Origin: Janthinobacterium sp. 344
GTDB taxonomy: Bacteria > Pseudomonadota > Gammaproteobacteria > Burkholderiales > Burkholderiaceae_D
Direction: 5' to 3'
Length of the DNA: 64,000 nucleotides
NCBI RefSeq assembly: GCF_900112025.1
Contig: NZ_FOKL01000002.1
Coordinates: 1-64,000, forward strand
Part shown: positions 1 through 64,000 of the stretch, one piece after another
Numbering within the stretch: the first letter of the stretch is position 1
Layout of the letters: each line of letters begins with the position of its first letter
Notes under the pieces: model-generated
The model's input: the letters and a program-made list of their open reading frames with translations, nothing else
Told to the model about the DNA's origin: nothing
Database searches by the model: none
Made by a program: the position numbers and the translations under genes

Positions 1-285
1 AGGCCACTTCTTGCGAAGCGTCCTATTTCATTTATTTCTTCGTGAACATTTGATATTTTAAGTTAGACGCCAATCCGAAGATCGGCGCTGCACTTGCATC
101 AAATGTCCACACTTATCGACTGTTAATTGTTAAAGAACTGTATTCGGTTACTGCTTTCGCGCTATCGACAAAGCGTTGTGTTTGTCAGCTGCGAAGAAGG
201 AAGAGTATGAAGCGTTTCGGCTATTTCGTCAACCTTCTTTTTTCACCCTGCTTCACTCGGCATTTGCATGCGTCGTTCAGCGAGG
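1..285 (-). other. rRNA operon leader (upstream of a 16S gene off the left edge)
   Basis: Read on the minus strand this stretch contains TTCTTTAACAATTA (124-137), which matches the boxA antitermination element of rRNA operons. Two stem elements follow: ATCAAATGT at 98-106 pairs with ACATTTGAT at 46-54, and a smaller hairpin sits at about 69-88. There is no open reading frame of note. Together with the strong promoter at 292-320 this is best read as the untranslated leader of an rrn operon transcribed leftwards, so 16S rRNA should start just outside the window. That 16S follows is inference. Confidence 0.75.
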
Positions 286-291
286 GGGCGA

Positions 292-320
292 ATTATAGCC
301 AAGGCCCGCGCGCCCCGCAA
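292..320 (-). promoter_or_regulatory. Strong rRNA-type sigma70 promoter
   Basis: On the minus strand there is a -35 TTGCGG (315-320), a 17-bp spacer and a perfect -10 TATAAT (292-297). A GC-rich discriminator (TCGCCCCC) follows, typical of stringently controlled rRNA promoters. It reads left into the boxA leader. cobT starts about 80 bp away on the other strand. Confidence 0.8.
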
Positions 321-400
321 GGGCTATTTTGCAGGTGGGTAAATATTGCTGTGTGATATCGTAGCGCCGACCATTCCCTGCCTCACCCATATAGATTCCC

Positions 401-1441
401 ATGCCTATCCCACACATCGTCCCCACTGCCAATCCCGCCCTGACCAGCGCCCTCGAACACGCCATCAACAGCAAAACGAAACCGCTGGGCAGCCTCGGCA
501 TGCTGGAAACCCTGGCCCATCAAATTGGCCTGATCCAGCAAAGCACGCAACTGGCCTTGCGCCAGCCTGCCATCATCGTTTTCGCGGCCGACCATGGCGT
601 TGTCGCCGAAGGCATTTCCGCCTATCCGCAAAGCGTGACCTGGCAAATGGTGGAAAATTTCCTCGGCAACGGCGCCGCCATCAATGTCTTCGCCCGCCAG
701 GCCGATTGCGCCCTCTATATAGTAGACGCCGGCGTGAACCATGATTTCGGCCCGCGCGACGGCTTGCTGGACCGTAAGCAAGGCCCTGGCACGCGCAATT
801 TCGCCAAGGAACCGGCCATGAGCGAGGCGCAATGCCTGGCCGCCATGCAGGCTGGCATGGATCTGGTCGCCACCCTGGACGGCAATGTACTGGGTTTTGG
901 CGAAATGGGCATCGGCAACACCACGGCCGCCGCCGCATTGATGCACAAATTGACGGGCACGCCCGTCGCCGATTGCGTGGGCGCCGGCACGGGCCTGTCG
1001 AAGGAAGGCGTACTGCACAAGCAGCAGGTGATCGAAGCGGCCGTCGCGCATCACGCGGCAGCCGACGAGCCCCTGGCCGTGCTGGCCACGTTTGGCGGTT
1101 TCGAGGTCGCCATGATGGCCGGCGCCATGCTGAGGGCGGCCGAACGGCGCATGATCCTGCTGATCGACGGCTTCATCGTCAGCAGCGCCTTGCTGGTGGC
1201 GGCGCGCTTGCAGCCGGCCATCCTCGATTACTGCGTGTTTTCGCACTGCTCCGATGAAAACGGCCATCGCCAGTTGCTGGCCAGCCTGGACGCGCGACCG
1301 TTGCTGCATCTCGACCTGCGCCTCGGTGAAGGCACGGGTTCCGCGCTGGCCTTGCCGCTGCTGCACGCGGCCGTCAATTTCATGCGCGAGATGGCGACCT
1401 TCGCCTCTGCCCAGGTCAGCGAAAAATCCGGCACCGACTAA
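401..1441 (+). CDS. cobT: Nicotinate-nucleotide--dimethylbenzimidazole phosphoribosyltransferase
   Basis: CobT makes alpha-ribazole-5'-phosphate from nicotinate mononucleotide and dimethylbenzimidazole, building the lower ligand of cobalamin. The 346-residue product has the usual family length. The family's conserved stretches are visible: KPLGSLGMLE near the N-terminus, VVFAADHG-type sequence (FAADHGVVAEGISAYP) around residue 60, and GEMGIGNTTAAAA mid-protein. No clear Shine-Dalgarno precedes the ATG, but the alignment start fits. It is followed after 4 nt by cobS and then cobC, so the three are one nucleotide-loop-assembly operon. They lie upstream of, and not behind, the riboswitch at 2870. 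Confidence 0.95.
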   Translation: MPIPHIVPTANPALTSALEHAINSKTKPLGSLGMLETLAHQIGLIQQSTQLALRQPAIIVFAADHGVVAEGISAYPQSVTWQMVENFLGNGAAINVFARQADCALYIVDAGVNHDFGPRDGLLDRKQGPGTRNFAKEPAMSEAQCLAAMQAGMDLVATLDGNVLGFGEMGIGNTTAAAALMHKLTGTPVADCVGAGTGLSKEGVLHKQQVIEAAVAHHAAADEPLAVLATFGGFEVAMMAGAMLRAAERRMILLIDGFIVSSALLVAARLQPAILDYCVFSHCSDENGHRQLLASLDARPLLHLDLRLGEGTGSALALPLLHAAVNFMREMATFASAQVSEKSGTD

Positions 1442-1445
1442 GCCG

Positions 1446-2252
1446 ATGTTCAATCCCCTGACTTCCCTCGTCCACCAGTGCCGCCTGTTCTTCATTGCGC
1501 TGCAGTTCTTCACGCGCCTGCCGATACCGCGCTGGGTGGGTTTCGAGCCAGCCTGGCTGCAGCACGCTTCGCGCTACTTCCCTCTGGTCGGCGTGGTGGT
1601 GGCGGCCATTTCCGGCGCCGTCTACCTGCTGGCCAGCTGGCTGCTGCCCACGCCGGTGGCCGTGCTGCTCGCCGTGGCCGCCGGCATCTACCTGACTGGC
1701 GCCTTCCATGAAGACGGCTTTGCCGACATGTGCGACGGTTTCGGCGGCGGCTTGACGCGCGAGCGGGTGCTGGAAATCATGAAGGATTCGCGCATCGGCG
1801 CGTATGGCGCCATCGGCATCATCTGCCTGCTGGCCATCAAATGCATGGCGCTGGCTTCGTTGCCACCAGCCGTGGTGGTGGCCGCAATGTTTATCGCCCA
1901 CCCTATCTCTCGCCTGGCCGCCGTGTCGCTGATCTGGCTCATGGACTACGCGCGCGACGAAGGCAAGGCCAAGCCCATGGCACAGGAGATGCGCGCGGGG
2001 GAATTCATCATCGCCACCGTCTGCGGCCTGCTGCCCGCCATCGTCTGCGGCGCGCTGGGCATCATGGACTGGAGCGCGCTGGCCTTCGCCATCGTGGCAG
2101 CCGCCGGCGCCGCCTGGTGGCTGGGCCGCAAATGCCAGCGCCGCCTGCAAGGCTACACGGGCGACTGCCTGGGCGCCGTGCAGCAGGTGGCGGAGGTGGC
2201 TGTCTACCTGGCCATCCTGTCGAGTTTCCAGCCTCCCGTGCACTTCTATTAG
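1446..2252 (+). CDS. cobS: Adenosylcobinamide-GDP ribazoletransferase (cobalamin synthase)
   Basis: CobS is an integral membrane enzyme that joins adenosylcobinamide-GDP and alpha-ribazole(-phosphate) to give (phospho)adenosylcobalamin. The 268-residue product starts at ATG 1446, 4 nt after cobT; an in-frame extension back to 1254 overlaps cobT and is rejected. FFTRLPIPRW near the N-terminus and the acidic, Mg-binding-type stretch DGFADMCDGFGGG (around residue 95) are family hallmarks, followed by several hydrophobic helices. It acts between cobT and the phosphatase cobC. Confidence 0.93.
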   Translation: MFNPLTSLVHQCRLFFIALQFFTRLPIPRWVGFEPAWLQHASRYFPLVGVVVAAISGAVYLLASWLLPTPVAVLLAVAAGIYLTGAFHEDGFADMCDGFGGGLTRERVLEIMKDSRIGAYGAIGIICLLAIKCMALASLPPAVVVAAMFIAHPISRLAAVSLIWLMDYARDEGKAKPMAQEMRAGEFIIATVCGLLPAIVCGALGIMDWSALAFAIVAAAGAAWWLGRKCQRRLQGYTGDCLGAVQQVAEVAVYLAILSSFQPPVHFY

Positions 2253-2256
2253 CAGC

Positions 2257-2811
2257 ATGCGCCTGATCCTCGTCCGCCACCCCGCGCCGCAAGTGACCAG
2301 CGGCACCTGCTATGGCCGCAGCGACGTGGCCGTGGCGCCGCACGAAATGGCCAAAGTGCGCGCCAGCCTGCAAGCAACGCTGCCGGCCGGGGTGCCGCTC
2401 TACGCCAGCCCGCTGCACCGCTGCGCGGAACTGGCGGCGGCCCTGGCGCATGACCTGCCCGCCAGCGCCCTGCACTTTGACATGCGCCTGGCCGAGATGG
2501 ATTTCGGCGCATGGGAAATGCAGCCATGGCATGCCATCGCGCGCGCGGAAATCGACGCCTGGGCCGCCGACATGGTCCACTACCGGCCCGGCGGCGGCGA
2601 GCATGTGCTGGCAATGACTATCCGCGTCGACGCCTTTTTGCAGGATCTGTTGCGCGAACCACACGCAACGGCGGTCGTCGTCTGCCATGCGGGCACCATC
2701 CGCCTGCTGTGCGCCTTGCAAGCCGGGCTGCCATTGGAGGAAACGGCACTGCTGGCGGCCAGTTCCGCCCACAAAATCGCCTACGGTGCGGCGATCCGCC
2801 TCGATTTCTGA
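2257..2811 (+). CDS. cobC: Alpha-ribazole phosphatase, histidine phosphatase family
   Basis: This 184-residue protein opens with LILVRHPAP, the catalytic RH motif of the histidine phosphatase superfamily; the usual RHG is RHP here. Residues such as SPLHRCAELA and a second catalytic His in VVVCHAGTIRLL also fit. CobC-type enzymes remove the phosphate from alpha-ribazole-5'-phosphate or adenosylcobalamin-5'-phosphate. The position 4 nt after cobS makes this assignment likely over other phosphoglycerate-mutase-like roles. Confidence 0.85.
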   Translation: MRLILVRHPAPQVTSGTCYGRSDVAVAPHEMAKVRASLQATLPAGVPLYASPLHRCAELAAALAHDLPASALHFDMRLAEMDFGAWEMQPWHAIARAEIDAWAADMVHYRPGGGEHVLAMTIRVDAFLQDLLREPHATAVVVCHAGTIRLLCALQAGLPLEETALLAASSAHKIAYGAAIRLDF

Positions 2812-2856
2812 TATTGAATTGTCCAGCCAACCATTTCAGTCCACGCCTGCTGCACG

Positions 2857-2862
2857 TATAAT
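2857..2862 (+). promoter_or_regulatory. Predicted -10 of the riboswitch-controlled operon
   Basis: A perfect TATAAT lies just ahead of the conserved riboswitch sequence. No good -35 is visible at 16-18 bp (TTTCAG is the nearest). Transcription would start near 2869, placing the aptamer at the very 5' end of the btuB transcript. Confidence 0.5.
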
Positions 2863-2869
2863 GGCGGGG

Positions 2870-3085
2870 TTTTGGTGCCCGCGCTCATGTCCATGAGCGC
2901 AGTTAAACGGGAAACACGATGCCGCGATCGCGGCGAACGTGTGCTGCCCCCGCAACGGTAAGCAAGTGTCGCCCCTGCCTACAGGAAGCGGACGACAAGC
3001 TATCTCTGACAACCACTGTGCTTGCAAGCATCGAGCATGGGAAGGTGGGATAGCCGTACTTGCCAGCCCGGATACCGGCCAGGAC
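2870..3085 (+). ncRNA. Cobalamin (B12) riboswitch
   Basis: Characteristic conserved blocks appear in the right order: GTTAAACGGGAAACACGATGCC, the B12-box-like GCTGCCCCCGCAACGGTAAGC, CCACTGTG, ATGGGAAGGTGGGATAG, then GCCAGCCCGGATACCGGCC. These define the AdoCbl aptamer, which represses uptake and synthesis genes when coenzyme B12 is abundant. It precedes btuB by about 140 nt. That linker holds several small inverted repeats, including ATGGCC-CAT-GGCCAT and complementary GTGGAA/TTCCAC segments, and could be the expression platform. I cannot tell whether it acts on transcription or translation. Confidence 0.93.
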
Positions 3086-3223
3086 AGGTGGAAGTGTGCG
3101 AACGGGGATGTTCGCGATCCGAATGGCCCATGGCCATCTTCGATCGTCATCTTCAGTTCCACTTCTGTTCAATCTGGCCTACGGGGACGTCGGCTGGTTG
3201 CATATTACTTACTGAAAATTATC

Positions 3224-5092
3224 ATGACCCATGCTGTTTCCCGCCACGCGGCGCTCACGTCGCTCGCGCTAGCCATTGCCGCGCCTGCCGCTTTCGCCCA
3301 GACCACGCCCGACACCTTCGACCCTGTCGTCGTCACCGCCAGCCGCTACCCGCAGCACCTGAGCGAAGTACTGAGCGATACGCAGACCATCAGCTCGGAA
3401 GACATCGCGCGCTCGGGCGCCGGTACCCTGATCGACCTGCTGCAAAAGCAGCGCGGCATTGAAGTCAATCGCAGTGGCGGCCCTGGCACCAATTCGAGCG
3501 TATTCATTCGCGGCGCGAATGCCAACCAGAATATCGTGCTGGTCGACGGCGTGCGCATCGGCTCCGCCACATCGGGCACCGCCAACTGGAGCGCCCTGCC
3601 GTTGTCGAGCATCGACCACGTTGAAATCGTCTACGGTCCACTGAGCACCATGTATGGCGCCGATGCCGTCGGCGGCGTGATCCAGATCTTCACCAAGAAA
3701 GGCGACGGCGCGACGCGCTTTTCCGCCTTCGCCGGCTATGGCCGCTACGATACGCGCCAGGCGGAAGCCAGCGTTGCCGGCTCCACCGGCGGCAACAACA
3801 GCTTCAGCTACGCGCTGACCGCGGGCAAGGAAAAATCGGAAGGCTTTTCCGCCTCCAAGCTGGGCGCCTCGACGTACACCTACAATCCGGACAAAGACGG
3901 CTACGACAAGGAAAGCGTCAGCGGCCAGTTTGGCTACCAGATGGCCAAGGGCCATGACGTCGGCCTGACGTTCCTGAAAAGCAAGCTCGATGCGCAGTAC
4001 GATTCGGGCCTGAACTTCGACGCACGCAACTACAATAAACTGGAAAACATCTCGGTCTTCACGAAGAACCAGTTCTTGCCGAACTGGACCAGCGAACTGC
4101 GCTACGCACAGGCCAAGGACAAGCAAACCTCGGTTTCCGCAACGGGCGCCTTCGGCAGAAGCCAGTTCGACACCAAGCAAACGGATATCACCTGGCAAAA
4201 CGATATTTTCATTGGCCGCGATACCCTGCAGTTGCTGGGCGAATACCGTGACGAAGACGTCGTGAGCTCGGCCAAAGGCCTGTCCGGCGGACGCAATACC
4301 AAATCGTTCGCCGCATCGTACAACCTGGTGCGCGGCGCCCACCTGGCCAGCATCAGCGGCCGCCGCGACGACAGCTCCGCGTACGGTACGCACAACACGG
4401 GCAGCGTCGCCTATGGCTACCGTTTCAGCAATGCCCTGCGCGCCAGCGCCAGCTATGGCACCAGCTTCCGCGCACCGACCTTCAACGATCTTTACTACCC
4501 TGACTCCGGCATCCCGACGAACAAGCCGGAAAAAGGCCGCAACGCCGAAGTCGGCCTGCATTACAACGACGGCCAGTCGCAACTGAGCGCGATCTACTAC
4601 CATAACAAGATCACCGACATGCTCACCTACGTGTCGGCTTGCCCGGTGATTGGCTGGAAGCCAGGCTACGGCTGCAGCATGAACGTCGACAAAGCCCTGC
4701 TCGAAGGCGTGACGCTGGCGGGCGCGCACAAGTTAGGCGCCTTCAACGTCAGTGGCAGTATCGACTTGCAGGACCCACGCAACGAAACGACGGACAAGCA
4801 ACTGGCGCGCCGCTCGAAAAAGCATGCCAATTTCGCCGTCGATTACACGACGGGTCCTTTGACCGCCGGTACGGAATGGCAGTTGTCTGGCAAGCGTTTT
4901 GAAGATGCCGCCAACAAAACCACCCTCGGTGGCTACGGCTTGCTGAACCTGTACACCACCTACCAGGTCGCACGCGACTGGTCGGTGCTGGCACGCTGGA
5001 ACAACATCACCAACAAGGACTACGAACTGGGCCGCTTCTATGCAACGCCAGGCTCGAACCTCTTCGTTGGCGTGCGCTATGGTATGAAATAA
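3224..5092 (+). CDS. btuB: TonB-dependent outer-membrane cobalamin receptor
   Basis: BtuB imports corrinoids across the outer membrane using TonB energy. The start at ATG 3224 gives 622 residues beginning with a clear signal peptide that ends AAPAAFA; the longer in-frame reading back to 2939 is riboswitch sequence and is rejected. A TonB-box-like DPVVVTAS follows the cleavage site. The plug domain then shows the usual VLVDGVRIG and IEIVYGP-like (VEIVYGPLSTMYGADAVGGV) segments, and the C-terminal half is a beta-barrel rich in aromatic/Gly alternation. The last residues are RYGMK, so the chain does not end in the aromatic residue common in barrel proteins. Control by the upstream riboswitch and the neighbours btuCD support the B12 substrate. 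Confidence 0.92.
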   Translation: MTHAVSRHAALTSLALAIAAPAAFAQTTPDTFDPVVVTASRYPQHLSEVLSDTQTISSEDIARSGAGTLIDLLQKQRGIEVNRSGGPGTNSSVFIRGANANQNIVLVDGVRIGSATSGTANWSALPLSSIDHVEIVYGPLSTMYGADAVGGVIQIFTKKGDGATRFSAFAGYGRYDTRQAEASVAGSTGGNNSFSYALTAGKEKSEGFSASKLGASTYTYNPDKDGYDKESVSGQFGYQMAKGHDVGLTFLKSKLDAQYDSGLNFDARNYNKLENISVFTKNQFLPNWTSELRYAQAKDKQTSVSATGAFGRSQFDTKQTDITWQNDIFIGRDTLQLLGEYRDEDVVSSAKGLSGGRNTKSFAASYNLVRGAHLASISGRRDDSSAYGTHNTGSVAYGYRFSNALRASASYGTSFRAPTFNDLYYPDSGIPTNKPEKGRNAEVGLHYNDGQSQLSAIYYHNKITDMLTYVSACPVIGWKPGYGCSMNVDKALLEGVTLAGAHKLGAFNVSGSIDLQDPRNETTDKQLARRSKKHANFAVDYTTGPLTAGTEWQLSGKRFEDAANKTTLGGYGLLNLYTTYQVARDWSVLARWNNITNKDYELGRFYATPGSNLFVGVRYGMK

Positions 5093-5112
5093 GCAGCTAG
5101 TAATGATGTAAG

Positions 5113-5145
5113 CTGCGGGCGATGGCATGCCGCCATCGCCCGCAG
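5113..5145 (+). terminator. Perfect 14-bp intercistronic hairpin between btuB and btuC
   Basis: CTGCGGGCGATGGC (5113-5126) pairs perfectly with its complement at 5132-5145 around a 5-nt loop. A smaller TGCAG/CTGCA hairpin follows at 5147-5158, and a T-run lies at 5166-5170. The T-run does not directly abut the large stem, so it may be a partial terminator or an mRNA-stabilising or processing hairpin setting btuB above btuCD expression. Confidence 0.55.
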
Positions 5146-5180
5146 ATGCAGTTCTGCAGTCCCCGTTTTTAAGGCAGTAC

Positions 5181-6206
5181 ATGCACCCATTTTTTCGCAA
5201 CATGCGACACCGCGCCACCGTGATCATCGCGGTGCTGGCCGCGTGCGCAGTTGCCAGCCTGATTTTCTCCGGCATGACCGGTTCGATCGCGATCCCGCTC
5301 GCCGACATGCCTTCCGCCCTGCTGCACCTCATGCAGGGCAAGACCGATACCCTCGCCGCCACCCTGCTCGACCTGCGCCTGGGCCGCGCGCTGACCGCCT
5401 TTGTCACGGGCGCCGCGCTGTCGCTGGCCGGCGTCATGATGCAGGCCTTGCTGCGCAACCCGCTGGCCGACCCGTATGTGCTGGGCATATCCGCCGGCGC
5501 CTCCGTCGGCGCGCTGGCCGCGCTGCTGTTCATGTGCGCGCTGTGGGTGGTCGACGCGGCGGCGTTCGCCGGCGCCGTCGGCGTCTCCATGCTGCTGTAT
5601 TTCTTTGCCCGCCGCGATTTGCGCGGCGGCGCGGCGGCCGAAGGCGGCGCCTCGCTATTGCTGCTGACGGGCGTGATCCTGGCCTCGGCCTGCATGGCCA
5701 TCGTCACCCTGATGCTATCCATCGCCCCGGAAAGCCGCTTGCGCAGCATGATCTTCTGGATGATCGGCGACCTGTCCGGCGCGCCGGCGCGGCTGATGCC
5801 CTGGCTGGTCCTGGCGGGCGCCCTGCTCTTCGCCCTGCGCTGCGCGCGCTCGCTCAACATCATGGCGCTGCACGCGGAAGCGGCCAGCACCCTGGGCGTG
5901 CGCGTGGGCGCGCTGCGCAAGGGTCTGTTCTTCTGTTCCGGCCTGCTCACGGCCAGCGCCGTCACCAGCGCCGGCAGCGTGGGTTTCGTCGGCCTGATCG
6001 TGCCGCACGCGCTGCGTTTCGCCTGCGGCCCCGACCATCGCCTCCTGATCCCCGCCGCCGCGCTGGCCGGCGGCACCTTCCTCGTACTGGCGGACACCTT
6101 GGCGCGCACGGTGCTGGCGCCGTTGCAGCTGCCCGTCGGCGTGGTGACAGCCATGATCGGCGCGCCCGTCTTCCTGTACCAATTGCACCGGCTGCGCAGT
6201 AAATGA
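5181..6206 (+). CDS. btuC: Vitamin B12 ABC transporter permease (FecCD family)
   Basis: This is the inner-membrane channel of the B12 importer; it works with BtuD and BtuF. Starting at ATG 5181, preceded by AAGGCAG, it is 341 residues, near the family norm. An in-frame start at 5127 lies inside the intercistronic hairpin and is rejected. The conserved NPLADPYVLGISAGASVGAL segment near residue 95 is diagnostic for FecCD permeases, and about ten hydrophobic helices are evident. A PHALRF-type motif near the C-terminus (LIVPHALRFACGPDHR) matches the ATPase-coupling region. btuD follows after 7 nt. Confidence 0.92.
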   Translation: MHPFFRNMRHRATVIIAVLAACAVASLIFSGMTGSIAIPLADMPSALLHLMQGKTDTLAATLLDLRLGRALTAFVTGAALSLAGVMMQALLRNPLADPYVLGISAGASVGALAALLFMCALWVVDAAAFAGAVGVSMLLYFFARRDLRGGAAAEGGASLLLLTGVILASACMAIVTLMLSIAPESRLRSMIFWMIGDLSGAPARLMPWLVLAGALLFALRCARSLNIMALHAEAASTLGVRVGALRKGLFFCSGLLTASAVTSAGSVGFVGLIVPHALRFACGPDHRLLIPAAALAGGTFLVLADTLARTVLAPLQLPVGVVTAMIGAPVFLYQLHRLRSK

Positions 6207-6213
6207 AACAACC

Positions 6214-6987
6214 ATGATCCGCACCTACCAACTCGGCCTGAAGGCCGGCACGCGCTCCCTGGTGGAAAACCTCACCTGGCAGATCAAGGATGGCGAATGC
6301 TGGAGCGTCATCGGCCGCAACGGCGCGGGAAAAAGCACCCTGCTGCGCGCCCTGGCCGGCCTGCGCGAACCCGATGCGGGCCACGTGACGGTACAGGGCC
6401 GCGCGCTGGGCGACTGGCCGCTGGAGGAGCTGGCGCGCGAAAGCGCCTTCCTGGCGCAGGCGCGGCATGACGCGTTTTCGTACCGCGTCATTGAAACGGT
6501 GCTGTCGGCGCGCCACCCGTATCACGACAGCCATTACTGGGAAGGCAGCGACGACCAGCGCATCGCCCTGGCGGCACTGGCCTCGATGGAAGTGCAGCAC
6601 CTGGCCGAGCGCGACGTGCGCAGCCTCTCCGGCGGCGAACGCCAGCGCGTGGCGATCGCCGCCATGCTGGCGCAGGACACGCCCCTGCTGCTGCTGGACG
6701 AACCGGCCAACGCGCTGGACCTGGCCCATCAGGTCAGTGTCATGGGCTTGCTGGCCAGGCTGTGCCGCGAACAAACCAAGACCGTGGTGATGGTGGGCCA
6801 TGACCTGAACCTGGCGCACAGCGTCTCGACGCACGCGCTGCTGCTGATGGGCGATGGCGGCTGGCTGGCCGGCCCCGTGGCCGAGGTGATGCAGGCCTCC
6901 ATCCTGGGCGACTACCTGGGCCACCCGATCGAGATCATCGAGCACGGCAAACGCAAGATATTCATACCAAAAGAGGATTCACAATGA
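6214..6987 (+). CDS. btuD: Vitamin B12 ABC transporter ATP-binding protein
   Basis: The 257-residue ABC ATPase powers BtuC. Walker A is GRNGAGKST (around residue 37), the signature is LSGGERQRVAIA, Walker B is LLLLDEPANALD, and the switch His lies in VVMVGHDLN. These are all intact. The gene lies 7 nt after btuC and overlaps cobO by 4 nt (ATGA). FecE-type siderophore ATPases look alike, and the B12 assignment rests on the surrounding genes and riboswitch. Confidence 0.92.
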   Translation: MIRTYQLGLKAGTRSLVENLTWQIKDGECWSVIGRNGAGKSTLLRALAGLREPDAGHVTVQGRALGDWPLEELARESAFLAQARHDAFSYRVIETVLSARHPYHDSHYWEGSDDQRIALAALASMEVQHLAERDVRSLSGGERQRVAIAAMLAQDTPLLLLDEPANALDLAHQVSVMGLLARLCREQTKTVVMVGHDLNLAHSVSTHALLLMGDGGWLAGPVAEVMQASILGDYLGHPIEIIEHGKRKIFIPKEDSQ

Positions 6988-7628
6988 GCGAGAACAAAGC
7001 CGCCGACGCGGACACCGCAGCGAATATCGCAGCGATCAACGAACGCCACCGCGTGCGCATGGAGAGAAAAAAGGCCATCATCGATGCGGCCATCGCCAAG
7101 GCCGACAAGGAAATCGGCATCATCATCGTCAACACGGGCAATGGCAAGGGCAAGAGTTCGAGCGGCTTCGGCATGGCCATCCGCGCCATGGGCCACGGCA
7201 TGAAAGTGGGCGTGGTGCAGTTCATCAAGGGCGCCATGTCGACGGGCGAAGAGAAATTCCTGCGCCGCTTCCCCGACGAAATCAGTTTTCATGCGATGGG
7301 CGAAGGCTATACCTGGGAAACGCAGAACCGCGAGCGCGACATCGAAAAAGCCGAGCTGGCGTGGGAACAGGCCAAGGCCTTCCTGGCCGATCCCAGCTAC
7401 GGCCTGGTGCTGTTCGACGAACTCAATATCGCCCTCAAATACAAATACCTCGACGTGCACAAGGTCATCGCCGACCTGCTGGAACGCCCGCACATGCAGC
7501 ACGTGGTCATCACGGGCCGTGGCGCGCCCGACGAATTGATCGCCATCGCCGACACCGTCACCGAGATGGCCGTCGTCAAGCATGCGTATGCGGCCGGCAT
7601 CGGCGCGCAGCTCGGCACCGAGTGGTGA
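6984..7628 (+). CDS. cobO: Cob(I)yrinic acid a,c-diamide adenosyltransferase (CobA/CobO/BtuR type)
   Basis: This enzyme transfers the adenosyl group from ATP to cob(I)alamin or corrinoid precursors, producing the coenzyme form. The 214-residue protein has the family's atypical P-loop GNGKGKSSSGFG around residue 50, then VGVVQFIKG and the acidic VLFDELNIAL segment. Its start overlaps the btuD stop (ATGA). It would make the AdoCbl needed both by B12 enzymes and by the riboswitch upstream. Confidence 0.93.
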   Translation: MSENKAADADTAANIAAINERHRVRMERKKAIIDAAIAKADKEIGIIIVNTGNGKGKSSSGFGMAIRAMGHGMKVGVVQFIKGAMSTGEEKFLRRFPDEISFHAMGEGYTWETQNRERDIEKAELAWEQAKAFLADPSYGLVLFDELNIALKYKYLDVHKVIADLLERPHMQHVVITGRGAPDELIAIADTVTEMAVVKHAYAAGIGAQLGTEW

Positions 7629-7635
7629 CAGCGCC

Positions 7636-8202
7636 ATGACGCGCACCCTGGTCTTCGGCGGCGCCCGTTCCGGCAAGAGCGCCTACGCGGAACAACTGGC
7701 CCGCGAGTCCGGCAAGGAAGTGGTCTACCTCGCCACCGCGCAGGCGGGCGACGGCGAGATGGCCACGCGCATCACGCATCACCGGGCCCGGCGCCCGGCC
7801 GAGTGGAGCACACTGGAAGAGCCGCTGCGCCTGGGCGACGCCATCCTGCGGGAAGCCAGGTCCGGCCGGCTGCTGCTGGTGGACTGCCTGACCCTGTGGC
7901 TGACGAATTTGATGTTTTCCAGCGGCGAGACGTATCCGGACGTGGGCGACATCGCCCTGCCCGAACTGTTTCACAGCGAGCGCGCGCACCTGCTGTACGC
8001 GCTGGCCGAAATCGGCGACACCGGCTGCGACCTTGTCCTGGTGTCGAACGAAGTGGGCATGGGCATCGTGCCGTATGGCGCCATCTCGCGCTGCTTCATC
8101 GACGAAGCGGGACGCCTGAACCAGGCCGTGGCGGCCCTGTGCGACAAGGCCGTTTTCGTGGCCGCCGGCCTGCCCCTGTACCTGAAGGGCGGCCCATGCT
8201 GA
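7636..8202 (+). CDS. cobU: Adenosylcobinamide kinase / adenosylcobinamide-phosphate guanylyltransferase
   Basis: CobU phosphorylates adenosylcobinamide and then transfers GMP, giving the CobS substrate. The start at ATG 7636 gives 188 residues beginning [18 protein letters not shown], where GGARSGKS is the P-loop; the in-frame upstream ATG at 7582 lies inside cobO and is rejected. The motif [12 protein letters not shown] and the later [11 protein letters not shown] are typical of CobU/CobP. It overlaps the next gene by 7 nt. Confidence 0.93.
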
Positions 8203-9149
8203 GCGGCCTGTCGCTGCCCACGCTGGCGGCGCTCATGACGGCCGGCGTGCTGCTCGACATGCTGCTGGGCGAGACGCGCCGCTGGCATCCGCTGGTGGGT
8301 TTTGGCCGCCTCGCCAGCGCGTTCGAGCGCCTGCTGAACCGGGGCCGTGGGCGTTTCCTGCGCGGCGCGCTGGCGTGGATGCTGGCCGTGCTGCCGATCA
8401 GCTATGCCGCCTGGTGGCTGTGCGGCCTGGCCGGCGCGGCCCTGCACGTCTTCCTGCTGTATCTGTGCCTCGGTTTGCGCAGCCTGCGCGACCACAACCA
8501 GCCGATCGCCGAAGCCCTGGCCATCGATGATCTGGACAACGCGCGCCTGCTGACGGCGCGCATCGTCAGCCGCGACACGGCCAACGCCGACGCGGCCAGC
8601 CTGGCCAAGGCCAGCACCGAATCCCTGCTGGAAAACGGCAACGACGCCGTCTTCGGCACCCTGTTCTGGTTTGCCGTGGCGGGCGGCCCCGGCGCCGTGC
8701 TGTTCCGCCTGGCCAATACGCTCGACGCCATGTGGGGCTACCGCACCGCGCGCTACGACTGGTTCGGCTGCTGCGCCGCGCGCATCGACGACGTATTGAA
8801 CTACCTGCCGGCGCGCCTGACGGCCCTGTCGTATGTCTTGCTGGGCAAGAGCATGGCGGATAAACAACGCGCCTGGCGGTGCTGGCGCAGTCAGGCGCCC
8901 CACTGGGGCAGCCCGAACGCCGGTCCCGTGATGGCCAGCGGCGCCGGCGCGCTGGGCCTGGCCCTGGGTGGCGACGCCGTCTACGACGGTGAGCTGGAAC
9001 AGCGTCCGCCGCTGGGCAGCGGGCGTCCGGCCGAAGCGCGCGACATCGACCGCGCCTGGCGCCTGGTGGCCGAAACGGCCGTGTTGTGGCTGATCTGGAT
9101 GGCGCTGCTGGCAGGCCTGTTTTATCTGCGGGAGACCTATCTTGCTTGA
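8196..9149 (+). CDS. cbiB: Adenosylcobinamide-phosphate synthase (CbiB/CobD type)
   Basis: CbiB attaches aminopropanol-phosphate to adenosylcobyric acid, forming adenosylcobinamide phosphate, in the inner membrane. The product from ATG 8196 is 317 residues with several hydrophobic helices. The N-terminal [18 protein letters not shown] matches the family's LDxxxGxPxxxxHPVxxxG pattern, and [20 protein letters not shown] is the conserved central region. The start overlaps cobU by 7 nt and the end overlaps cobD. Naming follows Salmonella; Pseudomonas calls this gene cobD. Confidence 0.92.
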
Positions 9150-10128
9150 ACATGGCGGCAACCTGCGCGACGCGGCGCGCGAATATGGCCGGCCCATCGC
9201 CGACTGGATCGACCTGTCGACGGGCATCAACCCGCACTGGTACCCAGCGCCAGCACCGGACGCCAACGCCTGGCACCGGCTGCCGGAGGCCGATCCCGCG
9301 CTGGCCGCTGCCGCCTGCGCCTACTACCACGCGCCAGCCATGCTGCCCGTGGCGGGCACGCAGGCGGCCATCCAGGCCTTGCCCCGCTTGCGCGCGCCAT
9401 CGCGCGTGGTGGTGGCCGCGCCCTCGTATGCGGAACACGCGCACCACTGGGGCCAGCACGGCCACCAGTTGCGGCAAGTGCCGTATGCACAGCTGGCCGA
9501 TGCCGTCGACCACTGCGACGTGCTGGTGATCTGCAATCCGAACAATCCCACCGGGGAGCGCATCGCGCCCGAACTGCTGCTGGCGTGGGCCGGCAAGCTG
9601 GCCAGGCGCGGCGGCTGGCTGGTGGTCGATGAAGCGTTTGGCGATACGGAAGCGCACGCCAGCCTCGGCCCCCATGCCGGCCAGCCGGGCCTGGTGGTGC
9701 TGCGCTCGGTGGGAAAATTCTTCGGCCTGGCGGGCCTGCGCCTGGGCTTTGTCGCCGCCCATCACGTGCTGCTGGCACAATTGGCCGACATGCTGGGCCC
9801 CTGGACCGTCAGCGGCCCCGCACAGCAGGCAGCCCTGGCCGCACTCGCCGACACCCGCTGGCAAGTGGCCATGCGCGAACGCCTGCGCGACGAAGGCGCG
9901 CGCCTGCGGCAACTGCTGGCAATCCACGGCATCGCCAGCAGCGGCACGGCGCTGTTCCAGTGGTGGCCGGAAGCGCGCGCCGACATTTTCTGGCGCCACA
10001 TGGCGGAAGCGGGCATCTGGGTGCGCCTGTTCCGCCACGCCGCCCACGGCATCCGCCTGGGCCTGCCCCCCGACGAACCCGCCTGGCTGCGCCTGCAGCA
10101 GGCCCTCACCACATGGAAACGCACATGA
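9142..10128 (+). CDS. cobD: L-threonine-O-3-phosphate decarboxylase, PLP-dependent
   Basis: This enzyme makes (R)-1-amino-2-propanol phosphate for the preceding CbiB. The 328-residue class I/II aminotransferase-like protein starts at TTG 9142, chosen because GGAGA lies 7 nt upstream and the product begins LEHGGN as family members do. [10 protein letters not shown] is the aminotransferase core motif. The PLP lysine is expected in [17 protein letters not shown]. It overlaps cbiB by 8 nt and btuF by 4 nt. In Pseudomonas nomenclature this is cobC. Confidence 0.92.
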
Positions 10129-11036
10129 AGACCCTGAACATATCGCTGCTGCTGGCCGGACTGATCTCGCTGCAGGCGCACGCCGCCATCAGTGTGCGCG
10201 ATGACGACGGCAATCTCGTTACCCTGCAAAAGCCGGCGCAGCGCATCCTGGCGCTGGCACCGCACATCACGGAACTGCTGTTCGCGGCCGGCGGCGGCGA
10301 GAAGATCGTCGGCGCCGTCAGTTACAGCGACTATCCGGAAGCGGCAAAAAAGATTCCGCAGGTGGGCGACAACCGCCAGTACGACATGGAACGCATCATC
10401 GCCATGAAGCCGGATCTGATCGTCGTCTGGATGCATGGCAGCGCCGAGCGCCAGATCGCCATGCTGCGCCAGTTGAAGGTGCCCATCTATCACAGCGAGC
10501 CGCGCAAGCTGGCCGACATCCCCAGCGGCATCGAGCGCCTGGGGCAGCTGATGGGAACGGACACCGTCGCGAAGCCGGCCGCCGCCCAGCTGCGCGCCAA
10601 GCTGGCCAGCCTGACGGCGCAGTACGCGCAGCGCCCGACCGTGCGCGTGTTTTACCAGGTGTGGGACAAGCCCTTGTATACCCTGAGCGGCGCGAGCATC
10701 ATCAGCGACTCGATGCGCGTGTGCGGCGGGCAGAACGTCTTTGCCGCGATGAAGGTGGTGGCGCCCGTCGTCACGCCGGAGGGCGTGCTGCAGGAAGACC
10801 CGGAAGTCATTTTCGGCACCAGCGAAAAGAGCGATCCGCGCAGCGAAGGCGGCCTGGCCATGTGGCGCGCCTTCCCGTCGATGACGGCGGTGCGCCGGAA
10901 TAATCTGTTCCGCCTGAATGGCGACCTGCTGAACCGCGCCGGCCCGCGCATGATCGAGGGCACGGCCGCCATGTGCGAACAGCTGGAAGTGGCGCGCCAG
11001 CGCCGCGGCTCTCCCGCAGCCAAGGCCGGGCAATGA
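10125..11036 (+). CDS. btuF: Periplasmic cobalamin-binding protein of the B12 ABC importer
   Basis: BtuF captures B12 in the periplasm and delivers it to BtuCD. The start at ATG 10125, overlapping the cobD stop (ATGA), gives 303 residues with a signal peptide ending LQAHA. The body has the class III binding-protein fold signatures: RILALAPHITELLFAAGGGEKIVG near residue 40 and MKPDLIVVW about 65 residues later. Because it lies directly with btuCD and corrinoid genes, B12 is a better call than a siderophore. Confidence 0.9.
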   Translation: MKTLNISLLLAGLISLQAHAAISVRDDDGNLVTLQKPAQRILALAPHITELLFAAGGGEKIVGAVSYSDYPEAAKKIPQVGDNRQYDMERIIAMKPDLIVVWMHGSAERQIAMLRQLKVPIYHSEPRKLADIPSGIERLGQLMGTDTVAKPAAAQLRAKLASLTAQYAQRPTVRVFYQVWDKPLYTLSGASIISDSMRVCGGQNVFAAMKVVAPVVTPEGVLQEDPEVIFGTSEKSDPRSEGGLAMWRAFPSMTAVRRNNLFRLNGDLLNRAGPRMIEGTAAMCEQLEVARQRRGSPAAKAGQ

Positions 11037-11851
11037 GTCACGCGGCGAGTCACTACGAGCGCATCGCCTGCCTGTCGACGGAGGCGGTGGAAACCCTGTA
11101 TGCGCTGGGCGCCGAAGACCTCATCACGGGGATCTCCGGCTTCACCGTGCGGCCATCGCGCGCGCGCGCGGAAAAAACCAGGATCAGCGGCTTTTCATCC
11201 GCGAACCTGGAACGCATCCTGGCCGTGAAACCGGACCTGGTGATCGGCTTTTGCGACATGCAGGCCGATATCTGCCGCGACCTGGTCAAAGCGGGCGTCG
11301 AAGTGCACCAGTTCAACCAGCGCACGGTGGGCGGCATCCTGCGCATGATCGCCGTGCTGGCCGCCCTGGTGCAGCGCGAGGCAGAAGGCCGCGCGCTGAT
11401 CGCCAGCCTGCGCGCCGATCTCGCCGCCGCGCAGGACCGCGCCGCTGCCTGGACGCGCAAGCCGGTGGTGTATTTTGAGGAATGGAACGAACCCCTGATG
11501 AGCGGCATCGGCTGGGCGGCGGAGCTGATCGGCATCGCCGGCGGCGCCGACGCCTTCCCGGAACTGTCCATGCAGCCGGGCGCGAAGGAGCGCATCATCG
11601 CCGATCCGCACGACGTGGTGGCGCGCGCGCCCGACATCATCATCGCCAGCTGGTGCGGCAAGAAATTCCAGCCCGCGCAACTGGCGGCGCGCCCTGGCTG
11701 GGAATCGATACCGGCCGTAAAAAACCAGATGTTGTTCGAGATCAAGTCGCCCGATATCCTCTCGCCAGGCCCTGCCGCCATCACACATGGCCTGCGCCAG
11801 ATCAGCGACATCATCGCGCAATGGCAGCATCAGCAGGAGCAAGCAACATGA
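11033..11851 (+). CDS. Second BtuF-like (TroA-type) protein without a signal peptide
   Basis: The 272-residue product belongs to the same COG0614-type fold as the preceding Btu[28 protein letters not shown] at the N-terminus and [12 protein letters not shown] thereafter. Sequence beginning [15 protein letters not shown] has no hydrophobic leader, and no in-frame upstream start adds one, so the protein is predicted cytoplasmic. The start overlaps the btuF stop (ATGA) and the end overlaps cobQ (ATGA), so it is made with the corrinoid enzymes. It may bind corrinoids inside the cell, but its function is not established. Close family members are usually just called cobalamin-binding protein. Confidence 0.75.
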
Positions 11852-13311
11852 AGACGCCCTTCCCCGCCCTGATGGTACAGGGCACGACGTCCGACGCCGG
11901 CAAGAGCACCGTCGTCGCGGCCCTGTGCCGCCTGCTGAAACGGCGCGGCGTGACGGTGGCGCCGTTCAAGCCGCAAAACATGGCCTTGAATAGCGCCGTG
12001 ACGAGCGACGGCGGCGAGATCGGCCGCGCCCAGGCCCTGCAGGCGCTGGCCTGCGGCATCGCGCCGCATACGGACATGAACCCGGTGCTCCTGAAACCGT
12101 CGTCGAACACGGGTGCGCAAGTCATCATCCACGGCAAGGTGCGCGCCGAGATGGATGCGCGCGACTACCAGCACTATAAAACCGTCGCCATGGGCGCCGT
12201 GCTGGAGTCGTACGCGCGACTGCGCCAGCAGTACGATGCCGTCGTCGTCGAAGGCGCGGGCAGCCCGGCGGAAGTGAACCTGCGCGCGCGCGACATCGCC
12301 AACATGGGCTTTGCGGAAGCCGTCGACTGCCCCGTGATCCTGGTGGCCGACATCGACCGGGGCGGCGTCTTCGCGCACATCATCGGCACGCTGGCGTGTT
12401 TGTCCGACAGCGAACGGGCACGCATCATCGGCTTTGTCATCAACCGCTTCCGCGGCGATATCTCGCTGCTTCAACCGGGCATCGAGTGGCTGGAACAGCA
12501 GACGGGCAAGCCCGTGCTGGCCGTGCTGCCGTATCTGCAAGGCCTGTTCCTCGACGCGGAGGACGCCGTCGAGGCGACGCAGGCCGAACGGGGCGCCTTC
12601 AAGGTGGTGGTGCCGCAACTGCCGCGCATCAGCAACCACACGGATGTCGACGCCCTGCGCGCGCATCCCGACATCGACCTGCAATTCGTCCGGCAGGGGC
12701 AGCCGATTCCGCCTGCCGACCTGGTGATCCTGCCCGGCAGCAAGAACACGCGCGGCGACCTGGCCTGGCTGCAGCAGCAGGGCTGGCCCGCCTACCTGGC
12801 AAAACACTTGCGCTATGGCGGCAAGGTGATCGGCATCTGCGGCGGCTTCCAGATGCTGGGGCAGTCCGTGCACGATCCGCTGGGCGTGGAAGGCGCGGCG
12901 GGAGAGTCTGTCGCACTGGGCCTGCTCGACATGCACACGCAGCTGACGGCGGAAAAAACGCTGGAGCAGGTGGCGGGACACTGCGCGTTCGCCGGCGCGG
13001 ACAATGCCGCCGTGGCCGGTTATGAAATCCACATGGGCGTGTCGCATGGCGCGGCCTTGCGGCAGCCGGCCTTCGTCATCGCGGGCCGGCCGGAAGGGGC
13101 CGTGTCGCCTGACGGGCAGATTCTGGGCAGCTATCTGCACGGCCTGTTCGACACGCCCGCGGCCTGCGCGGCGCTGCTGCGCTGGGCTGGACTGGCCTCG
13201 CAGCACACGGTCGACACCAGCGCCCTGCGCGAGGCGAGCCTGGAGCGCATTGCCGATGCGGCCCTGCCATTGCTGCAGGCGCTGGAGGCGCTGGACGGCC
13301 TGGGACGCTGA
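11848..13311 (+). CDS. cobQ: Cobyric acid synthase (glutamine-hydrolysing)
   Basis: CobQ/CbiP amidates four side chains of adenosylcobyrinic a,c-diamide. The 487-residue product from ATG 11848 starts with [20 protein letters not shown], a dethiobiotin-synthetase-like P-loop domain. A glutamine amidotransferase domain with the nucleophile Cys in [11 protein letters not shown] (around residue 330) and catalytic His in SYLHGLFD follows. The start overlaps the previous gene (ATGA). No enzymes making the corrin ring or the a,c-diamide are in this window, so the substrate must come from elsewhere in the genome or from outside. Confidence 0.93.
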
Positions 13312-13338
13312 TCGACATTTCCTTGTTGCAACAATGGA

Positions 13339-13361
13339 GCGCTGCGGCGGCGACGCAGCGC
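13339..13361 (+). terminator. Hairpin after cobQ, weak terminator
   Basis: GCGCTGCG (13339-13346) pairs with CGCAGCGC (13354-13361) across a 7-nt loop, followed by CCTATTTA. The T-tract is poor, so termination here is uncertain, but it marks the end of the corrinoid operon. Confidence 0.4.
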
Positions 13362-13425
13362 GCCTATTTATGTGACAATTGCTGGCATACCACAGGCGCA
13401 GCATCCCTTACCAGGCCCCGCATCC

Positions 13426-14898
13426 ATGACCAGTTCCCCGATTAAAAGCTACCTTCCCTGGGTGGTCGCCACCGCCCTGTTCATGGAGCAACTCGACTCC
13501 ACCATCGTCAACACCGCCATTCCCGCCATGGCCGCCAGCCTGAATGTGACGCCGCTGAGCCTGAAGGCGGTCGTCACCAGCTATATTTTGAGCCTGGCCG
13601 TGTGCATTCCCATCAGCGGCTGGATGGCCGACCGCTTCGGCACGCGGCGCGTGTTTTCCGCCGCCGTCGCCATCTTCACCATCGCTTCGATCCTGTGCGG
13701 CCTGTCCGTCAATTCGCCGATGCTGGTGGCGGCGCGGCTGCTGCAAGGGGTGGGCGCGGCCATGATGATGCCGGTAGGCAGGCTGACCATTATCCGCACC
13801 TTTCCCAAGTCACAATTGCTGGCGGCCATGAATTTCGTCATCATCCCGGCCCTGATCGGCCCGCTGCTGGGACCCACGGTGGGCGGGCTGATCGTGCACT
13901 GGCTGTCGTGGCGCGAGATTTTCTTCGTCAACGTGCCCGTCGGCCTGGTGGCGCTGTACCTGGCGCACCGCTACATGCCCGATTATTACGGCGACAAGCC
14001 GCGTCCGCTGGACCTGATCGGCCTGGTGCTGTTCGGCACGGGCATCGCCCTGCTGTCGTGGCTGCTGGAAATCTTTGGCGAGCACCGCATCGACCCCACC
14101 TCGTTTGCCGTGCTGCTGTTCATTTCCATCAGCCTGCTGGCCGCGTATGCCTGGCATTCGAGCGAAGTGCTGCATCCGCTGCTGCGCCTGACCCTGTTCA
14201 AGATCCGCACCTTCCGCGTCTCCGTGGTGGGCGGCTTCGTCACGCGCCTGGGCGTGGGCGGCCTGCCCTTCCTGTTGCCGCTGCTGTACCAGCTGGGCCT
14301 GGGCTTGCCCGCGTGGCAGTCGGGCTTGCTGATGATGCCGTCGGCGGCCGCCGCCATGGGCATGAAATTCATTTCCGCGCGCGTGCTGGCCCGCTTCGGC
14401 TACCGCCAGGTACTCATCGTCAACACGGTGCTGATCGGCGTGACCATCGCCATGTTTTCGCTGGTGAACGTGGGCACGCCGCTGTACGTGATCGTCGCCA
14501 TCAGCCTGTGCATGGGCTTTTTCAATTCGCTGCAGTTTTCCAGCATGAACACCATCGCCTACGCCGATGTCGATAACAGCGATTCGAGCATGGCCAGCAC
14601 CATCGCCAGCTCGATGCAGCAACTATCGATGAGCTTTGGCCTGGCCTTCGGCTCGCTGATCACGGGCTGGTACCTGGGCGACATGCCGCAGTCGGACCGC
14701 GCCATGCTCAGCACGGCCTTGCACCACGCCTTTTTGACCCTGGCGGCGTTGACGATCCTGTCGTCGCTGACCTTCTGGACCTTGCGCCGCGACGATGGCG
14801 AAAGCATCAGCAAGGGCACGGACAGCGATGCGGAAGACGCGCCCGACGTCAAGGCCCAGGCCGTTGTACAGACGGAAGTGCAAACCACGAAAGGCTGA
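13426..14898 (+). CDS. MFS drug-efflux transporter, DHA2 (EmrB/QacA) type
   Basis: This inner-membrane protein of 490 residues (from ATG 13426) carries the DHA2 hallmark LDSTIVNTAIPAM in helix 1 and the MFS motif A-like GWMADRFGTRRVF between helices 2 and 3. LLQGVGAAMMMPVGRLTI and the PAL/GPTVGG (LIGPLLGPTVGGLIV) motif C region also fit. About 14 hydrophobic segments are expected. An ATG at 13372 would add 18 unlikely residues. It is separated from cobQ by a hairpin and followed by its own terminator, so it looks monocistronic. Substrate unknown; a B12 connection is not supported. Confidence 0.85.
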   Translation: MTSSPIKSYLPWVVATALFMEQLDSTIVNTAIPAMAASLNVTPLSLKAVVTSYILSLAVCIPISGWMADRFGTRRVFSAAVAIFTIASILCGLSVNSPMLVAARLLQGVGAAMMMPVGRLTIIRTFPKSQLLAAMNFVIIPALIGPLLGPTVGGLIVHWLSWREIFFVNVPVGLVALYLAHRYMPDYYGDKPRPLDLIGLVLFGTGIALLSWLLEIFGEHRIDPTSFAVLLFISISLLAAYAWHSSEVLHPLLRLTLFKIRTFRVSVVGGFVTRLGVGGLPFLLPLLYQLGLGLPAWQSGLLMMPSAAAAMGMKFISARVLARFGYRQVLIVNTVLIGVTIAMFSLVNVGTPLYVIVAISLCMGFFNSLQFSSMNTIAYADVDNSDSSMASTIASSMQQLSMSFGLAFGSLITGWYLGDMPQSDRAMLSTALHHAFLTLAALTILSSLTFWTLRRDDGESISKGTDSDAEDAPDVKAQAVVQTEVQTTKG

Positions 14899-14914
14899 GC
14901 CACGTCAAGCTGGC

Positions 14915-14935
14915 CGCCAGCACCGCTGGCGTTTT
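14915..14935 (+). terminator. Rho-independent terminator of the MFS gene
   Basis: CGCCAGC (14915-14921), loop ACC, GCTGGCG (14925-14931), then TTTT. It lies 17 bp after the stop codon of the MFS transporter and before pilC. Confidence 0.7.
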
Positions 14936-14971
14936 CGCCTGCCGCTGCTACCGTGACGGCAGGAGGCGCAC

Positions 14972-16168
14972 ATGGCGGCCGAACGGCAGTTTGCATGGAA
15001 GGGCACGGACCGCCATGGCCAGGCCGTGGATGGCATCTTGCGCGCGGTGGACGCCCGTGCCGCCAGGCTCGCGCTGCGGCGCCAGGGCATCCTGGCCAGC
15101 AGGCTCAAGGCCGCGCGCGCCGCGCCAGGCAAGGCCATCACGCGCAAGGATATCGCCCTGTTTACGCGCCAGCTGTCGACCATGATGGCGGCCGGCGTGC
15201 CGCTGCTGCACGCCTTCGACATCGCCGGCAAGGGCCATGCCAAGCCCGCCGTCACCGACCTCATGCGCGAGCTGCGCCACGCGATCGAAGCGGGCAGCAG
15301 CCTGCAGCAGGCATTCCGCCAGTTTCCCCGGCTGTTTGACGACCTGTATTGCAACCTGCTGGCGGCCGGCGAACAGGCGGGCATCGTGCAGGAATTGCTG
15401 GCGCGCCTGGCCACGCACCAGGAAAAAGCCATCGCCCTGCGGCGGCAGGTGCGCGGCGCGCTGATGTATCCGCTGGCCATCGTGCTCGTCGCCATCATCG
15501 TCACGGCCATCATCATGAGCGTGGTCGTGCCCGCCTTCCGCCAGGTTTTCGACAGCTTCGGCGCGCCATTGCCCCTGCCCACCCTGGTGGTCATGGGCTT
15601 GTCCGCCTTGCTCGTGCGCTACTGGCTGGCCCTGCTGGCGGCGCTGGCACTGGCCTGCGTGCTGCTGTGCCTGGCCTGGCGCCGCTGGCCCGCCTTGCGC
15701 CGGCACGCGCAAGTGCAGGCGCTGCGCCTGCCCCTGGTCGGCCCGCTCTTACGCAAGGCGGCGATCGCCCGCTGGACACGCACCCTGGCCGCCATGTTCG
15801 CCGCCGGCGTGCCGCTGCTGGACTCGCTCAAGCTGGTGGGCGCCGCCGCCGGCCACCCGCTGTACCAGGAAGCGACGGCGCGCATCGACCGCGACATCCG
15901 CGCTGGCGGCAGCCTGGCCCTGGCCATGGAACGTAGCGGCGTGTTTCCCCCGCTGCTGACGCAGCTGGCCCTGATCGGCGAAGAATCGGGCGCGCTCGAC
16001 GCCATGCTGTCGCGCGCGGCCGACATCATCGAAGCGGAGATCGAAGCCACCGTTGCCATCCTCACCACGCTGCTGGAACCGGCGCTGATGGTGGTGCTGG
16101 GCGTGCTCGTGGGCTCCCTCGTCATCGCCCTGTATTTGCCGATTTTCAAGCTCGGCGCCGTGATTTGA
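14972..16168 (+). CDS. pilC: Type IV pilus inner-membrane platform protein
   Basis: PilC (GspF family) forms the inner-membrane platform on which the PilB ATPase acts during pilus assembly. AGGAGG lies 6-7 nt before ATG 14972. The 398-residue product begins with FAWKGTDRHGQAVDGILRA, typical of PilC/GspF. It has two repeated T2SF domains, each starting with a FTRQLSTMMAAGVPLL-like segment (residues about 60 and 275), with hydrophobic helices between and a C-terminal helix. pilD follows, but pilB, usually immediately upstream in related genomes, is not here. Confidence 0.92.
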   Translation: MAAERQFAWKGTDRHGQAVDGILRAVDARAARLALRRQGILASRLKAARAAPGKAITRKDIALFTRQLSTMMAAGVPLLHAFDIAGKGHAKPAVTDLMRELRHAIEAGSSLQQAFRQFPRLFDDLYCNLLAAGEQAGIVQELLARLATHQEKAIALRRQVRGALMYPLAIVLVAIIVTAIIMSVVVPAFRQVFDSFGAPLPLPTLVVMGLSALLVRYWLALLAALALACVLLCLAWRRWPALRRHAQVQALRLPLVGPLLRKAAIARWTRTLAAMFAAGVPLLDSLKLVGAAAGHPLYQEATARIDRDIRAGGSLALAMERSGVFPPLLTQLALIGEESGALDAMLSRAADIIEAEIEATVAILTTLLEPALMVVLGVLVGSLVIALYLPIFKLGAVI

Positions 16169-16267
16169 CAGATCGCCCTGCGCAAAACGTCCCCATGCGC
16201 CGGCAGATGTTTTACACTGCGGCAGTGCCAGGCAATGTTTGCGCGGCAACACTCATCCAAGTCCACC

Positions 16268-17137
16268 ATGCTGCAAGATACCCTGCTGTTCGCCGCGCCC
16301 GGCAATCTGCCCGTCGCCCTCGTCGCCGCCCTGTTCGGCCTGATCGTCGGCAGCTTCCTGAACGTGGTGATCCACCGCGTGCCGAAAATGATGCAACGCG
16401 AGTCCGACAATTACGTGGCGGAGGAAAGCGGCCTGCCGCTGCCGCACACGGACCGCTACAACCTGATGCTGCCGCACTCGAACTGCACCGCCTGCGGCCA
16501 CCGCATCACGGCCATGGAAAATATTCCCGTCATCAGCTATCTGCTGCTGCGCGGCAAGTGCAGCGCGTGCCAGGCGCCCATCTCGGTGCGCTATCCGCTG
16601 GTGGAATTGCTGACGGGTGCGCTGTCTGCCGTCCTGATCTGGCATTTCGGCAGCGGCTGGACGGGCCTGGCCACGCTGGTATTTGCCTATTTGCTGATCG
16701 CCATGACCTTCATCGATGCCGATACGCAAATGCTGCCCGACGACCTCACCTTTCCCCTGCTGTGGGCCGGCCTGCTGGTCAATATCAACGGCACCTTCGT
16801 GCCCCTGCAAGACGCCGTCATCGGCGCGGCCGCCGGTTATCTTGCCCTGTGGAGCGTGTACTGGGCCTTCAAGCTGGCGACAGGCAAGGAGGGAATGGGC
16901 TATGGTGACTTCAAATTGCTGGCGGCGCTCGGTGCGTGGCTGGGCTGGACCATGTTGCCGACGATCATATTGGTGTCGTCGCTGGTGGGCGCCGTGGTCG
17001 GCATCGGCCTGATCGTCTTCGCCAGGCGCGGGCGCGACAAGCCCATCCCCTTCGGTCCCTACCTGGCCGCGGCGGGTCTCATCGCCCTAGTGTACCGCAC
17101 GCCCCTGTCGCAGCTGACGCTGGGCCTGGCCGGCTGA
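16268..17137 (+). CDS. pilD: Type IV prepilin leader peptidase / N-methyltransferase
   Basis: PilD cleaves and N-methylates type IV prepilins at the inner membrane. From ATG 16268 the protein is 289 residues. It contains the [17 protein letters not shown] start, the two CxxC zinc-binding pairs (CTACGH and CSACQAP), and the two aspartyl protease motifs ([11 protein letters not shown] and [18 protein letters not shown]). All catalytic elements look intact. It is 99 bp after pilC and 10 bp before coaE. Confidence 0.95.
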
Positions 17138-17147
17138 CCTGCCCCTT

Positions 17148-17807
17148 ATGGATCAACACATGCAAATACAAAACGCCCCCTATTTCAGCGTGGGACTCAC
17201 CGGCGGCATCGGTTGCGGCAAGAGCACCGTGGCCGACCTGTTCGCCGCGCGCGGCGCCTCCATCGTCGATACCGACCAGATCGCCCACAGCCTGACGGCG
17301 CCGAACGGCGCGGCCATGCCGGCACTGGTGGCGGCATTTGGCGCCGACTACGCCGATGCGCGCGGCGCCCTCGACCGCACCAAAATGCGCAACCTCGTGT
17401 TTGCCGACGCCGCCGCCAAGGCGAAACTGGAAGCCATCCTGCACCCGCGCATCCGCCAGGCCACCCTGACGGCGGCCGCCGAAGCGACGGGCAGCTACGT
17501 GATCTTTGCCGTGCCCCTGCTGGTCGAATCGGGCGGCTGGGTGGAGCGGGTCGACCGGGTGCTGGTCATCGATTGCCTGGAAAGCTTGCAGGTCGCACGC
17601 GTGATGGCGCGCAATGGCTTATCGGAAGAACAAGTCAAGGCCATCATGGCGACGCAGGCCACGCGCGCCATGCGCCTGGCGGCGGCGGACGATGTGATCG
17701 ACAATAATGGCGATTTGGCCGCCCTGGAACCGCAGATTGCCCAGTTGCACGATTTATATCTGGCATTTTCAAAAAGAATGGCCGGAATCGGGTCGCAACG
17801 TTTGTAA
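17148..17807 (+). CDS. coaE: Dephospho-CoA kinase
   Basis: CoaE catalyses the last step of coenzyme A synthesis. The 219-residue product has [18 protein letters not shown], the P-loop, near the N-terminus and VDTDQIAH following it. Two in-frame ATGs (17148 and 17160) precede the P-loop and neither has a good ribosome-binding site, so the start is uncertain by four codons. Placement between pilD and zapD is the standard betaproteobacterial order. Confidence 0.93.
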
Positions 17808-17869
17808 TTTGTCGACGCTTGGTTCAAAATCACGGGATTGTTTGCAGGTCCTTACTTAAGGGAATTATT

Positions 17870-18625
17870 TTGATTGTCTACGAATACCCTTTCAACGAAC
17901 GCATACGGACCTTGTTGCGGCTGGAAGACCTGTACGACAAATTCAAGTTCTTCATCCAGCAAGAGCATGCAATGCAGCACCACGTTGCCTTGGCAACCAT
18001 TTTCGACATGCTCGAAGTGGCCGGCCGCGCCGACCTGAAGTCCGACCTGCTGCAGGAACTCGAGCGCCAGCGCCAAAGCCTGCTAGGCTACCGCAGCAAT
18101 CCGAACGTGGAACCGGAAACCCTGGACGCCATCCTTGGCGAACTCGACAGTGTTAGCGGCGCCCTGGTGGCGGCGCAAGGCAAGACGGGGCAGAATATCC
18201 GCGACAATGAATGGCTGATGAGTATTCGCGGCCGCACCATCATCCCGGGCGGCGCCTGCGAATTCGACCTGCCCTCGTATTTTGCCTGGCAAAAACGCAG
18301 CTCGGAACAGCGCCTGGCCGATATCCACGCCTGGTTTGCCCCGCTGGCGCCCCTGTTCGATGCGCTGGCCCTCGTCTTGCGCCTGCTGCGCGATTCCGGC
18401 GGACCCGTTAAACTGATCGCCAACGGCGGCAGCTACCAGCAAATGCTGCAAGGCAAGGTCTACCAGATGCTGCGCCTGAGCCTGGATGAAAGCAGCGGCG
18501 CCATCCCGGAAATTTCCGCCAATAAATATATGCTGTGGGTACGCTTCACGACCCAGGGCGGCGATTTGAAACCCAAGCCGCTGGAAGAAGATGTGCCATT
18601 CGAGCTCACGCTCTGTAATTTTTAA
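17870..18625 (+). CDS. zapD: Cell division protein ZapD
   Basis: ZapD crosslinks FtsZ filaments at the division ring. The 251-residue product has [17 protein letters not shown] at its N-terminus, the typical family start, and the conserved [14 protein letters not shown] region. I chose TTG 17870 because AAGGGA lies 7 nt upstream and the product then begins as family members do; an ATG at 17819 would add 17 poorly conserved residues. It is followed at 11 nt by yacG. Confidence 0.9.
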
Positions 18626-18636
18626 CTGTAATTACC

Positions 18637-18825
18637 ATGACTGTAGTCAACTGCCCCACCTGTGCCGCCAAAGTCGAATGGACCGAGGCCAGTAAATACC
18701 GCCCCTTCTGCTCGGAACGCTGCAAACAGATCGATCTGGGCGCCTGGGCCGAGGAAAAATACACGATCCCCGCCGCCGATCCGTTTGAAGATCCCCTCGC
18801 GGACGAAGACAACAAGCCGCAGTAA
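18637..18825 (+). CDS. yacG: DNA gyrase inhibitor YacG (zinc-binding)
   Basis: This 62-residue protein carries four cysteines in the family arrangement: [10 protein letters not shown] near the N-terminus and [14 protein letters not shown] mid-protein, a zinc site. YacG binds GyrB and inhibits gyrase in E. coli. It is the last gene of the coaE-zapD-yacG run and is followed directly by the convergent toxin gene. Confidence 0.9.
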
Positions 18826-18828
18826 GCT

Positions 18829-19239
18829 TCATTTGAATGGATTTTCCAGGCGCAGTCCCTGCGCCACGAAACTGTCGAGCCTGCCGCTGACCACCGTCAA
18901 GCCATAGGCGATGCCCATCGCCGCGATCTGTCCATCCACGCCATGCGCGTCGCCATGCAGCCGCGCGCAGACGAGTGCGCAATCGAGATCGAAGTCCAGC
19001 AAGCGCGCCGCGTATTGCGCCAGCAGCGCTTCCAGCCAGCCCTCCAGGGCCAGCGCTTCCAGCGCCGCTTCGCGCCGCCAGCTGCACTGTATGCCCGCGC
19101 GCAATTGCGCGATCACCTGCACCGGAATGTAGCGCGCCTCGGGCGCCACCCGCTCGAAGAAGGCGGCGACACCGGCCGGCGCGCCTGCCCCCTTGCGCGC
19201 GGCGACGATCACATCCGTATCGACCAGGTAGGCGGCCAT
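18829..19239 (-). CDS. PIN-domain protein, VapC/FitB-type toxin (catalytic Glu replaced)
   Basis: PIN toxins are Mg-dependent RNases. This 136-residue protein starts YLVDTDVIVAA, giving the first acidic residues (Asp7, Asp9), and later has HGVDGQIAAMGIAYGLTVVSGRLDSF, giving two more. In the segment aligned to the usual ITLGEIRKG of FitB-like proteins it has VIAQLRAG, so Gln45 takes the place of the conserved Glu. That could weaken or abolish activity. The gene lies 6 nt after an antitoxin-like gene and ends 3 nt from the convergent yacG. It is an accessory insertion in an otherwise conserved core-gene order. Confidence 0.75.
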   Translation of the reverse strand: MAAYLVDTDVIVAARKGAGAPAGVAAFFERVAPEARYIPVQVIAQLRAGIQCSWRREAALEALALEGWLEALLAQYAARLLDFDLDCALVCARLHGDAHGVDGQIAAMGIAYGLTVVSGRLDSFVAQGLRLENPFK

Positions 19240-19245
19240 CGCACG

Positions 19246-19455
19246 TCAGGAGCGGCGCTCGAAATCCGTGTCCAGTCCCACGTCGGGCATGCCGCGCAGA
19301 ATATCCTCGAGCGGACGCTTCGGCAGCGGCCGCAAGGCGCTGCGCAAGATGTCGCGATGCTCTTCCTCGATGCTGCGGCCATGCGCGCGGGCACGCTTGT
19401 GCAGCGCCGCGATCAGCAATTCATCCGTGTCGGTAAAGGTCAGGGTCAGCGGCAT
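19246..19455 (-). CDS. FitA-like ribbon-helix-helix antitoxin
   Basis: The 69-residue product from ATG 19455 has GGGGAG 5 nt upstream; a longer reading to 19494 lacks that. Its core RARAHGRSIEEEHRDILRSAL matches the FitA/VapB 'A.xxGRSxEEExR.IL' DNA-binding antitoxin pattern, and the acidic/arginine C-terminal tail would wrap the toxin. It is immediately followed by the PIN protein, the usual antitoxin-first order, and would be expected to repress its own promoter. Confidence 0.75.
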   Translation of the reverse strand: MPLTLTFTDTDELLIAALHKRARAHGRSIEEEHRDILRSALRPLPKRPLEDILRGMPDVGLDTDFERRS

Positions 19456-19574
19456 GCGGGCTCCCCAGTGCGTCATCAAAGCACTGTAGCGCAAAGCGCC
19501 GACTATACAAGGAGAGTCAGGGAAAAGCTTGCGCCGGCACGCAGCAGGGCGCTGCCCGCCGGCACAAGCGCAGG

Positions 19575-20009
19575 TCAGGCAGGCATCAGGGATTCCCGCC
19601 GCACCTCATCGAGCCATTCCAGCAGGGGAATGGTGGCCGGCAGCAAGGGCTCCACGCCCACCGTGCCTTGCCAGGCGAACGCCTGCCCTTCCAGGCTTTG
19701 CGGCTCGCCCCGCCATTCGCGGCTGATATAGAAATGCAGGCGCACATGGGCGTGCGGATACACATATTCCACGCCGCACCAGGCTTCGGCGCTGTCGATA
19801 TGCAATCCCAACTCCTCGACAAACTCGCGTTTCAAGGCGTCGAGTATGGCTTCGCCCGGCTCGACTTTACCGCCTGGAAACTCCCAGTAGCCGTCATACG
19901 GCTTGCCAGCCGGACGCTGGCCCAGCAGCACGTCGCCATTCGGCTTCATCAGGATGCCGACGGCCACGTCGACGGGTCGCACTTTAGCCTGCAAGGTCAC
20001 TTCGCTCAT
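19575..20009 (-). CDS. mutT: Nudix hydrolase, MutT-like (8-oxo-dGTP diphosphatase)
   Basis: The 144-residue protein has a complete Nudix box: GGKVEPGEAILDALKREFVEELG (GX5EX7REXXEEXG), with the metal-binding glutamates. WEFPGGK before the box and the overall length fit MutT enzymes that clean 8-oxo-dGTP from the nucleotide pool. Its start overlaps the DUF815 gene (ATGA), so argJ, DUF815 and this gene form one operon. Confidence 0.88.
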   Translation of the reverse strand: MSEVTLQAKVRPVDVAVGILMKPNGDVLLGQRPAGKPYDGYWEFPGGKVEPGEAILDALKREFVEELGLHIDSAEAWCGVEYVYPHAHVRLHFYISREWRGEPQSLEGQAFAWQGTVGVEPLLPATIPLLEWLDEVRRESLMPA

Positions 20010-20887
20010 GGCGACAGCTTTCCCGCAGGTAGTTTCCCAGCATAATCGCGCGCGAATTGCCAGGCGACACGGCCCGAACGGGAACCGCGCTGCAAGGCCC
20101 AGCGCAGGGCATCGCCGCGCGCTTGCGCGATCTGTTCCGGCGTGCAGCCGAACGAGGCCAGCCAGTGCGCCGTGATGTCGAGGTAGTCATCCTGCTTGAA
20201 CGGATAGAACGACAGCCACAGGCCGAAGCGCTCGGACAGCGAGATTTTCTCTTCCACCGTTTCGCCCGGATGCAAATCGCCATCGTCGTCCGTCTTGTAG
20301 CTGCTGTTGTCCGACATGCGTTCCGGCATCAGGTGACGGCGGTTCGAGGTGGCGTAGATCAGCACATTGTCCGATTGCGCGGCGATGCTGCCGTCGAGCG
20401 CCACCTTCAGCGCCTTGTAGCCGCTTTCGCCCTCTTCGAACGACAAATCGTCGCAAAAGATGATGAAGCGCTCGGGGCGCGCCGCCACCAGGTCGACGAT
20501 GTCGGGCAAGTCGGCCAGGTCGGCCTTGTCCACTTCGATCAGGCGCAAGCCCTGGCCGGCGAACTGGTTCAAACAGGCCTTGATCAGCGACGACTTGCCC
20601 GTGCCGCGCGCGCCCGTCAGCAGCACGTTGTTGGCCGGACGGCCATTCACGAACTGGCGCGTGTTCTGTTCGATCTGCGCCTTTTGCGTGCCGATATTGT
20701 GCAAGTCATCCAGCGCGATGGTCGACACGTGCGCCACGGCCTGCAGATACGGCACGCCGCCCGGACGGCGGCGCCAGCGGAAGGCAAAGCTGTTCCAGTC
20801 CGGCGCGGGCGCCGCTTGCGGCAGGATCGCTTCCACCCTCGCCAGCAACGCCTCGGCACGGATCAGGAATTGATCGAGGCCGGTCAT
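20006..20887 (-). CDS. DUF815 AAA+ ATPase of unknown role
   Basis: The 293-residue protein has a Walker [14 protein letters not shown] at about residue 90, a Walker [12 protein letters not shown], and a sensor-like [14 protein letters not shown]815 ATPases are widespread and uncharacterised. The gene overlaps argJ upstream and mutT downstream by 4 nt each, an arrangement common in Burkholderiales, but no clear functional link between the three is known to me. Confidence 0.88.
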
Positions 20888-22122
20888 GAGCGGTAGTCGG
20901 CGTTGATCGACACGTAGTCATGCGACAGGTCGCACGTCCACAGGGTCGCCGTGGCTTCGCCGCGCGCCAGTTTCACGCGGATGGTGATTTCGCTCTGCTG
21001 CATCACGCGCTGGCCATCCTGCTCCTGGTAGTCGGGATTGCGGCCGCCATTCTTGGCCACCCAGACGTCGTCCAGGTACAGGTTCAGCTGGCCCACGTCC
21101 AGGTCGTCCACGCCCGCATAGCCGATGGCGGCCAGGATGCGGCCCAGGTTCGGGTCGGAGGCGAAGAACGCCGTTTTCACCAGCGGCGAATGGGCGATGG
21201 AATAGGCGATCTTGCGGCACTCTTCCACGTTGCGGCCGTCTTCCACGGTCACGGTCATGAACTTGGTGGCGCCTTCGCCGTCGCGCACGATGGCTTGCGC
21301 CAGGAAAGTCGACAGTTCGGTGACGGCGGCCGCCAGTTCCGCGTAGTGCGGCGAATCGATGGAATCGATGACCAGGCTGCCCGCACCGGTGGCCACCAGC
21401 ATGAACGAGTCATTGGTGGACGTGTCGCCATCGATGGTGATGCAGTTGAACGACTTGTCGGCCGCCTGTTTCACCAGCTGGTCCAGCACGGGCTGGGCCA
21501 CGGTGGCGTCGAACGCCAGGAAACCCAGCATGGTGGCCATGTTCGGCTTGATCATGCCGGCGCCCTTGCTGATGCCCGTCAGCGTCACCGCGTGGCCACC
21601 GATGGTGACGGTGCGCGAGCCCGCTTTCGGCTGCGTGTCGGTGGTCATGATGGCTTCGGCGGCCGAGAACCAGTTGTCCGGGGTGAGCGCGGCGACGGCT
21701 TGCGGCAAGCCCGCGACCAGGCGCTGCACGGGCAGCGGCTCGAGGATCACGCCCGTGGAGAACGGCAGGATCTGCTGCGGCGTGCAGCCCAGCAGCTCGG
21801 CCAGCGCGGCGCAGCTGGCCTGCGCGTCGGCCAGGCCCGATTCGCCCGTGCCCGCGTTCGCGTTGCCCGTATTGACCAGCAGCGCGCGGATCGGCGCGGC
21901 GCCGGCCGTCACGGCCGCCAGGTTGGCTTTCGAGATTTGCACGGGCGCGGCGCAGAAGCGGTTCAAGGTGAACACGCCGGCCACGGTGGCCGTCGGCGCC
22001 AGTTTCAGTACCAGCAAATCCTTGCGGTTGGGTTTCTTGATGCCGGCTTCGGCAACACCGATTTCAATGCCGGCGACGGCTTTCAAGTCGGCGGCGACGG
22101 GCTTGGGAGAATTGACGGCCAT
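20884..22122 (-). CDS. argJ: Bifunctional glutamate N-acetyltransferase / amino-acid acetyltransferase
   Basis: ArgJ recycles the acetyl group in arginine synthesis. The product from ATG 22122 is 412 residues; the in-frame extension to 22344 runs into the intergenic region and is rejected. The self-cleavage motif [16 protein letters not shown] is present, with cleavage expected between Ala and Thr in MATML to give alpha and beta chains. GDTSTNDSF and the C-terminal [15 protein letters not shown] are also conserved. A TACAAT -10-like sequence lies at 22156-22161 on the minus strand. Confidence 0.93.
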
Positions 22123-22342
22123 AGGAGTTCTTCTGCGAGGGAAAATGGAAGCGCTATTGTAGCGCCTTCGCGGCACAGCTGAACATGCGGCAACTGAATT
22201 GTCGCGCTGGCCCGGACGATGCCGGCATGCGCGGGCACCGCTGCCAGGCTTGCGATTAATCAGGGCGATGCCGCCGGGCGGTACTAAGGTATACGAACGG
22301 GCGATGCTCGGCCTTGCAAGCGCGCCGCCCAGGGAGGATGTC

Positions 22343-23662
22343 ATGGCGCATGGTCAGTCATACGGAAAACAGCACAGCTGCCTGTGGCCTTTTTTATGCC
22401 TGCTTTGCCTGCTGGCCGGGTTGACGGCCTGCACGGTACAGGATGACGCGGTACGGCCGATAGGCGGCGACTCCGCCGAACAGGCCTCCACGGCGCCCCC
22501 CGCGCCGGCAGCGCCACCGCCTGGCTGGGTACGGCGGCCACCGCCAAGCAGTTCATGGAGCGGCACATGGTCGGGCAGGGGCGGCCTGGCCGGCAGCATC
22601 GGCAACCTGACAAGCAGCGTCAGCAGCATCGGCAATGGCGGCACGCCGGCGTCCGACAACGAGCCCGCGCCGGCCGGCGCCATGCACGTCACCGTGTACT
22701 ATGCCACCGACCGGCAATACCAGCCCAGCAGCCACAGCTATGGTTGGCAGCCCAACCGCGTGGCGCCCCACCTCAGCTATGGCAGCGTCCTCGTGAGCGT
22801 CCCCGACAAGCGAGCGCCGGGCGAGCTGCCGCTGCCGCCCTGGTACGACGTGCTTTCCAGCGACGATGCGAAAAAATATGTGTTGATCAAGGCAAGCACG
22901 CGCCTGTCGCGTGCGGATTTCCTCGCCACCGTCAAGGCCAGGATACAGGCCGCGCCGGAGCGGCGCGCCGCCTTCCTCTATATCCACGGCTACAGCAACT
23001 CGTTTGACGACGCCGCCCGGCGCACGGCGCAGATGGCGGTCGACCTCGATATCGGCGCCCTGCCCGTGTTCTACAGCTGGCCATCGAAGGGCAGCCTGGC
23101 AGGCTATGAATTCGACCAGAATGCGGCCGAATGGACGCAGGCGCACCTGCAGGCATTCCTGGCCGACTTCGCCGAACATTCCTCCGCCACCGATATCTAC
23201 ATCATCGCCCACAGCATGGGCAACCGGCCGATGACCTTGGCGCTGGCCAGCCTGCTGGAAAAGCGCCCCGACCTGCTGCCCCTGTTCAAGCAGGTGGTGC
23301 TGGCCGCGCCGGACATCAATGCCGACGTCTTCCGCGAGCAGATCGCCCCCCGCTTTGCCAGCCTGAAGCTTCCCGCCACCCTGTACGCCTCCGCGAATGA
23401 CAAGGCGATCCGCGCTTCCTACAATTTTGCCGACTGGGACAGGATAGGCGACATCCGCGCGCCCGTGATCGGCATCCCCGGCGTGGAACTCGTCGATGCC
23501 TCGGCCGTCATCATGAACTTCATGGGTCACGATTACTTCGCCAGCAACCGCGTCCTGCTGACCGATATCGCCACCATGATCAAGACGGGGCAGCGGGCAA
23601 AAAACCGCGGCGGCTTGAAAGGCATTCCATCGCAGGCGCCGCAGTACTGGGCATTTCCCTGA
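22343..23662 (+). CDS. Lipoprotein alpha/beta hydrolase, DUF900 type
   Basis: AGGGAGG precedes ATG 22343, giving 439 residues. A hydrophobic leader ending LLAGLTAC is a lipobox, so Cys would be lipidated and the protein anchored in a membrane. A Pro/Ser/Gly-rich linker of about 100 residues follows. The DUF900 hydrolase domain then has [15 protein letters not shown] (oxyanion region) and the nucleophile elbow AHSMGNR (Ser). Substrate unknown; DUF900 proteins are predicted esterases or lipases. It is divergent from argJ and ends at a bidirectional terminator shared with secA. Confidence 0.82.
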
Positions 23663-23687
23663 GCGGCAAGCGGCGCGCGGCAGGCAT

Positions 23688-23717
23688 AAAAAAACGGAGA
23701 CCGCGGTCTCCGTTTTT
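23688..23717. terminator. Bidirectional terminator between the hydrolase and secA
   Basis: ACGGAGACC and GGTCTCCGT form a near-perfect palindrome (23694-23713) flanked by an A-run on the left and a T-run on the right, so it can terminate transcripts from both convergent genes. Confidence 0.85.
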
Positions 23718-23738
23718 GCTCATGCCGTCAAACCGGCC

Positions 23739-26510
<2,772 letters not shown>

Positions 26511-26790
26511 GCTTGAATTCTTGAAAAAACGCCGTTAAAAAAAGCTCGGTAGGGAACAACGAGGCAAGCATCGCGTCACCGCACGGAGTTCGACTATGGC
26601 AAAAGACGATGATTTTATCATGCGTTCCCGACATGGTTGGGGTAATGCGCCATATAACAATAGCTTAATGACAAACAAATGGCAGAATTTGCGGACATTT
26701 CCCATGCTGTAAGGCAATACCAGCAGCCGGCCAGGCGTTCAGCGGCCACCCCGCTCGTCATGCGCGGGCCACTTGTGATATGTTTCGCCC

Positions 26791-27300
26791 ATGCGAACTC
26801 CCACTTATTCTCCGGCACCGCGCCGCGGCTACGGCTTTGCCCGCTCAGGCCCGGCCGTCACGGGCGCGACCGACTTTCTGCGCGGCAATGCGACGATGGC
26901 ATCCCTGATGCCCACCGTCACGCGCCTGGCCGCGCTGCAAAAAGATTGCGCCAAGGCCTTGCCGGTGATGTTCGAACACTGCGATATCCTGCAATTCGAG
27001 AGCGGCCAGCTGGTGCTGGCCACGCCGAACGCGGCGCTGGCGGCCAAGCTCAAGCAGCAATTGCCGAAACTGCAAGGGGAACTGGAAAGAAAGGGCTGGC
27101 AGATTTCAGGCATCAAGCTCAAAGTGCAAGTCATCAAGAGCATCGCGCCCATCGTGCATACGCGGGCGCTGGTCTTGCCGGAAAAAGCCATGTCCGCCCT
27201 GGAAGAACTGAGCACGGCCCTGCCGCCCTCCAAACAGAACGAACAATTGATCGCGGCGCTGCGCAACATGGTGCGCCACCACCGCGAACCTAAAGATTAA
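26791..27300 (+). CDS. DciA-like DUF721 protein (replicative helicase loader/partner)
   Basis: The 169-residue basic protein has the DUF721 core (VTRLAALQKDCAKALP through LVLATPNAALAAKLKQQLPKL), the RNase-H-like/KH-like fold region that defines DciA. DciA helps load DnaB helicase in bacteria that lack DnaC or DnaI. The region between it and secA (26511-26790) holds no gene and should contain both promoters. A position next to secA and lpxC is common in Burkholderiales. Confidence 0.78.
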   Translation: MRTPTYSPAPRRGYGFARSGPAVTGATDFLRGNATMASLMPTVTRLAALQKDCAKALPVMFEHCDILQFESGQLVLATPNAALAAKLKQQLPKLQGELERKGWQISGIKLKVQVIKSIAPIVHTRALVLPEKAMSALEELSTALPPSKQNEQLIAALRNMVRHHREPKD

Positions 27301-27418
27301 GAGCGCCCGGCAAGCTTTTGACACCTCGGAAAACCGTGGCAAGCGGCAGGAAGAGGTGGCTCGGAGGCGCAGGCCGCCTAACCCGCCGCGCAGCACGTCT
27401 AACGCGGTGTCGCTCAGA

Positions 27419-28354
27419 TCAGGTCAGCGACCACTCGCGCTGCATTTGACGCAAATACGACTGCGGCGCTTCCTCGTTCGTGGCGAACGAGACGATTTCA
27501 TACGCATCGGGCTGCTCCAGCAGCGCCAGCAGCAGCTGGTTGTTCAGCGCGTGGCCGGACTTGTGCGCCGTGTAATACGCCAGCAGCGGATGGCCCACCA
27601 GGTACAGGTCGCCGATGGCGTCGAGGATCTTGTGGCGCACGAACTCGTCTTCGTAGCGCAAGCCATCCGCGTTGAGGATGCGGTACTCGTCCATGACGAT
27701 GGCGTTTTCCAGCGAACCGCCACGCGCCAGGCCCATGCCGCGCAAGCTTTCCACGTCCTGCATGAAGCCGAAGGTGCGCGCGCGCGCCACGTCATGCACA
27801 TAGGACACGTCGCCGAAATCGACGGAGGCGCGCTGCATCGTGCCATCGACGGCAGGATGATTGAATTCGATGAAAAAATCGAGCTTGAAGCCGTCATACG
27901 GCGACAGTCGCGCCCACTTCTCCGCGTCGCCCTTGCCGTGGCGCACTTCGACAGGCTTGATGACCTTGATGAATTTTTTCGCCGCTTCCTGCTCTTCCAC
28001 CCCTGCTTGCTGCAACAGATAGACGAAGGACGAGGCGGAACCGTCCATGATGGGAATTTCTTCCGCATTCACATCGATAAACATATTATCGATGCCCATG
28101 CCGGCCGCGGCCGACATCAAGTGTTCCACAGTGGACACCCGCGCGCCATCCTTGATCAGCACGGAAGCCATGCGCGTATCGCCCACGGCCATGGCGCTGG
28201 CGGGAAACTCCACCACGGGATCGAGGTCGATGCGGCGAAACACGATGCCCGTGTCGATCGCGGCGGGACGCAAGGTCAGCTCGACCTTGGTTCCTGAATG
28301 CAAGCCGACACCGATGGTGCGGACCAATTGTTTGATAGTGCGTTGTTTTAACAT
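27419..28354 (-). CDS. lpxC: UDP-3-O-acyl-N-acetylglucosamine deacetylase
   Basis: LpxC catalyses the committed step of lipid A synthesis. The product from ATG 28354 is 311 residues, starting [21 protein letters not shown] as usual; a longer in-frame reading is rejected. Zinc-site residues are in [14 protein letters not shown] (His) and [14 protein letters not shown] (His and Asp), with a further catalytic His in [10 protein letters not shown]. It lies at the end of the dcw region but is separated from ftsZ by five unrelated features, including a peroxiredoxin gene. Confidence 0.95.
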
Positions 28355-28429
28355 CTGTCGATTATATCCATTTGGCGTCTTTTCGTTGCGGCGCGGCATG
28401 GGCCGCGCCAGAAAAACCACAATGCGCCG

Positions 28430-29347
28430 TCAGGGATGCTCGCTTTCCGCATGCACGGCTTCGCGGCGCACCAGGTAAATCCCGCTGCCGATGATGATGG
28501 CCGCGCCGATCAGGGTGTAGTGGTCGGGCAAGGCGCGCCACAGCAGCCAGTCCAGGGCCATGCCCCAGGCCAGGGCCGAGTATTCGAATGGCGCCACGCT
28601 CGATGCCTTGCCATGGCGAAATGCCTCCGTGATCGCCAGCTGCCCCAGGAAACCGCTGACGGACAAGCCCGCCAGCAGCCACCAGTCGTCGCGCCGGATG
28701 CTCACCCACTCATGCGCCGACAGGGCCACGCCGCCGAGGGCCATCATCACCATCAGCCAGAAGACCATGCTTTCGCTGGCGTCCGTGCGGCTGAGGATGC
28801 GTCCCGTGACGGCGGAAATCGCATAGCAGGCGGCCGAACCCAGCACGGCCAGGCCCGCCAGCGAGAAGAAGCCGGTACCGTCCGGACGCAGGGCCACCAG
28901 CACGCCCAGCAGGCCCACGGCGATGGCGCACCAGCGGGCGAAGTCGACTTTTTCCTTCAGGATAAACACCGACAGCACCGTAATCAGCAAGGGGGCGACG
29001 AAGAACAGCGCATACGTCTCGGCCAGCGACATGCGCTTCAAGCCGTAGGCGAACAGGGTGATCATCAGCACGCCGAGCGCGCCGCGCAGCAGGTGCAGCG
29101 GCCAGCGCACCTTCAGCACATTCTTGAAGGCACCACGGTACAGCAGGTACAGGCAGACGAGCGGCAAGGACGACAAGGCGCGCAGGGCCGTCACCTGCAT
29201 GGCGGGATAATGGGCGGACAGCAGCTTCATGGCCGTGTCCATCAGGGAAAACATGGCGACGGCGATCAGCATCACATAGATGCTGCGCAGATTGGGATTG
29301 CGGGGTAACAAGACAGACTCCTGGCGAAAGGACGGGACCGTCATCAT
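28430..29347 (-). CDS. EamA/DMT-family permease
   Basis: The 305-residue protein has ten hydrophobic segments in two repeats typical of EamA (drug/metabolite transporter) proteins, e.g. LAETYALFFVAPLLITVLSV near residue 105. Substrate cannot be told. Alternative start codons one codon apart (29347/29344) make no real difference. It lies upstream of lpxC on the same strand with 75 bp between them. Confidence 0.8.
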   Translation of the reverse strand: MMTVPSFRQESVLLPRNPNLRSIYVMLIAVAMFSLMDTAMKLLSAHYPAMQVTALRALSSLPLVCLYLLYRGAFKNVLKVRWPLHLLRGALGVLMITLFAYGLKRMSLAETYALFFVAPLLITVLSVFILKEKVDFARWCAIAVGLLGVLVALRPDGTGFFSLAGLAVLGSAACYAISAVTGRILSRTDASESMVFWLMVMMALGGVALSAHEWVSIRRDDWWLLAGLSVSGFLGQLAITEAFRHGKASSVAPFEYSALAWGMALDWLLWRALPDHYTLIGAAIIIGSGIYLVRREAVHAESEHP

Positions 29348-29437
29348 GGCGACGGCCAGAGCCAGGACAGCATGGCAAAGCCAGACGGTCAGCCCGATTA
29401 TAGCAAGCGTGGCCGATTTTTATTTTCAAAGGGGCAA

Positions 29438-30208
29438 CTATGCGGGCAACAGCATCACCAGCTTCAGCTCGTGCTGGCGCGCCAGGTGCAGAGTCACCTG
29501 GTTGAACGCGAGCAGACCCTGCCGCGGATGCTGGAAGCGGCGCAAGCACCCGTCGCGCCCCTGCACCTGCTGCGTCTGCCACCACTGGCGAAATGGCGCG
29601 CTGGCCCCGGCCAGCTCCGCGATCAGGCCGGCCAGTGGCGCCTGGTCCGCGTGGCGGCCGATATCGGCGCGGAACTCCGCCACCAGCCGCTGCGCCCGCT
29701 CGGGCCAGCCGACGACCAGTTCCCGCGCGCCCGCTTCCAGGAACATGAAGCGCAGCTGGTTCGGCGCGCCCCCGTCGCCATGCAGCCAGCCCGTGAACAG
29801 GCTGCCGGCGGCGTCATTCCACGCCACGGCGTTCCATGCGCGATCGAGGATATACGCGGGCGCCGCGATGGCGGCGACGATGGCGGCCAGCTCGGCGGCG
29901 GCGGGACCGTCGCCCTCGCCTGCTCCATGGCTGGGGTCATGCTTGTCGGCCACCTCGAACAGATAGGCGCGTTCGGCCGTGCTCAGCTGCAGCACTTGCG
30001 CCAGGCGCGCCAGCATCTTGGCCGATGCCGACACGGGCCGGCCCTGCTCCAGCCACGTCAGCCAGGTGGGACTGACGTCGCACAGCTGCGCCAGCTCTTC
30101 GCGCCGCAGTCCCGGCGTGCGACGTCGTCCGCCGCCGGGCAAGCCGGCCATGGCGGGGGTCACGGCTTCGCGCCGGGCGCGGATGAATTCAGCAAGCTTG
30201 CTTGACAT
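29438..30208 (-). CDS. XRE-family regulator with MmyB-like ligand domain
   Basis: The 256-residue protein starts with a helix-turn-helix region: the stretch RTPGLRREELAQLCDVSPTWLTWLEQGR is the characteristic MmyB/XRE DNA-binding sequence. The C-terminal MmyB-type domain (AYILDRAWNAVAWNDAAGSLF) is thought to bind small molecules such as fatty acids. It is divergent from a methyltransferase gene 104 bp away, whose promoter spacer carries a perfect palindrome, so it probably controls that gene and itself. Confidence 0.85.
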   Translation of the reverse strand: MSSKLAEFIRARREAVTPAMAGLPGGGRRRTPGLRREELAQLCDVSPTWLTWLEQGRPVSASAKMLARLAQVLQLSTAERAYLFEVADKHDPSHGAGEGDGPAAAELAAIVAAIAAPAYILDRAWNAVAWNDAAGSLFTGWLHGDGGAPNQLRFMFLEAGARELVVGWPERAQRLVAEFRADIGRHADQAPLAGLIAELAGASAPFRQWWQTQQVQGRDGCLRRFQHPRQGLLAFNQVTLHLARQHELKLVMLLPA

Positions 30209-30252
30209 GACAGGGATGCATGGTAGTGGAGATACCAGTATAAGTTATGGTC

Positions 30253-30281
30253 TTGTTACAGGATAATTTTATCCTTATTCT
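30253..30281 (+). promoter_or_regulatory. Methyltransferase promoter with operator in the spacer
   Basis: TTGTTA (30253-30258), a 17-bp spacer and TATTCT (30276-30281). The spacer is almost exactly filled by the palindrome AGGATAA-TT-TTATCCT (30260-30275), a likely operator for the divergent XRE regulator. Confidence 0.6.
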
Positions 30282-30312
30282 GCATGTACTCACCCATCAA
30301 CAGGAGAAAACC

Positions 30313-31080
30313 ATGCAACAGCACGATGTCGTTACCGAACAGTTTGGCAAGACGGCGAATGCCTACCTGAGCAGCGCGGTCCACGCGCAAGGCGCCGACC
30401 TGGTGCTGATGCAGGAAGGCGCGCGCCGCCATGGCAAACCGGTGGTGCTGGACCTGGGTTGCGGCGCCGGCCACGCCAGCTTCGCCGTCGCGCCCGTGGC
30501 CGCGTCGGTGATTGCCTACGACCTGGCGCAACCCATGCTCGACGTGGTGGACCACGCCAAGGCGCAGCGCGGCTTGCACAACATCCGCACGCAGCAGGGC
30601 GACGTGGCCCGCCTGCCGTTTGCCGATGCCAGCTTCGACATGGTCGTCACGCGCTTTTCCGCACACCACTGGAACGACGTGGCGGCGGCGCTGGCGGAAG
30701 CCTGGCGCGTGCTGCGCCCGAACGGCACCTTGCTGGTGGTCGACATCGTGGCGCCGAAGACGGCCCTGTACGACAGCACCCTGCAGGCGGTGGAAATGCT
30801 GCGCGACGCTTCGCACGTGCGCGATTACCGCACCTGCGAATGGGGCGCCAAGTTCGACAACGCGGGTTTTGCCCACAGCTTGCGCAGCGTGTGGAAACTG
30901 ACGATGCGGTTCGACGAGTGGGTGGCGCGCATGCGCACCCCGAGCGAAAGAGTGGCCGCCATCCGCCACCTGTTCGATGGCGCGCCAGAGGAAGCGCGGC
31001 GCTACTTCGCGCTGCAGGACGATTATTCGTTCAGCATCGACGCGGCCATGTTCGAGGCGACAAAACCGCAGGTGCAATAA
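30313..31080 (+). CDS. SAM-dependent methyltransferase (UbiE/class I type)
   Basis: AGGAG precedes ATG 30313, giving 255 residues; an in-frame start at 30247 overlaps the promoter. Motif I VLDLGCGAGHASFAV, then AYDLAQPMLDVV and LPFADASFDMVVTRFSAHHW are class I methyltransferase signatures. The substrate is unknown; similarity is to the Methyltransf_11/UbiE group, but the ubiquinone enzyme itself is not indicated. It is followed by a REP-like hairpin that may also end the transcript. Confidence 0.82.
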   Translation: MQQHDVVTEQFGKTANAYLSSAVHAQGADLVLMQEGARRHGKPVVLDLGCGAGHASFAVAPVAASVIAYDLAQPMLDVVDHAKAQRGLHNIRTQQGDVARLPFADASFDMVVTRFSAHHWNDVAAALAEAWRVLRPNGTLLVVDIVAPKTALYDSTLQAVEMLRDASHVRDYRTCEWGAKFDNAGFAHSLRSVWKLTMRFDEWVARMRTPSERVAAIRHLFDGAPEEARRYFALQDDYSFSIDAAMFEATKPQVQ

Positions 31081-31083
31081 AAA

Positions 31084-31112
31084 TGGGGTCGGACCCTTTG
31101 GGTCCGACCCCA
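31084..31112. repeat. REP-like perfect palindrome, copy 1
   Basis: TGGGGTCGGACCC and GGGTCCGACCCCA form a perfect 13-bp stem with loop TTT, followed by GATTTTG. It lies 4 bp after the methyltransferase stop codon and closely resembles copy 2. Confidence 0.8.
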
Positions 31113-31170
31113 GATTTTGATTTGGGTTGGTAGCAAGCTTTAGCTGGGCATTAACCCTACATCAATTGCT

Positions 31171-31197
31171 GGGGTCAGACCCTAAGGGTCTGACCCC
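31171..31197. repeat. REP-like perfect palindrome, copy 2
   Basis: GGGGTCAGACCC and GGGTCTGACCCC form a perfect 12-bp stem with loop TAA. It differs from copy 1 only by a compensated base-pair change (G:C to A:T) and the loop. It lies 6 bp from the stop of the convergent peroxiredoxin gene. Confidence 0.8.
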
Positions 31198-31202
31198 GAC
31201 CA

Positions 31203-31709
31203 TCAAGCCAGCTGGCCCAGCAAGGTTTCGGCATTCGACACTTCGAACTTGCCGCCTTGCTCGATGTTCAGTTGCGTCACGACGCCATTGTCGACCAGCA
31301 TCGAGTAGCGCTGCGAGCGCGTGCCCATGCCGTGCTTGGAGAAATCGGCGTCCAGGCCCAGGGCCTTGCTGTAGGCGGCGTTGCCGTCAGCCATCATGCG
31401 TACCACGCCGGTGGCTTTCTGGTCGCGGCCCCAGGCGCCCATCACGAACGCGTCGTTGACGGAGATGCACCAGATTTCATCGACGCCCTTGGCCTTCAGG
31501 TCGGCGGCGTGCTTGACGTAGCCTGGCACGTGCTGTGCGGAGCAAGTCGGGGTGTAGGCGCCCGGCAGGCCGAAGATGGCGATCTTCTTGCCCTTCACCA
31601 GGTCCTGCACGTTGAAGGTGTTCGGGCCCAGTGCGCAGCCTTCGGTTTCGCTTTCGATGAATTCAGCCAGGGTGCCTTCTGGCAGGGTGTCGCCGATCTT
31701 GATGGTCAT
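31203..31709 (-). CDS. Peroxiredoxin, Prx5-type
   Basis: The 168-residue product from ATG 31709 (AAGGAG nearby) reduces peroxides. It has the peroxidatic Cys in GLPGAYTPTCSAQHVPGY and the Prx5 extension LGLDADFSKHGMGTRSQRYSM. A longer in-frame reading to 31871 is rejected because it crosses poor sequence and lacks a ribosome-binding site. It sits between ftsZ and the XRE/methyltransferase pair, on the dcw strand but with the ftsZ terminator in between. Confidence 0.92.
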   Translation of the reverse strand: MTIKIGDTLPEGTLAEFIESETEGCALGPNTFNVQDLVKGKKIAIFGLPGAYTPTCSAQHVPGYVKHAADLKAKGVDEIWCISVNDAFVMGAWGRDQKATGVVRMMADGNAAYSKALGLDADFSKHGMGTRSQRYSMLVDNGVVTQLNIEQGGKFEVSNAETLLGQLA

Positions 31710-31881
31710 GTTGACTCCTTGTGTACTGTCGGTTGAGGGCGCCGTCCATTCCGTGGAACGGACAACGCCCGTGATCTGGTTCTGCCGGCATGATGCCGAC
31801 ACTGCGCGATAGTATGCCTGACTTGCCGTATTTGTGCAGAAAATGGCGGGAAAGGCAAAGGCCAGCATCAAGAAAGCGGAT

Positions 31882-31910
31882 AAAAAAACGGCGGCCCTCA
31901 GGCCGCCGTC
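31882..31910 (-). terminator. Rho-independent terminator of the dcw cluster (after ftsZ)
   Basis: On the minus strand ACGGCGGCCTGAGGGCCGCCGT forms a strong stem with a short loop and is followed by seven T. It lies 24 bp past the ftsZ stop codon. Confidence 0.88.
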
Positions 31911-31933
31911 ATCGCTACTGACATCAGATCACC

Positions 31934-33142
31934 TTAATCTGCTTGCTTGCGCAGGAACGCTGGAATGTCGTAGGTCTCCATGCCATTCTTTTCCATCGCG
32001 CGCACCTGCTCGGAAGCCGATTCGCGGCGCCAGACGGCCGGTGCCTTCATGCCGTCGAAACCGGCTGCCGGCGTGGCCACGCCCACGCTGGTGGTCGCCG
32101 CCTGCGCGCCGCCCATCGCCGCCGACGGGGTCAGCGGGCTGTTGTGGGTACCGGTGCGCAGCACTTGCTGCGGTACCAGCTGGATGTTTTTCTTCGCGCG
32201 GCCCAGGCCAGTCGCCACCACGGTGACGCGGATATCGTCGCCCATCTCATCGTCGTAGGCGATACCTTGCGCGATCGACGCGTCCGGCGCGGCAAACGCC
32301 CGCACGGCGGCCATGACTTCCTTGATCTCCTTGCCCTTCAGGCCACGGCTGGCCGTGACGTTGACCAGCACGCCGCGCGCGCCGGAGAGATCAATGCCGT
32401 CGAGCAGCGGCGAAGCAACCGCCTGTTCAGCGGCGATACGCGCGCGGTCGACACCGGACGCCGTCGCCGTGCCCATCATGGCCTTGCCCTGCTCGCCCAT
32501 GATGGTTTTCACGTCATTGAAGTCGACGTTGATATGGCCCGGCACGTTGATGATTTCGGCAATGCCGGCCACCGCGTTGTTGAGCACATCATCGGCGTGC
32601 TGCATCCATTCCAGCATGCTTTCGTCTTCGTAGATCTCTTCCAGCTTTTCGTTGAGAATGATGATCAGCGAATCGACGTGCAGGGACAGCTGCTCCAGGC
32701 CTTCGTCGGCGATGTCCATGCACTTCTGGCCTTCGTACGAGAATGGCTTGGAAACCACGGCCACCGTCAGCGCGCCCAGTTCCTTGGCCACTTCGGCCAC
32801 GATGGGAGCGGCGCCCGTGCCCGTGCCACCGCCCATGCCGGCGGCGATGAAGACCATGTGCGCGCCGCGCAGCGAATCGGCGATGCGCGTGCGCGATTCT
32901 TCCGCCAGCTGGCGGCCGACGGCAGGCTTCATGCCGGCGCCCAGACCCGTATCGCCGATCTGGATGATGTTGTGGGCCTTCGATGTCGACAGGGCCTGTG
33001 CGTCGGTATTGGCGGCAATGAACTCCACGCCCGACATGCCTTTGTTGATCATGTGTTGGACTGCATTGCCACCCGCACCGCCGACGCCGACGACCTTGAT
33101 GACGGTACCTAAAGCTGTGTTATCGACCATATCGAACTCCAT
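31934..33142 (-). CDS. ftsZ: Cell division GTPase FtsZ
   Basis: FtsZ polymerises into the division ring. The 402-residue product has the N-terminal VGGAGGNAVQHM, the tubulin signature GGGTGTGAAP and the conserved C-terminal tail YDIPAFLRKQ that binds FtsA, preceded by a variable linker. The start at ATG 33142 has AGGAG upstream; ATG 33130 is also possible. A 153-bp gap to ftsA could carry an ftsZ-specific promoter, but I found no convincing one. This is the last gene of the dcw run. Confidence 0.97.
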   Translation of the reverse strand: MEFDMVDNTALGTVIKVVGVGGAGGNAVQHMINKGMSGVEFIAANTDAQALSTSKAHNIIQIGDTGLGAGMKPAVGRQLAEESRTRIADSLRGAHMVFIAAGMGGGTGTGAAPIVAEVAKELGALTVAVVSKPFSYEGQKCMDIADEGLEQLSLHVDSLIIILNEKLEEIYEDESMLEWMQHADDVLNNAVAGIAEIINVPGHINVDFNDVKTIMGEQGKAMMGTATASGVDRARIAAEQAVASPLLDGIDLSGARGVLVNVTASRGLKGKEIKEVMAAVRAFAAPDASIAQGIAYDDEMGDDIRVTVVATGLGRAKKNIQLVPQQVLRTGTHNSPLTPSAAMGGAQAATTSVGVATPAAGFDGMKAPAVWRRESASEQVRAMEKNGMETYDIPAFLRKQAD

Positions 33143-33295
33143 GATGTGCTCCTATCAGAATGCGGTTTCCAAGCGCCAGGCCTCATATTGGTAGGAGAAC
33201 TGGAGATTGAAAACTGCGGTTAAATATAAAATTAAGTTATGTGTGTACCTGCGATGCTGCTGAAAAACCTGTGCTGCCGGGCGAACATCATGCCC

Positions 33296-34528
33296 TTAAA
33301 AATTCCCTAAAAACCATTCCTTCATGCGCTGCCAGACTGCCTTCACCGAGCCGTCCTGACGCGTCACGATGTGACCGCGCAGGTATTGCTTCTTCGCTTC
33401 CAGCAGCAGGCCAAGCACCGTGGCGTAGCGCGGACTGCGCACCACGTCGGCCAGCTGTCCCCGATACTCGGGCGTGCCCAGGCGCGCCGGTTTCAGGAAA
33501 ATATCTTCCGCCATCTCGACCATGCCGGGCATGATGGAGGTGCCGCCCGTGAGCACGATGCCCGACGACAGCACGCCTTCATAGCCCGATTCGCGCACCA
33601 CCTGGTGCACCATGGCGAACAGCTCTTCGACCCTCGGCTCGATCACTGCCGCCAGCGCCTGGCGCGACAGATTGCGCGGACCGCGGTCGCCCAGCCCAGG
33701 CACTTCCAGCGATTCGCCGGGATCGGCCAGGACCTGCTTGGCCACGCCATAGCGGATCTTGATTTCTTCCGCTTCCGCGGTCGGGGTGCGCAAGGCCATG
33801 GCGATGTCGTTGGTGATCTGGTCGCCGGCGATGGGAATGACTGCCGTATGGCGGATCGCGCCATCGGAGAACACCGCCACGTCGGTCGTGCCGCCGCCGA
33901 TGTCGATCAGCACCACGCCCAGTTCCTTTTCATCGGGCGTGAGCACCGCATCGGCGGACGCCATCGGCTGCAGGATCAGGTCCGACACTTCCAGGCCGCA
34001 GCGGCGCACGCACTTGACGATGTTCTGCACCGCCGACACGGCGCCGGTGACGATATGCACCTTCACCTCCAGGCGGATGCCGCTCATGCCGATCGGCTCG
34101 CGCACATCTTCCTGGCTGTCGACGATGAACTCTTGCGGCACCGTGTGCAGCAATTGCTGATCGGTCGGAATGTTAACCGCTTTTGCCGTCTCGATGACGC
34201 GCGCCACGTCGGTGGCCGTCACTTCCTTGTCCTTGATGGCCACCATGCCGCTGGAATTGAAGCTGCGGATATGGCTGCCCGCGATGCCCGCATACACATT
34301 GCGGATCTTGCAGTCGGCCATCAGCTCGGCCTCTTCCAGCGCGCGCTGGATGGACTCCACCGTGGCCTCGATATTGACCACCACGCCTTTTTTCAGGCCC
34401 TTCGATTCGTGCTGGCCCAGCCCGATCACTTCGTGGCGCCCGTCGGACATCACTTCGGCTACCACCGCCACCACTTTCGAGGTGCCGATGTCGAGGCCGA
34501 CGATCAGGTTTTTCGCGTCTTTTGTCAT
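33296..34528 (-). CDS. ftsA: Cell division protein FtsA
   Basis: FtsA is the actin-like membrane tether for FtsZ. The 410-residue product starts with KNLIVGLDIGTSKVVAVVAE, the ATPase phosphate-1 region, and contains VLIDIGGGTTDVAVF and VVLTGGTSIMPGM (phosphate-2 and adenosine motifs). The C-terminus ends in WQRMKEWFLGNF, an amphipathic membrane-targeting helix. It lies 49 bp after ftsQ. Confidence 0.96.
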   Translation of the reverse strand: MTKDAKNLIVGLDIGTSKVVAVVAEVMSDGRHEVIGLGQHESKGLKKGVVVNIEATVESIQRALEEAELMADCKIRNVYAGIAGSHIRSFNSSGMVAIKDKEVTATDVARVIETAKAVNIPTDQQLLHTVPQEFIVDSQEDVREPIGMSGIRLEVKVHIVTGAVSAVQNIVKCVRRCGLEVSDLILQPMASADAVLTPDEKELGVVLIDIGGGTTDVAVFSDGAIRHTAVIPIAGDQITNDIAMALRTPTAEAEEIKIRYGVAKQVLADPGESLEVPGLGDRGPRNLSRQALAAVIEPRVEELFAMVHQVVRESGYEGVLSSGIVLTGGTSIMPGMVEMAEDIFLKPARLGTPEYRGQLADVVRSPRYATVLGLLLEAKKQYLRGHIVTRQDGSVKAVWQRMKEWFLGNF

Positions 34529-34577
34529 TTCTTTCGCCTAGTTTTTTGGGCTATTAATTGATTAATTGAGTATTCGG

Positions 34578-35396
34578 TTAAGCCGGTTTTTTAATCGGAC
34601 TGCCATTTTTCTTCTTGATCGCCGGTGCTGGTCTGCCATCCTTGCCTTCCGCCGGTATCACGAGGCCGGCGGAACTGAGCGCCAGGCCATTCTGGTAGCG
34701 CATGTCGATCGTGTCGATATTTTCCAGGCGGCTCGCCAGCTGCGGATAAATACCCACCAGCCGGTCGACCCGCGCCTTCAGGGTCGTGTGATTCTGCTCG
34801 CGTCCCAGCGCCACGCTCATGCCGTTATTCAGTTTCACGGTCCACGCATAGCGGCTTGACAGCGACAGCGCTTCCGGCACCATCTTCAAGGGCGCGAACC
34901 ATTTTTCCAGCTGCACGTAGGTGCTCAGCACTTCCTTCTCGCTGCCATCCGGGCCCGAAAACGCGGGCAGTTCATGGTCGTCTTCCGCCTCGGCCACATT
35001 GGCCGTAAACACATCGCCCTTGACCGACAGCAGGCGTCCATCCTCGCCCCAGGTACCCAGCGCCTCGTGTTCTTCCAGCGCCACGATCAGCTGGTTCGGC
35101 CACTCGCGCCGCACGCTGGCGCGGCGCACCCAGGGCACCGATTCGAACACGCCGCGCACGCTTTCCAGGTTGGTCGTGAAAAAATTGCCCTTGATGCGGC
35201 CCAAGGTGCCGCTGCGCAGGGTCAGGTAATTCACGTGGCGCAGGCCCTTGTCGTCCGCGCTTTCCACCTTGATGGTGCGCAGGTCGAACATGGGACGCTG
35301 CGAGACCCACCAGACGCCGGCTGCCACGCACACGACCAGAACCGCGGCCAGCAAGCCGTTGGCAGTCGTATTGAGGCTTTTAGCGTCATGCCACAT
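34578..35396 (-). CDS. ftsQ: Cell division protein FtsQ
   Basis: FtsQ bridges cytoplasmic and periplasmic divisome parts. The 272-residue protein has a short cytoplasmic N-terminus, one transmembrane helix (about residues 13-32), a POTRA domain (FDLRTIKVESADDKGLRHVNY) and the FtsQ/DivIB beta domain. It ends with a lysine-rich tail. It begins 1 bp after ddlB. Confidence 0.92.
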   Translation of the reverse strand: MWHDAKSLNTTANGLLAAVLVVCVAAGVWWVSQRPMFDLRTIKVESADDKGLRHVNYLTLRSGTLGRIKGNFFTTNLESVRGVFESVPWVRRASVRREWPNQLIVALEEHEALGTWGEDGRLLSVKGDVFTANVAEAEDDHELPAFSGPDGSEKEVLSTYVQLEKWFAPLKMVPEALSLSSRYAWTVKLNNGMSVALGREQNHTTLKARVDRLVGIYPQLASRLENIDTIDMRYQNGLALSSAGLVIPAEGKDGRPAPAIKKKNGSPIKKPA

Positions 35397-35397
35397 A

Positions 35398-36366
35398 TCA
35401 GCGCTGTCCCTTGTGCATTTTCAGGCTTGCGCCCGAAACGATTTCCAGGCACAGGTCTTCATAGCTGGTGCCTTCCGCGCGCGCCGCCATCGGCACGAGC
35501 GAATGACCGGTCATGCCCGGCGAGGTATTCACCTCCAGCAAAAACAGCTTGCTGTCGGCCGCGCGCATCAGCACATCGACCCGTCCCCAACCTTCGCAGC
35601 CGAGGGCGCGGTACGCCGCCAGGGCGATGCGTTCCATCTCGGCGATGATCGCCGGGTCCAGCTGCGGCGGGCAGAAATACTGCGTATCGTCCGTGAAGTA
35701 CTTGTTCTGGTAATCGTAATTGCCTTGCGGAGCGACGATTTCAATCGGCGGCAGCGCACGCGCCGTGGCGCCCTTGCCCAGGATCGCCACGGTGAATTCG
35801 CGGCCCTTGATGAATTCCTCGGCCAGCACCGAATCATCGAGGCCGGCGGCGATGTCGTAGGCCGCCTGGAAGGCCGATGCCTCGTTGACCGTGGTGATGC
35901 CGATGCTCGAGCCTTCGTGCGGCGGCTTGACGATCAGCGGCAAGCCCAGTTCCGCGGCGACCTTGGCCAGATCGGAACTGTCGTCCAGCACCGCGTACTG
36001 TGGCGTCGGCAGCTGGTGCATCAGCCAGATCATCTTGGTATAGACCTTGTCCATGCCCACCGAGCAGGCCATCACGCCGCTGCCCGTGTAGGGAATGCCC
36101 AGTTGCTCCAGCGCGCCTTGCAGGCTGCCGTCTTCGCCGAAACGGCCGTGCAGCGCGATGAAGACGCGGTCAAACTTCTCGGCGGCCAGTTCGGCCAGGC
36201 TGCGCTCGCCCGTGTCGAAGCCATGCGCATCCACGCCATGGCTTTTCAAGGCGGCCAGCACGCCCGCGCCGGACATCAGCGACACTTCGCGCTCGGCCGA
36301 ACGGCCGCCGAACAGGACGCCGACCTTGCCCAATTGTTTTACGTCGATAGCTGAAGCTTGGTTCAC
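35398..36366 (-). CDS. ddlB: D-alanine--D-alanine ligase
   Basis: DdlB makes the D-Ala-D-Ala dipeptide for peptidoglycan. The 322-residue ATP-grasp protein starts at GTG 36366, just after murC, and begins [32 protein letters not shown]. The catalytic C-terminal [17 protein letters not shown] and the [10 protein letters not shown] loop are intact. Confidence 0.94.
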
Positions 36367-36367
36367 A

Positions 36368-37771
36368 TCAGGCCTTTACAGTGTTGGATTGATACGTAGT
36401 CAGTTGTTGCGGGATGCCGCTGATCGAGCCGGCCCCCATGGTCAGCACGACGTCGCCGTCGCGCGCCACGCTCATGATGGTGTCGGCCATGTCGGTCATG
36501 GATTCGACAAAAATCGGTTCGATCTTGCCGCGCGCGCGCAGCGCATGCGCCAGTGCGCGGCCGTCGGCGGCGACGATAGGCGCTTCGCCCGCGGCATACA
36601 CTTCGGACAAGAGCAGCACGTCGGGCGCGCCCAGCACCTTGACGAAATCCTCGAACAGGTCGCGCGTGCGGCTGTAGCGGTGCGGCTGGAAAGCGAGCAC
36701 CAGGCGCCGGCCCGGATAGGCGGCGCGCGCGGCGGCCAGGGTCACTTCCGTTTCCACCGGATGGTGGCCGAAATCGTCGACCAGGGCGAAGCTGCCGCCA
36801 TTGGGCAGCGCCACGTCGCCATAGCGCGTGAAGCGCCGGCCCACGCCGGAGAACTCCGCCAGGCCCTGCTGCGTGGCGCTGTCGGCGATGCCGATTTCAC
36901 GCGCGATGGCGATCGCCGAGCAGGCATTTTGCACATTGTGCATGCCGGGCTGGTTCAGCACCACGTCCAGGTCCGGATAACCTTCCTGCAGCACGGTGAA
37001 ATGCATTTCCAGGCCCACGGCGCGCGCGTTGATGGCGCGCACCTGCGCGTCTTCCGAGAAACCATAGGTGGTGACCGGCTTGGTCACGGACGGGATGATG
37101 GCGCGCACGTGCGGATCATCGATGCACAGCATGGCGCGGCCATAGAACGGCAGGCGGTGCGTGAACTGCACGAAGGCCTGCTTGAGCTTCTCGAAGTCGT
37201 GCTCGTAGGTGTCCATGTGATCGGCGTCGATATTCGTGATCACTTCGATCATCGGCGTCAGGTTCAGGAACGAGGCGTCCGATTCATCGGCTTCGGCCAC
37301 CAGGTAGTCGCCCGAGCCCAGCTTGGCGTTCGCGCCGGCGCTGGTCAGGCGCCCGCCGATGACGAAAGTCGGGTCGAGACCGCCCTGCGCCAGCACGGAC
37401 GCTACCAGGCTGGTCGTCGTCGTCTTGCCGTGCGTGCCGGCAATCGCGATGCCGCGCTTCAGGCGCATCAACTCGCCGAGCATCACGGCGCGCGGCACCA
37501 GCGGGATCTTGCGCGCGCGCGCGGCCGCCACTTCCGGATTGTCTTGCGGGACGGCGCCCGACGTCACCACGGCATCGGCGTCGCCGATGTTTTCCGCCGC
37601 GTGACCGAGCATAACGGTCGCGCCCAGGCTCGCCAGGCGCTGCGTTGCCGCATTGCTGCCCAGGTCGGAGCCCGACACCTTGTAGCCCAGGTTGACCAGC
37701 ACTTCGGCGATGCCGCTCATGCCGCTGCCGCCAATGCCGACAAAGTGGATATTGTTTACTTTATGCTTCAC
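36368..37771 (-). CDS. murC: UDP-N-acetylmuramate--L-alanine ligase
   Basis: MurC adds L-Ala to UDP-MurNAc. I chose GTG 37771, giving 467 residues starting [25 protein letters not shown], because GAGG lies 8 nt upstream (overlapping the murG stop region) and this matches family N-termini; the longer in-frame reading enters murG. The ATP-binding [16 protein letters not shown] and the later DDFGHHPVE motif are intact. Confidence 0.94.
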
Positions 37772-37781
37772 AGAACGAACC

Positions 37782-38876
37782 TCATGCCAGTTTTTCCAAT
37801 ACGTGTGCGATCGCCTCATTGGCGTCGCGCTTGCCTGCTGCCAGCGCCGCTTGCGCCATCTGCTGGCAAGCGTCGCGCGTCAACGATGCCAGCAGGGCGC
37901 TCAGCGACGCCGCACTCATTTCCGTTTGCGGCAAGTGAATCGCCGCGCCTTGTTTCGCCATCCATTGCGCGTTGTCGCGCTGGTGGCTGGTGGTCGACGC
38001 CACCAGCGGCACCAGCACGCTGGCCACGCCGGCCGCCGTCAGCTCCGACAGGGTGATGGCGCCAGCACGGCAAATCACCAGGTCGGCTTCCGTATATGCC
38101 CTGGCCATGTCGTCGATGAAGTCGACCACATTGGCCTGCACGCCTGCCTGCGCATACGCCGCATGCAGGGCGTCGATATTCTTCTTGCCCGACTGGTGCG
38201 TCACCAGCGGACGCTCGCCTTCCGGCATCAGCGCCAGCGCCGCAGGCAGGCTGTCGTTCAGCGCCTTCGCGCCCAGGCTGCCGCCCACCACCAGGATGCG
38301 CAGCGGGCCGCCGCGGCCGGCGAAACGCGCGGCCGGCGGCGCCATGGCCAGGATCTCGGCGCGCACGGGATTGCCCGTGACGACGGCCTTGCCGGCGGCG
38401 CTGCCGAAATCGGCGGGAAAGCCGAAGCATACTTGCTGCGCCAGCGGTACCAGCGTCTTGTTCGACAATAGCAGCGCGGCGTCGGCATTGACCAGCACCA
38501 GCGGCACGCCCTTCAGGCGCGCCATCAGGCCGCCCGGCACGGTGACGTAGCCGCCCATGCCCATCACCACGTCCGGCTTGCGGCGCGCGATGAAGCCGCG
38601 TATCGCGAACAGGCTGGCGATCATCTTGAAGCCGCCCTTTACCGTGTGGCCCAGGCCCTTGCCGCGCATGCCGGAAAACTCAATCGCATCCATCGGGATG
38701 CCGCTCTTCGGCACCAGGTCCTGTTCCATGCCGTGGGCCGTGCCCAGCCAGCTCACTTCCCAGCCGCGCGCGCGCATGGTTTGCGCGATCGCCAGGCCAG
38801 GGAAAATATGGCCGCCCGTGCCGGCCGCCATGATCATCAGTCTTTTCGTCGTTTTCAAGTTCGTCACGTTGTTCAT
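37782..38876 (-). CDS. murG: Lipid II synthase MurG (GlcNAc transferase)
   Basis: MurG transfers GlcNAc to lipid I on the inner face of the membrane. The 364-residue product has [16 protein letters not shown] at the N-terminus and [22 protein letters not shown] in the C-terminal UDP-GlcNAc-binding domain. It overlaps ftsW by 4 nt (ATGA). Confidence 0.96.
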
Positions 38877-40084
38877 AGCCGGCCTCCGCGCATCAGGATC
38901 CGGTTTTCGTAATCGATGCGCAGCAGGATCGCCAGGCCGATACAGTTAATCAGTACGCCCGTGCCGCCATAACTCATCAAGGGCAAGGTCAGGCCCTTGG
39001 TCGGCAGCAGGCCCAGGTTCACGCCCATGTTGATGAAGGTCTGCACGCCGATCCAGATGGCGATGCCCTTCGCCGTCAGTCCCGCGAACGTCTGGTCGAT
39101 GGCGATCGCCTGGCGGCCGATGTCGAAGGCGCGCTTGATGATCCAGTAGAACAGGCCGATCACGACCAGCACGCCCACCAGGCCCAGTTCCTCGCCGATC
39201 ACGGCGAGTAAAAAGTCCGTATGCGCCTCGGGCAGGTAGTGCAGTTTTTCCACGCTGCCGCCCAGGCCCACGCCAAACAGTTCGCCGCGCCCGAAGGCGA
39301 TCAAGGAGTGCGTCAGCTGGTACGCCTTGTTCAGCGCGTTGTCTTCCTGCCATGGATCGAGATACGCGAAAAACCGCTCGCGGCGGAATTTCGACAGGGC
39401 GATGATGGTGACGAAGATCGCCGTCAGCATGGCGCCGATGCCGCCGAACCAGATGGCATTGACGCCGCCCAGGAACAGGATGCCCATGGCGATGCAGACG
39501 ATCACGCCGAAGGCGCCCAGGTCGGGCTCCATCAGCAGCAGCAGGCCGACAAAACTGACGGCCAGCGCCATCGGCATGAAGCCCTTGGTCAGCTTGTGCA
39601 TGTATTCCTGCTTGCGCACCGTATAGTCGGCCGCGTACAGCACCATCACGACCTTCATCAGTTCGGACGGCTGCGGCCGCAGGCCCGGCAGGTTCAGCCA
39701 GCGGCGACCGCCATTGACCGACACGCCCAGGCCCGGTATCAGCACCATCACCAGCAGCACCAGGGTGCCGATGAACAGCCACGGCGCGATCTTTTGCCAG
39801 GTGGCGATGCGGATGCGGAATACCAGGGCGCCAACGATGATCGACACGCCGATGAACAGCGCCTGGCGCACGACAAAATAATTGTTCGTGTAGGCGGCGA
39901 ACTTGCGCGCATCCGACAGCGAGATCGACGCCGAGTACACCATCACCATGCCCAGCAACATGAGCAGCAGCACCACCCACACCAGCGGCTGGTCGTACTC
40001 CATCATCTTCGACTGCCGCGCGCGGCCATCCAGCGGCTTGGCAGCCGAGCCGGAACCGAAGCGGAATGGCAGTTGGAAGGCCAT
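38873..40084 (-). CDS. ftsW: Lipid II polymerase / divisome protein FtsW
   Basis: FtsW is the SEDS-family glycosyltransferase of septal wall synthesis. From ATG 40084 it is 403 residues with about ten hydrophobic helices. The SEDS signatures VFIG-like [22 protein letters not shown] and [16 protein letters not shown] are present. It overlaps murD (ATGA) and murG (ATGA). Confidence 0.95.
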
Positions 40085-41640
40085 CAGATATCCTGTCCGT
40101 TTTCCAGGGCGATGTCGCGCACGGCGTCGACAAACACCTGCGCACGGTGCGCATAGTTCTTGAACATGTCCATGCTGGCGCACGCGGGCGACAGCAGCAC
40201 CGCGTCACCGGGCAGGGCCAGGCCGCTGGCGCGCTTGACGGCTTCCGGCAAGGTGGCGCAATCGACGATGTCCACGCCGGCCGGCTCCAGCGCCGCGCGC
40301 AAGGCGGGCGCATCGCGGCCGATCAGCACCACGGCGCGCACATAGCGCGACACGGGTTCGGCCAGCGGCGAGAAATCCTGCCCCTTGCCATCGCCGCCGG
40401 CGATCAGCACCAGGCGCTGCTCGGCGCCGCCGAAAGCCTTGCCCAGGCCGAACAGGGCCGCCACCGTTGCCCCCACATTCGTGCCCTTGCTGTCGTCGTA
40501 GTATTCGACGTCAGCCACGGCCGTGATCAGTTCCACCCGATGCGGCTCGCCCTGGTATTCGCGCAAGCCATGCAGCAGCGGCGCGAACGGCAGGCCGATG
40601 GCGCGGCACAGGGCCAGCGCCGCCAGGGCATTGGCCGCATTGTGCTGGCCGCGGATTTTCAGCGCATCGGCGGGCATCAGTTTTTTCGCCATCGTCGGCA
40701 CCGGTTCCGGCGCCGGATCGTTCTTCCTGCGCTTTTTCTCGATCACCTCTTCGCTGGGCACGGCTTGCGCCAGCCAGAAGATGCCCCGTTCGTTGACCAG
40801 GCCAAAGCTGTCGACTTCCGCCGGTTCGCCCGTGCCGAAGGTGACGGTCTCGCGCAGCGGATCGGCCATGCGCATGACGGCCGCATCGTCGCGGTTCAGG
40901 ATGCGCACGGTATCGTCGCCGAAGATGCGCGCCTTGTCGGCGGCATACGCGGCCATGTCGCCGTGCCAGTCCAGGTGGTCCTGCGACAGATTCAATACCG
41001 TGGCCGCATCGGCCTGCAGGCTGAACGTCGTGTGCAGCTGGAAGCTGGACAGCTCCAGTATCCACGCCTGCGGCAAGGTGCTGGCGGCGGGTTCGGTGGC
41101 CTCTTCGCCTTCCACCACGGGCTGCGGCGCGGGCTCGGCGTCGAGCACTTCGCGCAGCACGTCGAGCGCCGCCGGGCTGATATTGCCGGCCACGCGCGTG
41201 GCCAGGCCCGCGCGTTCGCACAGCAGCCCGACCAGGCTGGTGACGGTGGTCTTGCCGTTCGTGCCCGTGATGGCGACGACTTTCGGCGCATAGCCGCGCT
41301 CCGCCTTCAATGCGGCCAATGCTTGCGCGAACAGTTCGATCTCGCCCCACACGGGGATATTTTTCTCAGCTGCCGCTGGCGCGATGTGCGCCAGTTCGCG
41401 GCCCGGGGCCAGGCCGGGGCTGACGGCGACGAAGTCCACGCCATCGAGCAGGTCTGCCGTGAAGGCGCCGGCAATGAACTGCGCCTGCGGCACGGCGGCC
41501 TGCAGGGCGGCCAGGCGCTCGGGCGCTTCCCGCGTATCGGCCACGCGCACTCGCGCGCCACTGCGCGCCAGCCACAGGGCCATGGCCAGGCCCGACTCCC
41601 CGAGGCCCAGCACCAGTGCGGTTTTATCGAGGTACATCAT
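40084..41640 (-). CDS. murD: UDP-N-acetylmuramoylalanine--D-glutamate ligase
   Basis: MurD adds D-Glu to UDP-MurNAc-L-Ala. The ATP-binding [16 protein letters not shown] and the conserved [15 protein letters not shown] are intact. The 518 residues clearly exceed the E. coli length of about 440. Two low-complexity, charged or proline-rich inserts account for this: around residues 157-175 ([19 protein letters not shown]) and around 275-305 ([19 protein letters not shown]). The start shares one base with the mraY stop (TGATG). Confidence 0.94.
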
Positions 41641-42815
41641 CAGCGCAGCTTCAAGGTGGTCAGGCCGAGCAGCACCAGCATCATGGTGATGATCCAGAAA
41701 CGCACGACGACCTGCGTCTCTTTCCAGCCTTTTTGTTCAAAATGGTGATGCAGTGGCGCCATCAGGAACACGCGGCGGCCCGCGCCAAAGCGTTTCTTGG
41801 TGTATTTGAACCAGACGACCTGGATGATGACGGACAGCGTTTCGACGACGAAGATGCCGCCCATGATGAACAGGACGATTTCCTGGCGCACGATGACGGC
41901 GATGGTGCCCAGTGCGCCGCCCAGTGCCAGCGCGCCCACGTCGCCCATGAAGACCTTGGCGGGATGCGTGTTATACCAGAGGAAGGCCAGGCCGGAACCG
42001 GCCAGCGCGCCGCAGAAGATCACCAGCTCGCCGGCGCCCGGAATGTGCGGGATGAACAGGTAGCGCGCATACGTGGCATTGCCCGTCAGGTAGGCGAACA
42101 GGCCCAGGGCCGTGCCCACCATCACGGTCGGCATGATGGCCAGGCCGTCGAGGCCATCGGTGAAGTTGACGGCGTTGCTGGTGCCGACGATGACGCAATA
42201 GGTCAGCGCGATGAAGCCCCACACGCCCAGCGGATAGCTGATGGTTTTAAAGAAGGGCACGATCAGGTCGGCCTTCGGCGGCAGGTCCATGGCGAAGCCC
42301 GACTGCACCCAGGCGTAGATCAGATTCCACACGTGGCCCGCGTCAGGCTCCGAGACGGAGACGGAAAACGCCAGGTAAAAGGCGGCGACGATGCCGATCA
42401 GCGACTGCCAGAAGTATTTTTCGCGCGAGCGCATGCCTTCCGGGTCCTGGTGCACCACCTTGCGGTAGTCGTCGGCCCAGCCGACGGCGCCAAAGCCCAG
42501 GGTGACGATCAGCACGGGCCAGATGAAGCGGTTCGACAGGTCGGCCCACAGCAAGGTGGAAATGCCGATGGCGATGAGGATCAATACACCGCCCATGGTG
42601 GGGGTGCCGTGTTTTTTCAGATGCGTTTGCGGACCGTCCGTGCGCACGGCCTGGCCGACCTTCATGCGCGTGAGCATGCGGATCACGGCGGGACCGGCGC
42701 ACAGGCCGATCAGGATCGCCGTCAGGGTGGCGAAGACGGCGCGGAAAGTGATGAAGTTAAAGACCCGCAGTGGGCCAATGTCGTCCTGGAAATAATGAGC
42801 GAGCCAGAGCAGCAT
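41640..42815 (-). CDS. mraY: Phospho-N-acetylmuramoyl-pentapeptide transferase
   Basis: MraY makes lipid I at the inner membrane. The 391-residue multi-pass protein has [17 protein letters not shown] and [15 protein letters not shown], the family's aspartate motifs, and a [13 protein letters not shown] motif near the C-terminus. It is 2 bp after murF. Confidence 0.96.
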
Positions 42816-42817
42816 GA

Positions 42818-44248
42818 TTAGTGAGCTTCCTTGTTTTTGTTGTTTGAACCAATCAAATGCTGCACGGCCCGTTCCATTTTCATGAAGCGGGAGCCCTTGA
42901 TTAATACTGTTGCATCCGAACGGCCGGACAAATGCGCATCGAGCGCCGCCAGCAAACCGTCGAACTGTTCGAAATACTCCACGACCGTGCCTGATTCCTG
43001 GCTCGCGGCAGCCTGCACCGGATTGACCAGATGGCGCGCCAGGCCGCCCGTCGCCAGCACGTATTCGATGCCTTTGGCGGCGGCGTAGGCGCCGATCTCT
43101 TCGTGGAACTGCTGTCCCTGCGTACCGACTTCGCCCATCTCGCCCAGCACCAGGATGCGCGGAGCGGCCGCCTGCGCCAGCACATCGATGGCCGCGCGCG
43201 CCGAATCCGGATTGGCGTTATAGCTGTCATCGATGATGGTGGCGCCATTGACGGCGCGCTTTTTCTGCAGACGGCCATTCACGGGAGAAAACGCCTCCAG
43301 GCCCTGCTTCACATGCTCGATGGCGATGCCGGCGCCAATCGCGCATGCCACCGCCGCCAGCGCGTTGCGCACATTGTGTTCGCCGGCCGCCTGCAGGCCG
43401 ACAAAAAACTGGCGCAAGCCGCCGTCCTGCGCGCGCACGCTGACAAACATGTCGCTGCCAAAATCCTCGGCCGCGCGGTGCGTGCAGCTCACGTCCGCCT
43501 CCTTCGACAAGCCGAAGGTGATGACGGTGCGCGCGCCGGCCAGTTCGCGCCACAGGGGCGTAAATTCATCGCCGTGCGGGAACACGGCCACGCCGTCGTC
43601 GGCCAGTGCGGCCAGCGCGGCGCCGTTCTCGCGCGCCACCGCTTCCACCGTATGCATGAATTCCTGGTGCTCGCGCTGCGCGTTGTTGACCATCGCCAGG
43701 GTCGGCGCGGCTATCGCCGCCAGGCGCGCGATTTCTCCCGGATGGTTCATGCCCATCTCGATGACGGCCGCCTGGTGTTCGCCGTTCAGGCGGAACAGGG
43801 TCAGCGGCACGCCGATCTCGTTATTCAGGTTGCCGCGCGTGGCCAGCCGGCCCTCTTCGCCAAAGGCCGCCGCCAGGATGGACGAAATCATCTCCTTGAC
43901 GGTGGTCTTGCCGTTGCTGCCGGTGACGCCGATGACGGGCACATTAAAGCGGCAGCGCCAGTGATTGGCGATGCGGCCCAGCGCCACCAGGGTATCGGCC
44001 ACCACGATGGCGGGTATCTTGGCGCTGTCCCAGCCTGCGGGCAGGCGCTCGACCACCACGGCGGCGACGCCGCCGGCGGCCACCTGGTCGAGGAAGTCAT
44101 GCGCGTCGAAACTCTCGCCGCGCAGGGCGACGAAGAGCGAGCCGGCCGGGGCGCTGCGGCTGTCGGTGGAGACACCGTCAAAAGCGGCGTCGCCAATCAA
44201 CTGCGCGCCGTGCAGCGATGGCATCAGTTCTGTCAGCGTGCCACGCAT
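42818..44248 (-). CDS. murF: UDP-MurNAc-tripeptide--D-alanyl-D-alanine ligase
   Basis: MurF adds the D-Ala-D-Ala made by DdlB. The 476-residue product has [18 protein letters not shown] (ATP loop), [15 protein letters not shown] and [18 protein letters not shown], all typical of MurF. It shares one base with the murE stop (TGATG). Confidence 0.95.
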
Positions 44249-45768
44249 CAGTTCGTCCTCATCATCGTCAGGCGCGCGGACAGGGCCAGCTGCGCATGTT
44301 CGGCATCGGAGAACGGCAGTTTCTTGCCCTTGATTTCCTGGTACGGTTCATGGCCCTTGCCCGCCAACAGGATCACGTCCGGCTTGGCCGCGTGCTTGAT
44401 GGCCGACAGGATCGCCGCGGCGCGGTCTTCGATGGCTTGCGGCTGCGCACCGTCGGCACGCATACCCGCGACGATCTGCGCGATGATGGCGTGCGGATCT
44501 TCGCTGCGCGGATTGTCGCTGGTGACGAGCACGTGGTCGGCCAGCTGCGCGATGGCGCCCATCTGCGGACGCTTGCCCGGATCGCGGTCGCCGCCGCAGC
44601 CGAACACGCACCACAGCTGGCCGCCGCGCTCCTGCGCCACCTGGCGCAAGGCGGCCAGGGTCTTTTCCAGCGCGTCCGGCGTATGCGCATAATCGATGAC
44701 GACCATCGGCGCTTCCTGTCCACCCACCTGCTGCATGCGGCCCGGGGCCGGCTGCAGCGATTCGATGCCGTCGATGGCGGCGCGCAGGCCGGTGCCGTGC
44801 GCCAGCAAGGCGCCCAGCACGGCCAGCGCGTTGCTGATATTGAAGTGGCCCACCAGCTGCGTCTTGACCAGCGCCACGCCCAGCGGGCATTCCAGGTGGA
44901 AGTCGGTGCCGGCGTTACGGCTGCGGAACTGGCTGGCGCGCAGCATCAGCACGCCGGGCAGGTCGGGCAGGCTGGCCGCATCCTGCAAGGTGTAGCCGAT
45001 GACGGGATAGTCGCCTGCCAGCTTGCCTTCCACGTGGCGCGCCAGGCGCAGGCCCATGGCGTCATCCAGGTTGATGACGGCCGTTTTCAGGCCGGGCCAG
45101 TCGAACAGCTTGACCTTGGCGGCTTCATAGGCGGCCATGTCGCCGTGGTAATCGAGATGGTCGCGCGTCAGATTGGTAAACATGGCGACGTCGAAATGCA
45201 TGCCGGCCGCGCGTTCCTGGTCCAGGCCGATCGACGACACTTCGATGGCGACGGCTTGCGCGCCGGCGTCGCGCATGGCGGCCAGTTTGCGCGCCAGCAG
45301 CACGGCGTCCGGCGTGGTATAGCCGGTGACGTCGAATGCGATCTCGCCGCGCGGCTTGCACAGGCCCACGCCCAAGGTCCCGATGACGGACGCCGTTTCA
45401 CCGAGGCGCGCCAGCGCCTGCGCCAGCCACAGCGCGCACGAGGTCTTGCCATTCGTGCCCGTCACGCCGGCGCTGAACATGGCGCTGTCGGGCATGCCGT
45501 AGAACGCATGGGCGATGGGACCGGCCAGGCGTTTCAGGTCGCTGACGGGCAGCTGCGGCACGCTCCAGGCGGCGTCCCAGTCGGCGTTGTCATGCACGAT
45601 GGCCGCTGCGCCCTGCGCGATGGCGGCGGCGATGAACTGCGTGGCGCCCGCGTAGGCGAAAAACACGTCGCCGCGCTGCACGCGGCGCGAATCGGACGTC
45701 AGCTGCCCGGACGGGGCAGCCGCTTTGATCCACAAACTGATTTCTTGTATGGTCATGAGTGACTTCAC
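44248..45768 (-). CDS. murE: UDP-MurNAc-dipeptide--meso-diaminopimelate ligase
   Basis: MurE adds the third peptide residue. The 506-residue product has VTGTNGKTSCALWLAQAL as ATP loop and DNPRSEDP, where the DNPR motif indicates meso-diaminopimelate specificity, as expected for a Gram-negative. It overlaps ftsI by 4 nt (ATGA). Confidence 0.95.
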   Translation of the reverse strand: MKSLMTIQEISLWIKAAAPSGQLTSDSRRVQRGDVFFAYAGATQFIAAAIAQGAAAIVHDNADWDAAWSVPQLPVSDLKRLAGPIAHAFYGMPDSAMFSAGVTGTNGKTSCALWLAQALARLGETASVIGTLGVGLCKPRGEIAFDVTGYTTPDAVLLARKLAAMRDAGAQAVAIEVSSIGLDQERAAGMHFDVAMFTNLTRDHLDYHGDMAAYEAAKVKLFDWPGLKTAVINLDDAMGLRLARHVEGKLAGDYPVIGYTLQDAASLPDLPGVLMLRASQFRSRNAGTDFHLECPLGVALVKTQLVGHFNISNALAVLGALLAHGTGLRAAIDGIESLQPAPGRMQQVGGQEAPMVVIDYAHTPDALEKTLAALRQVAQERGGQLWCVFGCGGDRDPGKRPQMGAIAQLADHVLVTSDNPRSEDPHAIIAQIVAGMRADGAQPQAIEDRAAAILSAIKHAAKPDVILLAGKGHEPYQEIKGKKLPFSDAEHAQLALSARLTMMRTN

Positions 45769-47543
45769 ATGGCCTCCGGGCCGGCATTGGCCGGGACCAC
45801 GATTTCGGTAACGGAGGAATCGGGCGGTACGTTCATCGCGCGCAGCGCGTTGGTCGCAATCGCCGCGAAGGCGGGAGCGGCAACCTGGCCACCATAGTGG
45901 GCCGGGCCGGTCGGTTCATCGATCATCACGGCAATGATGAAGCGCGGCGCCGACATCGGCACCATGCCCACGAAAGAGCCGATATATTTGCGCGGCATCG
46001 CGTAGCGGCCATTTTCCACCTTATAGGCGGTGCCCGTCTTGCCGCCCACGCGGTAGCCGGCGACCTGGGCGCGCTTGGCCGAGCCTTTCGGGCCGGAGAC
46101 CACCAGTTCCAGCATGGCGCGCATTTCGGCGGCCGTCTTCGGCTTGATCACCTGCTGGCCCACGGGCAGCTCATTGACCTTCTGGAACGACAATGGAATC
46201 GTGTCGCCGTCGCGCGCGAACATCATGTACGAGCGCGCCAGCTGGATCAGCGAGACGGAAATGCCGTTACCGTAGCTCATGGTCGCCTGTTCCACCGGAC
46301 GCCACGATTTATACGGACGCACGCGGCCGGCGACGGCGCCGGGGAAGCCCCATTTCGGCTGCTGGCCGAAGCCCACCTTGGTAAACATTTCCCACATTTC
46401 CTGCGACGGCATGCCCAGCGCGATCTTCGAGGTGCCGATGTTCGACGACATCTCGATGATCTCGGAGACATTGATCACGCCGTGCGGCTTGGTGTCGGTA
46501 ATGGTGCGGTCGGCGATGGTGTAGCGGCCCGGTCCCGTGTCGATCAGGGTGGTCGGCTTGACCCGGCCCGTGTCGAGCGCCAGCGAGACCGTGATCGGCT
46601 TCAGGGTCGAACCGGGTTCGAAGGTATCGGTCATCACGCGGTTGCGCAGCTGCTGGCCCGTGAGCTTGCGGCGGTCGTTCGGATCGTAGCTGGGGTAGTT
46701 GGCCAGGGCCAGCACTTCGCCCGTGTGCACGTCGAGCACCACGGCGCCGCCGGCCTTGGCATTGAATTTCTCCACCGCTTCCTTCAGCTGCGTGAAGGCG
46801 ATGTACTGGATCTTGCTGTCGACGGACAGGGTCAGGTCCTTGCCGTCGTGCGGTTCGTGGATGAAGCCGATGTCTTCGACGATGTGGCCCAGGCGGTCCT
46901 TGATCACGCGGCGGCTGCCGGTGGTGCCGACGAGGGTTTTCTGCTGCGCCAGTTCCATGCTTTCCTGGCCCACGTCTTCCACGTTGGTGAAGCCGACCAC
47001 GTGGGTCATCACTTCGCCCTGTGGATAAAAGCGTTTGTATTCCTTGCGCTCGTCGATGCCGTCGATGCCCAGCTTGGAAATCTTGTCGGCCACGTCCATC
47101 TCGACCTGGCGTTTCAGGTAAACAAAGCTGCGGTCCGAATCGAGCTTCTTGCGCAATTCGTTGACGTTCATTTCCAGCAGGCCCGCCAGCGCGTTGATTT
47201 TTTCCGGCGGCGCCTGCAGCACGTCGTCGGGAATCGCCCAGATGGCCTTCACGGGGACGGACGAGGCGAGCACCTGGCCATTGCGGTCGGTGATCTTGCC
47301 GCGCGTGGCGGGCAGTTCGAGGGTGCGCTCATAGCGCGCCTTGCCCTGCTTTTGCAGGAACTGCGTCGACACGCCCTGCAGCCACAGGGCGCGCACGCCC
47401 AGGCCGGCGAAAGCGAAGAACAGCAGGAACAGCACGACGCGCGAACGCCAGACGGGCAGGCGCACCGCCAGGACAGGGTTCTTCGAGAATGGCACGCCTT
47501 TCGATGCCGCCACCCGGCCGTTGCTGTTACCGCCCAACTTCAT
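45765..47543 (-). CDS. ftsI: Septal penicillin-binding protein 3 (transpeptidase FtsI)
   Basis: FtsI crosslinks septal peptidoglycan. The 592-residue protein has one N-terminal transmembrane helix (about residues 33-50), a dimerisation/pedestal domain, and a transpeptidase domain. The active site consists of STLK (SxxK, nucleophile Ser), SSN (in EMSSNIGTSK) and KTGTA. Its start shares one base with the ftsL stop (TAATG). Confidence 0.96.
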   Translation of the reverse strand: MKLGGNSNGRVAASKGVPFSKNPVLAVRLPVWRSRVVLFLLFFAFAGLGVRALWLQGVSTQFLQKQGKARYERTLELPATRGKITDRNGQVLASSVPVKAIWAIPDDVLQAPPEKINALAGLLEMNVNELRKKLDSDRSFVYLKRQVEMDVADKISKLGIDGIDERKEYKRFYPQGEVMTHVVGFTNVEDVGQESMELAQQKTLVGTTGSRRVIKDRLGHIVEDIGFIHEPHDGKDLTLSVDSKIQYIAFTQLKEAVEKFNAKAGGAVVLDVHTGEVLALANYPSYDPNDRRKLTGQQLRNRVMTDTFEPGSTLKPITVSLALDTGRVKPTTLIDTGPGRYTIADRTITDTKPHGVINVSEIIEMSSNIGTSKIALGMPSQEMWEMFTKVGFGQQPKWGFPGAVAGRVRPYKSWRPVEQATMSYGNGISVSLIQLARSYMMFARDGDTIPLSFQKVNELPVGQQVIKPKTAAEMRAMLELVVSGPKGSAKRAQVAGYRVGGKTGTAYKVENGRYAMPRKYIGSFVGMVPMSAPRFIIAVMIDEPTGPAHYGGQVAAPAFAAIATNALRAMNVPPDSSVTEIVVPANAGPEAM

Positions 47544-47812
47544 TATTCACCCTCCGTCAGGTATTGCGTACGCGCCGCCGTCAGCGGCGTCATGCTCAGG
47601 TCGCGCCGCGCGATGGCTTCGATGCGTTCATGCTTGCCCAAGGTGGACTGGTCCAGCTGCAGCTGCGCCCAGTCGATGTCGAGCTGGCGCGACAGCGCTT
47701 GCGCGCGCTCCAGGTCGATCAGCAGGTGGCGCGACTGGTACTGCGCGTTCACCAGCGACAGGCCGCAGCACACCAGCAGGGCCGACAGCACGACACACAG
47801 CTTGCCAGTCAT
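47543..47812 (-). CDS. ftsL: Cell division protein FtsL
   Basis: This small bitopic protein of 89 residues has a hydrophobic helix at the N-terminus ([17 protein letters not shown]) and a leucine-zipper-like coiled coil ([24 protein letters not shown]). It would pair with FtsB to recruit FtsW/FtsI. Recognition rests on size, topology and its place between rsmH and ftsI. Confidence 0.9.
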
Positions 47813-48780
47813 CGGGGGCCGCCATGCACAGGAATCGGCAAACGCTGCGCCACGCGCATCACGGCCGAACGTGAACGCGGGTTCGCCTCGATCTCGGCAT
47901 CGGATGGCTTCATCTTTGAAATCAGCTTCATTTCCGGCTGCGGCAAGTCGACGGCGCGGATCGGCAGGCGGCGGTCAGGCTGCTCCACGTTCGCCTTCGA
48001 GGCGAAGAAGCGCTTGACCATGCGGTCTTCCAGCGAGTGAAAGCTGATCACGGCCATGCGCGCGCCGGGCGCCAGGCAGGCATACGCCTGATTCAGGCCG
48101 ATCTCGAGATCCTCGAGCTCTTTGTTAATGAAAATGCGTATGGCCTGAAAGGTGCGGGTAGCGGGGTCCTTACCCTTCTCGCGGGTCTTGACGGCGCCTG
48201 CCACGATGCCGGCAAGCTGTCGTGTGCTTGAAATTGGCTGGACTGCCCGGCCAGCAACAATCGCCTTTGCAATCTGAAAAGCAAACCGTTCTTCCCCATA
48301 ATCGCGTATCACTTTCTCTAAATTCTGCTCGGTTTCCACCGCCAGCCATTCGGCCGCGGAGATGCCGCGCGTGGTATCCATGCGCATGTCCAGCGGTCCG
48401 TCGTTGCGGAAGCTGAAACCGCGCGCCGCGTCGTCGACTTGCGGCGACGAGATGCCCAGATCGAGCAAGATGCCATCGACCTGCCGCACGCCGCGTTCGG
48501 CCAGGCTGGCCGTCATGGTGGCGAAGCTGTCGTGGACGATGTTGAAACGGGGGTCGGCGATCTGTTCGGCCGTGGCGATGGCTTGCAAGTCCTTGTCGAA
48601 GCCGATCAGGCGCGCGTCGGGCGCCAGGCGCGACAAAATCAAACGGCTATGCCCGCCGCGGCCAAACGTGCCGTCGACGTAAATGCCATGCGCGCGGTCG
48701 CCCGACAGGTCGAGCGCATCGACCGCTTCATCAAGCAGCACCGTGCGATGCTGAAATTCCGGCACCGTGAGTAGTGTCAT
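47809..48780 (-). CDS. rsmH: 16S rRNA m4C1402 methyltransferase RsmH
   Basis: RsmH (MraW) N4-methylates C1402 of 16S rRNA. The 323-residue product has [28 protein letters not shown] (SAM motif I), [22 protein letters not shown] and [16 protein letters not shown], all diagnostic. It overlaps ftsL by 4 nt and starts 9 bp after mraZ. Confidence 0.96.
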
Positions 48781-48789
48781 TACGGAGCC

Positions 48790-49218
48790 TTAGAAAGAAA
48801 AATTGGAAAGTACATCGGGAGTGCCGGCATCGATCGCCTGCTGTTCTTGTTCGGCCAGTTTCGCGGCATCCCATATTTCAAAGTGGCTGCCCATGCCGAT
48901 CATCATGACTTCGCGCGACAGCCCCACGGCGTTGCGCAATTCAGGCGAGATCAGCACGCGGCCGGCCGAGTCGAGCTCGACGTCGCAGGCGTTGCCGAGG
49001 AAGATGCGCTGCCAGGCGCGCGCCGACATGGGCCAGGTGGCGATCTGCTGGCGGTGGCTTTCCCACACGGGACGGGGGAAAAACAGCAGGCAGCCATCGG
49101 GGTGTTTGGTCAGGGTCAAGCGGCCTTCGCATTGAATCGCCAGCGCGTCACGGTGCTTGGCAGGGATAGACATCCTGCCTTTGGCATCGAGATTGATTGC
49201 GGACGCGCCTTGAAACAC
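48790..49218 (-). CDS. mraZ: Transcriptional regulator MraZ
   Basis: MraZ is the AbrB-like regulator that represses its own dcw operon. I chose GTG 49218, preceded by AAAAGG at 7-8 nt; the 142-residue product then begins [26 protein letters not shown], exactly like family members. The longer reading to 49284 runs into the operator. Two MraZ repeats are visible (NLDAKGR and [11 protein letters not shown]). Confidence 0.95.
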
Positions 49219-49277
49219 GGAAGACCTTTTTGAGCTTGGGTTGCGGCACTGTAGCGCCGCGCTGCCAGGGAAAATTT

Positions 49278-49312
49278 CCCACAAAAATACACTTTTTCAC
49301 ACAGTTGCCCAC
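49278..49312 (-). promoter_or_regulatory. Four MraZ boxes at exact 10-bp spacing
   Basis: On the minus strand the direct repeats GTGGG (49308-49312), GTGTG (49298-49302), GTGTA (49288-49292) and GTGGG (49278-49282) each start 10 bp apart, with 5-bp AT-rich spacers. This matches known MraZ operators (repeats of TGGGN-type boxes with 5-bp spacing) and lies 60-95 bp upstream of the mraZ start. Confidence 0.88.
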
Positions 49313-49339
49313 TTTAGAGTAAGCAAAGATAGTGGTCAA
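49311..49339 (-). promoter_or_regulatory. Predicted mraZ/dcw promoter
   Basis: TTGACC (49334-49339), a 17-bp spacer and TAAAGT (49311-49316, 4/6 matches). The -10 abuts the first MraZ box, so MraZ binding would cover the transcription start. Confidence 0.55.
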
Positions 49340-49783
49340 GCGGTTTCCGATTGGCAAAACAGGAATTTTATTAATGAAATTAAGGACTTAGCGCATATCG
49401 TTGAAGGAGTCTCAAATAAAAATATATCGATAAATTAGATACTTATGAAAGATAGTGAATGTGGTACCTCATCTGCACACATGTGTTTTCCTACCGTAAA
49501 CATCGAAAAAGACGAAATCGAAAAATTGAAATTTTTACAGTTAGTTGACACATGACAATACTTTCGTCGACCGGACACAACAGTAATTTACCCGCAAGAA
49601 AGACTTGGTTTTCGGCACAAAATTACCTTGCAGCACACTCACTTCCGCCATTTTCCGGGGCTGGCTTCACGCAGGAAAACTTATTTTGCAATGCAGCAAT
49701 TAATTAGAATCGAGAAACTTTAACCAATTGTTCATTTTCAGTTGTCTATACAACTTTATCGCAAGCACTCTATTTTTGGAAAC
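49340..49783. other. AT-rich intergenic stretch between mraZ promoter and rnpB terminator
   Basis: About 440 bp clearly richer in A+T than the neighbourhood, with no open reading frame of typical codon use. I see no tRNA or clear small-RNA terminator. It may hold upstream control sites for mraZ. Confidence 0.5.
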
Positions 49784-49809
49784 AAAAAAAGCCCCGTTGC
49801 GGGGGCTTT
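49784..49809 (-). terminator. Rho-independent terminator downstream of rnpB
   Basis: On the minus strand AAAGCCCCCGCAACGGGGCTTTTTTT: a GC stem with a short loop and a T-run. Between it and the mature rnpB 3' end lie two further hairpins, GGCGCGCC repeated at 49815-49822 and 49836-49843, and CCTGGC/GCCAGG at 49852-49865. Confidence 0.85.
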
Positions 49810-49872
49810 AGGGTGGCGCGCCAAGTCAAAAAGACGGCGCGCCGGGCGCTGCCTGGCAAGCCAGGACGCTGG

Positions 49873-50237
49873 AATTCAAGTGAAGCAGGCCGGTAGGCCG
49901 GATTTTGTTACGGCGCCTTCCTTGCGGTCGGCGCTATGACAGTCATTCCTCTAGGCGCCAGATTACTCTGGCGCTCAAGCTTTCTACCCGCACGCTCCGC
50001 GAGCAGCATCATCGCGTGCCTATTTGAAATTGCACCAGGTGGAGGTTACCGCGTTTCACCGTAACTTAATACGCTCGTCTCTGTGGCCCTATTCCTCGCC
50101 TTATACTCCCCCGGCATACAAGTACGCCGGGTCGGCTTTCAGCGGACGGCCGTTAACCGTCACCCCGCTCTATGGAGTCCGGACCTTCCTCCCGCCAGCG
50201 CATTGCTGCGCCGGCCAGCGACTGTCTGGCCTGCTTC
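49873..50237 (-). ncRNA. rnpB: RNase P RNA component
   Basis: Ribozyme subunit that trims tRNA 5' ends. On the minus strand the conserved blocks are in order: GAAGCAGGCCAGACAGTCGC at the 5' end, GGGAGGAAGGTCCGGACTCC, GACGGTTAACGGCCGTCC, AGGGTGAAAC-like GGTGAAACGCGG, and a 3' region ACAAAATCCGGCCTACCGGCC ending near the GAAGCAGG-type closure of helix P1. About 365 nt, the normal type A size. Ends are approximate to a few bases. Confidence 0.93.
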
Positions 50238-50244
50238 ACCCGCC

Positions 50245-50274
50245 ATTGTACCGCGCCGCGGCAGGTTTCGGCAA
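50245..50274 (-). promoter_or_regulatory. rnpB promoter
   Basis: TTGCCG (50269-50274), 18-bp spacer, TACAAT (50245-50250) on the minus strand. A start 7-8 bp downstream coincides with the predicted 5' end of RNase P RNA. Confidence 0.65.
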
Positions 50275-50479
50275 AAGGCCTGTGCAGGCGCGGCACCGCC
50301 CGCCGGGCCCCTGGCCGGGTCGCGGCCCGGGGGATTGTGTAATTCGGTGTCGCCATTTGAAAAGCCGGGCCAAATCGGCTCACATAGAATGACGCAAGCT
50401 GCGCGCATCCCGATGCGGCGCATGCGCCCCGTTTGCCCGATTTTTCTTTGCCATTCAACTAGAACATAAAGAGCCGAAC

Positions 50480-52183
50480 ATGACGCAACAATCCCGTACC
50501 GGTGGCCAGATCCTGGTCGATGCCCTGCAGATCCACGGTGTCGACACCGCCTTTGGCGTGCCCGGCGAAAGCTACCTCGACGTGCTCGACGCCCTGCACG
50601 ATTCGGGCATCCGCTTCATCATCAACCGCCAGGAAGGCGGCGCCGCCTTCATGGCCGAGGCCTATGGCAAGCTGACGGGCAAGCCGGGCATCTGTTTCGT
50701 CACGCGCGGCCCGGGCGCCACGAATGCCTCGATCGGCGTGCACACGGCGTACCAGGATTCCACGCCCATGATTCTGTTCATCGGCCAGGTGGGCAACGAT
50801 TTCGTCGACCGCGAAGCATTCCAGGAAATCGACTACCGCCGCATGTACGGCCAGATGGCCAAGTGGGTGGCGCAGATCGACCGCGCCGAACGCATCCCCG
50901 AGTACCTGGCGCGCGCCTTCCAGGTGGCCACCAGCGGCCGTCCCGGCCCCGTCGTGCTGGCCTTGCCGGAAGACATGCTCATCTCCCTGGCGACGGTGGC
51001 CGATACGCGCGCCTACCAGCCCGTACAGGCAGCCCCGTCCGCAGCACAACTGCAGCAGCTGCGCGCCATGCTGGCCGGGGCGCAGCGCCCGCTGGTATTG
51101 CTGGGCGGCGCCACCTGGACACCGCAAGCGTGCGCCGACCTGCAGCAGTTCGCGGAAAGCAATCACCTGCCCGTCGCCTGCGCCTTCCGCTTCCAGGACT
51201 TGCTCGACAATGCCCACCCGAACTACATCGGCGACGTCGGCATCGGCATCAATCCGAAACTGGCCGCGCGCGTGAAAAATGCCGACCTGGTCATCGCCAT
51301 CGGCCCGCGCCTGGGCGAAATGACGACGGGCGGCTATACCCTGTTCGACTCGCCCGTGCCGCGCCAGCGCCTGGTGCACATCCATACGGACGCCGAGGAA
51401 CTGGGCAGCGTTTACCAGGCCGAACTGATGATCAACAGCGGCATGCCGCAAGTGTGCGCCATGCTGGCCGCCCTGGACCCCGTCGACGCTTCCGCATGGA
51501 AACATACGCCGGCCGACGCCAGGGCCGAGCTGGCCGCCTACCAACAGCAGCCGCCCATCTTCCAGGATGGCCAGGCGCCGCTGGATCTGTGGCAGGTGAC
51601 GCAGGAGATCATGGCGCAAGTGCCGGCCGACACCATCCTGACGAATGGCGCCGGCAACTACGCCTCGTGGGCGCACCGCTTCTACCGCTACGGCGGCATG
51701 CGCACCCAGCTGGCGCCGACGAATGGCGCCATGGGCTATGGCGTGCCGTCGGGCGTGGCGGCGAAGATCGTGCACCCGGAGCGCACGGTGATCACCTTTG
51801 CCGGCGACGGCGAATACATGATGAACGGCCAGGAACTGGCGACGGCCGTGCAATACCAGGCGGGCGTGGTCATCATCGTCTTCAATAACCAGATGTTCGG
51901 CACCATCCGCATGCACCAGGAGCGCGACTACCCGGGCCGCGTGTCGGGCACGACCCTGCACAACCCGGATTTCGCGGCGCTGGCGCAGGCGTATGGCGCG
52001 CACGGCGACGTGGTGAATACCACCGAAGAGTTCGCTCCCGCCCTGCGGCGCGCCCTGGCGCATGCCCAGGCGCACAACTTGCCTGCCTTGATCGAGCTGC
52101 GCTATGACGGCAACCTGATCACGCCGAACGCGACCCTGGCCACCATCCGCGCCACGGCGGAAAAGGCGCAGGCGGCAAAGTAA
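50480..52183 (+). CDS. Thiamine diphosphate-dependent enzyme, acetolactate synthase-like
   Basis: The 567-residue protein has the three ThDP-enzyme domains. The N-terminal part has FGVPGESYLDVLDAL and the ThDP-activating Glu in NRQEGGAAFMAEAYGKLTG. The C-terminal part has the cofactor motif GDGEYMMNGQELATAVQYQ...NN. No regulatory small subunit (ilvH) is adjacent, so it is probably not the biosynthetic acetolactate synthase; the true substrate is unknown (candidates are other 2-oxo-acid decarboxylases or carboligases). It has its own terminator and appears monocistronic. Confidence 0.85.
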   Translation: MTQQSRTGGQILVDALQIHGVDTAFGVPGESYLDVLDALHDSGIRFIINRQEGGAAFMAEAYGKLTGKPGICFVTRGPGATNASIGVHTAYQDSTPMILFIGQVGNDFVDREAFQEIDYRRMYGQMAKWVAQIDRAERIPEYLARAFQVATSGRPGPVVLALPEDMLISLATVADTRAYQPVQAAPSAAQLQQLRAMLAGAQRPLVLLGGATWTPQACADLQQFAESNHLPVACAFRFQDLLDNAHPNYIGDVGIGINPKLAARVKNADLVIAIGPRLGEMTTGGYTLFDSPVPRQRLVHIHTDAEELGSVYQAELMINSGMPQVCAMLAALDPVDASAWKHTPADARAELAAYQQQPPIFQDGQAPLDLWQVTQEIMAQVPADTILTNGAGNYASWAHRFYRYGGMRTQLAPTNGAMGYGVPSGVAAKIVHPERTVITFAGDGEYMMNGQELATAVQYQAGVVIIVFNNQMFGTIRMHQERDYPGRVSGTTLHNPDFAALAQAYGAHGDVVNTTEEFAPALRRALAHAQAHNLPALIELRYDGNLITPNATLATIRATAEKAQAAK

Positions 52184-52207
52184 GCTCGCTTCAACGCCAC
52201 AAACAGC

Positions 52208-52236
52208 AAGGCCCGGTCGATACCGGGCCTTTTTTC
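52208..52236 (+). terminator. Rho-independent terminator after the ThDP enzyme
   Basis: AAGGCCCGGT (52208-52217), loop CGAT, ACCGGGCCTT (52222-52231) and a continuing T-run. Confidence 0.9.
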
Positions 52237-52257
52237 ATATCACGACAACGACATTGA

Positions 52258-52797
52258 CTACGCGGCGGGCGCCTCGGCGCCATCCTGCGCGGGCACCGGC
52301 GCGGGCGCCTCGGGCATGGGCGGACATGGCGTGCACGTCTTCAAGGGGCGGCCGAAATCGCGCACGCGGCTCAGTTTCATCGGCATGCGCACATTGCCGC
52401 CGCAGTAATCGCCTTCCAGGGTCAGGGTCTGGCCATCCTTGGAAAACTTGCCGACGATGGTGCGCTCTTCGCTGTCGGCGCCGGCGATGGTGAAGTCGAA
52501 GGCGCCCGTGGCGGCATCGAGGTTGACGTCGCTGGCCACGATGGGCCAGCTCAGGGCGCCAGCCGTGAATTCATAGATGACGGAATCGGCTTCGGCAAAG
52601 CGGTGCAGGGTCACGCGCTGGCCGCCGATCTCGCCGCTATCCTTCTGCAGGCACAGGTCGGAGTAGACGGCCACGCCATAGCGCTCCAGGCCGGCAGGCT
52701 TCTTGCCCTTGGCCGCGGCAATGGCGGCACCCGTGGCGCCGGCCAGCAGCAGCGCGGCCAGCAGGGCGGCCAGGCGCGGCGATTTGAATGAATTCAT
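52258..52797 (-). CDS. Small secreted protein of unknown function
   Basis: I do not recognise the family. The 179-residue product has a signal peptide (LAALLAALLLAGATGAAIAAA), a beta-rich middle with two Cys (DLCLQKD and DYCGGN) and a C-terminal TCTPCPPMPEAPAPVPAQ segment, a CxxC followed by a proline-rich tail. It is convergent with the ThDP gene. The CxxC tail could bind metal or form a disulfide, but nothing supports a specific role. Confidence 0.7.
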   Translation of the reverse strand: MNSFKSPRLAALLAALLLAGATGAAIAAAKGKKPAGLERYGVAVYSDLCLQKDSGEIGGQRVTLHRFAEADSVIYEFTAGALSWPIVASDVNLDAATGAFDFTIAGADSEERTIVGKFSKDGQTLTLEGDYCGGNVRMPMKLSRVRDFGRPLKTCTPCPPMPEAPAPVPAQDGAEAPAA

Positions 52798-52847
52798 GGC
52801 ATTCCTTTACTTTAGTAACGGCAACATTATAACTGGCGTGCCCATGC

Positions 52848-52887
52848 AAAAACGCGCCGCCAGGACTAGCCTGGAGACGCGTTTTTT
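52848..52887. terminator. Terminator hairpin between porin and secreted-protein genes
   Basis: AACGCGCCGCCAGG pairs with CCTGGAGACGCGTT (with one internal mismatch region) and is flanked by A-runs and T-runs, so it can stop the porin transcript on the minus strand. A second stem with a TTCG loop (GCATCCCTTCGGGGATGTC on the minus strand) lies just before it. Confidence 0.75.
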
Positions 52888-52946
52888 GCTTCAAGACATC
52901 CCCGAAGGGATGCCTGCAGCGGTACTAAGCTTCGCTTGCGCGAATA

Positions 52947-54032
52947 TTAGAACGAGTGACGAACGCCAACGTTGAAGGCTTTGTCGCCCGTACCAACATT
53001 GCTGTTGTTACCAACGGTGTAGCCAGCGCCGTTCTTGTTCTTGATCTTGGCGTACGAAGCGTAGGTGCTCGTGCGCTTCGACAGAGCGTAGGAGTAACCC
53101 AGTGCCCATTGATCAGCGTCAGCATTGGTTGCGTCTTTGTCGTTCGTGCGGATGAACGAAGCCATCACGGTGCCAGCTGGGCCAACAGGTACGGTTGCGC
53201 CAACCAGGATGTTGTTGCTATCGCGGCTGAATGCAGCATCGGTACCGCCGAATGCGTTACGGGTCGAGAACGAACCGTTAGCATTTTGTACGGCGTTGTT
53301 AGCGATCATGCTGTTGTAGCCTTTGTTCACGCCGTAAGCGACGTAAGCTTTAGCAACTGCGAAATCGTAGTTAGCTGCCAGCAGGTAGTTACGTGCGCTA
53401 CCGATTTGGAACTGGGTGTTGTCGGTGTTGTTGTAAGCAAAGCGAGCGTTCAAAGGACCGTTCGAGTAGCCAGCCGACGCGCCGATTTGACGGCCGATTT
53501 TGTTCGACTCAGCGTTTTCGCCGAAGGTGTAAGCCACGTCAGCGTCAAAGCCGTTGAAGTTTGGCGAGGTGTACAGCACGGTGTTGCTGGTGCGGGTGTT
53601 CGACGTGAACAAGTTCTTGGCGGAACCAGCGTAGCCAGCTGCGAATGGATCAGCAACTTTCGACAGGGTGTTGTACCAAGGCGTGTATTGACGACCCAGG
53701 GTCAGGCTACCGGTCGTTTTGCTGCTCAGGCCAACGTAAGCTTGACGGTTGAAGATCGAACCGGCTTTGTCTTGCGTACCGTTGTCAACGTTAAAACCCG
53801 TTTCCAGAACGAACAGTGCCGACAGGCCGCTGCCCAGATCTTCGGTGCCTTTGAAGCCGATACGGGAAGCCGAAGCAACGCCGCTGTCCAGCTTGTTAAC
53901 GTTGCCGTTAACACCGCCGCGCTCGCTGACGAAACCAGCGTCAACGGTACCGTAGATAACAACGCTCGATTGAGCTTGGGCTACGCCAGTGGCTGCTGCC
54001 AGGACTGCCAGGGTGATCAGAGTTTTTTTCAT
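52947..54032 (-). CDS. General porin (betaproteobacterial Gram-negative porin family)
   Basis: The 361-residue product has a signal peptide ending VAQAQ, then SSVVIYGTVDAGF, the standard start of Porin_4/OmpC-like betaproteobacterial porins. SRIGFKGTEDLGSGLSALFVLE and LTLGRQYTPWY are also present, and it ends GVRHSF with the C-terminal Phe needed for barrel assembly. The codons are noticeably different (many GTT/GCT) from the GCC/GGC-rich neighbours, as expected for a very highly expressed gene. A long 5' leader is likely (promoter at about 54270). Confidence 0.95.
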   Translation of the reverse strand: MKKTLITLAVLAAATGVAQAQSSVVIYGTVDAGFVSERGGVNGNVNKLDSGVASASRIGFKGTEDLGSGLSALFVLETGFNVDNGTQDKAGSIFNRQAYVGLSSKTTGSLTLGRQYTPWYNTLSKVADPFAAGYAGSAKNLFTSNTRTSNTVLYTSPNFNGFDADVAYTFGENAESNKIGRQIGASAGYSNGPLNARFAYNNTDNTQFQIGSARNYLLAANYDFAVAKAYVAYGVNKGYNSMIANNAVQNANGSFSTRNAFGGTDAAFSRDSNNILVGATVPVGPAGTVMASFIRTNDKDATNADADQWALGYSYALSKRTSTYASYAKIKNKNGAGYTVGNNSNVGTGDKAFNVGVRHSF

Positions 54033-54087
54033 TGCGATTTCCTTTAATTTTGAAGCAAAAAGTAATACAGCCTATGCATCTCGAGCT

Positions 54088-54109
54088 GCGCTCTAACAGA
54101 GCGCTTTTT
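54088..54109 (+). terminator. Hairpin with T-run in the porin leader, reading as a plus-strand terminator
   Basis: GCGCTCT (54088-54094), loop AAC, AGAGCGC (54098-54104), then TTTTT. On the plus strand this is a canonical intrinsic terminator, opposite to the porin gene; on the porin mRNA it is a stem in the 5' leader. No plus-strand gene ends here. Confidence 0.5.
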
Positions 54110-54268
54110 ATGAGTGAGGGCAAGGTCTCCACCTGCCACATTGCTGTTCCGGTCAGGGGAACAATTCATATCGGTATCGGCACGCTATTGCACCGATAAG
54201 CTTGAAGGCTGCATAACGACCGTATTTTCGTGCGCCGTTTCGGGTGCTCAAAGGGCACCGGAAGCGGC

Positions 54269-54297
54269 ACTATAACGACCGTTTCACATTCCATCAA
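54269..54297 (-). promoter_or_regulatory. Predicted porin promoter
   Basis: TTGATG (54292-54297), 17-bp spacer, TATAGT (54269-54274) on the minus strand, implying a leader of about 230 nt before the porin ATG. The -10 is part of ACGGTCGTTAT, which recurs 59 bp downstream at 54213-54223. Confidence 0.5.
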
Positions 54298-55008
54298 GTT
54301 CCAACATGTTACTTCCGGTACCAGGCCGAGGGCTTTTGCAGGCATCCCGACCATCGCCAACCGTACTGCGCGACAGAGCCAGTGCCCCTTGCCAACCAAT
54401 GCATTGGCCTGATTGACCATTCCATCATAGCGCATGGCTTGTTGACACCCGTTGTATTAGCGCAACAGTATCAGGCGTGTGATTAAAACATCAACATGCT
54501 TTACCCATCATTTTCCGTCCACGACTTACGCGACAAAGCGCACAATTTGTAAGGTGATAATGGATAAACGGAACGAAGCATACACCGCATCGCCGATGTT
54601 TGCTGTGGCAGGCCCGAAAACGGGGAATCCGACGCCCCGTTTTGGTGCGCTGCCGCATGATTCAGGGGCGTAGCGCGTATTTCCGGCGTCGGCGCAGGTG
54701 CTGGAAAAATAGGCAGAGTGATAACGCAATTACTGACTCTTCGGTAATTTAAATTGCCATCACAGAAATGTTTTCCAGGCTGGTCAGGTGGCGCAATAGA
54801 TGCCGTTATGAAAACGCCGAGGACGACTATTGCTTGCAAATTCCGCATCACTTGAAACAATTTCTTACAATGTTGCCTTCTCAATATTTCGACATATTTG
54901 TGTCATAAAAACGACACATTGACAGAGATCAAGTTTTTTACGGCGCCAAACCGCAGTATTTACTTTTTCTTTTGTCCATTTTTTGCTTAAAAGCATAAAA
55001 GATCGGCG
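54298..55008. other. Intergenic region between porin and the lipid operon
   Basis: No convincing gene. It holds a bidirectional terminator-like hairpin (AAAACGGGG at 54617-54625 with CCCCGTTTT at 54635-54643) and an FNR/Anr-like site TTGACAGAGATCAA (54919-54932). A minus-strand open frame at 54501-54848 could encode a peptide with a leader-like start (MRNLQAIVVLGVFITAS), but its codon use is unlike neighbours and there is no ribosome-binding site. Confidence 0.4.
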
Positions 55009-55470
55009 CTAGCGCCGGCTGGCGCGCTTGAGCATGCGCATGAAAGCGCCCAGCAGGGGCAACTTTTCATACAATTCCTCGGCCACATCCCAATAGTCGC
55101 GGTGCAAGACCACCCTGCCCTGTGCATCGAAACGCACGTGCGTGGCACCCCGTATGCACTGTTCGCCGGAAACGCGGCGTTTCATGCGGAAGCGAAACTC
55201 CCAGGTGAGGAACGCTTGACTGCCCTGCCCCATGCTGTCGAGCACGATAAAACGTGGCGCATCCACCTGCACGAACATGTGTTCAAAGATGGCCAGGATG
55301 GCGGCATGGCCCCGCACCTCGTTGAACGGGTCCTTGAAGTGAGCATCCGGCGCATACACGGCGCCCAGCTGGGCCAGGCTTTCCAGGCTCAGGTGTTCAT
55401 AAAACGCCGCCAGGCGCGCCAGCGCACCCGCCATCTCCTCCGTCTGCTGCATGCTCGACTCCTGATTCAT
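55009..55470 (-). CDS. SnoaL-like / nuclear transport factor 2-fold protein
   Basis: The 153-residue product from ATG 55470, overlapping the SDR stop (ATGA), has the NTF2-like pattern: LARLAAFYEHLSLESLAQLGAVYAPDAHFKDPFNEVRGHAAI, then a beta-sheet ending VVLHRDYWD. Such small cup-shaped proteins are often isomerases, hydrolases or binding proteins. It is the last gene of the eight-gene operon starting at 61960. Confidence 0.82.
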   Translation of the reverse strand: MNQESSMQQTEEMAGALARLAAFYEHLSLESLAQLGAVYAPDAHFKDPFNEVRGHAAILAIFEHMFVQVDAPRFIVLDSMGQGSQAFLTWEFRFRMKRRVSGEQCIRGATHVRFDAQGRVVLHRDYWDVAEELYEKLPLLGAFMRMLKRASRR

Positions 55471-56234
55471 AGGCCCGTGACCTTGCGGATCAGCCAAAAA
55501 TAGGCGCGGTAGGGCAGCAGCCGCGCCAGCCGCAAGGTATTGGTAAAACGTTTGGGGAAATGGATGTGGAACTGCCCCCGCGCAATGCCATCGAGCATGG
55601 CGGCGGCCGCATCCGGCGCCGTCATCAGGGCAGGCATGGTGAAGTCATTGCCGGCCGTCAGTGGCGTGGCGACAAAACCAGGGTTGATTTGATACACATC
55701 AATGCCGCGCCGATGCAGGTCGAGATACAGCGACTCCGTCAGGTTGATCAGGGCCGCCTTGCTGGCGCCATACGCGAGCGCCTTCGGCAAGCCGCCGTAG
55801 CCGGCCACCGAGGCGACGATGCCGATGCCGCCCCGTCCCTGGCGCAGCAGCCACGGCAGCGCCACGTCCAGGCAATTGAAGATGCCGCCCACATTCAGGG
55901 CCAGCAGGCTTTGCGCCGCCTCCAGGTCGAAATCGTCGGCGCGCATGGCTTGATAACCGCCAGCCACCACCAGTATCAGGTCGATATGCCGCCATTGCTG
56001 CGCCAATTGCGCGCCCGCCGCCCGCAGCTGGGCAGGCTGGGTGATATCGAGCGGCAAGGCCAGCGCCAGCGGCTGCCCTTCGCACAATTGCTCCAGGCTG
56101 GCGCGGTGGCGGGCCGACAGGGCCACGCAGGCCCCCTGCTCCAGCAGCAAGGTGGCACAGGCGGCGCCGATGCCGCTGGAAGCGCCGATGATCCAAACGT
56201 GCTTGCCGGCCCAGTTGCTGATCTTGCCGTTCAT
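55467..56234 (-). CDS. Short-chain dehydrogenase/reductase
   Basis: The 255-residue SDR has the cofactor-binding VWIIGASSGIGAACATLLLEQGA and the catalytic YGASKAALINLTESL (Tyr-xxx-Lys) after a Ser-containing IVASVAGYGG. It is probably NAD(P)-dependent and reduces or oxidises a lipid-derived carbonyl or alcohol (inference from the operon). Both ends overlap neighbours by ATGA. Confidence 0.88.
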   Translation of the reverse strand: MNGKISNWAGKHVWIIGASSGIGAACATLLLEQGACVALSARHRASLEQLCEGQPLALALPLDITQPAQLRAAGAQLAQQWRHIDLILVVAGGYQAMRADDFDLEAAQSLLALNVGGIFNCLDVALPWLLRQGRGGIGIVASVAGYGGLPKALAYGASKAALINLTESLYLDLHRRGIDVYQINPGFVATPLTAGNDFTMPALMTAPDAAAAMLDGIARGQFHIHFPKRFTNTLRLARLLPYRAYFWLIRKVTGL

Positions 56235-56788
56235 GGGGCGGCCTGTGGACGTTTGTTGAACGACAGGGTGACGGCGCCCAGGCTGAAGCCGAACTTGCTC
56301 ATGGCGGCGCGGTTCAGCATGACCTTGTCATCCATCAGGAACATCCAGTCCTCGAAGTCGACGTGGTACACGGTGCCATCGACGGGCAAGGCCAGGACAT
56401 ATTGCCAGCGCAGCGCATTGCCCGCCACTTCGCCGATGGCTACGCCGATCACGTCGGGCGCCGTGCCGATGAAGCGCCCCGGCGCCGTCTTGCGCAAGGT
56501 CCAGACGCGGCGTTGCTTGCTGCCATCCGCATACGTGAAATCCTCGTCCAGCGTGCCCGTATCGCCCTGCCAGCTGGCCCGCATCACCACCGTGAAGCGC
56601 TTGACCACCTTGCCCGCGCGGTCCTGGAAGATGCCGTGCGCGTCAAGCGTGCCATTGAAATACTGCTGCAGATCGAGCTTGGGCTCTTCCTGCGCGTAGG
56701 TGGCCGGCGTGGGCGGCGTGGAGCAGGCGGCCAGCGCCAGCAGCATCGCTGCCAGGGCACTGCGTTTGCAAAAGGTCATGAGGCGCAT
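56231..56788 (-). CDS. DUF3833 lipoprotein
   Basis: The 185-residue product has a lipoprotein signal ending LLALAACS and the DUF3833 body (LDLQQYFNGTLDAHGIFQDRAGKVVKRFTV, later WQYVLALPVDGTVYHVDFEDWMF). Function unknown; the family recurs in light/singlet-oxygen associated lipid operons. GGAG precedes ATG 56788; ATG 56779, overlapping the MFS stop as ATGA, is also possible. Confidence 0.85.
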   Translation of the reverse strand: MRLMTFCKRSALAAMLLALAACSTPPTPATYAQEEPKLDLQQYFNGTLDAHGIFQDRAGKVVKRFTVVMRASWQGDTGTLDEDFTYADGSKQRRVWTLRKTAPGRFIGTAPDVIGVAIGEVAGNALRWQYVLALPVDGTVYHVDFEDWMFLMDDKVMLNRAAMSKFGFSLGAVTLSFNKRPQAAP

Positions 56789-58056
56789 GCGCGATTCTCC
56801 ACAGGTTGACTATATATATGTTGCAGGGGCGCCCGCCACAGCAGCAGCGCCGCCAGCAGTTTCAGGGCGCAGGGCAGCAAGGCGTAAGTGGCCGACAAGG
56901 CCGGCAAGCCACCGCCCGCTCCCGGCACATATCCTAGCCACCCCAGCAAGGGCAAGGCGATGCCGGCCGCCAAGGCCAGGCTCATCTGCACGCCCCAGTT
57001 CCACCAGCCGAAATACGCGGCCTCTTGCCTACCGGCATGGCCGGCCGCGGCGATCAGTCCCGCCAGCAGGGCCGGAGGCAAGGCCAGGTCGGCGCCCAGC
57101 GCCAGTCCTGACAATAAACAAATCGCCGCAAACCCCCAGGCACCGCCCGCATCGAGGCCATAGGCCCAGACAAACACGGACGCGGCCAGCAGCATGGCCC
57201 CGCCCCAGGCGCGCGCCTCGCCAAAGCGGCGCGCCAGCGCCACCCATGCGGGCATCGAGGCGGCCGCCGCGCAAAAATAGACGATCAGGAAAGGGCTGGC
57301 GTAATGGCCCAGGCGCAAGTAGTCACTGGCGAAGAAGAGGAACAGGGTGGCGGGGATGGCGGCCGCCACCCCATTGACGAGCAGGACGGCAAACAGCCAG
57401 CGGAAAGGACGCTGGCGCAATGGCAGGCGCCAGGTGCCGGGCGGCGGCGCGTTGTCGGCGGCGCGCATCAGCGGACGCGGCGCGCGCGCCAGCAGCAGCG
57501 CGCCCGCCGCCAGCAGGCAGGCGGCAAAGGCCAGCGACAGGCCGTCATAGCCGGACACGGACGTCAGTCCCGCCGCGACGATCACGCCCAGCAAACCGCA
57601 CCCTTCGCGCACGGCCGTCACGCGCACGCGCTGCGCCGGCGCCTGCGTCAGCGCGGCGCCCCAGCTCTGGTGGGCGATGCTGGCCAGGCCAAATGCCGCA
57701 TAGACGAGCAGCAAGGCAGCGAGAAACCAGGCCAGGGTGGCCGCCTCGGGCAAGGCCGGTGGATGAAACAGGGCGCCAAAACCCAGCAGCAGCAAAGGCA
57801 GCGACATGGCGATGAGCACCGCATACGCGCGTCCCTTGCGCGCCATCCACGCGCCCAGCGCCGGGTCGATGAAGGCGGCGGCGACCCGCGCTGCCAGCAG
57901 CACGGCGCCGATCTGCGCCAGATCGAGACGGCTGCGCTGGGCATAAAAAGGCGCCACATAGATATAGATGGGCAGCGCCAGCATGGCCAGGGGCAAGCCG
58001 AACAGGCCATAGCTGAACAAGGCGGCCAAGTTCAGCGTGCCGGCCTGCGCCTTCAT
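56776..58056 (-). CDS. MFS transporter, GPH/MelB-like
   Basis: The 426-residue protein has about 12 hydrophobic segments and a sugar:cation-symporter-like layout (ALFSYGLFGLPLAMLALPIYIYVAPFYAQ at the start, FIDPALGAWMARKGR between helices 2 and 3). In a lipid-modification operon the substrate may be a lipid or lipid precursor, but this is only inferred from context. It overlaps both neighbours (ATGA with the chalcone-isomerase-like gene). Confidence 0.82.
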   Translation of the reverse strand: MKAQAGTLNLAALFSYGLFGLPLAMLALPIYIYVAPFYAQRSRLDLAQIGAVLLAARVAAAFIDPALGAWMARKGRAYAVLIAMSLPLLLLGFGALFHPPALPEAATLAWFLAALLLVYAAFGLASIAHQSWGAALTQAPAQRVRVTAVREGCGLLGVIVAAGLTSVSGYDGLSLAFAACLLAAGALLLARAPRPLMRAADNAPPPGTWRLPLRQRPFRWLFAVLLVNGVAAAIPATLFLFFASDYLRLGHYASPFLIVYFCAAAASMPAWVALARRFGEARAWGGAMLLAASVFVWAYGLDAGGAWGFAAICLLSGLALGADLALPPALLAGLIAAAGHAGRQEAAYFGWWNWGVQMSLALAAGIALPLLGWLGYVPGAGGGLPALSATYALLPCALKLLAALLLWRAPLQHIYSQPVENRACAS

Positions 58057-58613
58057 GGCAGCGGCGCCGCATCCTGCAACAGCGCGCTGCGCAGCTTCGG
58101 CGCCGTCGACGCAGGCGAGAGCCAGATGGCGAAGAAGGCGCGCGCGAAATCGCCGTCGGGCACATCAGCCAGCGCATGGCCATCCAGGTAAAAACGTACG
58201 CCGGGCGCGATGCCGGCCCGGTAGGCGCCCGCGATGCGCTGGCCTTCCCTGACGTCCGGGAAGATGCGCTGCATCGTCTGCAACCAGGCCAGGCGCTGCG
58301 GCTCCGTGCCCACGGCCAGCTTTTGCATCTGTTCGTAGCTGGCTTCAGCGATCTTCTTGCCGTCGAGCGCGCGCGCATAGCGCAGTTCCAGCGCGAACGG
58401 CGCCGTGTCGGACGCCGCGCCCTGGTAGCCCAGCGGTCCCACCCACAATTGCGCCCGATAAATGCGCATGCCGAACCATGTGTAGTCGCCCTCGCCCGCC
58501 AGGCGCGCTTCGGGCACATCGACAGCGATAAAGGCAGGCGCGGCAGGCGCCGCCGCCCGGGCGGCGCCCAGCATGGCAAGTGAAAGCAAACACAGGGTCA
58601 GCACACGGCGCAT
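58053..58613 (-). CDS. Chalcone-isomerase-like secreted protein
   Basis: The 186-residue product starts MRRVLTLCLLSLAMLGAARAAA, a signal peptide, so it is exported. The rest (MRIYRAQLWVGP, FALELRYARALDGKKIAEAS, GVRFYLDGHALADVPD) matches the chalcone-isomerase-like fold; bacterial and plant relatives of this fold bind fatty acids. ATG 58613 was chosen for the signal peptide and the AAGGAG 5 nt upstream. A second in-frame ATG with the same ribosome-binding site sits 15 bp earlier at 58628. Confidence 0.8.
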   Translation of the reverse strand: MRRVLTLCLLSLAMLGAARAAAPAAPAFIAVDVPEARLAGEGDYTWFGMRIYRAQLWVGPLGYQGAASDTAPFALELRYARALDGKKIAEASYEQMQKLAVGTEPQRLAWLQTMQRIFPDVREGQRIAGAYRAGIAPGVRFYLDGHALADVPDGDFARAFFAIWLSPASTAPKLRSALLQDAAPLP

Positions 58614-58640
58614 GGTCACTCCTTGCATGGTCACTCCTTG
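58611..58640. repeat. Perfect 15-bp tandem duplication covering an RBS, a stop and a start codon
   Basis: CATGGTCACTCCTTG occurs twice back to back (58611-58625 and 58626-58640). Read on the minus strand each unit is CAAGGAGTGACCATG: a ribosome-binding site, the TGA that ends the upstream cfa-like gene (in the first unit), and an ATG in frame with the chalcone-isomerase-like protein. Confidence 0.9.
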
Positions 58641-59866
58641 ATCAGGGTAAATTGCATCACGTCCGTATTATGTGCCTCGAAGGCGGCCTCGCAATACGCC
58701 AGGTAAAACTCCCAGGTCAGCAGGAAGCGGCCATCGAAGCCCTGCCGTTCCAGCGCCACGCGCTGGGCCAGGAAACTGGCGCGCCACTGGCGCAAGGTTT
58801 CCGCATAGTCGAGGCCGAAGCTGAAGGCGTCCACCACGCGCAATCCTTGCGCCTCGGCGGCGCGGCGAAATTCGGCCGGCGAAGGGAGCATGCCGCCTGG
58901 AAAAATGTACTGCTGAATGAAATCCGTGCTCTTGCTGTAGCGCTCGAACAATTCATCGGCGATGACGATGGTCTGGATGCAGGCGCGGCCGCCCCGCTTC
59001 AGGTTGCGCGCCACGCAGGCGAAATAGCCGGGCCAGTAGCGTTGTCCCACGGCTTCGAACATCTCGATCGAGGCGATGGCGTCATACTGGCCGGCGCTGT
59101 CGCGGTAGTCGCACAGCTGCAGATCGGCCTGCGCTGCCAGCCCGGCAGCCTGCAGGCGCTGGCGCGCATACGCGAGTTGCTCGGTGGACAGGGTCAAACC
59201 CGTCACGTGGGCGCCGTGATCGCGCGCCGCCGTTTCCGCGAAACCGCCCCAGCCGCAGCCGATTTCCAGCACGCGCGCAGCGGGCGGCAGTTGCAGCTGG
59301 CCGGCGATGCGCGCATATTTCGCCCCTTGCGCCTGCTCCAGGCTGGCGCCCTGGGAAAACAGGGCGCTCGAATACGTCATCGACGGGTCCAGCCACAGCT
59401 GGTAAAAGGCATTGCCGATGTCGTAATGGGCGTGGATATTCTTCTTGCTGCCCGCGCGCGAATTGCGGTTGAGCAAGTGACGGGCCTTGTAGATCAAATT
59501 GCCCCACCAGTTGCCGTAGATCAGCGATTCGATCTGCGCGCGGTTGCGTATCATCAATTCGATCAAGCCCGGCAAATTGTCCGTGCGCCAGTCGCCCGCG
59601 ATAAACGTTTCCGCAAAGCCGATGTCCCCCGAGCGCAACACGGCCGCACACAGGCGCCAGTTGTGCAAGTCCAGGGTGACAGGCGTGCCCCCGTCGCCAT
59701 ACAGCAGGACGCTGCCGTCTGGCGTGCGCAGGCGCAAGGCACCGTATTGCAGCTTGTGCAGCAGGCGCAGGATCATGCGCGCCGCAGCGGGCATGTCCAG
59801 ATGCGTGTGATCGGAATAAGCGCTGGCGCGCGCCTGCAAGCCGGTCGGCAGGGAATCGGAGCTCAT
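58631..59866 (-). CDS. cfa: Cyclopropane-fatty-acyl-phospholipid synthase-like methyltransferase
   Basis: This enzyme family uses SAM to add a methylene or methyl group to unsaturated acyl chains of membrane phospholipids. From ATG 59866 it is 411 residues. NIHAHYDIGNAFYQLWLDPSMTYSSALF and the SAM motif VLEIGCGWGGFAETAA are present, followed by IEMFEAVGQRYW and FIQQYIFPGGMLPS. Relatives in similar operons make furan or methyl-branched fatty acids and not cyclopropanes, so the product should be regarded as open. Overlaps DUF1365 by ATGA. Confidence 0.9.
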   Translation of the reverse strand: MSSDSLPTGLQARASAYSDHTHLDMPAAARMILRLLHKLQYGALRLRTPDGSVLLYGDGGTPVTLDLHNWRLCAAVLRSGDIGFAETFIAGDWRTDNLPGLIELMIRNRAQIESLIYGNWWGNLIYKARHLLNRNSRAGSKKNIHAHYDIGNAFYQLWLDPSMTYSSALFSQGASLEQAQGAKYARIAGQLQLPPAARVLEIGCGWGGFAETAARDHGAHVTGLTLSTEQLAYARQRLQAAGLAAQADLQLCDYRDSAGQYDAIASIEMFEAVGQRYWPGYFACVARNLKRGGRACIQTIVIADELFERYSKSTDFIQQYIFPGGMLPSPAEFRRAAEAQGLRVVDAFSFGLDYAETLRQWRASFLAQRVALERQGFDGRFLLTWEFYLAYCEAAFEAHNTDVMQFTLIKE

Positions 59867-60660
59867 CGGGACACCTTTTCTTGTGGGGGGAGGGGTTTGC
59901 TGAAAAACGGCACGCGGCGCAGCCACAGGCGCAAGGCTTGCCAGTGGATGCGCGCCATCACGCCAAAGGTCATCAGGGGATAGCGCAGCAAGGCGTGCGC
60001 GATGACGGCGTCGCGCAGGGGCCGCGCAGTGCCGGACAGGCTCGTCTGCAGCAACGGACCGTCCAGGTCGTCGTAATCGACCTTGGCCAAGTGGCGCTCG
60101 CCGGCCTTGTCACTGTTGCGCAGGAAACGGAAGCGGTACTGCCCTTCCACCTTGCAAAACGGCGAGACGTGGAAAATCTTCTTGGCGCGCAGCTCGCTGC
60201 CATAGGCGATCGGCGCGCCGTGGTCGAGCAGGTACAGATGGCGTTCGCCAAAGGTATTGCGCACATCGCACAGCACGGCGCGCAGCGCGCCATCGGGACG
60301 GTGGCAAAACCAGAAACTCACGGGGTTGAAGACATAGCCAAACATGCGCGGCATGGTTTGCAGCCAGATTTCGCCACTGGCATCCGTCACCCCATGCTGG
60401 CGCAGCACGCCATCGATCCACTCCAGCAGCGGCGTCGCGCCATCGCCATGGTCGCTGTCGCGGAAGGACAGCGCGTTGGCGCGGTTGCGCGAGATCAGCC
60501 GGGCGGGGAAATCCTGCGCGCCCATGCTGCGCAAGGGCAGGCGCAGATAAAACATGCCGTAACTGAAGGCATGCGCGCGCGGACGCTGCCGCGCATGGCG
60601 CACCAGTCCCAGGCACAGCTGGGGCTGCGCCAGGGCCGGTTGCGCCGGATCACGCGGCAT
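59863..60660 (-). CDS. DUF1365 protein
   Basis: The 265-residue product from ATG 60660 (GGAG 8 nt upstream; overlaps the oxidoreductase by 11 nt) has the family's RHARQRPRAHAFSYGMFYLRLPL, MPRMFGYVFNPVSFWFCH and VSPFCKVEGQYRFRF motifs. DUF1365 (COG3496) is almost always next to a Cfa-like enzyme and an FAD oxidoreductase and is thought to act on acyl chains, but its reaction is unknown. Confidence 0.88.
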   Translation of the reverse strand: MPRDPAQPALAQPQLCLGLVRHARQRPRAHAFSYGMFYLRLPLRSMGAQDFPARLISRNRANALSFRDSDHGDGATPLLEWIDGVLRQHGVTDASGEIWLQTMPRMFGYVFNPVSFWFCHRPDGALRAVLCDVRNTFGERHLYLLDHGAPIAYGSELRAKKIFHVSPFCKVEGQYRFRFLRNSDKAGERHLAKVDYDDLDGPLLQTSLSGTARPLRDAVIAHALLRYPLMTFGVMARIHWQALRLWLRRVPFFSKPLPPQEKVSR

Positions 60661-61960
60661 GGCCCAGCTCCGCCGCCGCCATGCCATTGAGCACTTGTGC
60701 CACGGCCAGGCCCGACTTCAAGCCATCTTCATGGAAACCGTAACCCGTCCAGGCACCCGCGAACCACGTATGCTGCGCGCCCTGGAAACCGGCCAGGCGC
60801 GCCTGGGCGGCAATGGCCGCGCCATCGAACACGGGGTGGGCATAGGAAAACTCGTCGATGATGGACGCCGGGGCGGGCTCGTCGAGCGGATTGAGCGAGA
60901 CGATGACCGGCGTGGCGAACGGCAAGGGCTGCAACTGGTTCAGCAGATAATGCACGCACACTTGCGGCGCCTCGCCTTCCGCGGCCGGCCGGCCCTGGTA
61001 ATTCCAGGCCGACCACGCCTTGCGCCGCAGCGGCAGGCAGGACGCATCCGTATGCAGCACGGCCCGGTTCGGCTGGTAGCGCACGGCTTCGAGCACGGAG
61101 CGCTCGTCGTCGCGCAAGTCTGTCAGCAGGGCCAGCGACTGGTCGCTATGACAGGCCAGCACGACATGGTCGACATGCTCGATGCCGGCCGCCGTGTGCA
61201 GCTCGACCATGCGCGCACCGCCGTGCGGCTGGCGGCGCACGCCCAGCACGGGGCAGGCCAGGCGCTGCTGCGGAATGCCCGCCAGCAATTTCTTCACATA
61301 CTCGCGCGAGCCGCCGCGCACCGTGCGCCACTGGGGCCGGTCACTGACCTGCAGCAAGCCATGGTTGTGGCAAAAGCGGATGAAGGTGGCCAGCGGAAAA
61401 GCCAGCATCTGGCGCGCCGGGCACGACCAGATGCAGGCAGCCATCGGCAACAGATACCAGTGGCGGAATTCGTCGCCATAATTGTGCAGGTCGAGGAATT
61501 CGCCCAGCGACATGGCCGGCGCCGGCAAGCTCGCCATGGCCAGGGCGCTGGCCTGGCGGTTGAAACGCAGGATGTCGCGCAACATGCGCAGGAAGGCGGG
61601 ACGCAGCAGGTTGCTGCGCTGCGTGAACACGGTATCGAAATTGGCGCCCGCCCATTCCAGCACGCGGGCATCGGACGCGGTACCCAGCGGCATTTTCACG
61701 GAAAACGACATGTCGCTGTCGGCCGCCTCGACACCGAGTTCATCGAACAGTTGCACCAGATTCGGATAGGTGGTGTGGTTAAACACGAGAAAGCCCGTAT
61801 CGACGCCATGCGTGACGCCATCGAGCGTGACATCGACCGTATGGCTGTGGCCGCCGAAATATTCCCCTGCCTCGTACAGCGTGACGTCCTGGCCCGCCTG
61901 CGCCAGCCGATAGGCACACGACAGTCCTGCGATTCCTGCTCCGACGACGGCAATTTTCAT
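60650..61960 (-). CDS. FAD/NAD(P)-binding oxidoreductase (COG2907-like)
   Basis: The 436-residue flavoprotein begins with the Rossmann motif IAVVGAGIAGLSCAYRLAQAGQDVTLYEAGEYFGGHS. It has VDTGFLVFNHTTYPNLVQLFDELG and a C-terminal FAGAWTGYGFHEDGLKSGL, typical of amine-oxidase-like flavoenzymes (desaturase/oxidase type). It is the first gene of the operon, 2 kb of co-oriented overlapping genes following. It probably oxidises or desaturates acyl chains together with the DUF1365 and Cfa-like proteins (inference). Confidence 0.9.
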   Translation of the reverse strand: MKIAVVGAGIAGLSCAYRLAQAGQDVTLYEAGEYFGGHSHTVDVTLDGVTHGVDTGFLVFNHTTYPNLVQLFDELGVEAADSDMSFSVKMPLGTASDARVLEWAGANFDTVFTQRSNLLRPAFLRMLRDILRFNRQASALAMASLPAPAMSLGEFLDLHNYGDEFRHWYLLPMAACIWSCPARQMLAFPLATFIRFCHNHGLLQVSDRPQWRTVRGGSREYVKKLLAGIPQQRLACPVLGVRRQPHGGARMVELHTAAGIEHVDHVVLACHSDQSLALLTDLRDDERSVLEAVRYQPNRAVLHTDASCLPLRRKAWSAWNYQGRPAAEGEAPQVCVHYLLNQLQPLPFATPVIVSLNPLDEPAPASIIDEFSYAHPVFDGAAIAAQARLAGFQGAQHTWFAGAWTGYGFHEDGLKSGLAVAQVLNGMAAAELGHAA

Positions 61961-61978
61961 GAATGCACCTGTGTTAAG

Positions 61979-61993
61979 TTTGTCCTGGACAAA
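61979..61993. promoter_or_regulatory. Perfect 15-bp palindrome, candidate operator
   Basis: TTTGTCC-T-GGACAAA (7+1+7) lies roughly +7 to +21 relative to the predicted start of the lipid operon, where a bound repressor would block transcription. The divergent MerR/CarH-like protein is the obvious candidate binder. Confidence 0.6.
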
Positions 61994-62006
61994 ACGAGCC
62001 TCATGG

Positions 62007-62035
62007 ATAATCGATGAAATATTGATTTATGTCAA
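62007..62035 (-). promoter_or_regulatory. Predicted promoter of the lipid operon
   Basis: On the minus strand perfect -35 TTGACA (62030-62035), 17-bp spacer and -10 GATTAT (62007-62012). Leader to the oxidoreductase ATG is about 40 nt. Confidence 0.65.
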
Positions 62036-62095
62036 TGAGCGCCCACGGCCGTTCACAAACTTATACGTCGGCAATTTCCAATCGGATTCAGCTAT

Positions 62096-62124
62096 TTGGT
62101 ACGGGGCAGCGGAAGGCGTAAAAT
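62096..62124 (+). promoter_or_regulatory. Predicted promoter of the MerR/CarH-like regulator
   Basis: TTGGTA (62096-62101), 17-bp spacer, TAAAAT (62119-62124). It puts transcription start near 62131 and so supports translation from ATG 62166 over the upstream in-frame ATG at 62127. Confidence 0.65.
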
Positions 62125-62165
62125 GCATGCCACGTTCTTCTGCAAGCGAGCAAAGCCCCCCTGGT

Positions 62166-63107
62166 ATGGATACTGACCTGCAACCCTCTCCCGCCTTCAG
62201 CATCAGCGATGTCGAACGCGACACCGGGCTGGCCAAGGAAACCTTGCGTGTCTGGGAGCGCCGCTACGCCTTTCCCCAGCCGCAGCGCGACGCCTTTGGC
62301 GAGCGCAGCTATCCTGCCGAGCAGGTGCAAAAACTGCGCATGGTCAAGCGCTTGCTGGACCTGGGTTTTCGTCCCGGGAAAATCATGCAGCACAGCACCG
62401 CCCAGTTGCAGCAACTGGCCGGCACGGGCCCCAGCGCGCCCGGGCGGGCACCGGCGCAACTGGAGCATTACCTGGCCCTGTGCCGCGGCCACCGGATGGC
62501 GGAACTGGGCGGCGCCTTGCGCCAGGCGCTGGCGGTGCTGGGCCTGAAGGCCTTCACCATCGACGTCATCGCCCCCCTCACCGGCATGGTGGGCGAAGCG
62601 TGGGCCTGCGGCGAGCTGGCCGTGTATGAAGAACACCTGTATAGCGAAACCCTGCAGACGGTGATGCGCCATGCGATTTTTTCCATGCCGCAAGCGAGCA
62701 GCCCCAGCACCCGCACGCCGCGCATCGTCCTGAGCACCCTGCCGCAGGAGCGCCATGGCCTGGGCCTGCTGATGGCCGAGGCGCTGTGCGTGGCGGCCGG
62801 CGCGCAGTGCATGTCGCTGGGGGTGGAAACGCCGCTGACCGATATCGTCGCGGCCGCCCGCGCGCAGCGGGCCGATATCGTGGCGCTGTCGTTTTCCAGC
62901 GCCAGCAAGGAACGGCAAACGCGCGACAGCCTGCAGCAGCTGCATGCGAGCCTGGCGCCCGGCATGGAACTGTGGGCCGGCGGACGCAGCCCTGCCCTGG
63001 CGCGCCGTCCGCCGGCGTTTTTGCACGTGCTGGACTTGCGCCAGGTCGAGGAAAGCATCGCCGACTGGCGCCGCCGGCATCAGGCCGACGCCTTGCAAAC
63101 GCATTAA
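62166..63107 (+). CDS. MerR-family regulator with CarH/LitR-type cobalamin-binding domain
   Basis: The 313-residue protein has an N-terminal MerR helix-turn-helix (FSISDVERDTGLAKETLRVWERRY, residues 11-34), a four-helix region and a C-terminal B12-binding Rossmann domain (about 186-305). Two signatures of CarH-type photoreceptors are intact: W-x9-EH (Trp146, Glu156, His157) and E-x-H-x-x-G (Glu195, His197, Gly200), where His is the lower cobalt ligand. In CarH, adenosylcobalamin-bound tetramers repress in the dark and light releases them. The residue right after Trp146 is Ala, while the T. thermophilus protein has a His there. ATG 62166 was chosen from the promoter position; its ribosome-binding site is weak. 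Confidence 0.87.
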   Translation: MDTDLQPSPAFSISDVERDTGLAKETLRVWERRYAFPQPQRDAFGERSYPAEQVQKLRMVKRLLDLGFRPGKIMQHSTAQLQQLAGTGPSAPGRAPAQLEHYLALCRGHRMAELGGALRQALAVLGLKAFTIDVIAPLTGMVGEAWACGELAVYEEHLYSETLQTVMRHAIFSMPQASSPSTRTPRIVLSTLPQERHGLGLLMAEALCVAAGAQCMSLGVETPLTDIVAAARAQRADIVALSFSSASKERQTRDSLQQLHASLAPGMELWAGGRSPALARRPPAFLHVLDLRQVEESIADWRRRHQADALQTH

Positions 63108-63261
63108 ACGCGCTGGAACTGCGGCGATCTCCGTGGATACCTGCGCAATGTTGCCAATCGAACAGTAAAGCATGAAGCGCCGGGCGCGCTCTGGTAGAAT
63201 AGCCGGATCAACAGTGTCCGGCGCCGCCGGGCCTAAGGTCAGCACCCGCCACCACATATCC

Positions 63262-64000
63262 ATGTTTAGTTTCTTCAAGAAAAAACCCGTCGCCCCCGAG
63301 GCCACGCCAGCCGAGTCCCTCGTCCCCCCCGCCGCCACGCCGCCTGCCGCACCCGCATCGGCGCCGTCAGCCGCTCCCTTGAGCGGCGCGCCGGCCGAAC
63401 TGGTGCCCGTGATCGTGGCCGCCGAACCCGAGAAAAAATCGTGGATGACGCGCCTGAAGGCGGGCCTGTCGAAAACCTCGAATACCTTGTCCGTGCTGTT
63501 TGTCGGCGCGAAGATCGACGACGCCCTGTACGAAGAGCTGGAAGCGGCGCTGCTGATGTCCGACGCGGGCATCGACGCCACCGAATTCCTGCTCACGGAA
63601 CTGAAGAAAAAGGTCAAGGAAGACAAGCTGCTCGACGCCGCCGCCGTCAAGGCCGCCTTGAAAGTGCTGCTCATCGAGCTGCTCTTGCCGCTGGAAAAGC
63701 GCTTCGAGCTGGGCCGCCACAAGCCGCTGGTGATGATGATTTCCGGCGTGAATGGCGCCGGCAAGACCACCACCATCGGCAAGCTGGCCAAGCACATGCA
63801 GTCGAACCAGCAGTCCGTGCTGCTGGCCGCGGGCGACACCTTCCGCGCCGCCGCGCGCGAGCAGCTGATGGTGTGGGGCGAGCGCAACAATGTGACCGTG
63901 ATTTCGCAGGAATCGGGCGATCCGGCCGCCGTGGCCTACGACTCGGTGCAGTCGGCCAAGGCGCGCGGCATCGACGTGGTGATGGTCGACACGGCGGGCC
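63262..64000 (+). CDS. ftsY: Signal recognition particle receptor FtsY (partial, runs off window)
   Basis: FtsY docks SRP-ribosome complexes at the membrane. From ATG 63262 there are 246 codons before the window ends. It opens MFSFFKKKP with an Ala/Pro-rich A domain. The N domain and the G domain of the SRP GTPase follow: G1 ISGVNGAGKTTTIGKLA, then GDTFRAAAREQL and VMVDTAG at the edge. A TAGAAT -10-like sequence lies at 63195-63200 without a clear -35. Confidence 0.95.
   Translation, partial: MFSFFKKKPVAPEATPAESLVPPAATPPAAPASAPSAAPLSGAPAELVPVIVAAEPEKKSWMTRLKAGLSKTSNTLSVLFVGAKIDDALYEELEAALLMSDAGIDATEFLLTELKKKVKEDKLLDAAAVKAALKVLLIELLLPLEKRFELGRHKPLVMMISGVNGAGKTTTIGKLAKHMQSNQQSVLLAAGDTFRAAAREQLMVWGERNNVTVISQESGDPAAVAYDSVQSAKARGIDVVMVDTAG

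Follow-up and report, generated by a model that had tools for sequence, protein, structure and literature searches.

Which signal governs the lipid-modifying genes that lie back to back with a B12-type regulator gene in Janthinobacterium, and which lipid would they make? The locus lies in the window, the whole 64,000-nucleotide stretch of DNA that was analysed. The reading favoured here, to which we give a probability of roughly 0.7 on sequence grounds, is that the AdoCbl-loaded regulator would repress a furan fatty acid (FuFA) operon in the dark through a palindrome, and that light would release it and allow FuFAs to be made.

Layout of the locus

Eight tightly coupled minus-strand genes (55009-61960) and a divergent MerR/B12-binding regulator gene on the plus strand (62166-63107) make up the locus. 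The initial annotation had placed a CarH/LitR-type regulator back to back with eight genes, and all nine are present in the families named. Starting beside the regulator, the minus strand encodes a UfaD-like FAD acyl desaturase (60650..61960; Amino_oxidase, NAD_binding_8), named by analogy with PMC7380195 (excerpt); a UfaO-like, putatively furan-ring-forming DUF1365 protein (59863..60687, alternative start 60660; PF07103, E 3e-82); a UfaM-like SAM methyltransferase (58631..59866, ORF open to 59926; CMAS, E 4e-81); a chalcone-isomerase (CHI)-like protein, a possible fatty-acid binder (58053..58634; Chalcone_3); an MFS_2 (GPH-type) transporter (56776..58056; PF13347, E 5e-44); a lipoprotein-like DUF3833 protein of the calycin beta-barrel type (56231..56788; PF12915); a short-chain dehydrogenase (SDR; 55467..56234; adh_short, E 3e-40); and a SnoaL-like protein (55009..55470, ORF open to 55497; SnoaL_2, E 7e-17). 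The earlier remark that nearly all genes are coupled by ATGA was borne out, with start codons allowing a 4-bp ATGA/GTGA overlap at six of seven junctions; the exception is UfaD/UfaO, with an overlap of 11 or 38 bp. A terminator-like site 3' of the operon (55017-55004) was set aside, the region holding nine such sites against a shuffle mean of 7.4.

The regulator

From 61959 onwards the reading frame of the regulator is open; its start at 62166, behind a promoter-like site, is conserved across the genus, and 62127 is an alternative. The protein carries MerR_1, B12-binding_2 and B12-binding domains over the Pfam cut-offs, the MerR helix-turn-helix coming first, which is the arrangement of class I CarH/LitR proteins. 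Its top PDB relative by phmmer is Thermus CarH (TtCarH, 5c8d; E 9e-29 over residues 18-310), and the four AdoCbl-contact residues of that protein are retained, GEAW, EEH and ERH being aligned. Together, the three domains, the TtCarH homology and the contact residues support the proposed assignment as a B12-type CarH/LitR-like regulator. Class II LitR proteins have no functional B12-binding domain, and a protein with both the domain and the contact residues falls outside that class. With 129.5 bits against a cut-off of 400, the protein is homologous to the CarH equivalog NF052513 and lies outside this narrow family.

All 70 aligned rows of the regulator's clade keep the equivalents of W131, E141, H142 and H177, the last being the Co ligand; several of these rows duplicate a gene already included. 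Of the strict SignatureFinder light signature (GxxW, EH, GxxH, GxxxP; PMC11796333), three of four motifs are present; the Gly of GxxH is Gln here, giving QERH, and is replaced in most rows. This replacement lends some weight to a reading that we consider unlikely, namely that the regulator controls the operon through the palindrome without sensing light, reading corrinoid supply or redox instead or having lost its photochemistry. A wider class search points the same way: among the 33 regulators labelled FuFA in the tree, 13, some of them with rows that are long or hard to align, are without at least one contact residue, and therefore B12 sensing seems dispensable somewhere in the family. Against the absence of light sensing stand the unbroken set of contact residues in the clade and, in relatives, the DPRP photolyase-like, FolE2 and glutathione peroxidase genes that adjoin the same regulators (families assigned from one representative each). 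In the same tree, which leaves out L207 as too short and L218, L219 and L221 as duplicates of L243-L245, 20 of the 33 FuFA-labelled rows retain all four residues. With 16 of its 65 inner branches drawn open and rows such as L242, L237, L205 and TtCarH long, any order of sensor losses read from this tree is tentative.

A source of the cofactor could be close at hand. A cobalamin riboswitch (2856..3097, plus strand; RF00174, 71.4 bits) precedes a cluster for corrinoid uptake, salvage and adenosylation in the window, and the BtuR/CobO ATP:corrinoid adenosyltransferase that makes AdoCbl (6984..7628, plus strand; PF02572, E 3e-62) is the sole PF02572 match in the genome.

The product of the operon

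The FuFA pathway is recognised here by a DUF1365 protein that adjoins a CMAS-type methyltransferase and a protein resembling FAD desaturases, and the UfaD-, UfaO- and UfaM-like genes, named by family and description, form such a set. The initial annotation called the role of DUF1365 unknown, which needs correcting: the DUF1365 member UfaO of Rhodobacter sphaeroides has been shown to build the furan ring once UfaM and UfaD have acted (PMC7380195, excerpt). Furan chemistry is therefore the clear expectation for the lipid product, which the same annotation left open. The operon probably makes FuFAs, which are membrane lipids associated with protection against damage by light. By sequence, the DUF1365 protein itself has no PDB relative within a limit of E 1, apart from one match at E 0.11 that was taken as chance.

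A different product, such as a cyclopropane or methyl-branched acyl chain, is improbable in our estimation. It draws on the best PDB matches of the UfaM-like protein, which are cyclopropane synthases, on the fact that the likeness to the R. sphaeroides enzymes rests on families and descriptions, and on the CHI-like and SnoaL genes, which have no stated counterpart in the excerpted text of PMC7380195. The joint occurrence of the ufaD, ufaO and ufaM types argues for furan. The Cys, His and His common to three solved CFA synthases matter for activity as a cyclopropane synthase, and in the UfaM-like protein the Cys is Ser (81 of 83 aligned rows) and the two His are Ala and Gln (all 83 rows); a canonical cyclopropane synthase was rejected on these active-site residues. 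Moreover, Halomonas UfaM in Escherichia coli yields 11-methyloctadec-12-enoate (PMC12089945), and the three Rhodopseudomonas palustris genes yield 9M5-FuFA (PMC7380195, excerpt). A carotenoid target was rejected as well, on a search with the one carotenoid model TIGR02734 (crtI family): all 12 of its matches fell below the cut-off, and one of them is the UfaD-like gene.

Two accessory proteins are candidates for binding or transporting the modified fatty acids. The model of the CHI-like protein has a pLDDT of 92.4 and matches to AtFAP1 and chalcone isomerases; that of the DUF3833 lipoprotein, whose Cys22 is invariant in 35 rows, has a pLDDT of 95.5 and beta-barrel matches, fatty-acid-binding proteins among them.

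Linkage across genomes

The regulator (E <= 1e-20) was found in 68 of 195 family genomes searched. In 44 of these, 12 of them Janthinobacterium, DUF1365 lies within 20 kb and is always divergent (13.5 kb apart in G039); the other 24 have no DUF1365 within that distance. The genome search for co-occurrence of the operon with CarH-like regulators, proposed as a check, thus came out in its favour. A contig scan of the best 80 of 569 relatives, which may repeat genomes of the family search under a name, gave divergent ufa genes at 55 loci, and chance neighbourhood is ruled out by the two counts. On Azoarcus plasmid pAZKH, the same eight-gene order, the divergent regulator and an operator-like site recur.

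Forty loci were hand-chosen for spread: 20 with CarH and FuFA genes together, out of the 44 genomes with the linkage, and 20 with FuFA genes but no CarH beside them, out of 70 other DUF1365 genomes; weaker second regulator copies (e.g. G024, G046, G047, G056) and most matches without an assigned locus are left out. Among the 20 operons without adjacent CarH, six have a CarH elsewhere (G072, G166, G155, G023, G113, G067) and 13 face a TetR-type gene.

Operator and promoters

The predicted operator is a 15-bp palindrome, TTTGTCCTGGACAAA (61979..61993, unstranded), proposed from its sequence and its co-occurrence with the regulator. It has one perfect copy in the 6.44-Mb genome, is present in all 12 sequences compared within the genus, and sits directly downstream of a sigma70-type operon promoter, TTGACA-17-GATTAT (62007..62035, minus strand), whose TTGACA is invariant in the same 12. 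The promoter-like match of the regulator, TTGGTA-17-TAAAAT (62096..62124, plus strand), is weak alone because the region holds four such sites against a shuffle mean of 1.9.

Among the best 80 of 569 relatives, 71 have an operator-like site in the 420 bp that precede the HTH, compared with 52 of 3583 control windows; at the other nine loci, six of them FuFA-linked, it is missing at up to two mismatches. In 20 further CarH loci, mostly regulators with no DUF1365 close by, the site was found in 18, with a distance to the regulator of over 1.6 kb at L072 and L073, and was missing in L056 and L067. Only one of the 20 FuFA operons without adjacent CarH has it in the divergent region. The predicted operator tracks the regulator, not the operon. 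A wider regulon in this genome was rejected, and no second target can be named, because the palindrome pattern, when two mismatches were allowed, had 90 strand hits and its reversed control had 125.

It is very improbable that the operon answers to singlet oxygen by way of an ECF sigma factor, as its counterparts do in Rhodobacter and Pseudomonas syringae, with the CarH neighbour incidental. Homologous genes are indeed RpoE-ChrR targets (PMC5507510, PMC7380195; excerpts), and the kinship with these R. sphaeroides furan-lipid genes, pointed out in the initial annotation, is upheld. Its view that control here does not lie with an ECF sigma factor also gained support: besides the TTGACA with sigma70 spacing and the association of the operator-like site with CarH, no sign of ChrR was seen. 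Cupin_7, into which ChrR presumably falls and which was the only part of the ECF system sought, had no match in the genome, and ECF/ChrR control was rejected on this ground; as a control, the model was run on 14 genomes, where it responded in five and passed the cut-off in two.

Proposed mechanism

The gene set, contact residues, promoter, predicted operator and their co-inheritance can be read from the DNA; AdoCbl binding, the response to light with release, repression, the lipid product and its protective role we infer. In the dark, the AdoCbl-loaded regulator would bind the palindrome and block transcription of ufaD-ufaO-ufaM-CHI-MFS-DUF3833-SDR-SnoaL. Light would break the Co-C bond, and the regulator would leave the DNA. 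Membrane cis-vaccenate would then be converted to methylated FuFAs, UfaM methylating, UfaD desaturating and UfaO adding oxygen from O2, and these lipids would help the cell to withstand singlet oxygen. If so, B12 photoreceptor repressors would also govern the remodelling of membrane phospholipid by enzymes, as a second output, and vitamin B12, a nutrient, would be tied to readiness for photo-oxidative stress.

Comparison with known systems

The core RpoE-ChrR regulon of R. sphaeroides (RSP1087-1091, RSP2144) shares UfaD, UfaO and UfaM (PMC7380195, PMC5507510; excerpts). Its next genes (402, 186 and 245 aa) match in order the Janthinobacterium MFS (426), DUF3833 (185) and SDR (255) genes, and in P. 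syringae the orthologues of RSP_1088 and RSP_1087 carry the annotations lipoprotein and SDR (same excerpts). Unlike the Janthinobacterium operon, the regulon is under an ECF sigma factor and its anti-sigma factor (same excerpts), and ufaM is far from ufaD and ufaO (PMC12089945).

The CarH proteins of Thermus thermophilus and Myxococcus xanthus (class I) share the MerR HTH, the B12-binding helix bundle, the B12 domain and the four contact residues, and the TtCarH gene is likewise divergent from its neighbours; identity is about 34%, and their described targets are carotenoid genes. To our knowledge, those B12 photoreceptor repressors that have been characterised act on carotenoid genes. Such control is the focus of PMC8156234 and PMC9304148. 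The operators of Thermus and Bacillus CarH are 11-bp direct repeats (PMC8156234), whereas the predicted Janthinobacterium operator is a palindrome.

In Pseudomonas, FuFA genes are under light control by LitR-family proteins of class II, which are B12-free and act with a LOV protein; in P. mendocina a short LOV protein serves as the sensor (PMC9758184, excerpt). The PplR/PmlR cluster of P. putida and P. mendocina resembles ours in having a LitR-family repressor beside ufaM, SDR and FAD oxidoreductase genes; phrB is also beside that repressor, and transcription is induced by light (same excerpt). In contrast to the Janthinobacterium regulator, the Pseudomonas repressors have no B12-binding domain and no need of B12; their operator is T(G/A)TACA-N12-TGTA(C/T)A (PMC9758184, excerpt), compared with the predicted TTTGTCCNGGACAAA here, and the Janthinobacterium operon has other accessory genes and no photolyase. 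Tentatively, B12 light sensing may be the original and commonest LitR/CarH control of FuFA genes in Beta- and Gammaproteobacteria, with the B12-free, LOV-coupled form of Pseudomonas derived; that 20 of the 33 FuFA-labelled tree rows keep all four residues speaks for this reading. The sensor would then have been swapped in Pseudomonas with the output unchanged, and the link would be carried by two CarH clades that differ in their operators and are divergent in Betaproteobacteria but mostly co-oriented elsewhere. One lipid module stands beside different regulators, CarH or TetR in this survey and an ECF sigma factor or class II LitR in the literature, and makes a clean case for the study of regulator replacement. 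The B12-type version and its operator were not found in the literature searched. Control of FuFA genes by light through LitR-family proteins is in itself already known, and the Janthinobacterium locus is classed here as a B12-type variant of it, widespread in Betaproteobacteria.

Gene set and genomic setting

The nine genes named by the initial annotation were all recovered by gene calling and family search, with the families it had stated. A gene for a MerR regulator with B12-binding domains (CarH, 62166-63107, plus strand) lies divergent from eight minus-strand genes at 55009-61960, the predicted furan fatty acid (FuFA) operon, which comprises ufaD, ufaO (DUF1365), ufaM and genes for chalcone-isomerase-like (CHI-like), MFS, DUF3833, SDR and SnoaL-like proteins. 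Six of its seven junctions are 4-bp ATGA/GTGA overlaps via a start codon. The best reading, given a probability of roughly 0.7, is that a B12-type photoreceptor repressor controls the FuFA operon via a defined predicted operator.

Named close relatives (L115-L121), with 88-92% identity to the regulator, place the window in Janthinobacterium. An ftsY-like gene, recognised by eye from its translation, comes next after the regulator, and its homologue adjoins the regulator in many relatives. The window also carries a class A RNase P RNA at 49878-50237 (minus strand).

The regulator and its probable cofactor

The regulator contains MerR_1, B12-binding_2 and B12-binding domains, and its nearest solved relative is Thermus thermophilus CarH (E 9e-29). 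The key AdoCbl-binding residues described for CarH are W131, E141, H142 and H177 (PMC11796333), and their equivalents are all kept in 70/70 regulator rows, a set in which some genes are counted twice. In most rows the Gly of the GxxH signature is replaced by Gln, so strict signature mining would overlook most of this clade.

The window could supply the cofactor itself, since it carries a cobalamin riboswitch (2856-3097) upstream of a corrinoid gene cluster. The riboswitch is preceded by CobS and followed by a TonB receptor, FecCD permease, ABC ATPase, BtuR/CobO, CobU, CbiB, an aminotransferase, a periplasmic binding protein and a CobQ/CbiA-type gene; this uptake, salvage and adenosylation cluster spans 1254-13311.

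The predicted operator

Between the regulator and ufaD lies a predicted palindromic operator, TTTGTCCTGGACAAA (61979-61993). As the pattern TTTGTCCNGGACAAA it is the sole match at up to two mismatches within the window, where 0.08 are expected, and the wider pattern TTTGTCCNNGACAAA matches perfectly just once in the whole genome, at this site. At two mismatches, TTTGTCCNNGACAAA shows no genome-wide excess (90 strand hits vs 125 for the reversed control). The minus strand carries TTGACA-17-GATTAT upstream of the site, which puts the predicted operator just downstream of the -10 element; TTGACA is unchanged in 12/12 same-genus sequences. A repressor bound there would block initiation. In many relatives the site occurs twice, at a spacing of about 62 or 63 bp, with a third copy close to the start of the regulator gene in some.

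Across loci, the site tracks the regulator. At up to two mismatches, it is present in 20/20 CarH-FuFA loci picked for spread. Of the best 80 of 569 regulator relatives from a contig scan, 71 carry it within 420 bp upstream of the HTH (56 at one mismatch or fewer): 49/55 with divergent ufa genes and 22/25 without. Random 420-bp windows from those 80 loci match in 52/3583 cases (20 at one mismatch or fewer). Among 20 FuFA operons without an adjacent CarH, also picked for spread, three loci have a match, only one of them (L090) in the divergent region. The presence of that site, together with two CarH genes elsewhere in the same genome, suggests control of the L090 operon in trans. In 13 of these 20, the gene facing the operon belongs to a single protein cluster, for which the representative scanned is TetR_N; a TetR-type regulator occupies the position of CarH, divergent from the same operon, in L086 (3536-4147) and 12 other loci of L074-L093. 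In 20 wider-class loci (L226-L245), 17 have no site match and three have one at two mismatches; loci closer to the window's clade (L197-L205) match in 7/9.

Distribution of the pairing

At family level, the regulator occurs in 68/195 genomes and DUF1365 in 114/195; the two lie within 20 kb in 44 of the 68, every pair divergent. At class level, excluding the window's own genome, the regulator is matched (E <= 1e-8) in 81/368 genomes, with DUF1365 within 20 kb in 32/81; the 33 pairs comprise 24 on the same strand, six divergent and three convergent. In a 68-row tree, the four cobalamin-binding residues are all kept in 20 of 33 wider-set FuFA-labelled rows, which include an Azoarcus plasmid row, and not in the other 13. 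FuFA-labelled rows span more than one clade, the window's own and a large one made up of other families; in the latter, which has several weak forks, residue-less rows (e.g. L232, L233, L241; L228 with L236, L237, L239 and L240) stand near B12-type rows. The mobilizable plasmid pAZKH of Azoarcus sp. KH32C carries the same eight genes, the divergent regulator and the site.

Partial losses were also seen. L055 (genome G166) keeps CarH and the CHI-like, MFS, DUF3833 and SnoaL genes and lacks ufaD-O-M there, and a separate contig of that genome has a further ufa set. L054 (G072) keeps CarH and an SDR gene, and a FuFA operon lies elsewhere, on a second contig. L122-L138 (Duganella, Rugamonas, Pseudoduganella and related) have CarH, the ftsY-like gene and the site, with no adjoining ufa genes except in L127; many show, by eye, a porin-like gene upstream on the opposite strand.

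Neighbours of the regulator

Neighbours were counted in 76 of the best 80 of 569 relatives, where ORF calling yielded a regulator, with cluster families assigned from one representative each. Upstream of the regulator, usually between it and ufaD, lies a glutathione peroxidase cluster in 22/76 and a FolE2 cluster in 13/76; a DPRP photolyase-like cluster lies downstream in 11/76. The single DPRP gene of the window's genome is on a different contig, and none of the matches listed in the genome-wide operator-pattern search falls near it.

Elsewhere, CarH is divergent from a fasciclin-domain protein (L062, L063, L065, L066 and, in Noviherbaspirillum, L142 and L158), and some of these loci also have a DUF378 protein. 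Recurring around the loci compared (L155, 10052-10933; L083) is a possible di-iron protein weakly similar to FA_desaturase_2 and AurF. On a Comamonas endophytica plasmid (L248), a BLUF domain protein (4369-4767) is encoded 3.2 kb away from a CarH-like gene that has a chemotaxis receptor gene on either side.

Predicted furan fatty acid enzymes and accessory proteins

A cysteine and two histidines matter in CFA synthase. Compared with 6bqc (E. coli-type CFA synthase) and two others, the window methyltransferase has Ser for the Cys of YSCAY, Ala for the His of MFEHVG and Gln for the His of HTIG, which rules out a usual cyclopropane synthase. Across 83 rows taken from the fetched loci, which may include some genomes twice, these places are S in 81 and A in two, A in 83 and Q in 83.

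Mutants, complementation and in vitro assays are reported to show that UfaM methylates cis-vaccenate and UfaD desaturates the product; with UfaO, the DUF1365 protein, oxygen from O2 is incorporated to give the methylated furan fatty acid, and the remaining three genes of the RSP1091-1087 operon are described as dispensable for synthesis (PMC7380195). Those three encode 402, 186 and 245 aa (PMC7380195), vs 426 (MFS), 185 (DUF3833) and 255 (SDR) in the window, in identical order, a matching based on length, order and annotation. In P. syringae, the orthologues of RSP_1088 and RSP_1087 are listed as a lipoprotein and an SDR (Table 2 of PMC5507510).

The CHI-like model (pLDDT 92.4, 31-row alignment) resembles, by structure search, chalcone isomerases and the plant fatty-acid-binding proteins AtFAP1 and AtFAP3, with AtFAP1 having the top TMq (0.63) among the 50 matches listed. 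The DUF3833 model is a ten-strand barrel (pLDDT 95.5, 35 rows) with an invariant Cys22 after a signal-like helix, and resembles calycin-type barrels, including phycobiliprotein lyase, nitrobindin and fatty-acid-binding proteins. Both proteins may bind lipids; a common fold proves no function.

Comparison with known systems

The output and the sensor family are already known; their pairing and the operator were not found in print in the open-access text available, which yielded no report of a B12-type CarH paired with furan fatty acid genes. CarH operators are described as highly plastic 11-bp direct repeats (PMC8156234, PMC9304148), and the blue-light response of Vibrio cholerae is reported to work through a MerR-like protein and ChrR (PMC5241685). 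Class III, IV and V LitR forms are placed mainly in Burkholderia, Vibrio and Micrococcales, and in Pseudomonas, ufaM clusters are reported to be light-induced, controlled by a class II LitR that has a LOV protein as its partner; the P. putida light regulon, as told there, also has phrB, folE and a cryptochrome-like gene (PMC9758184).
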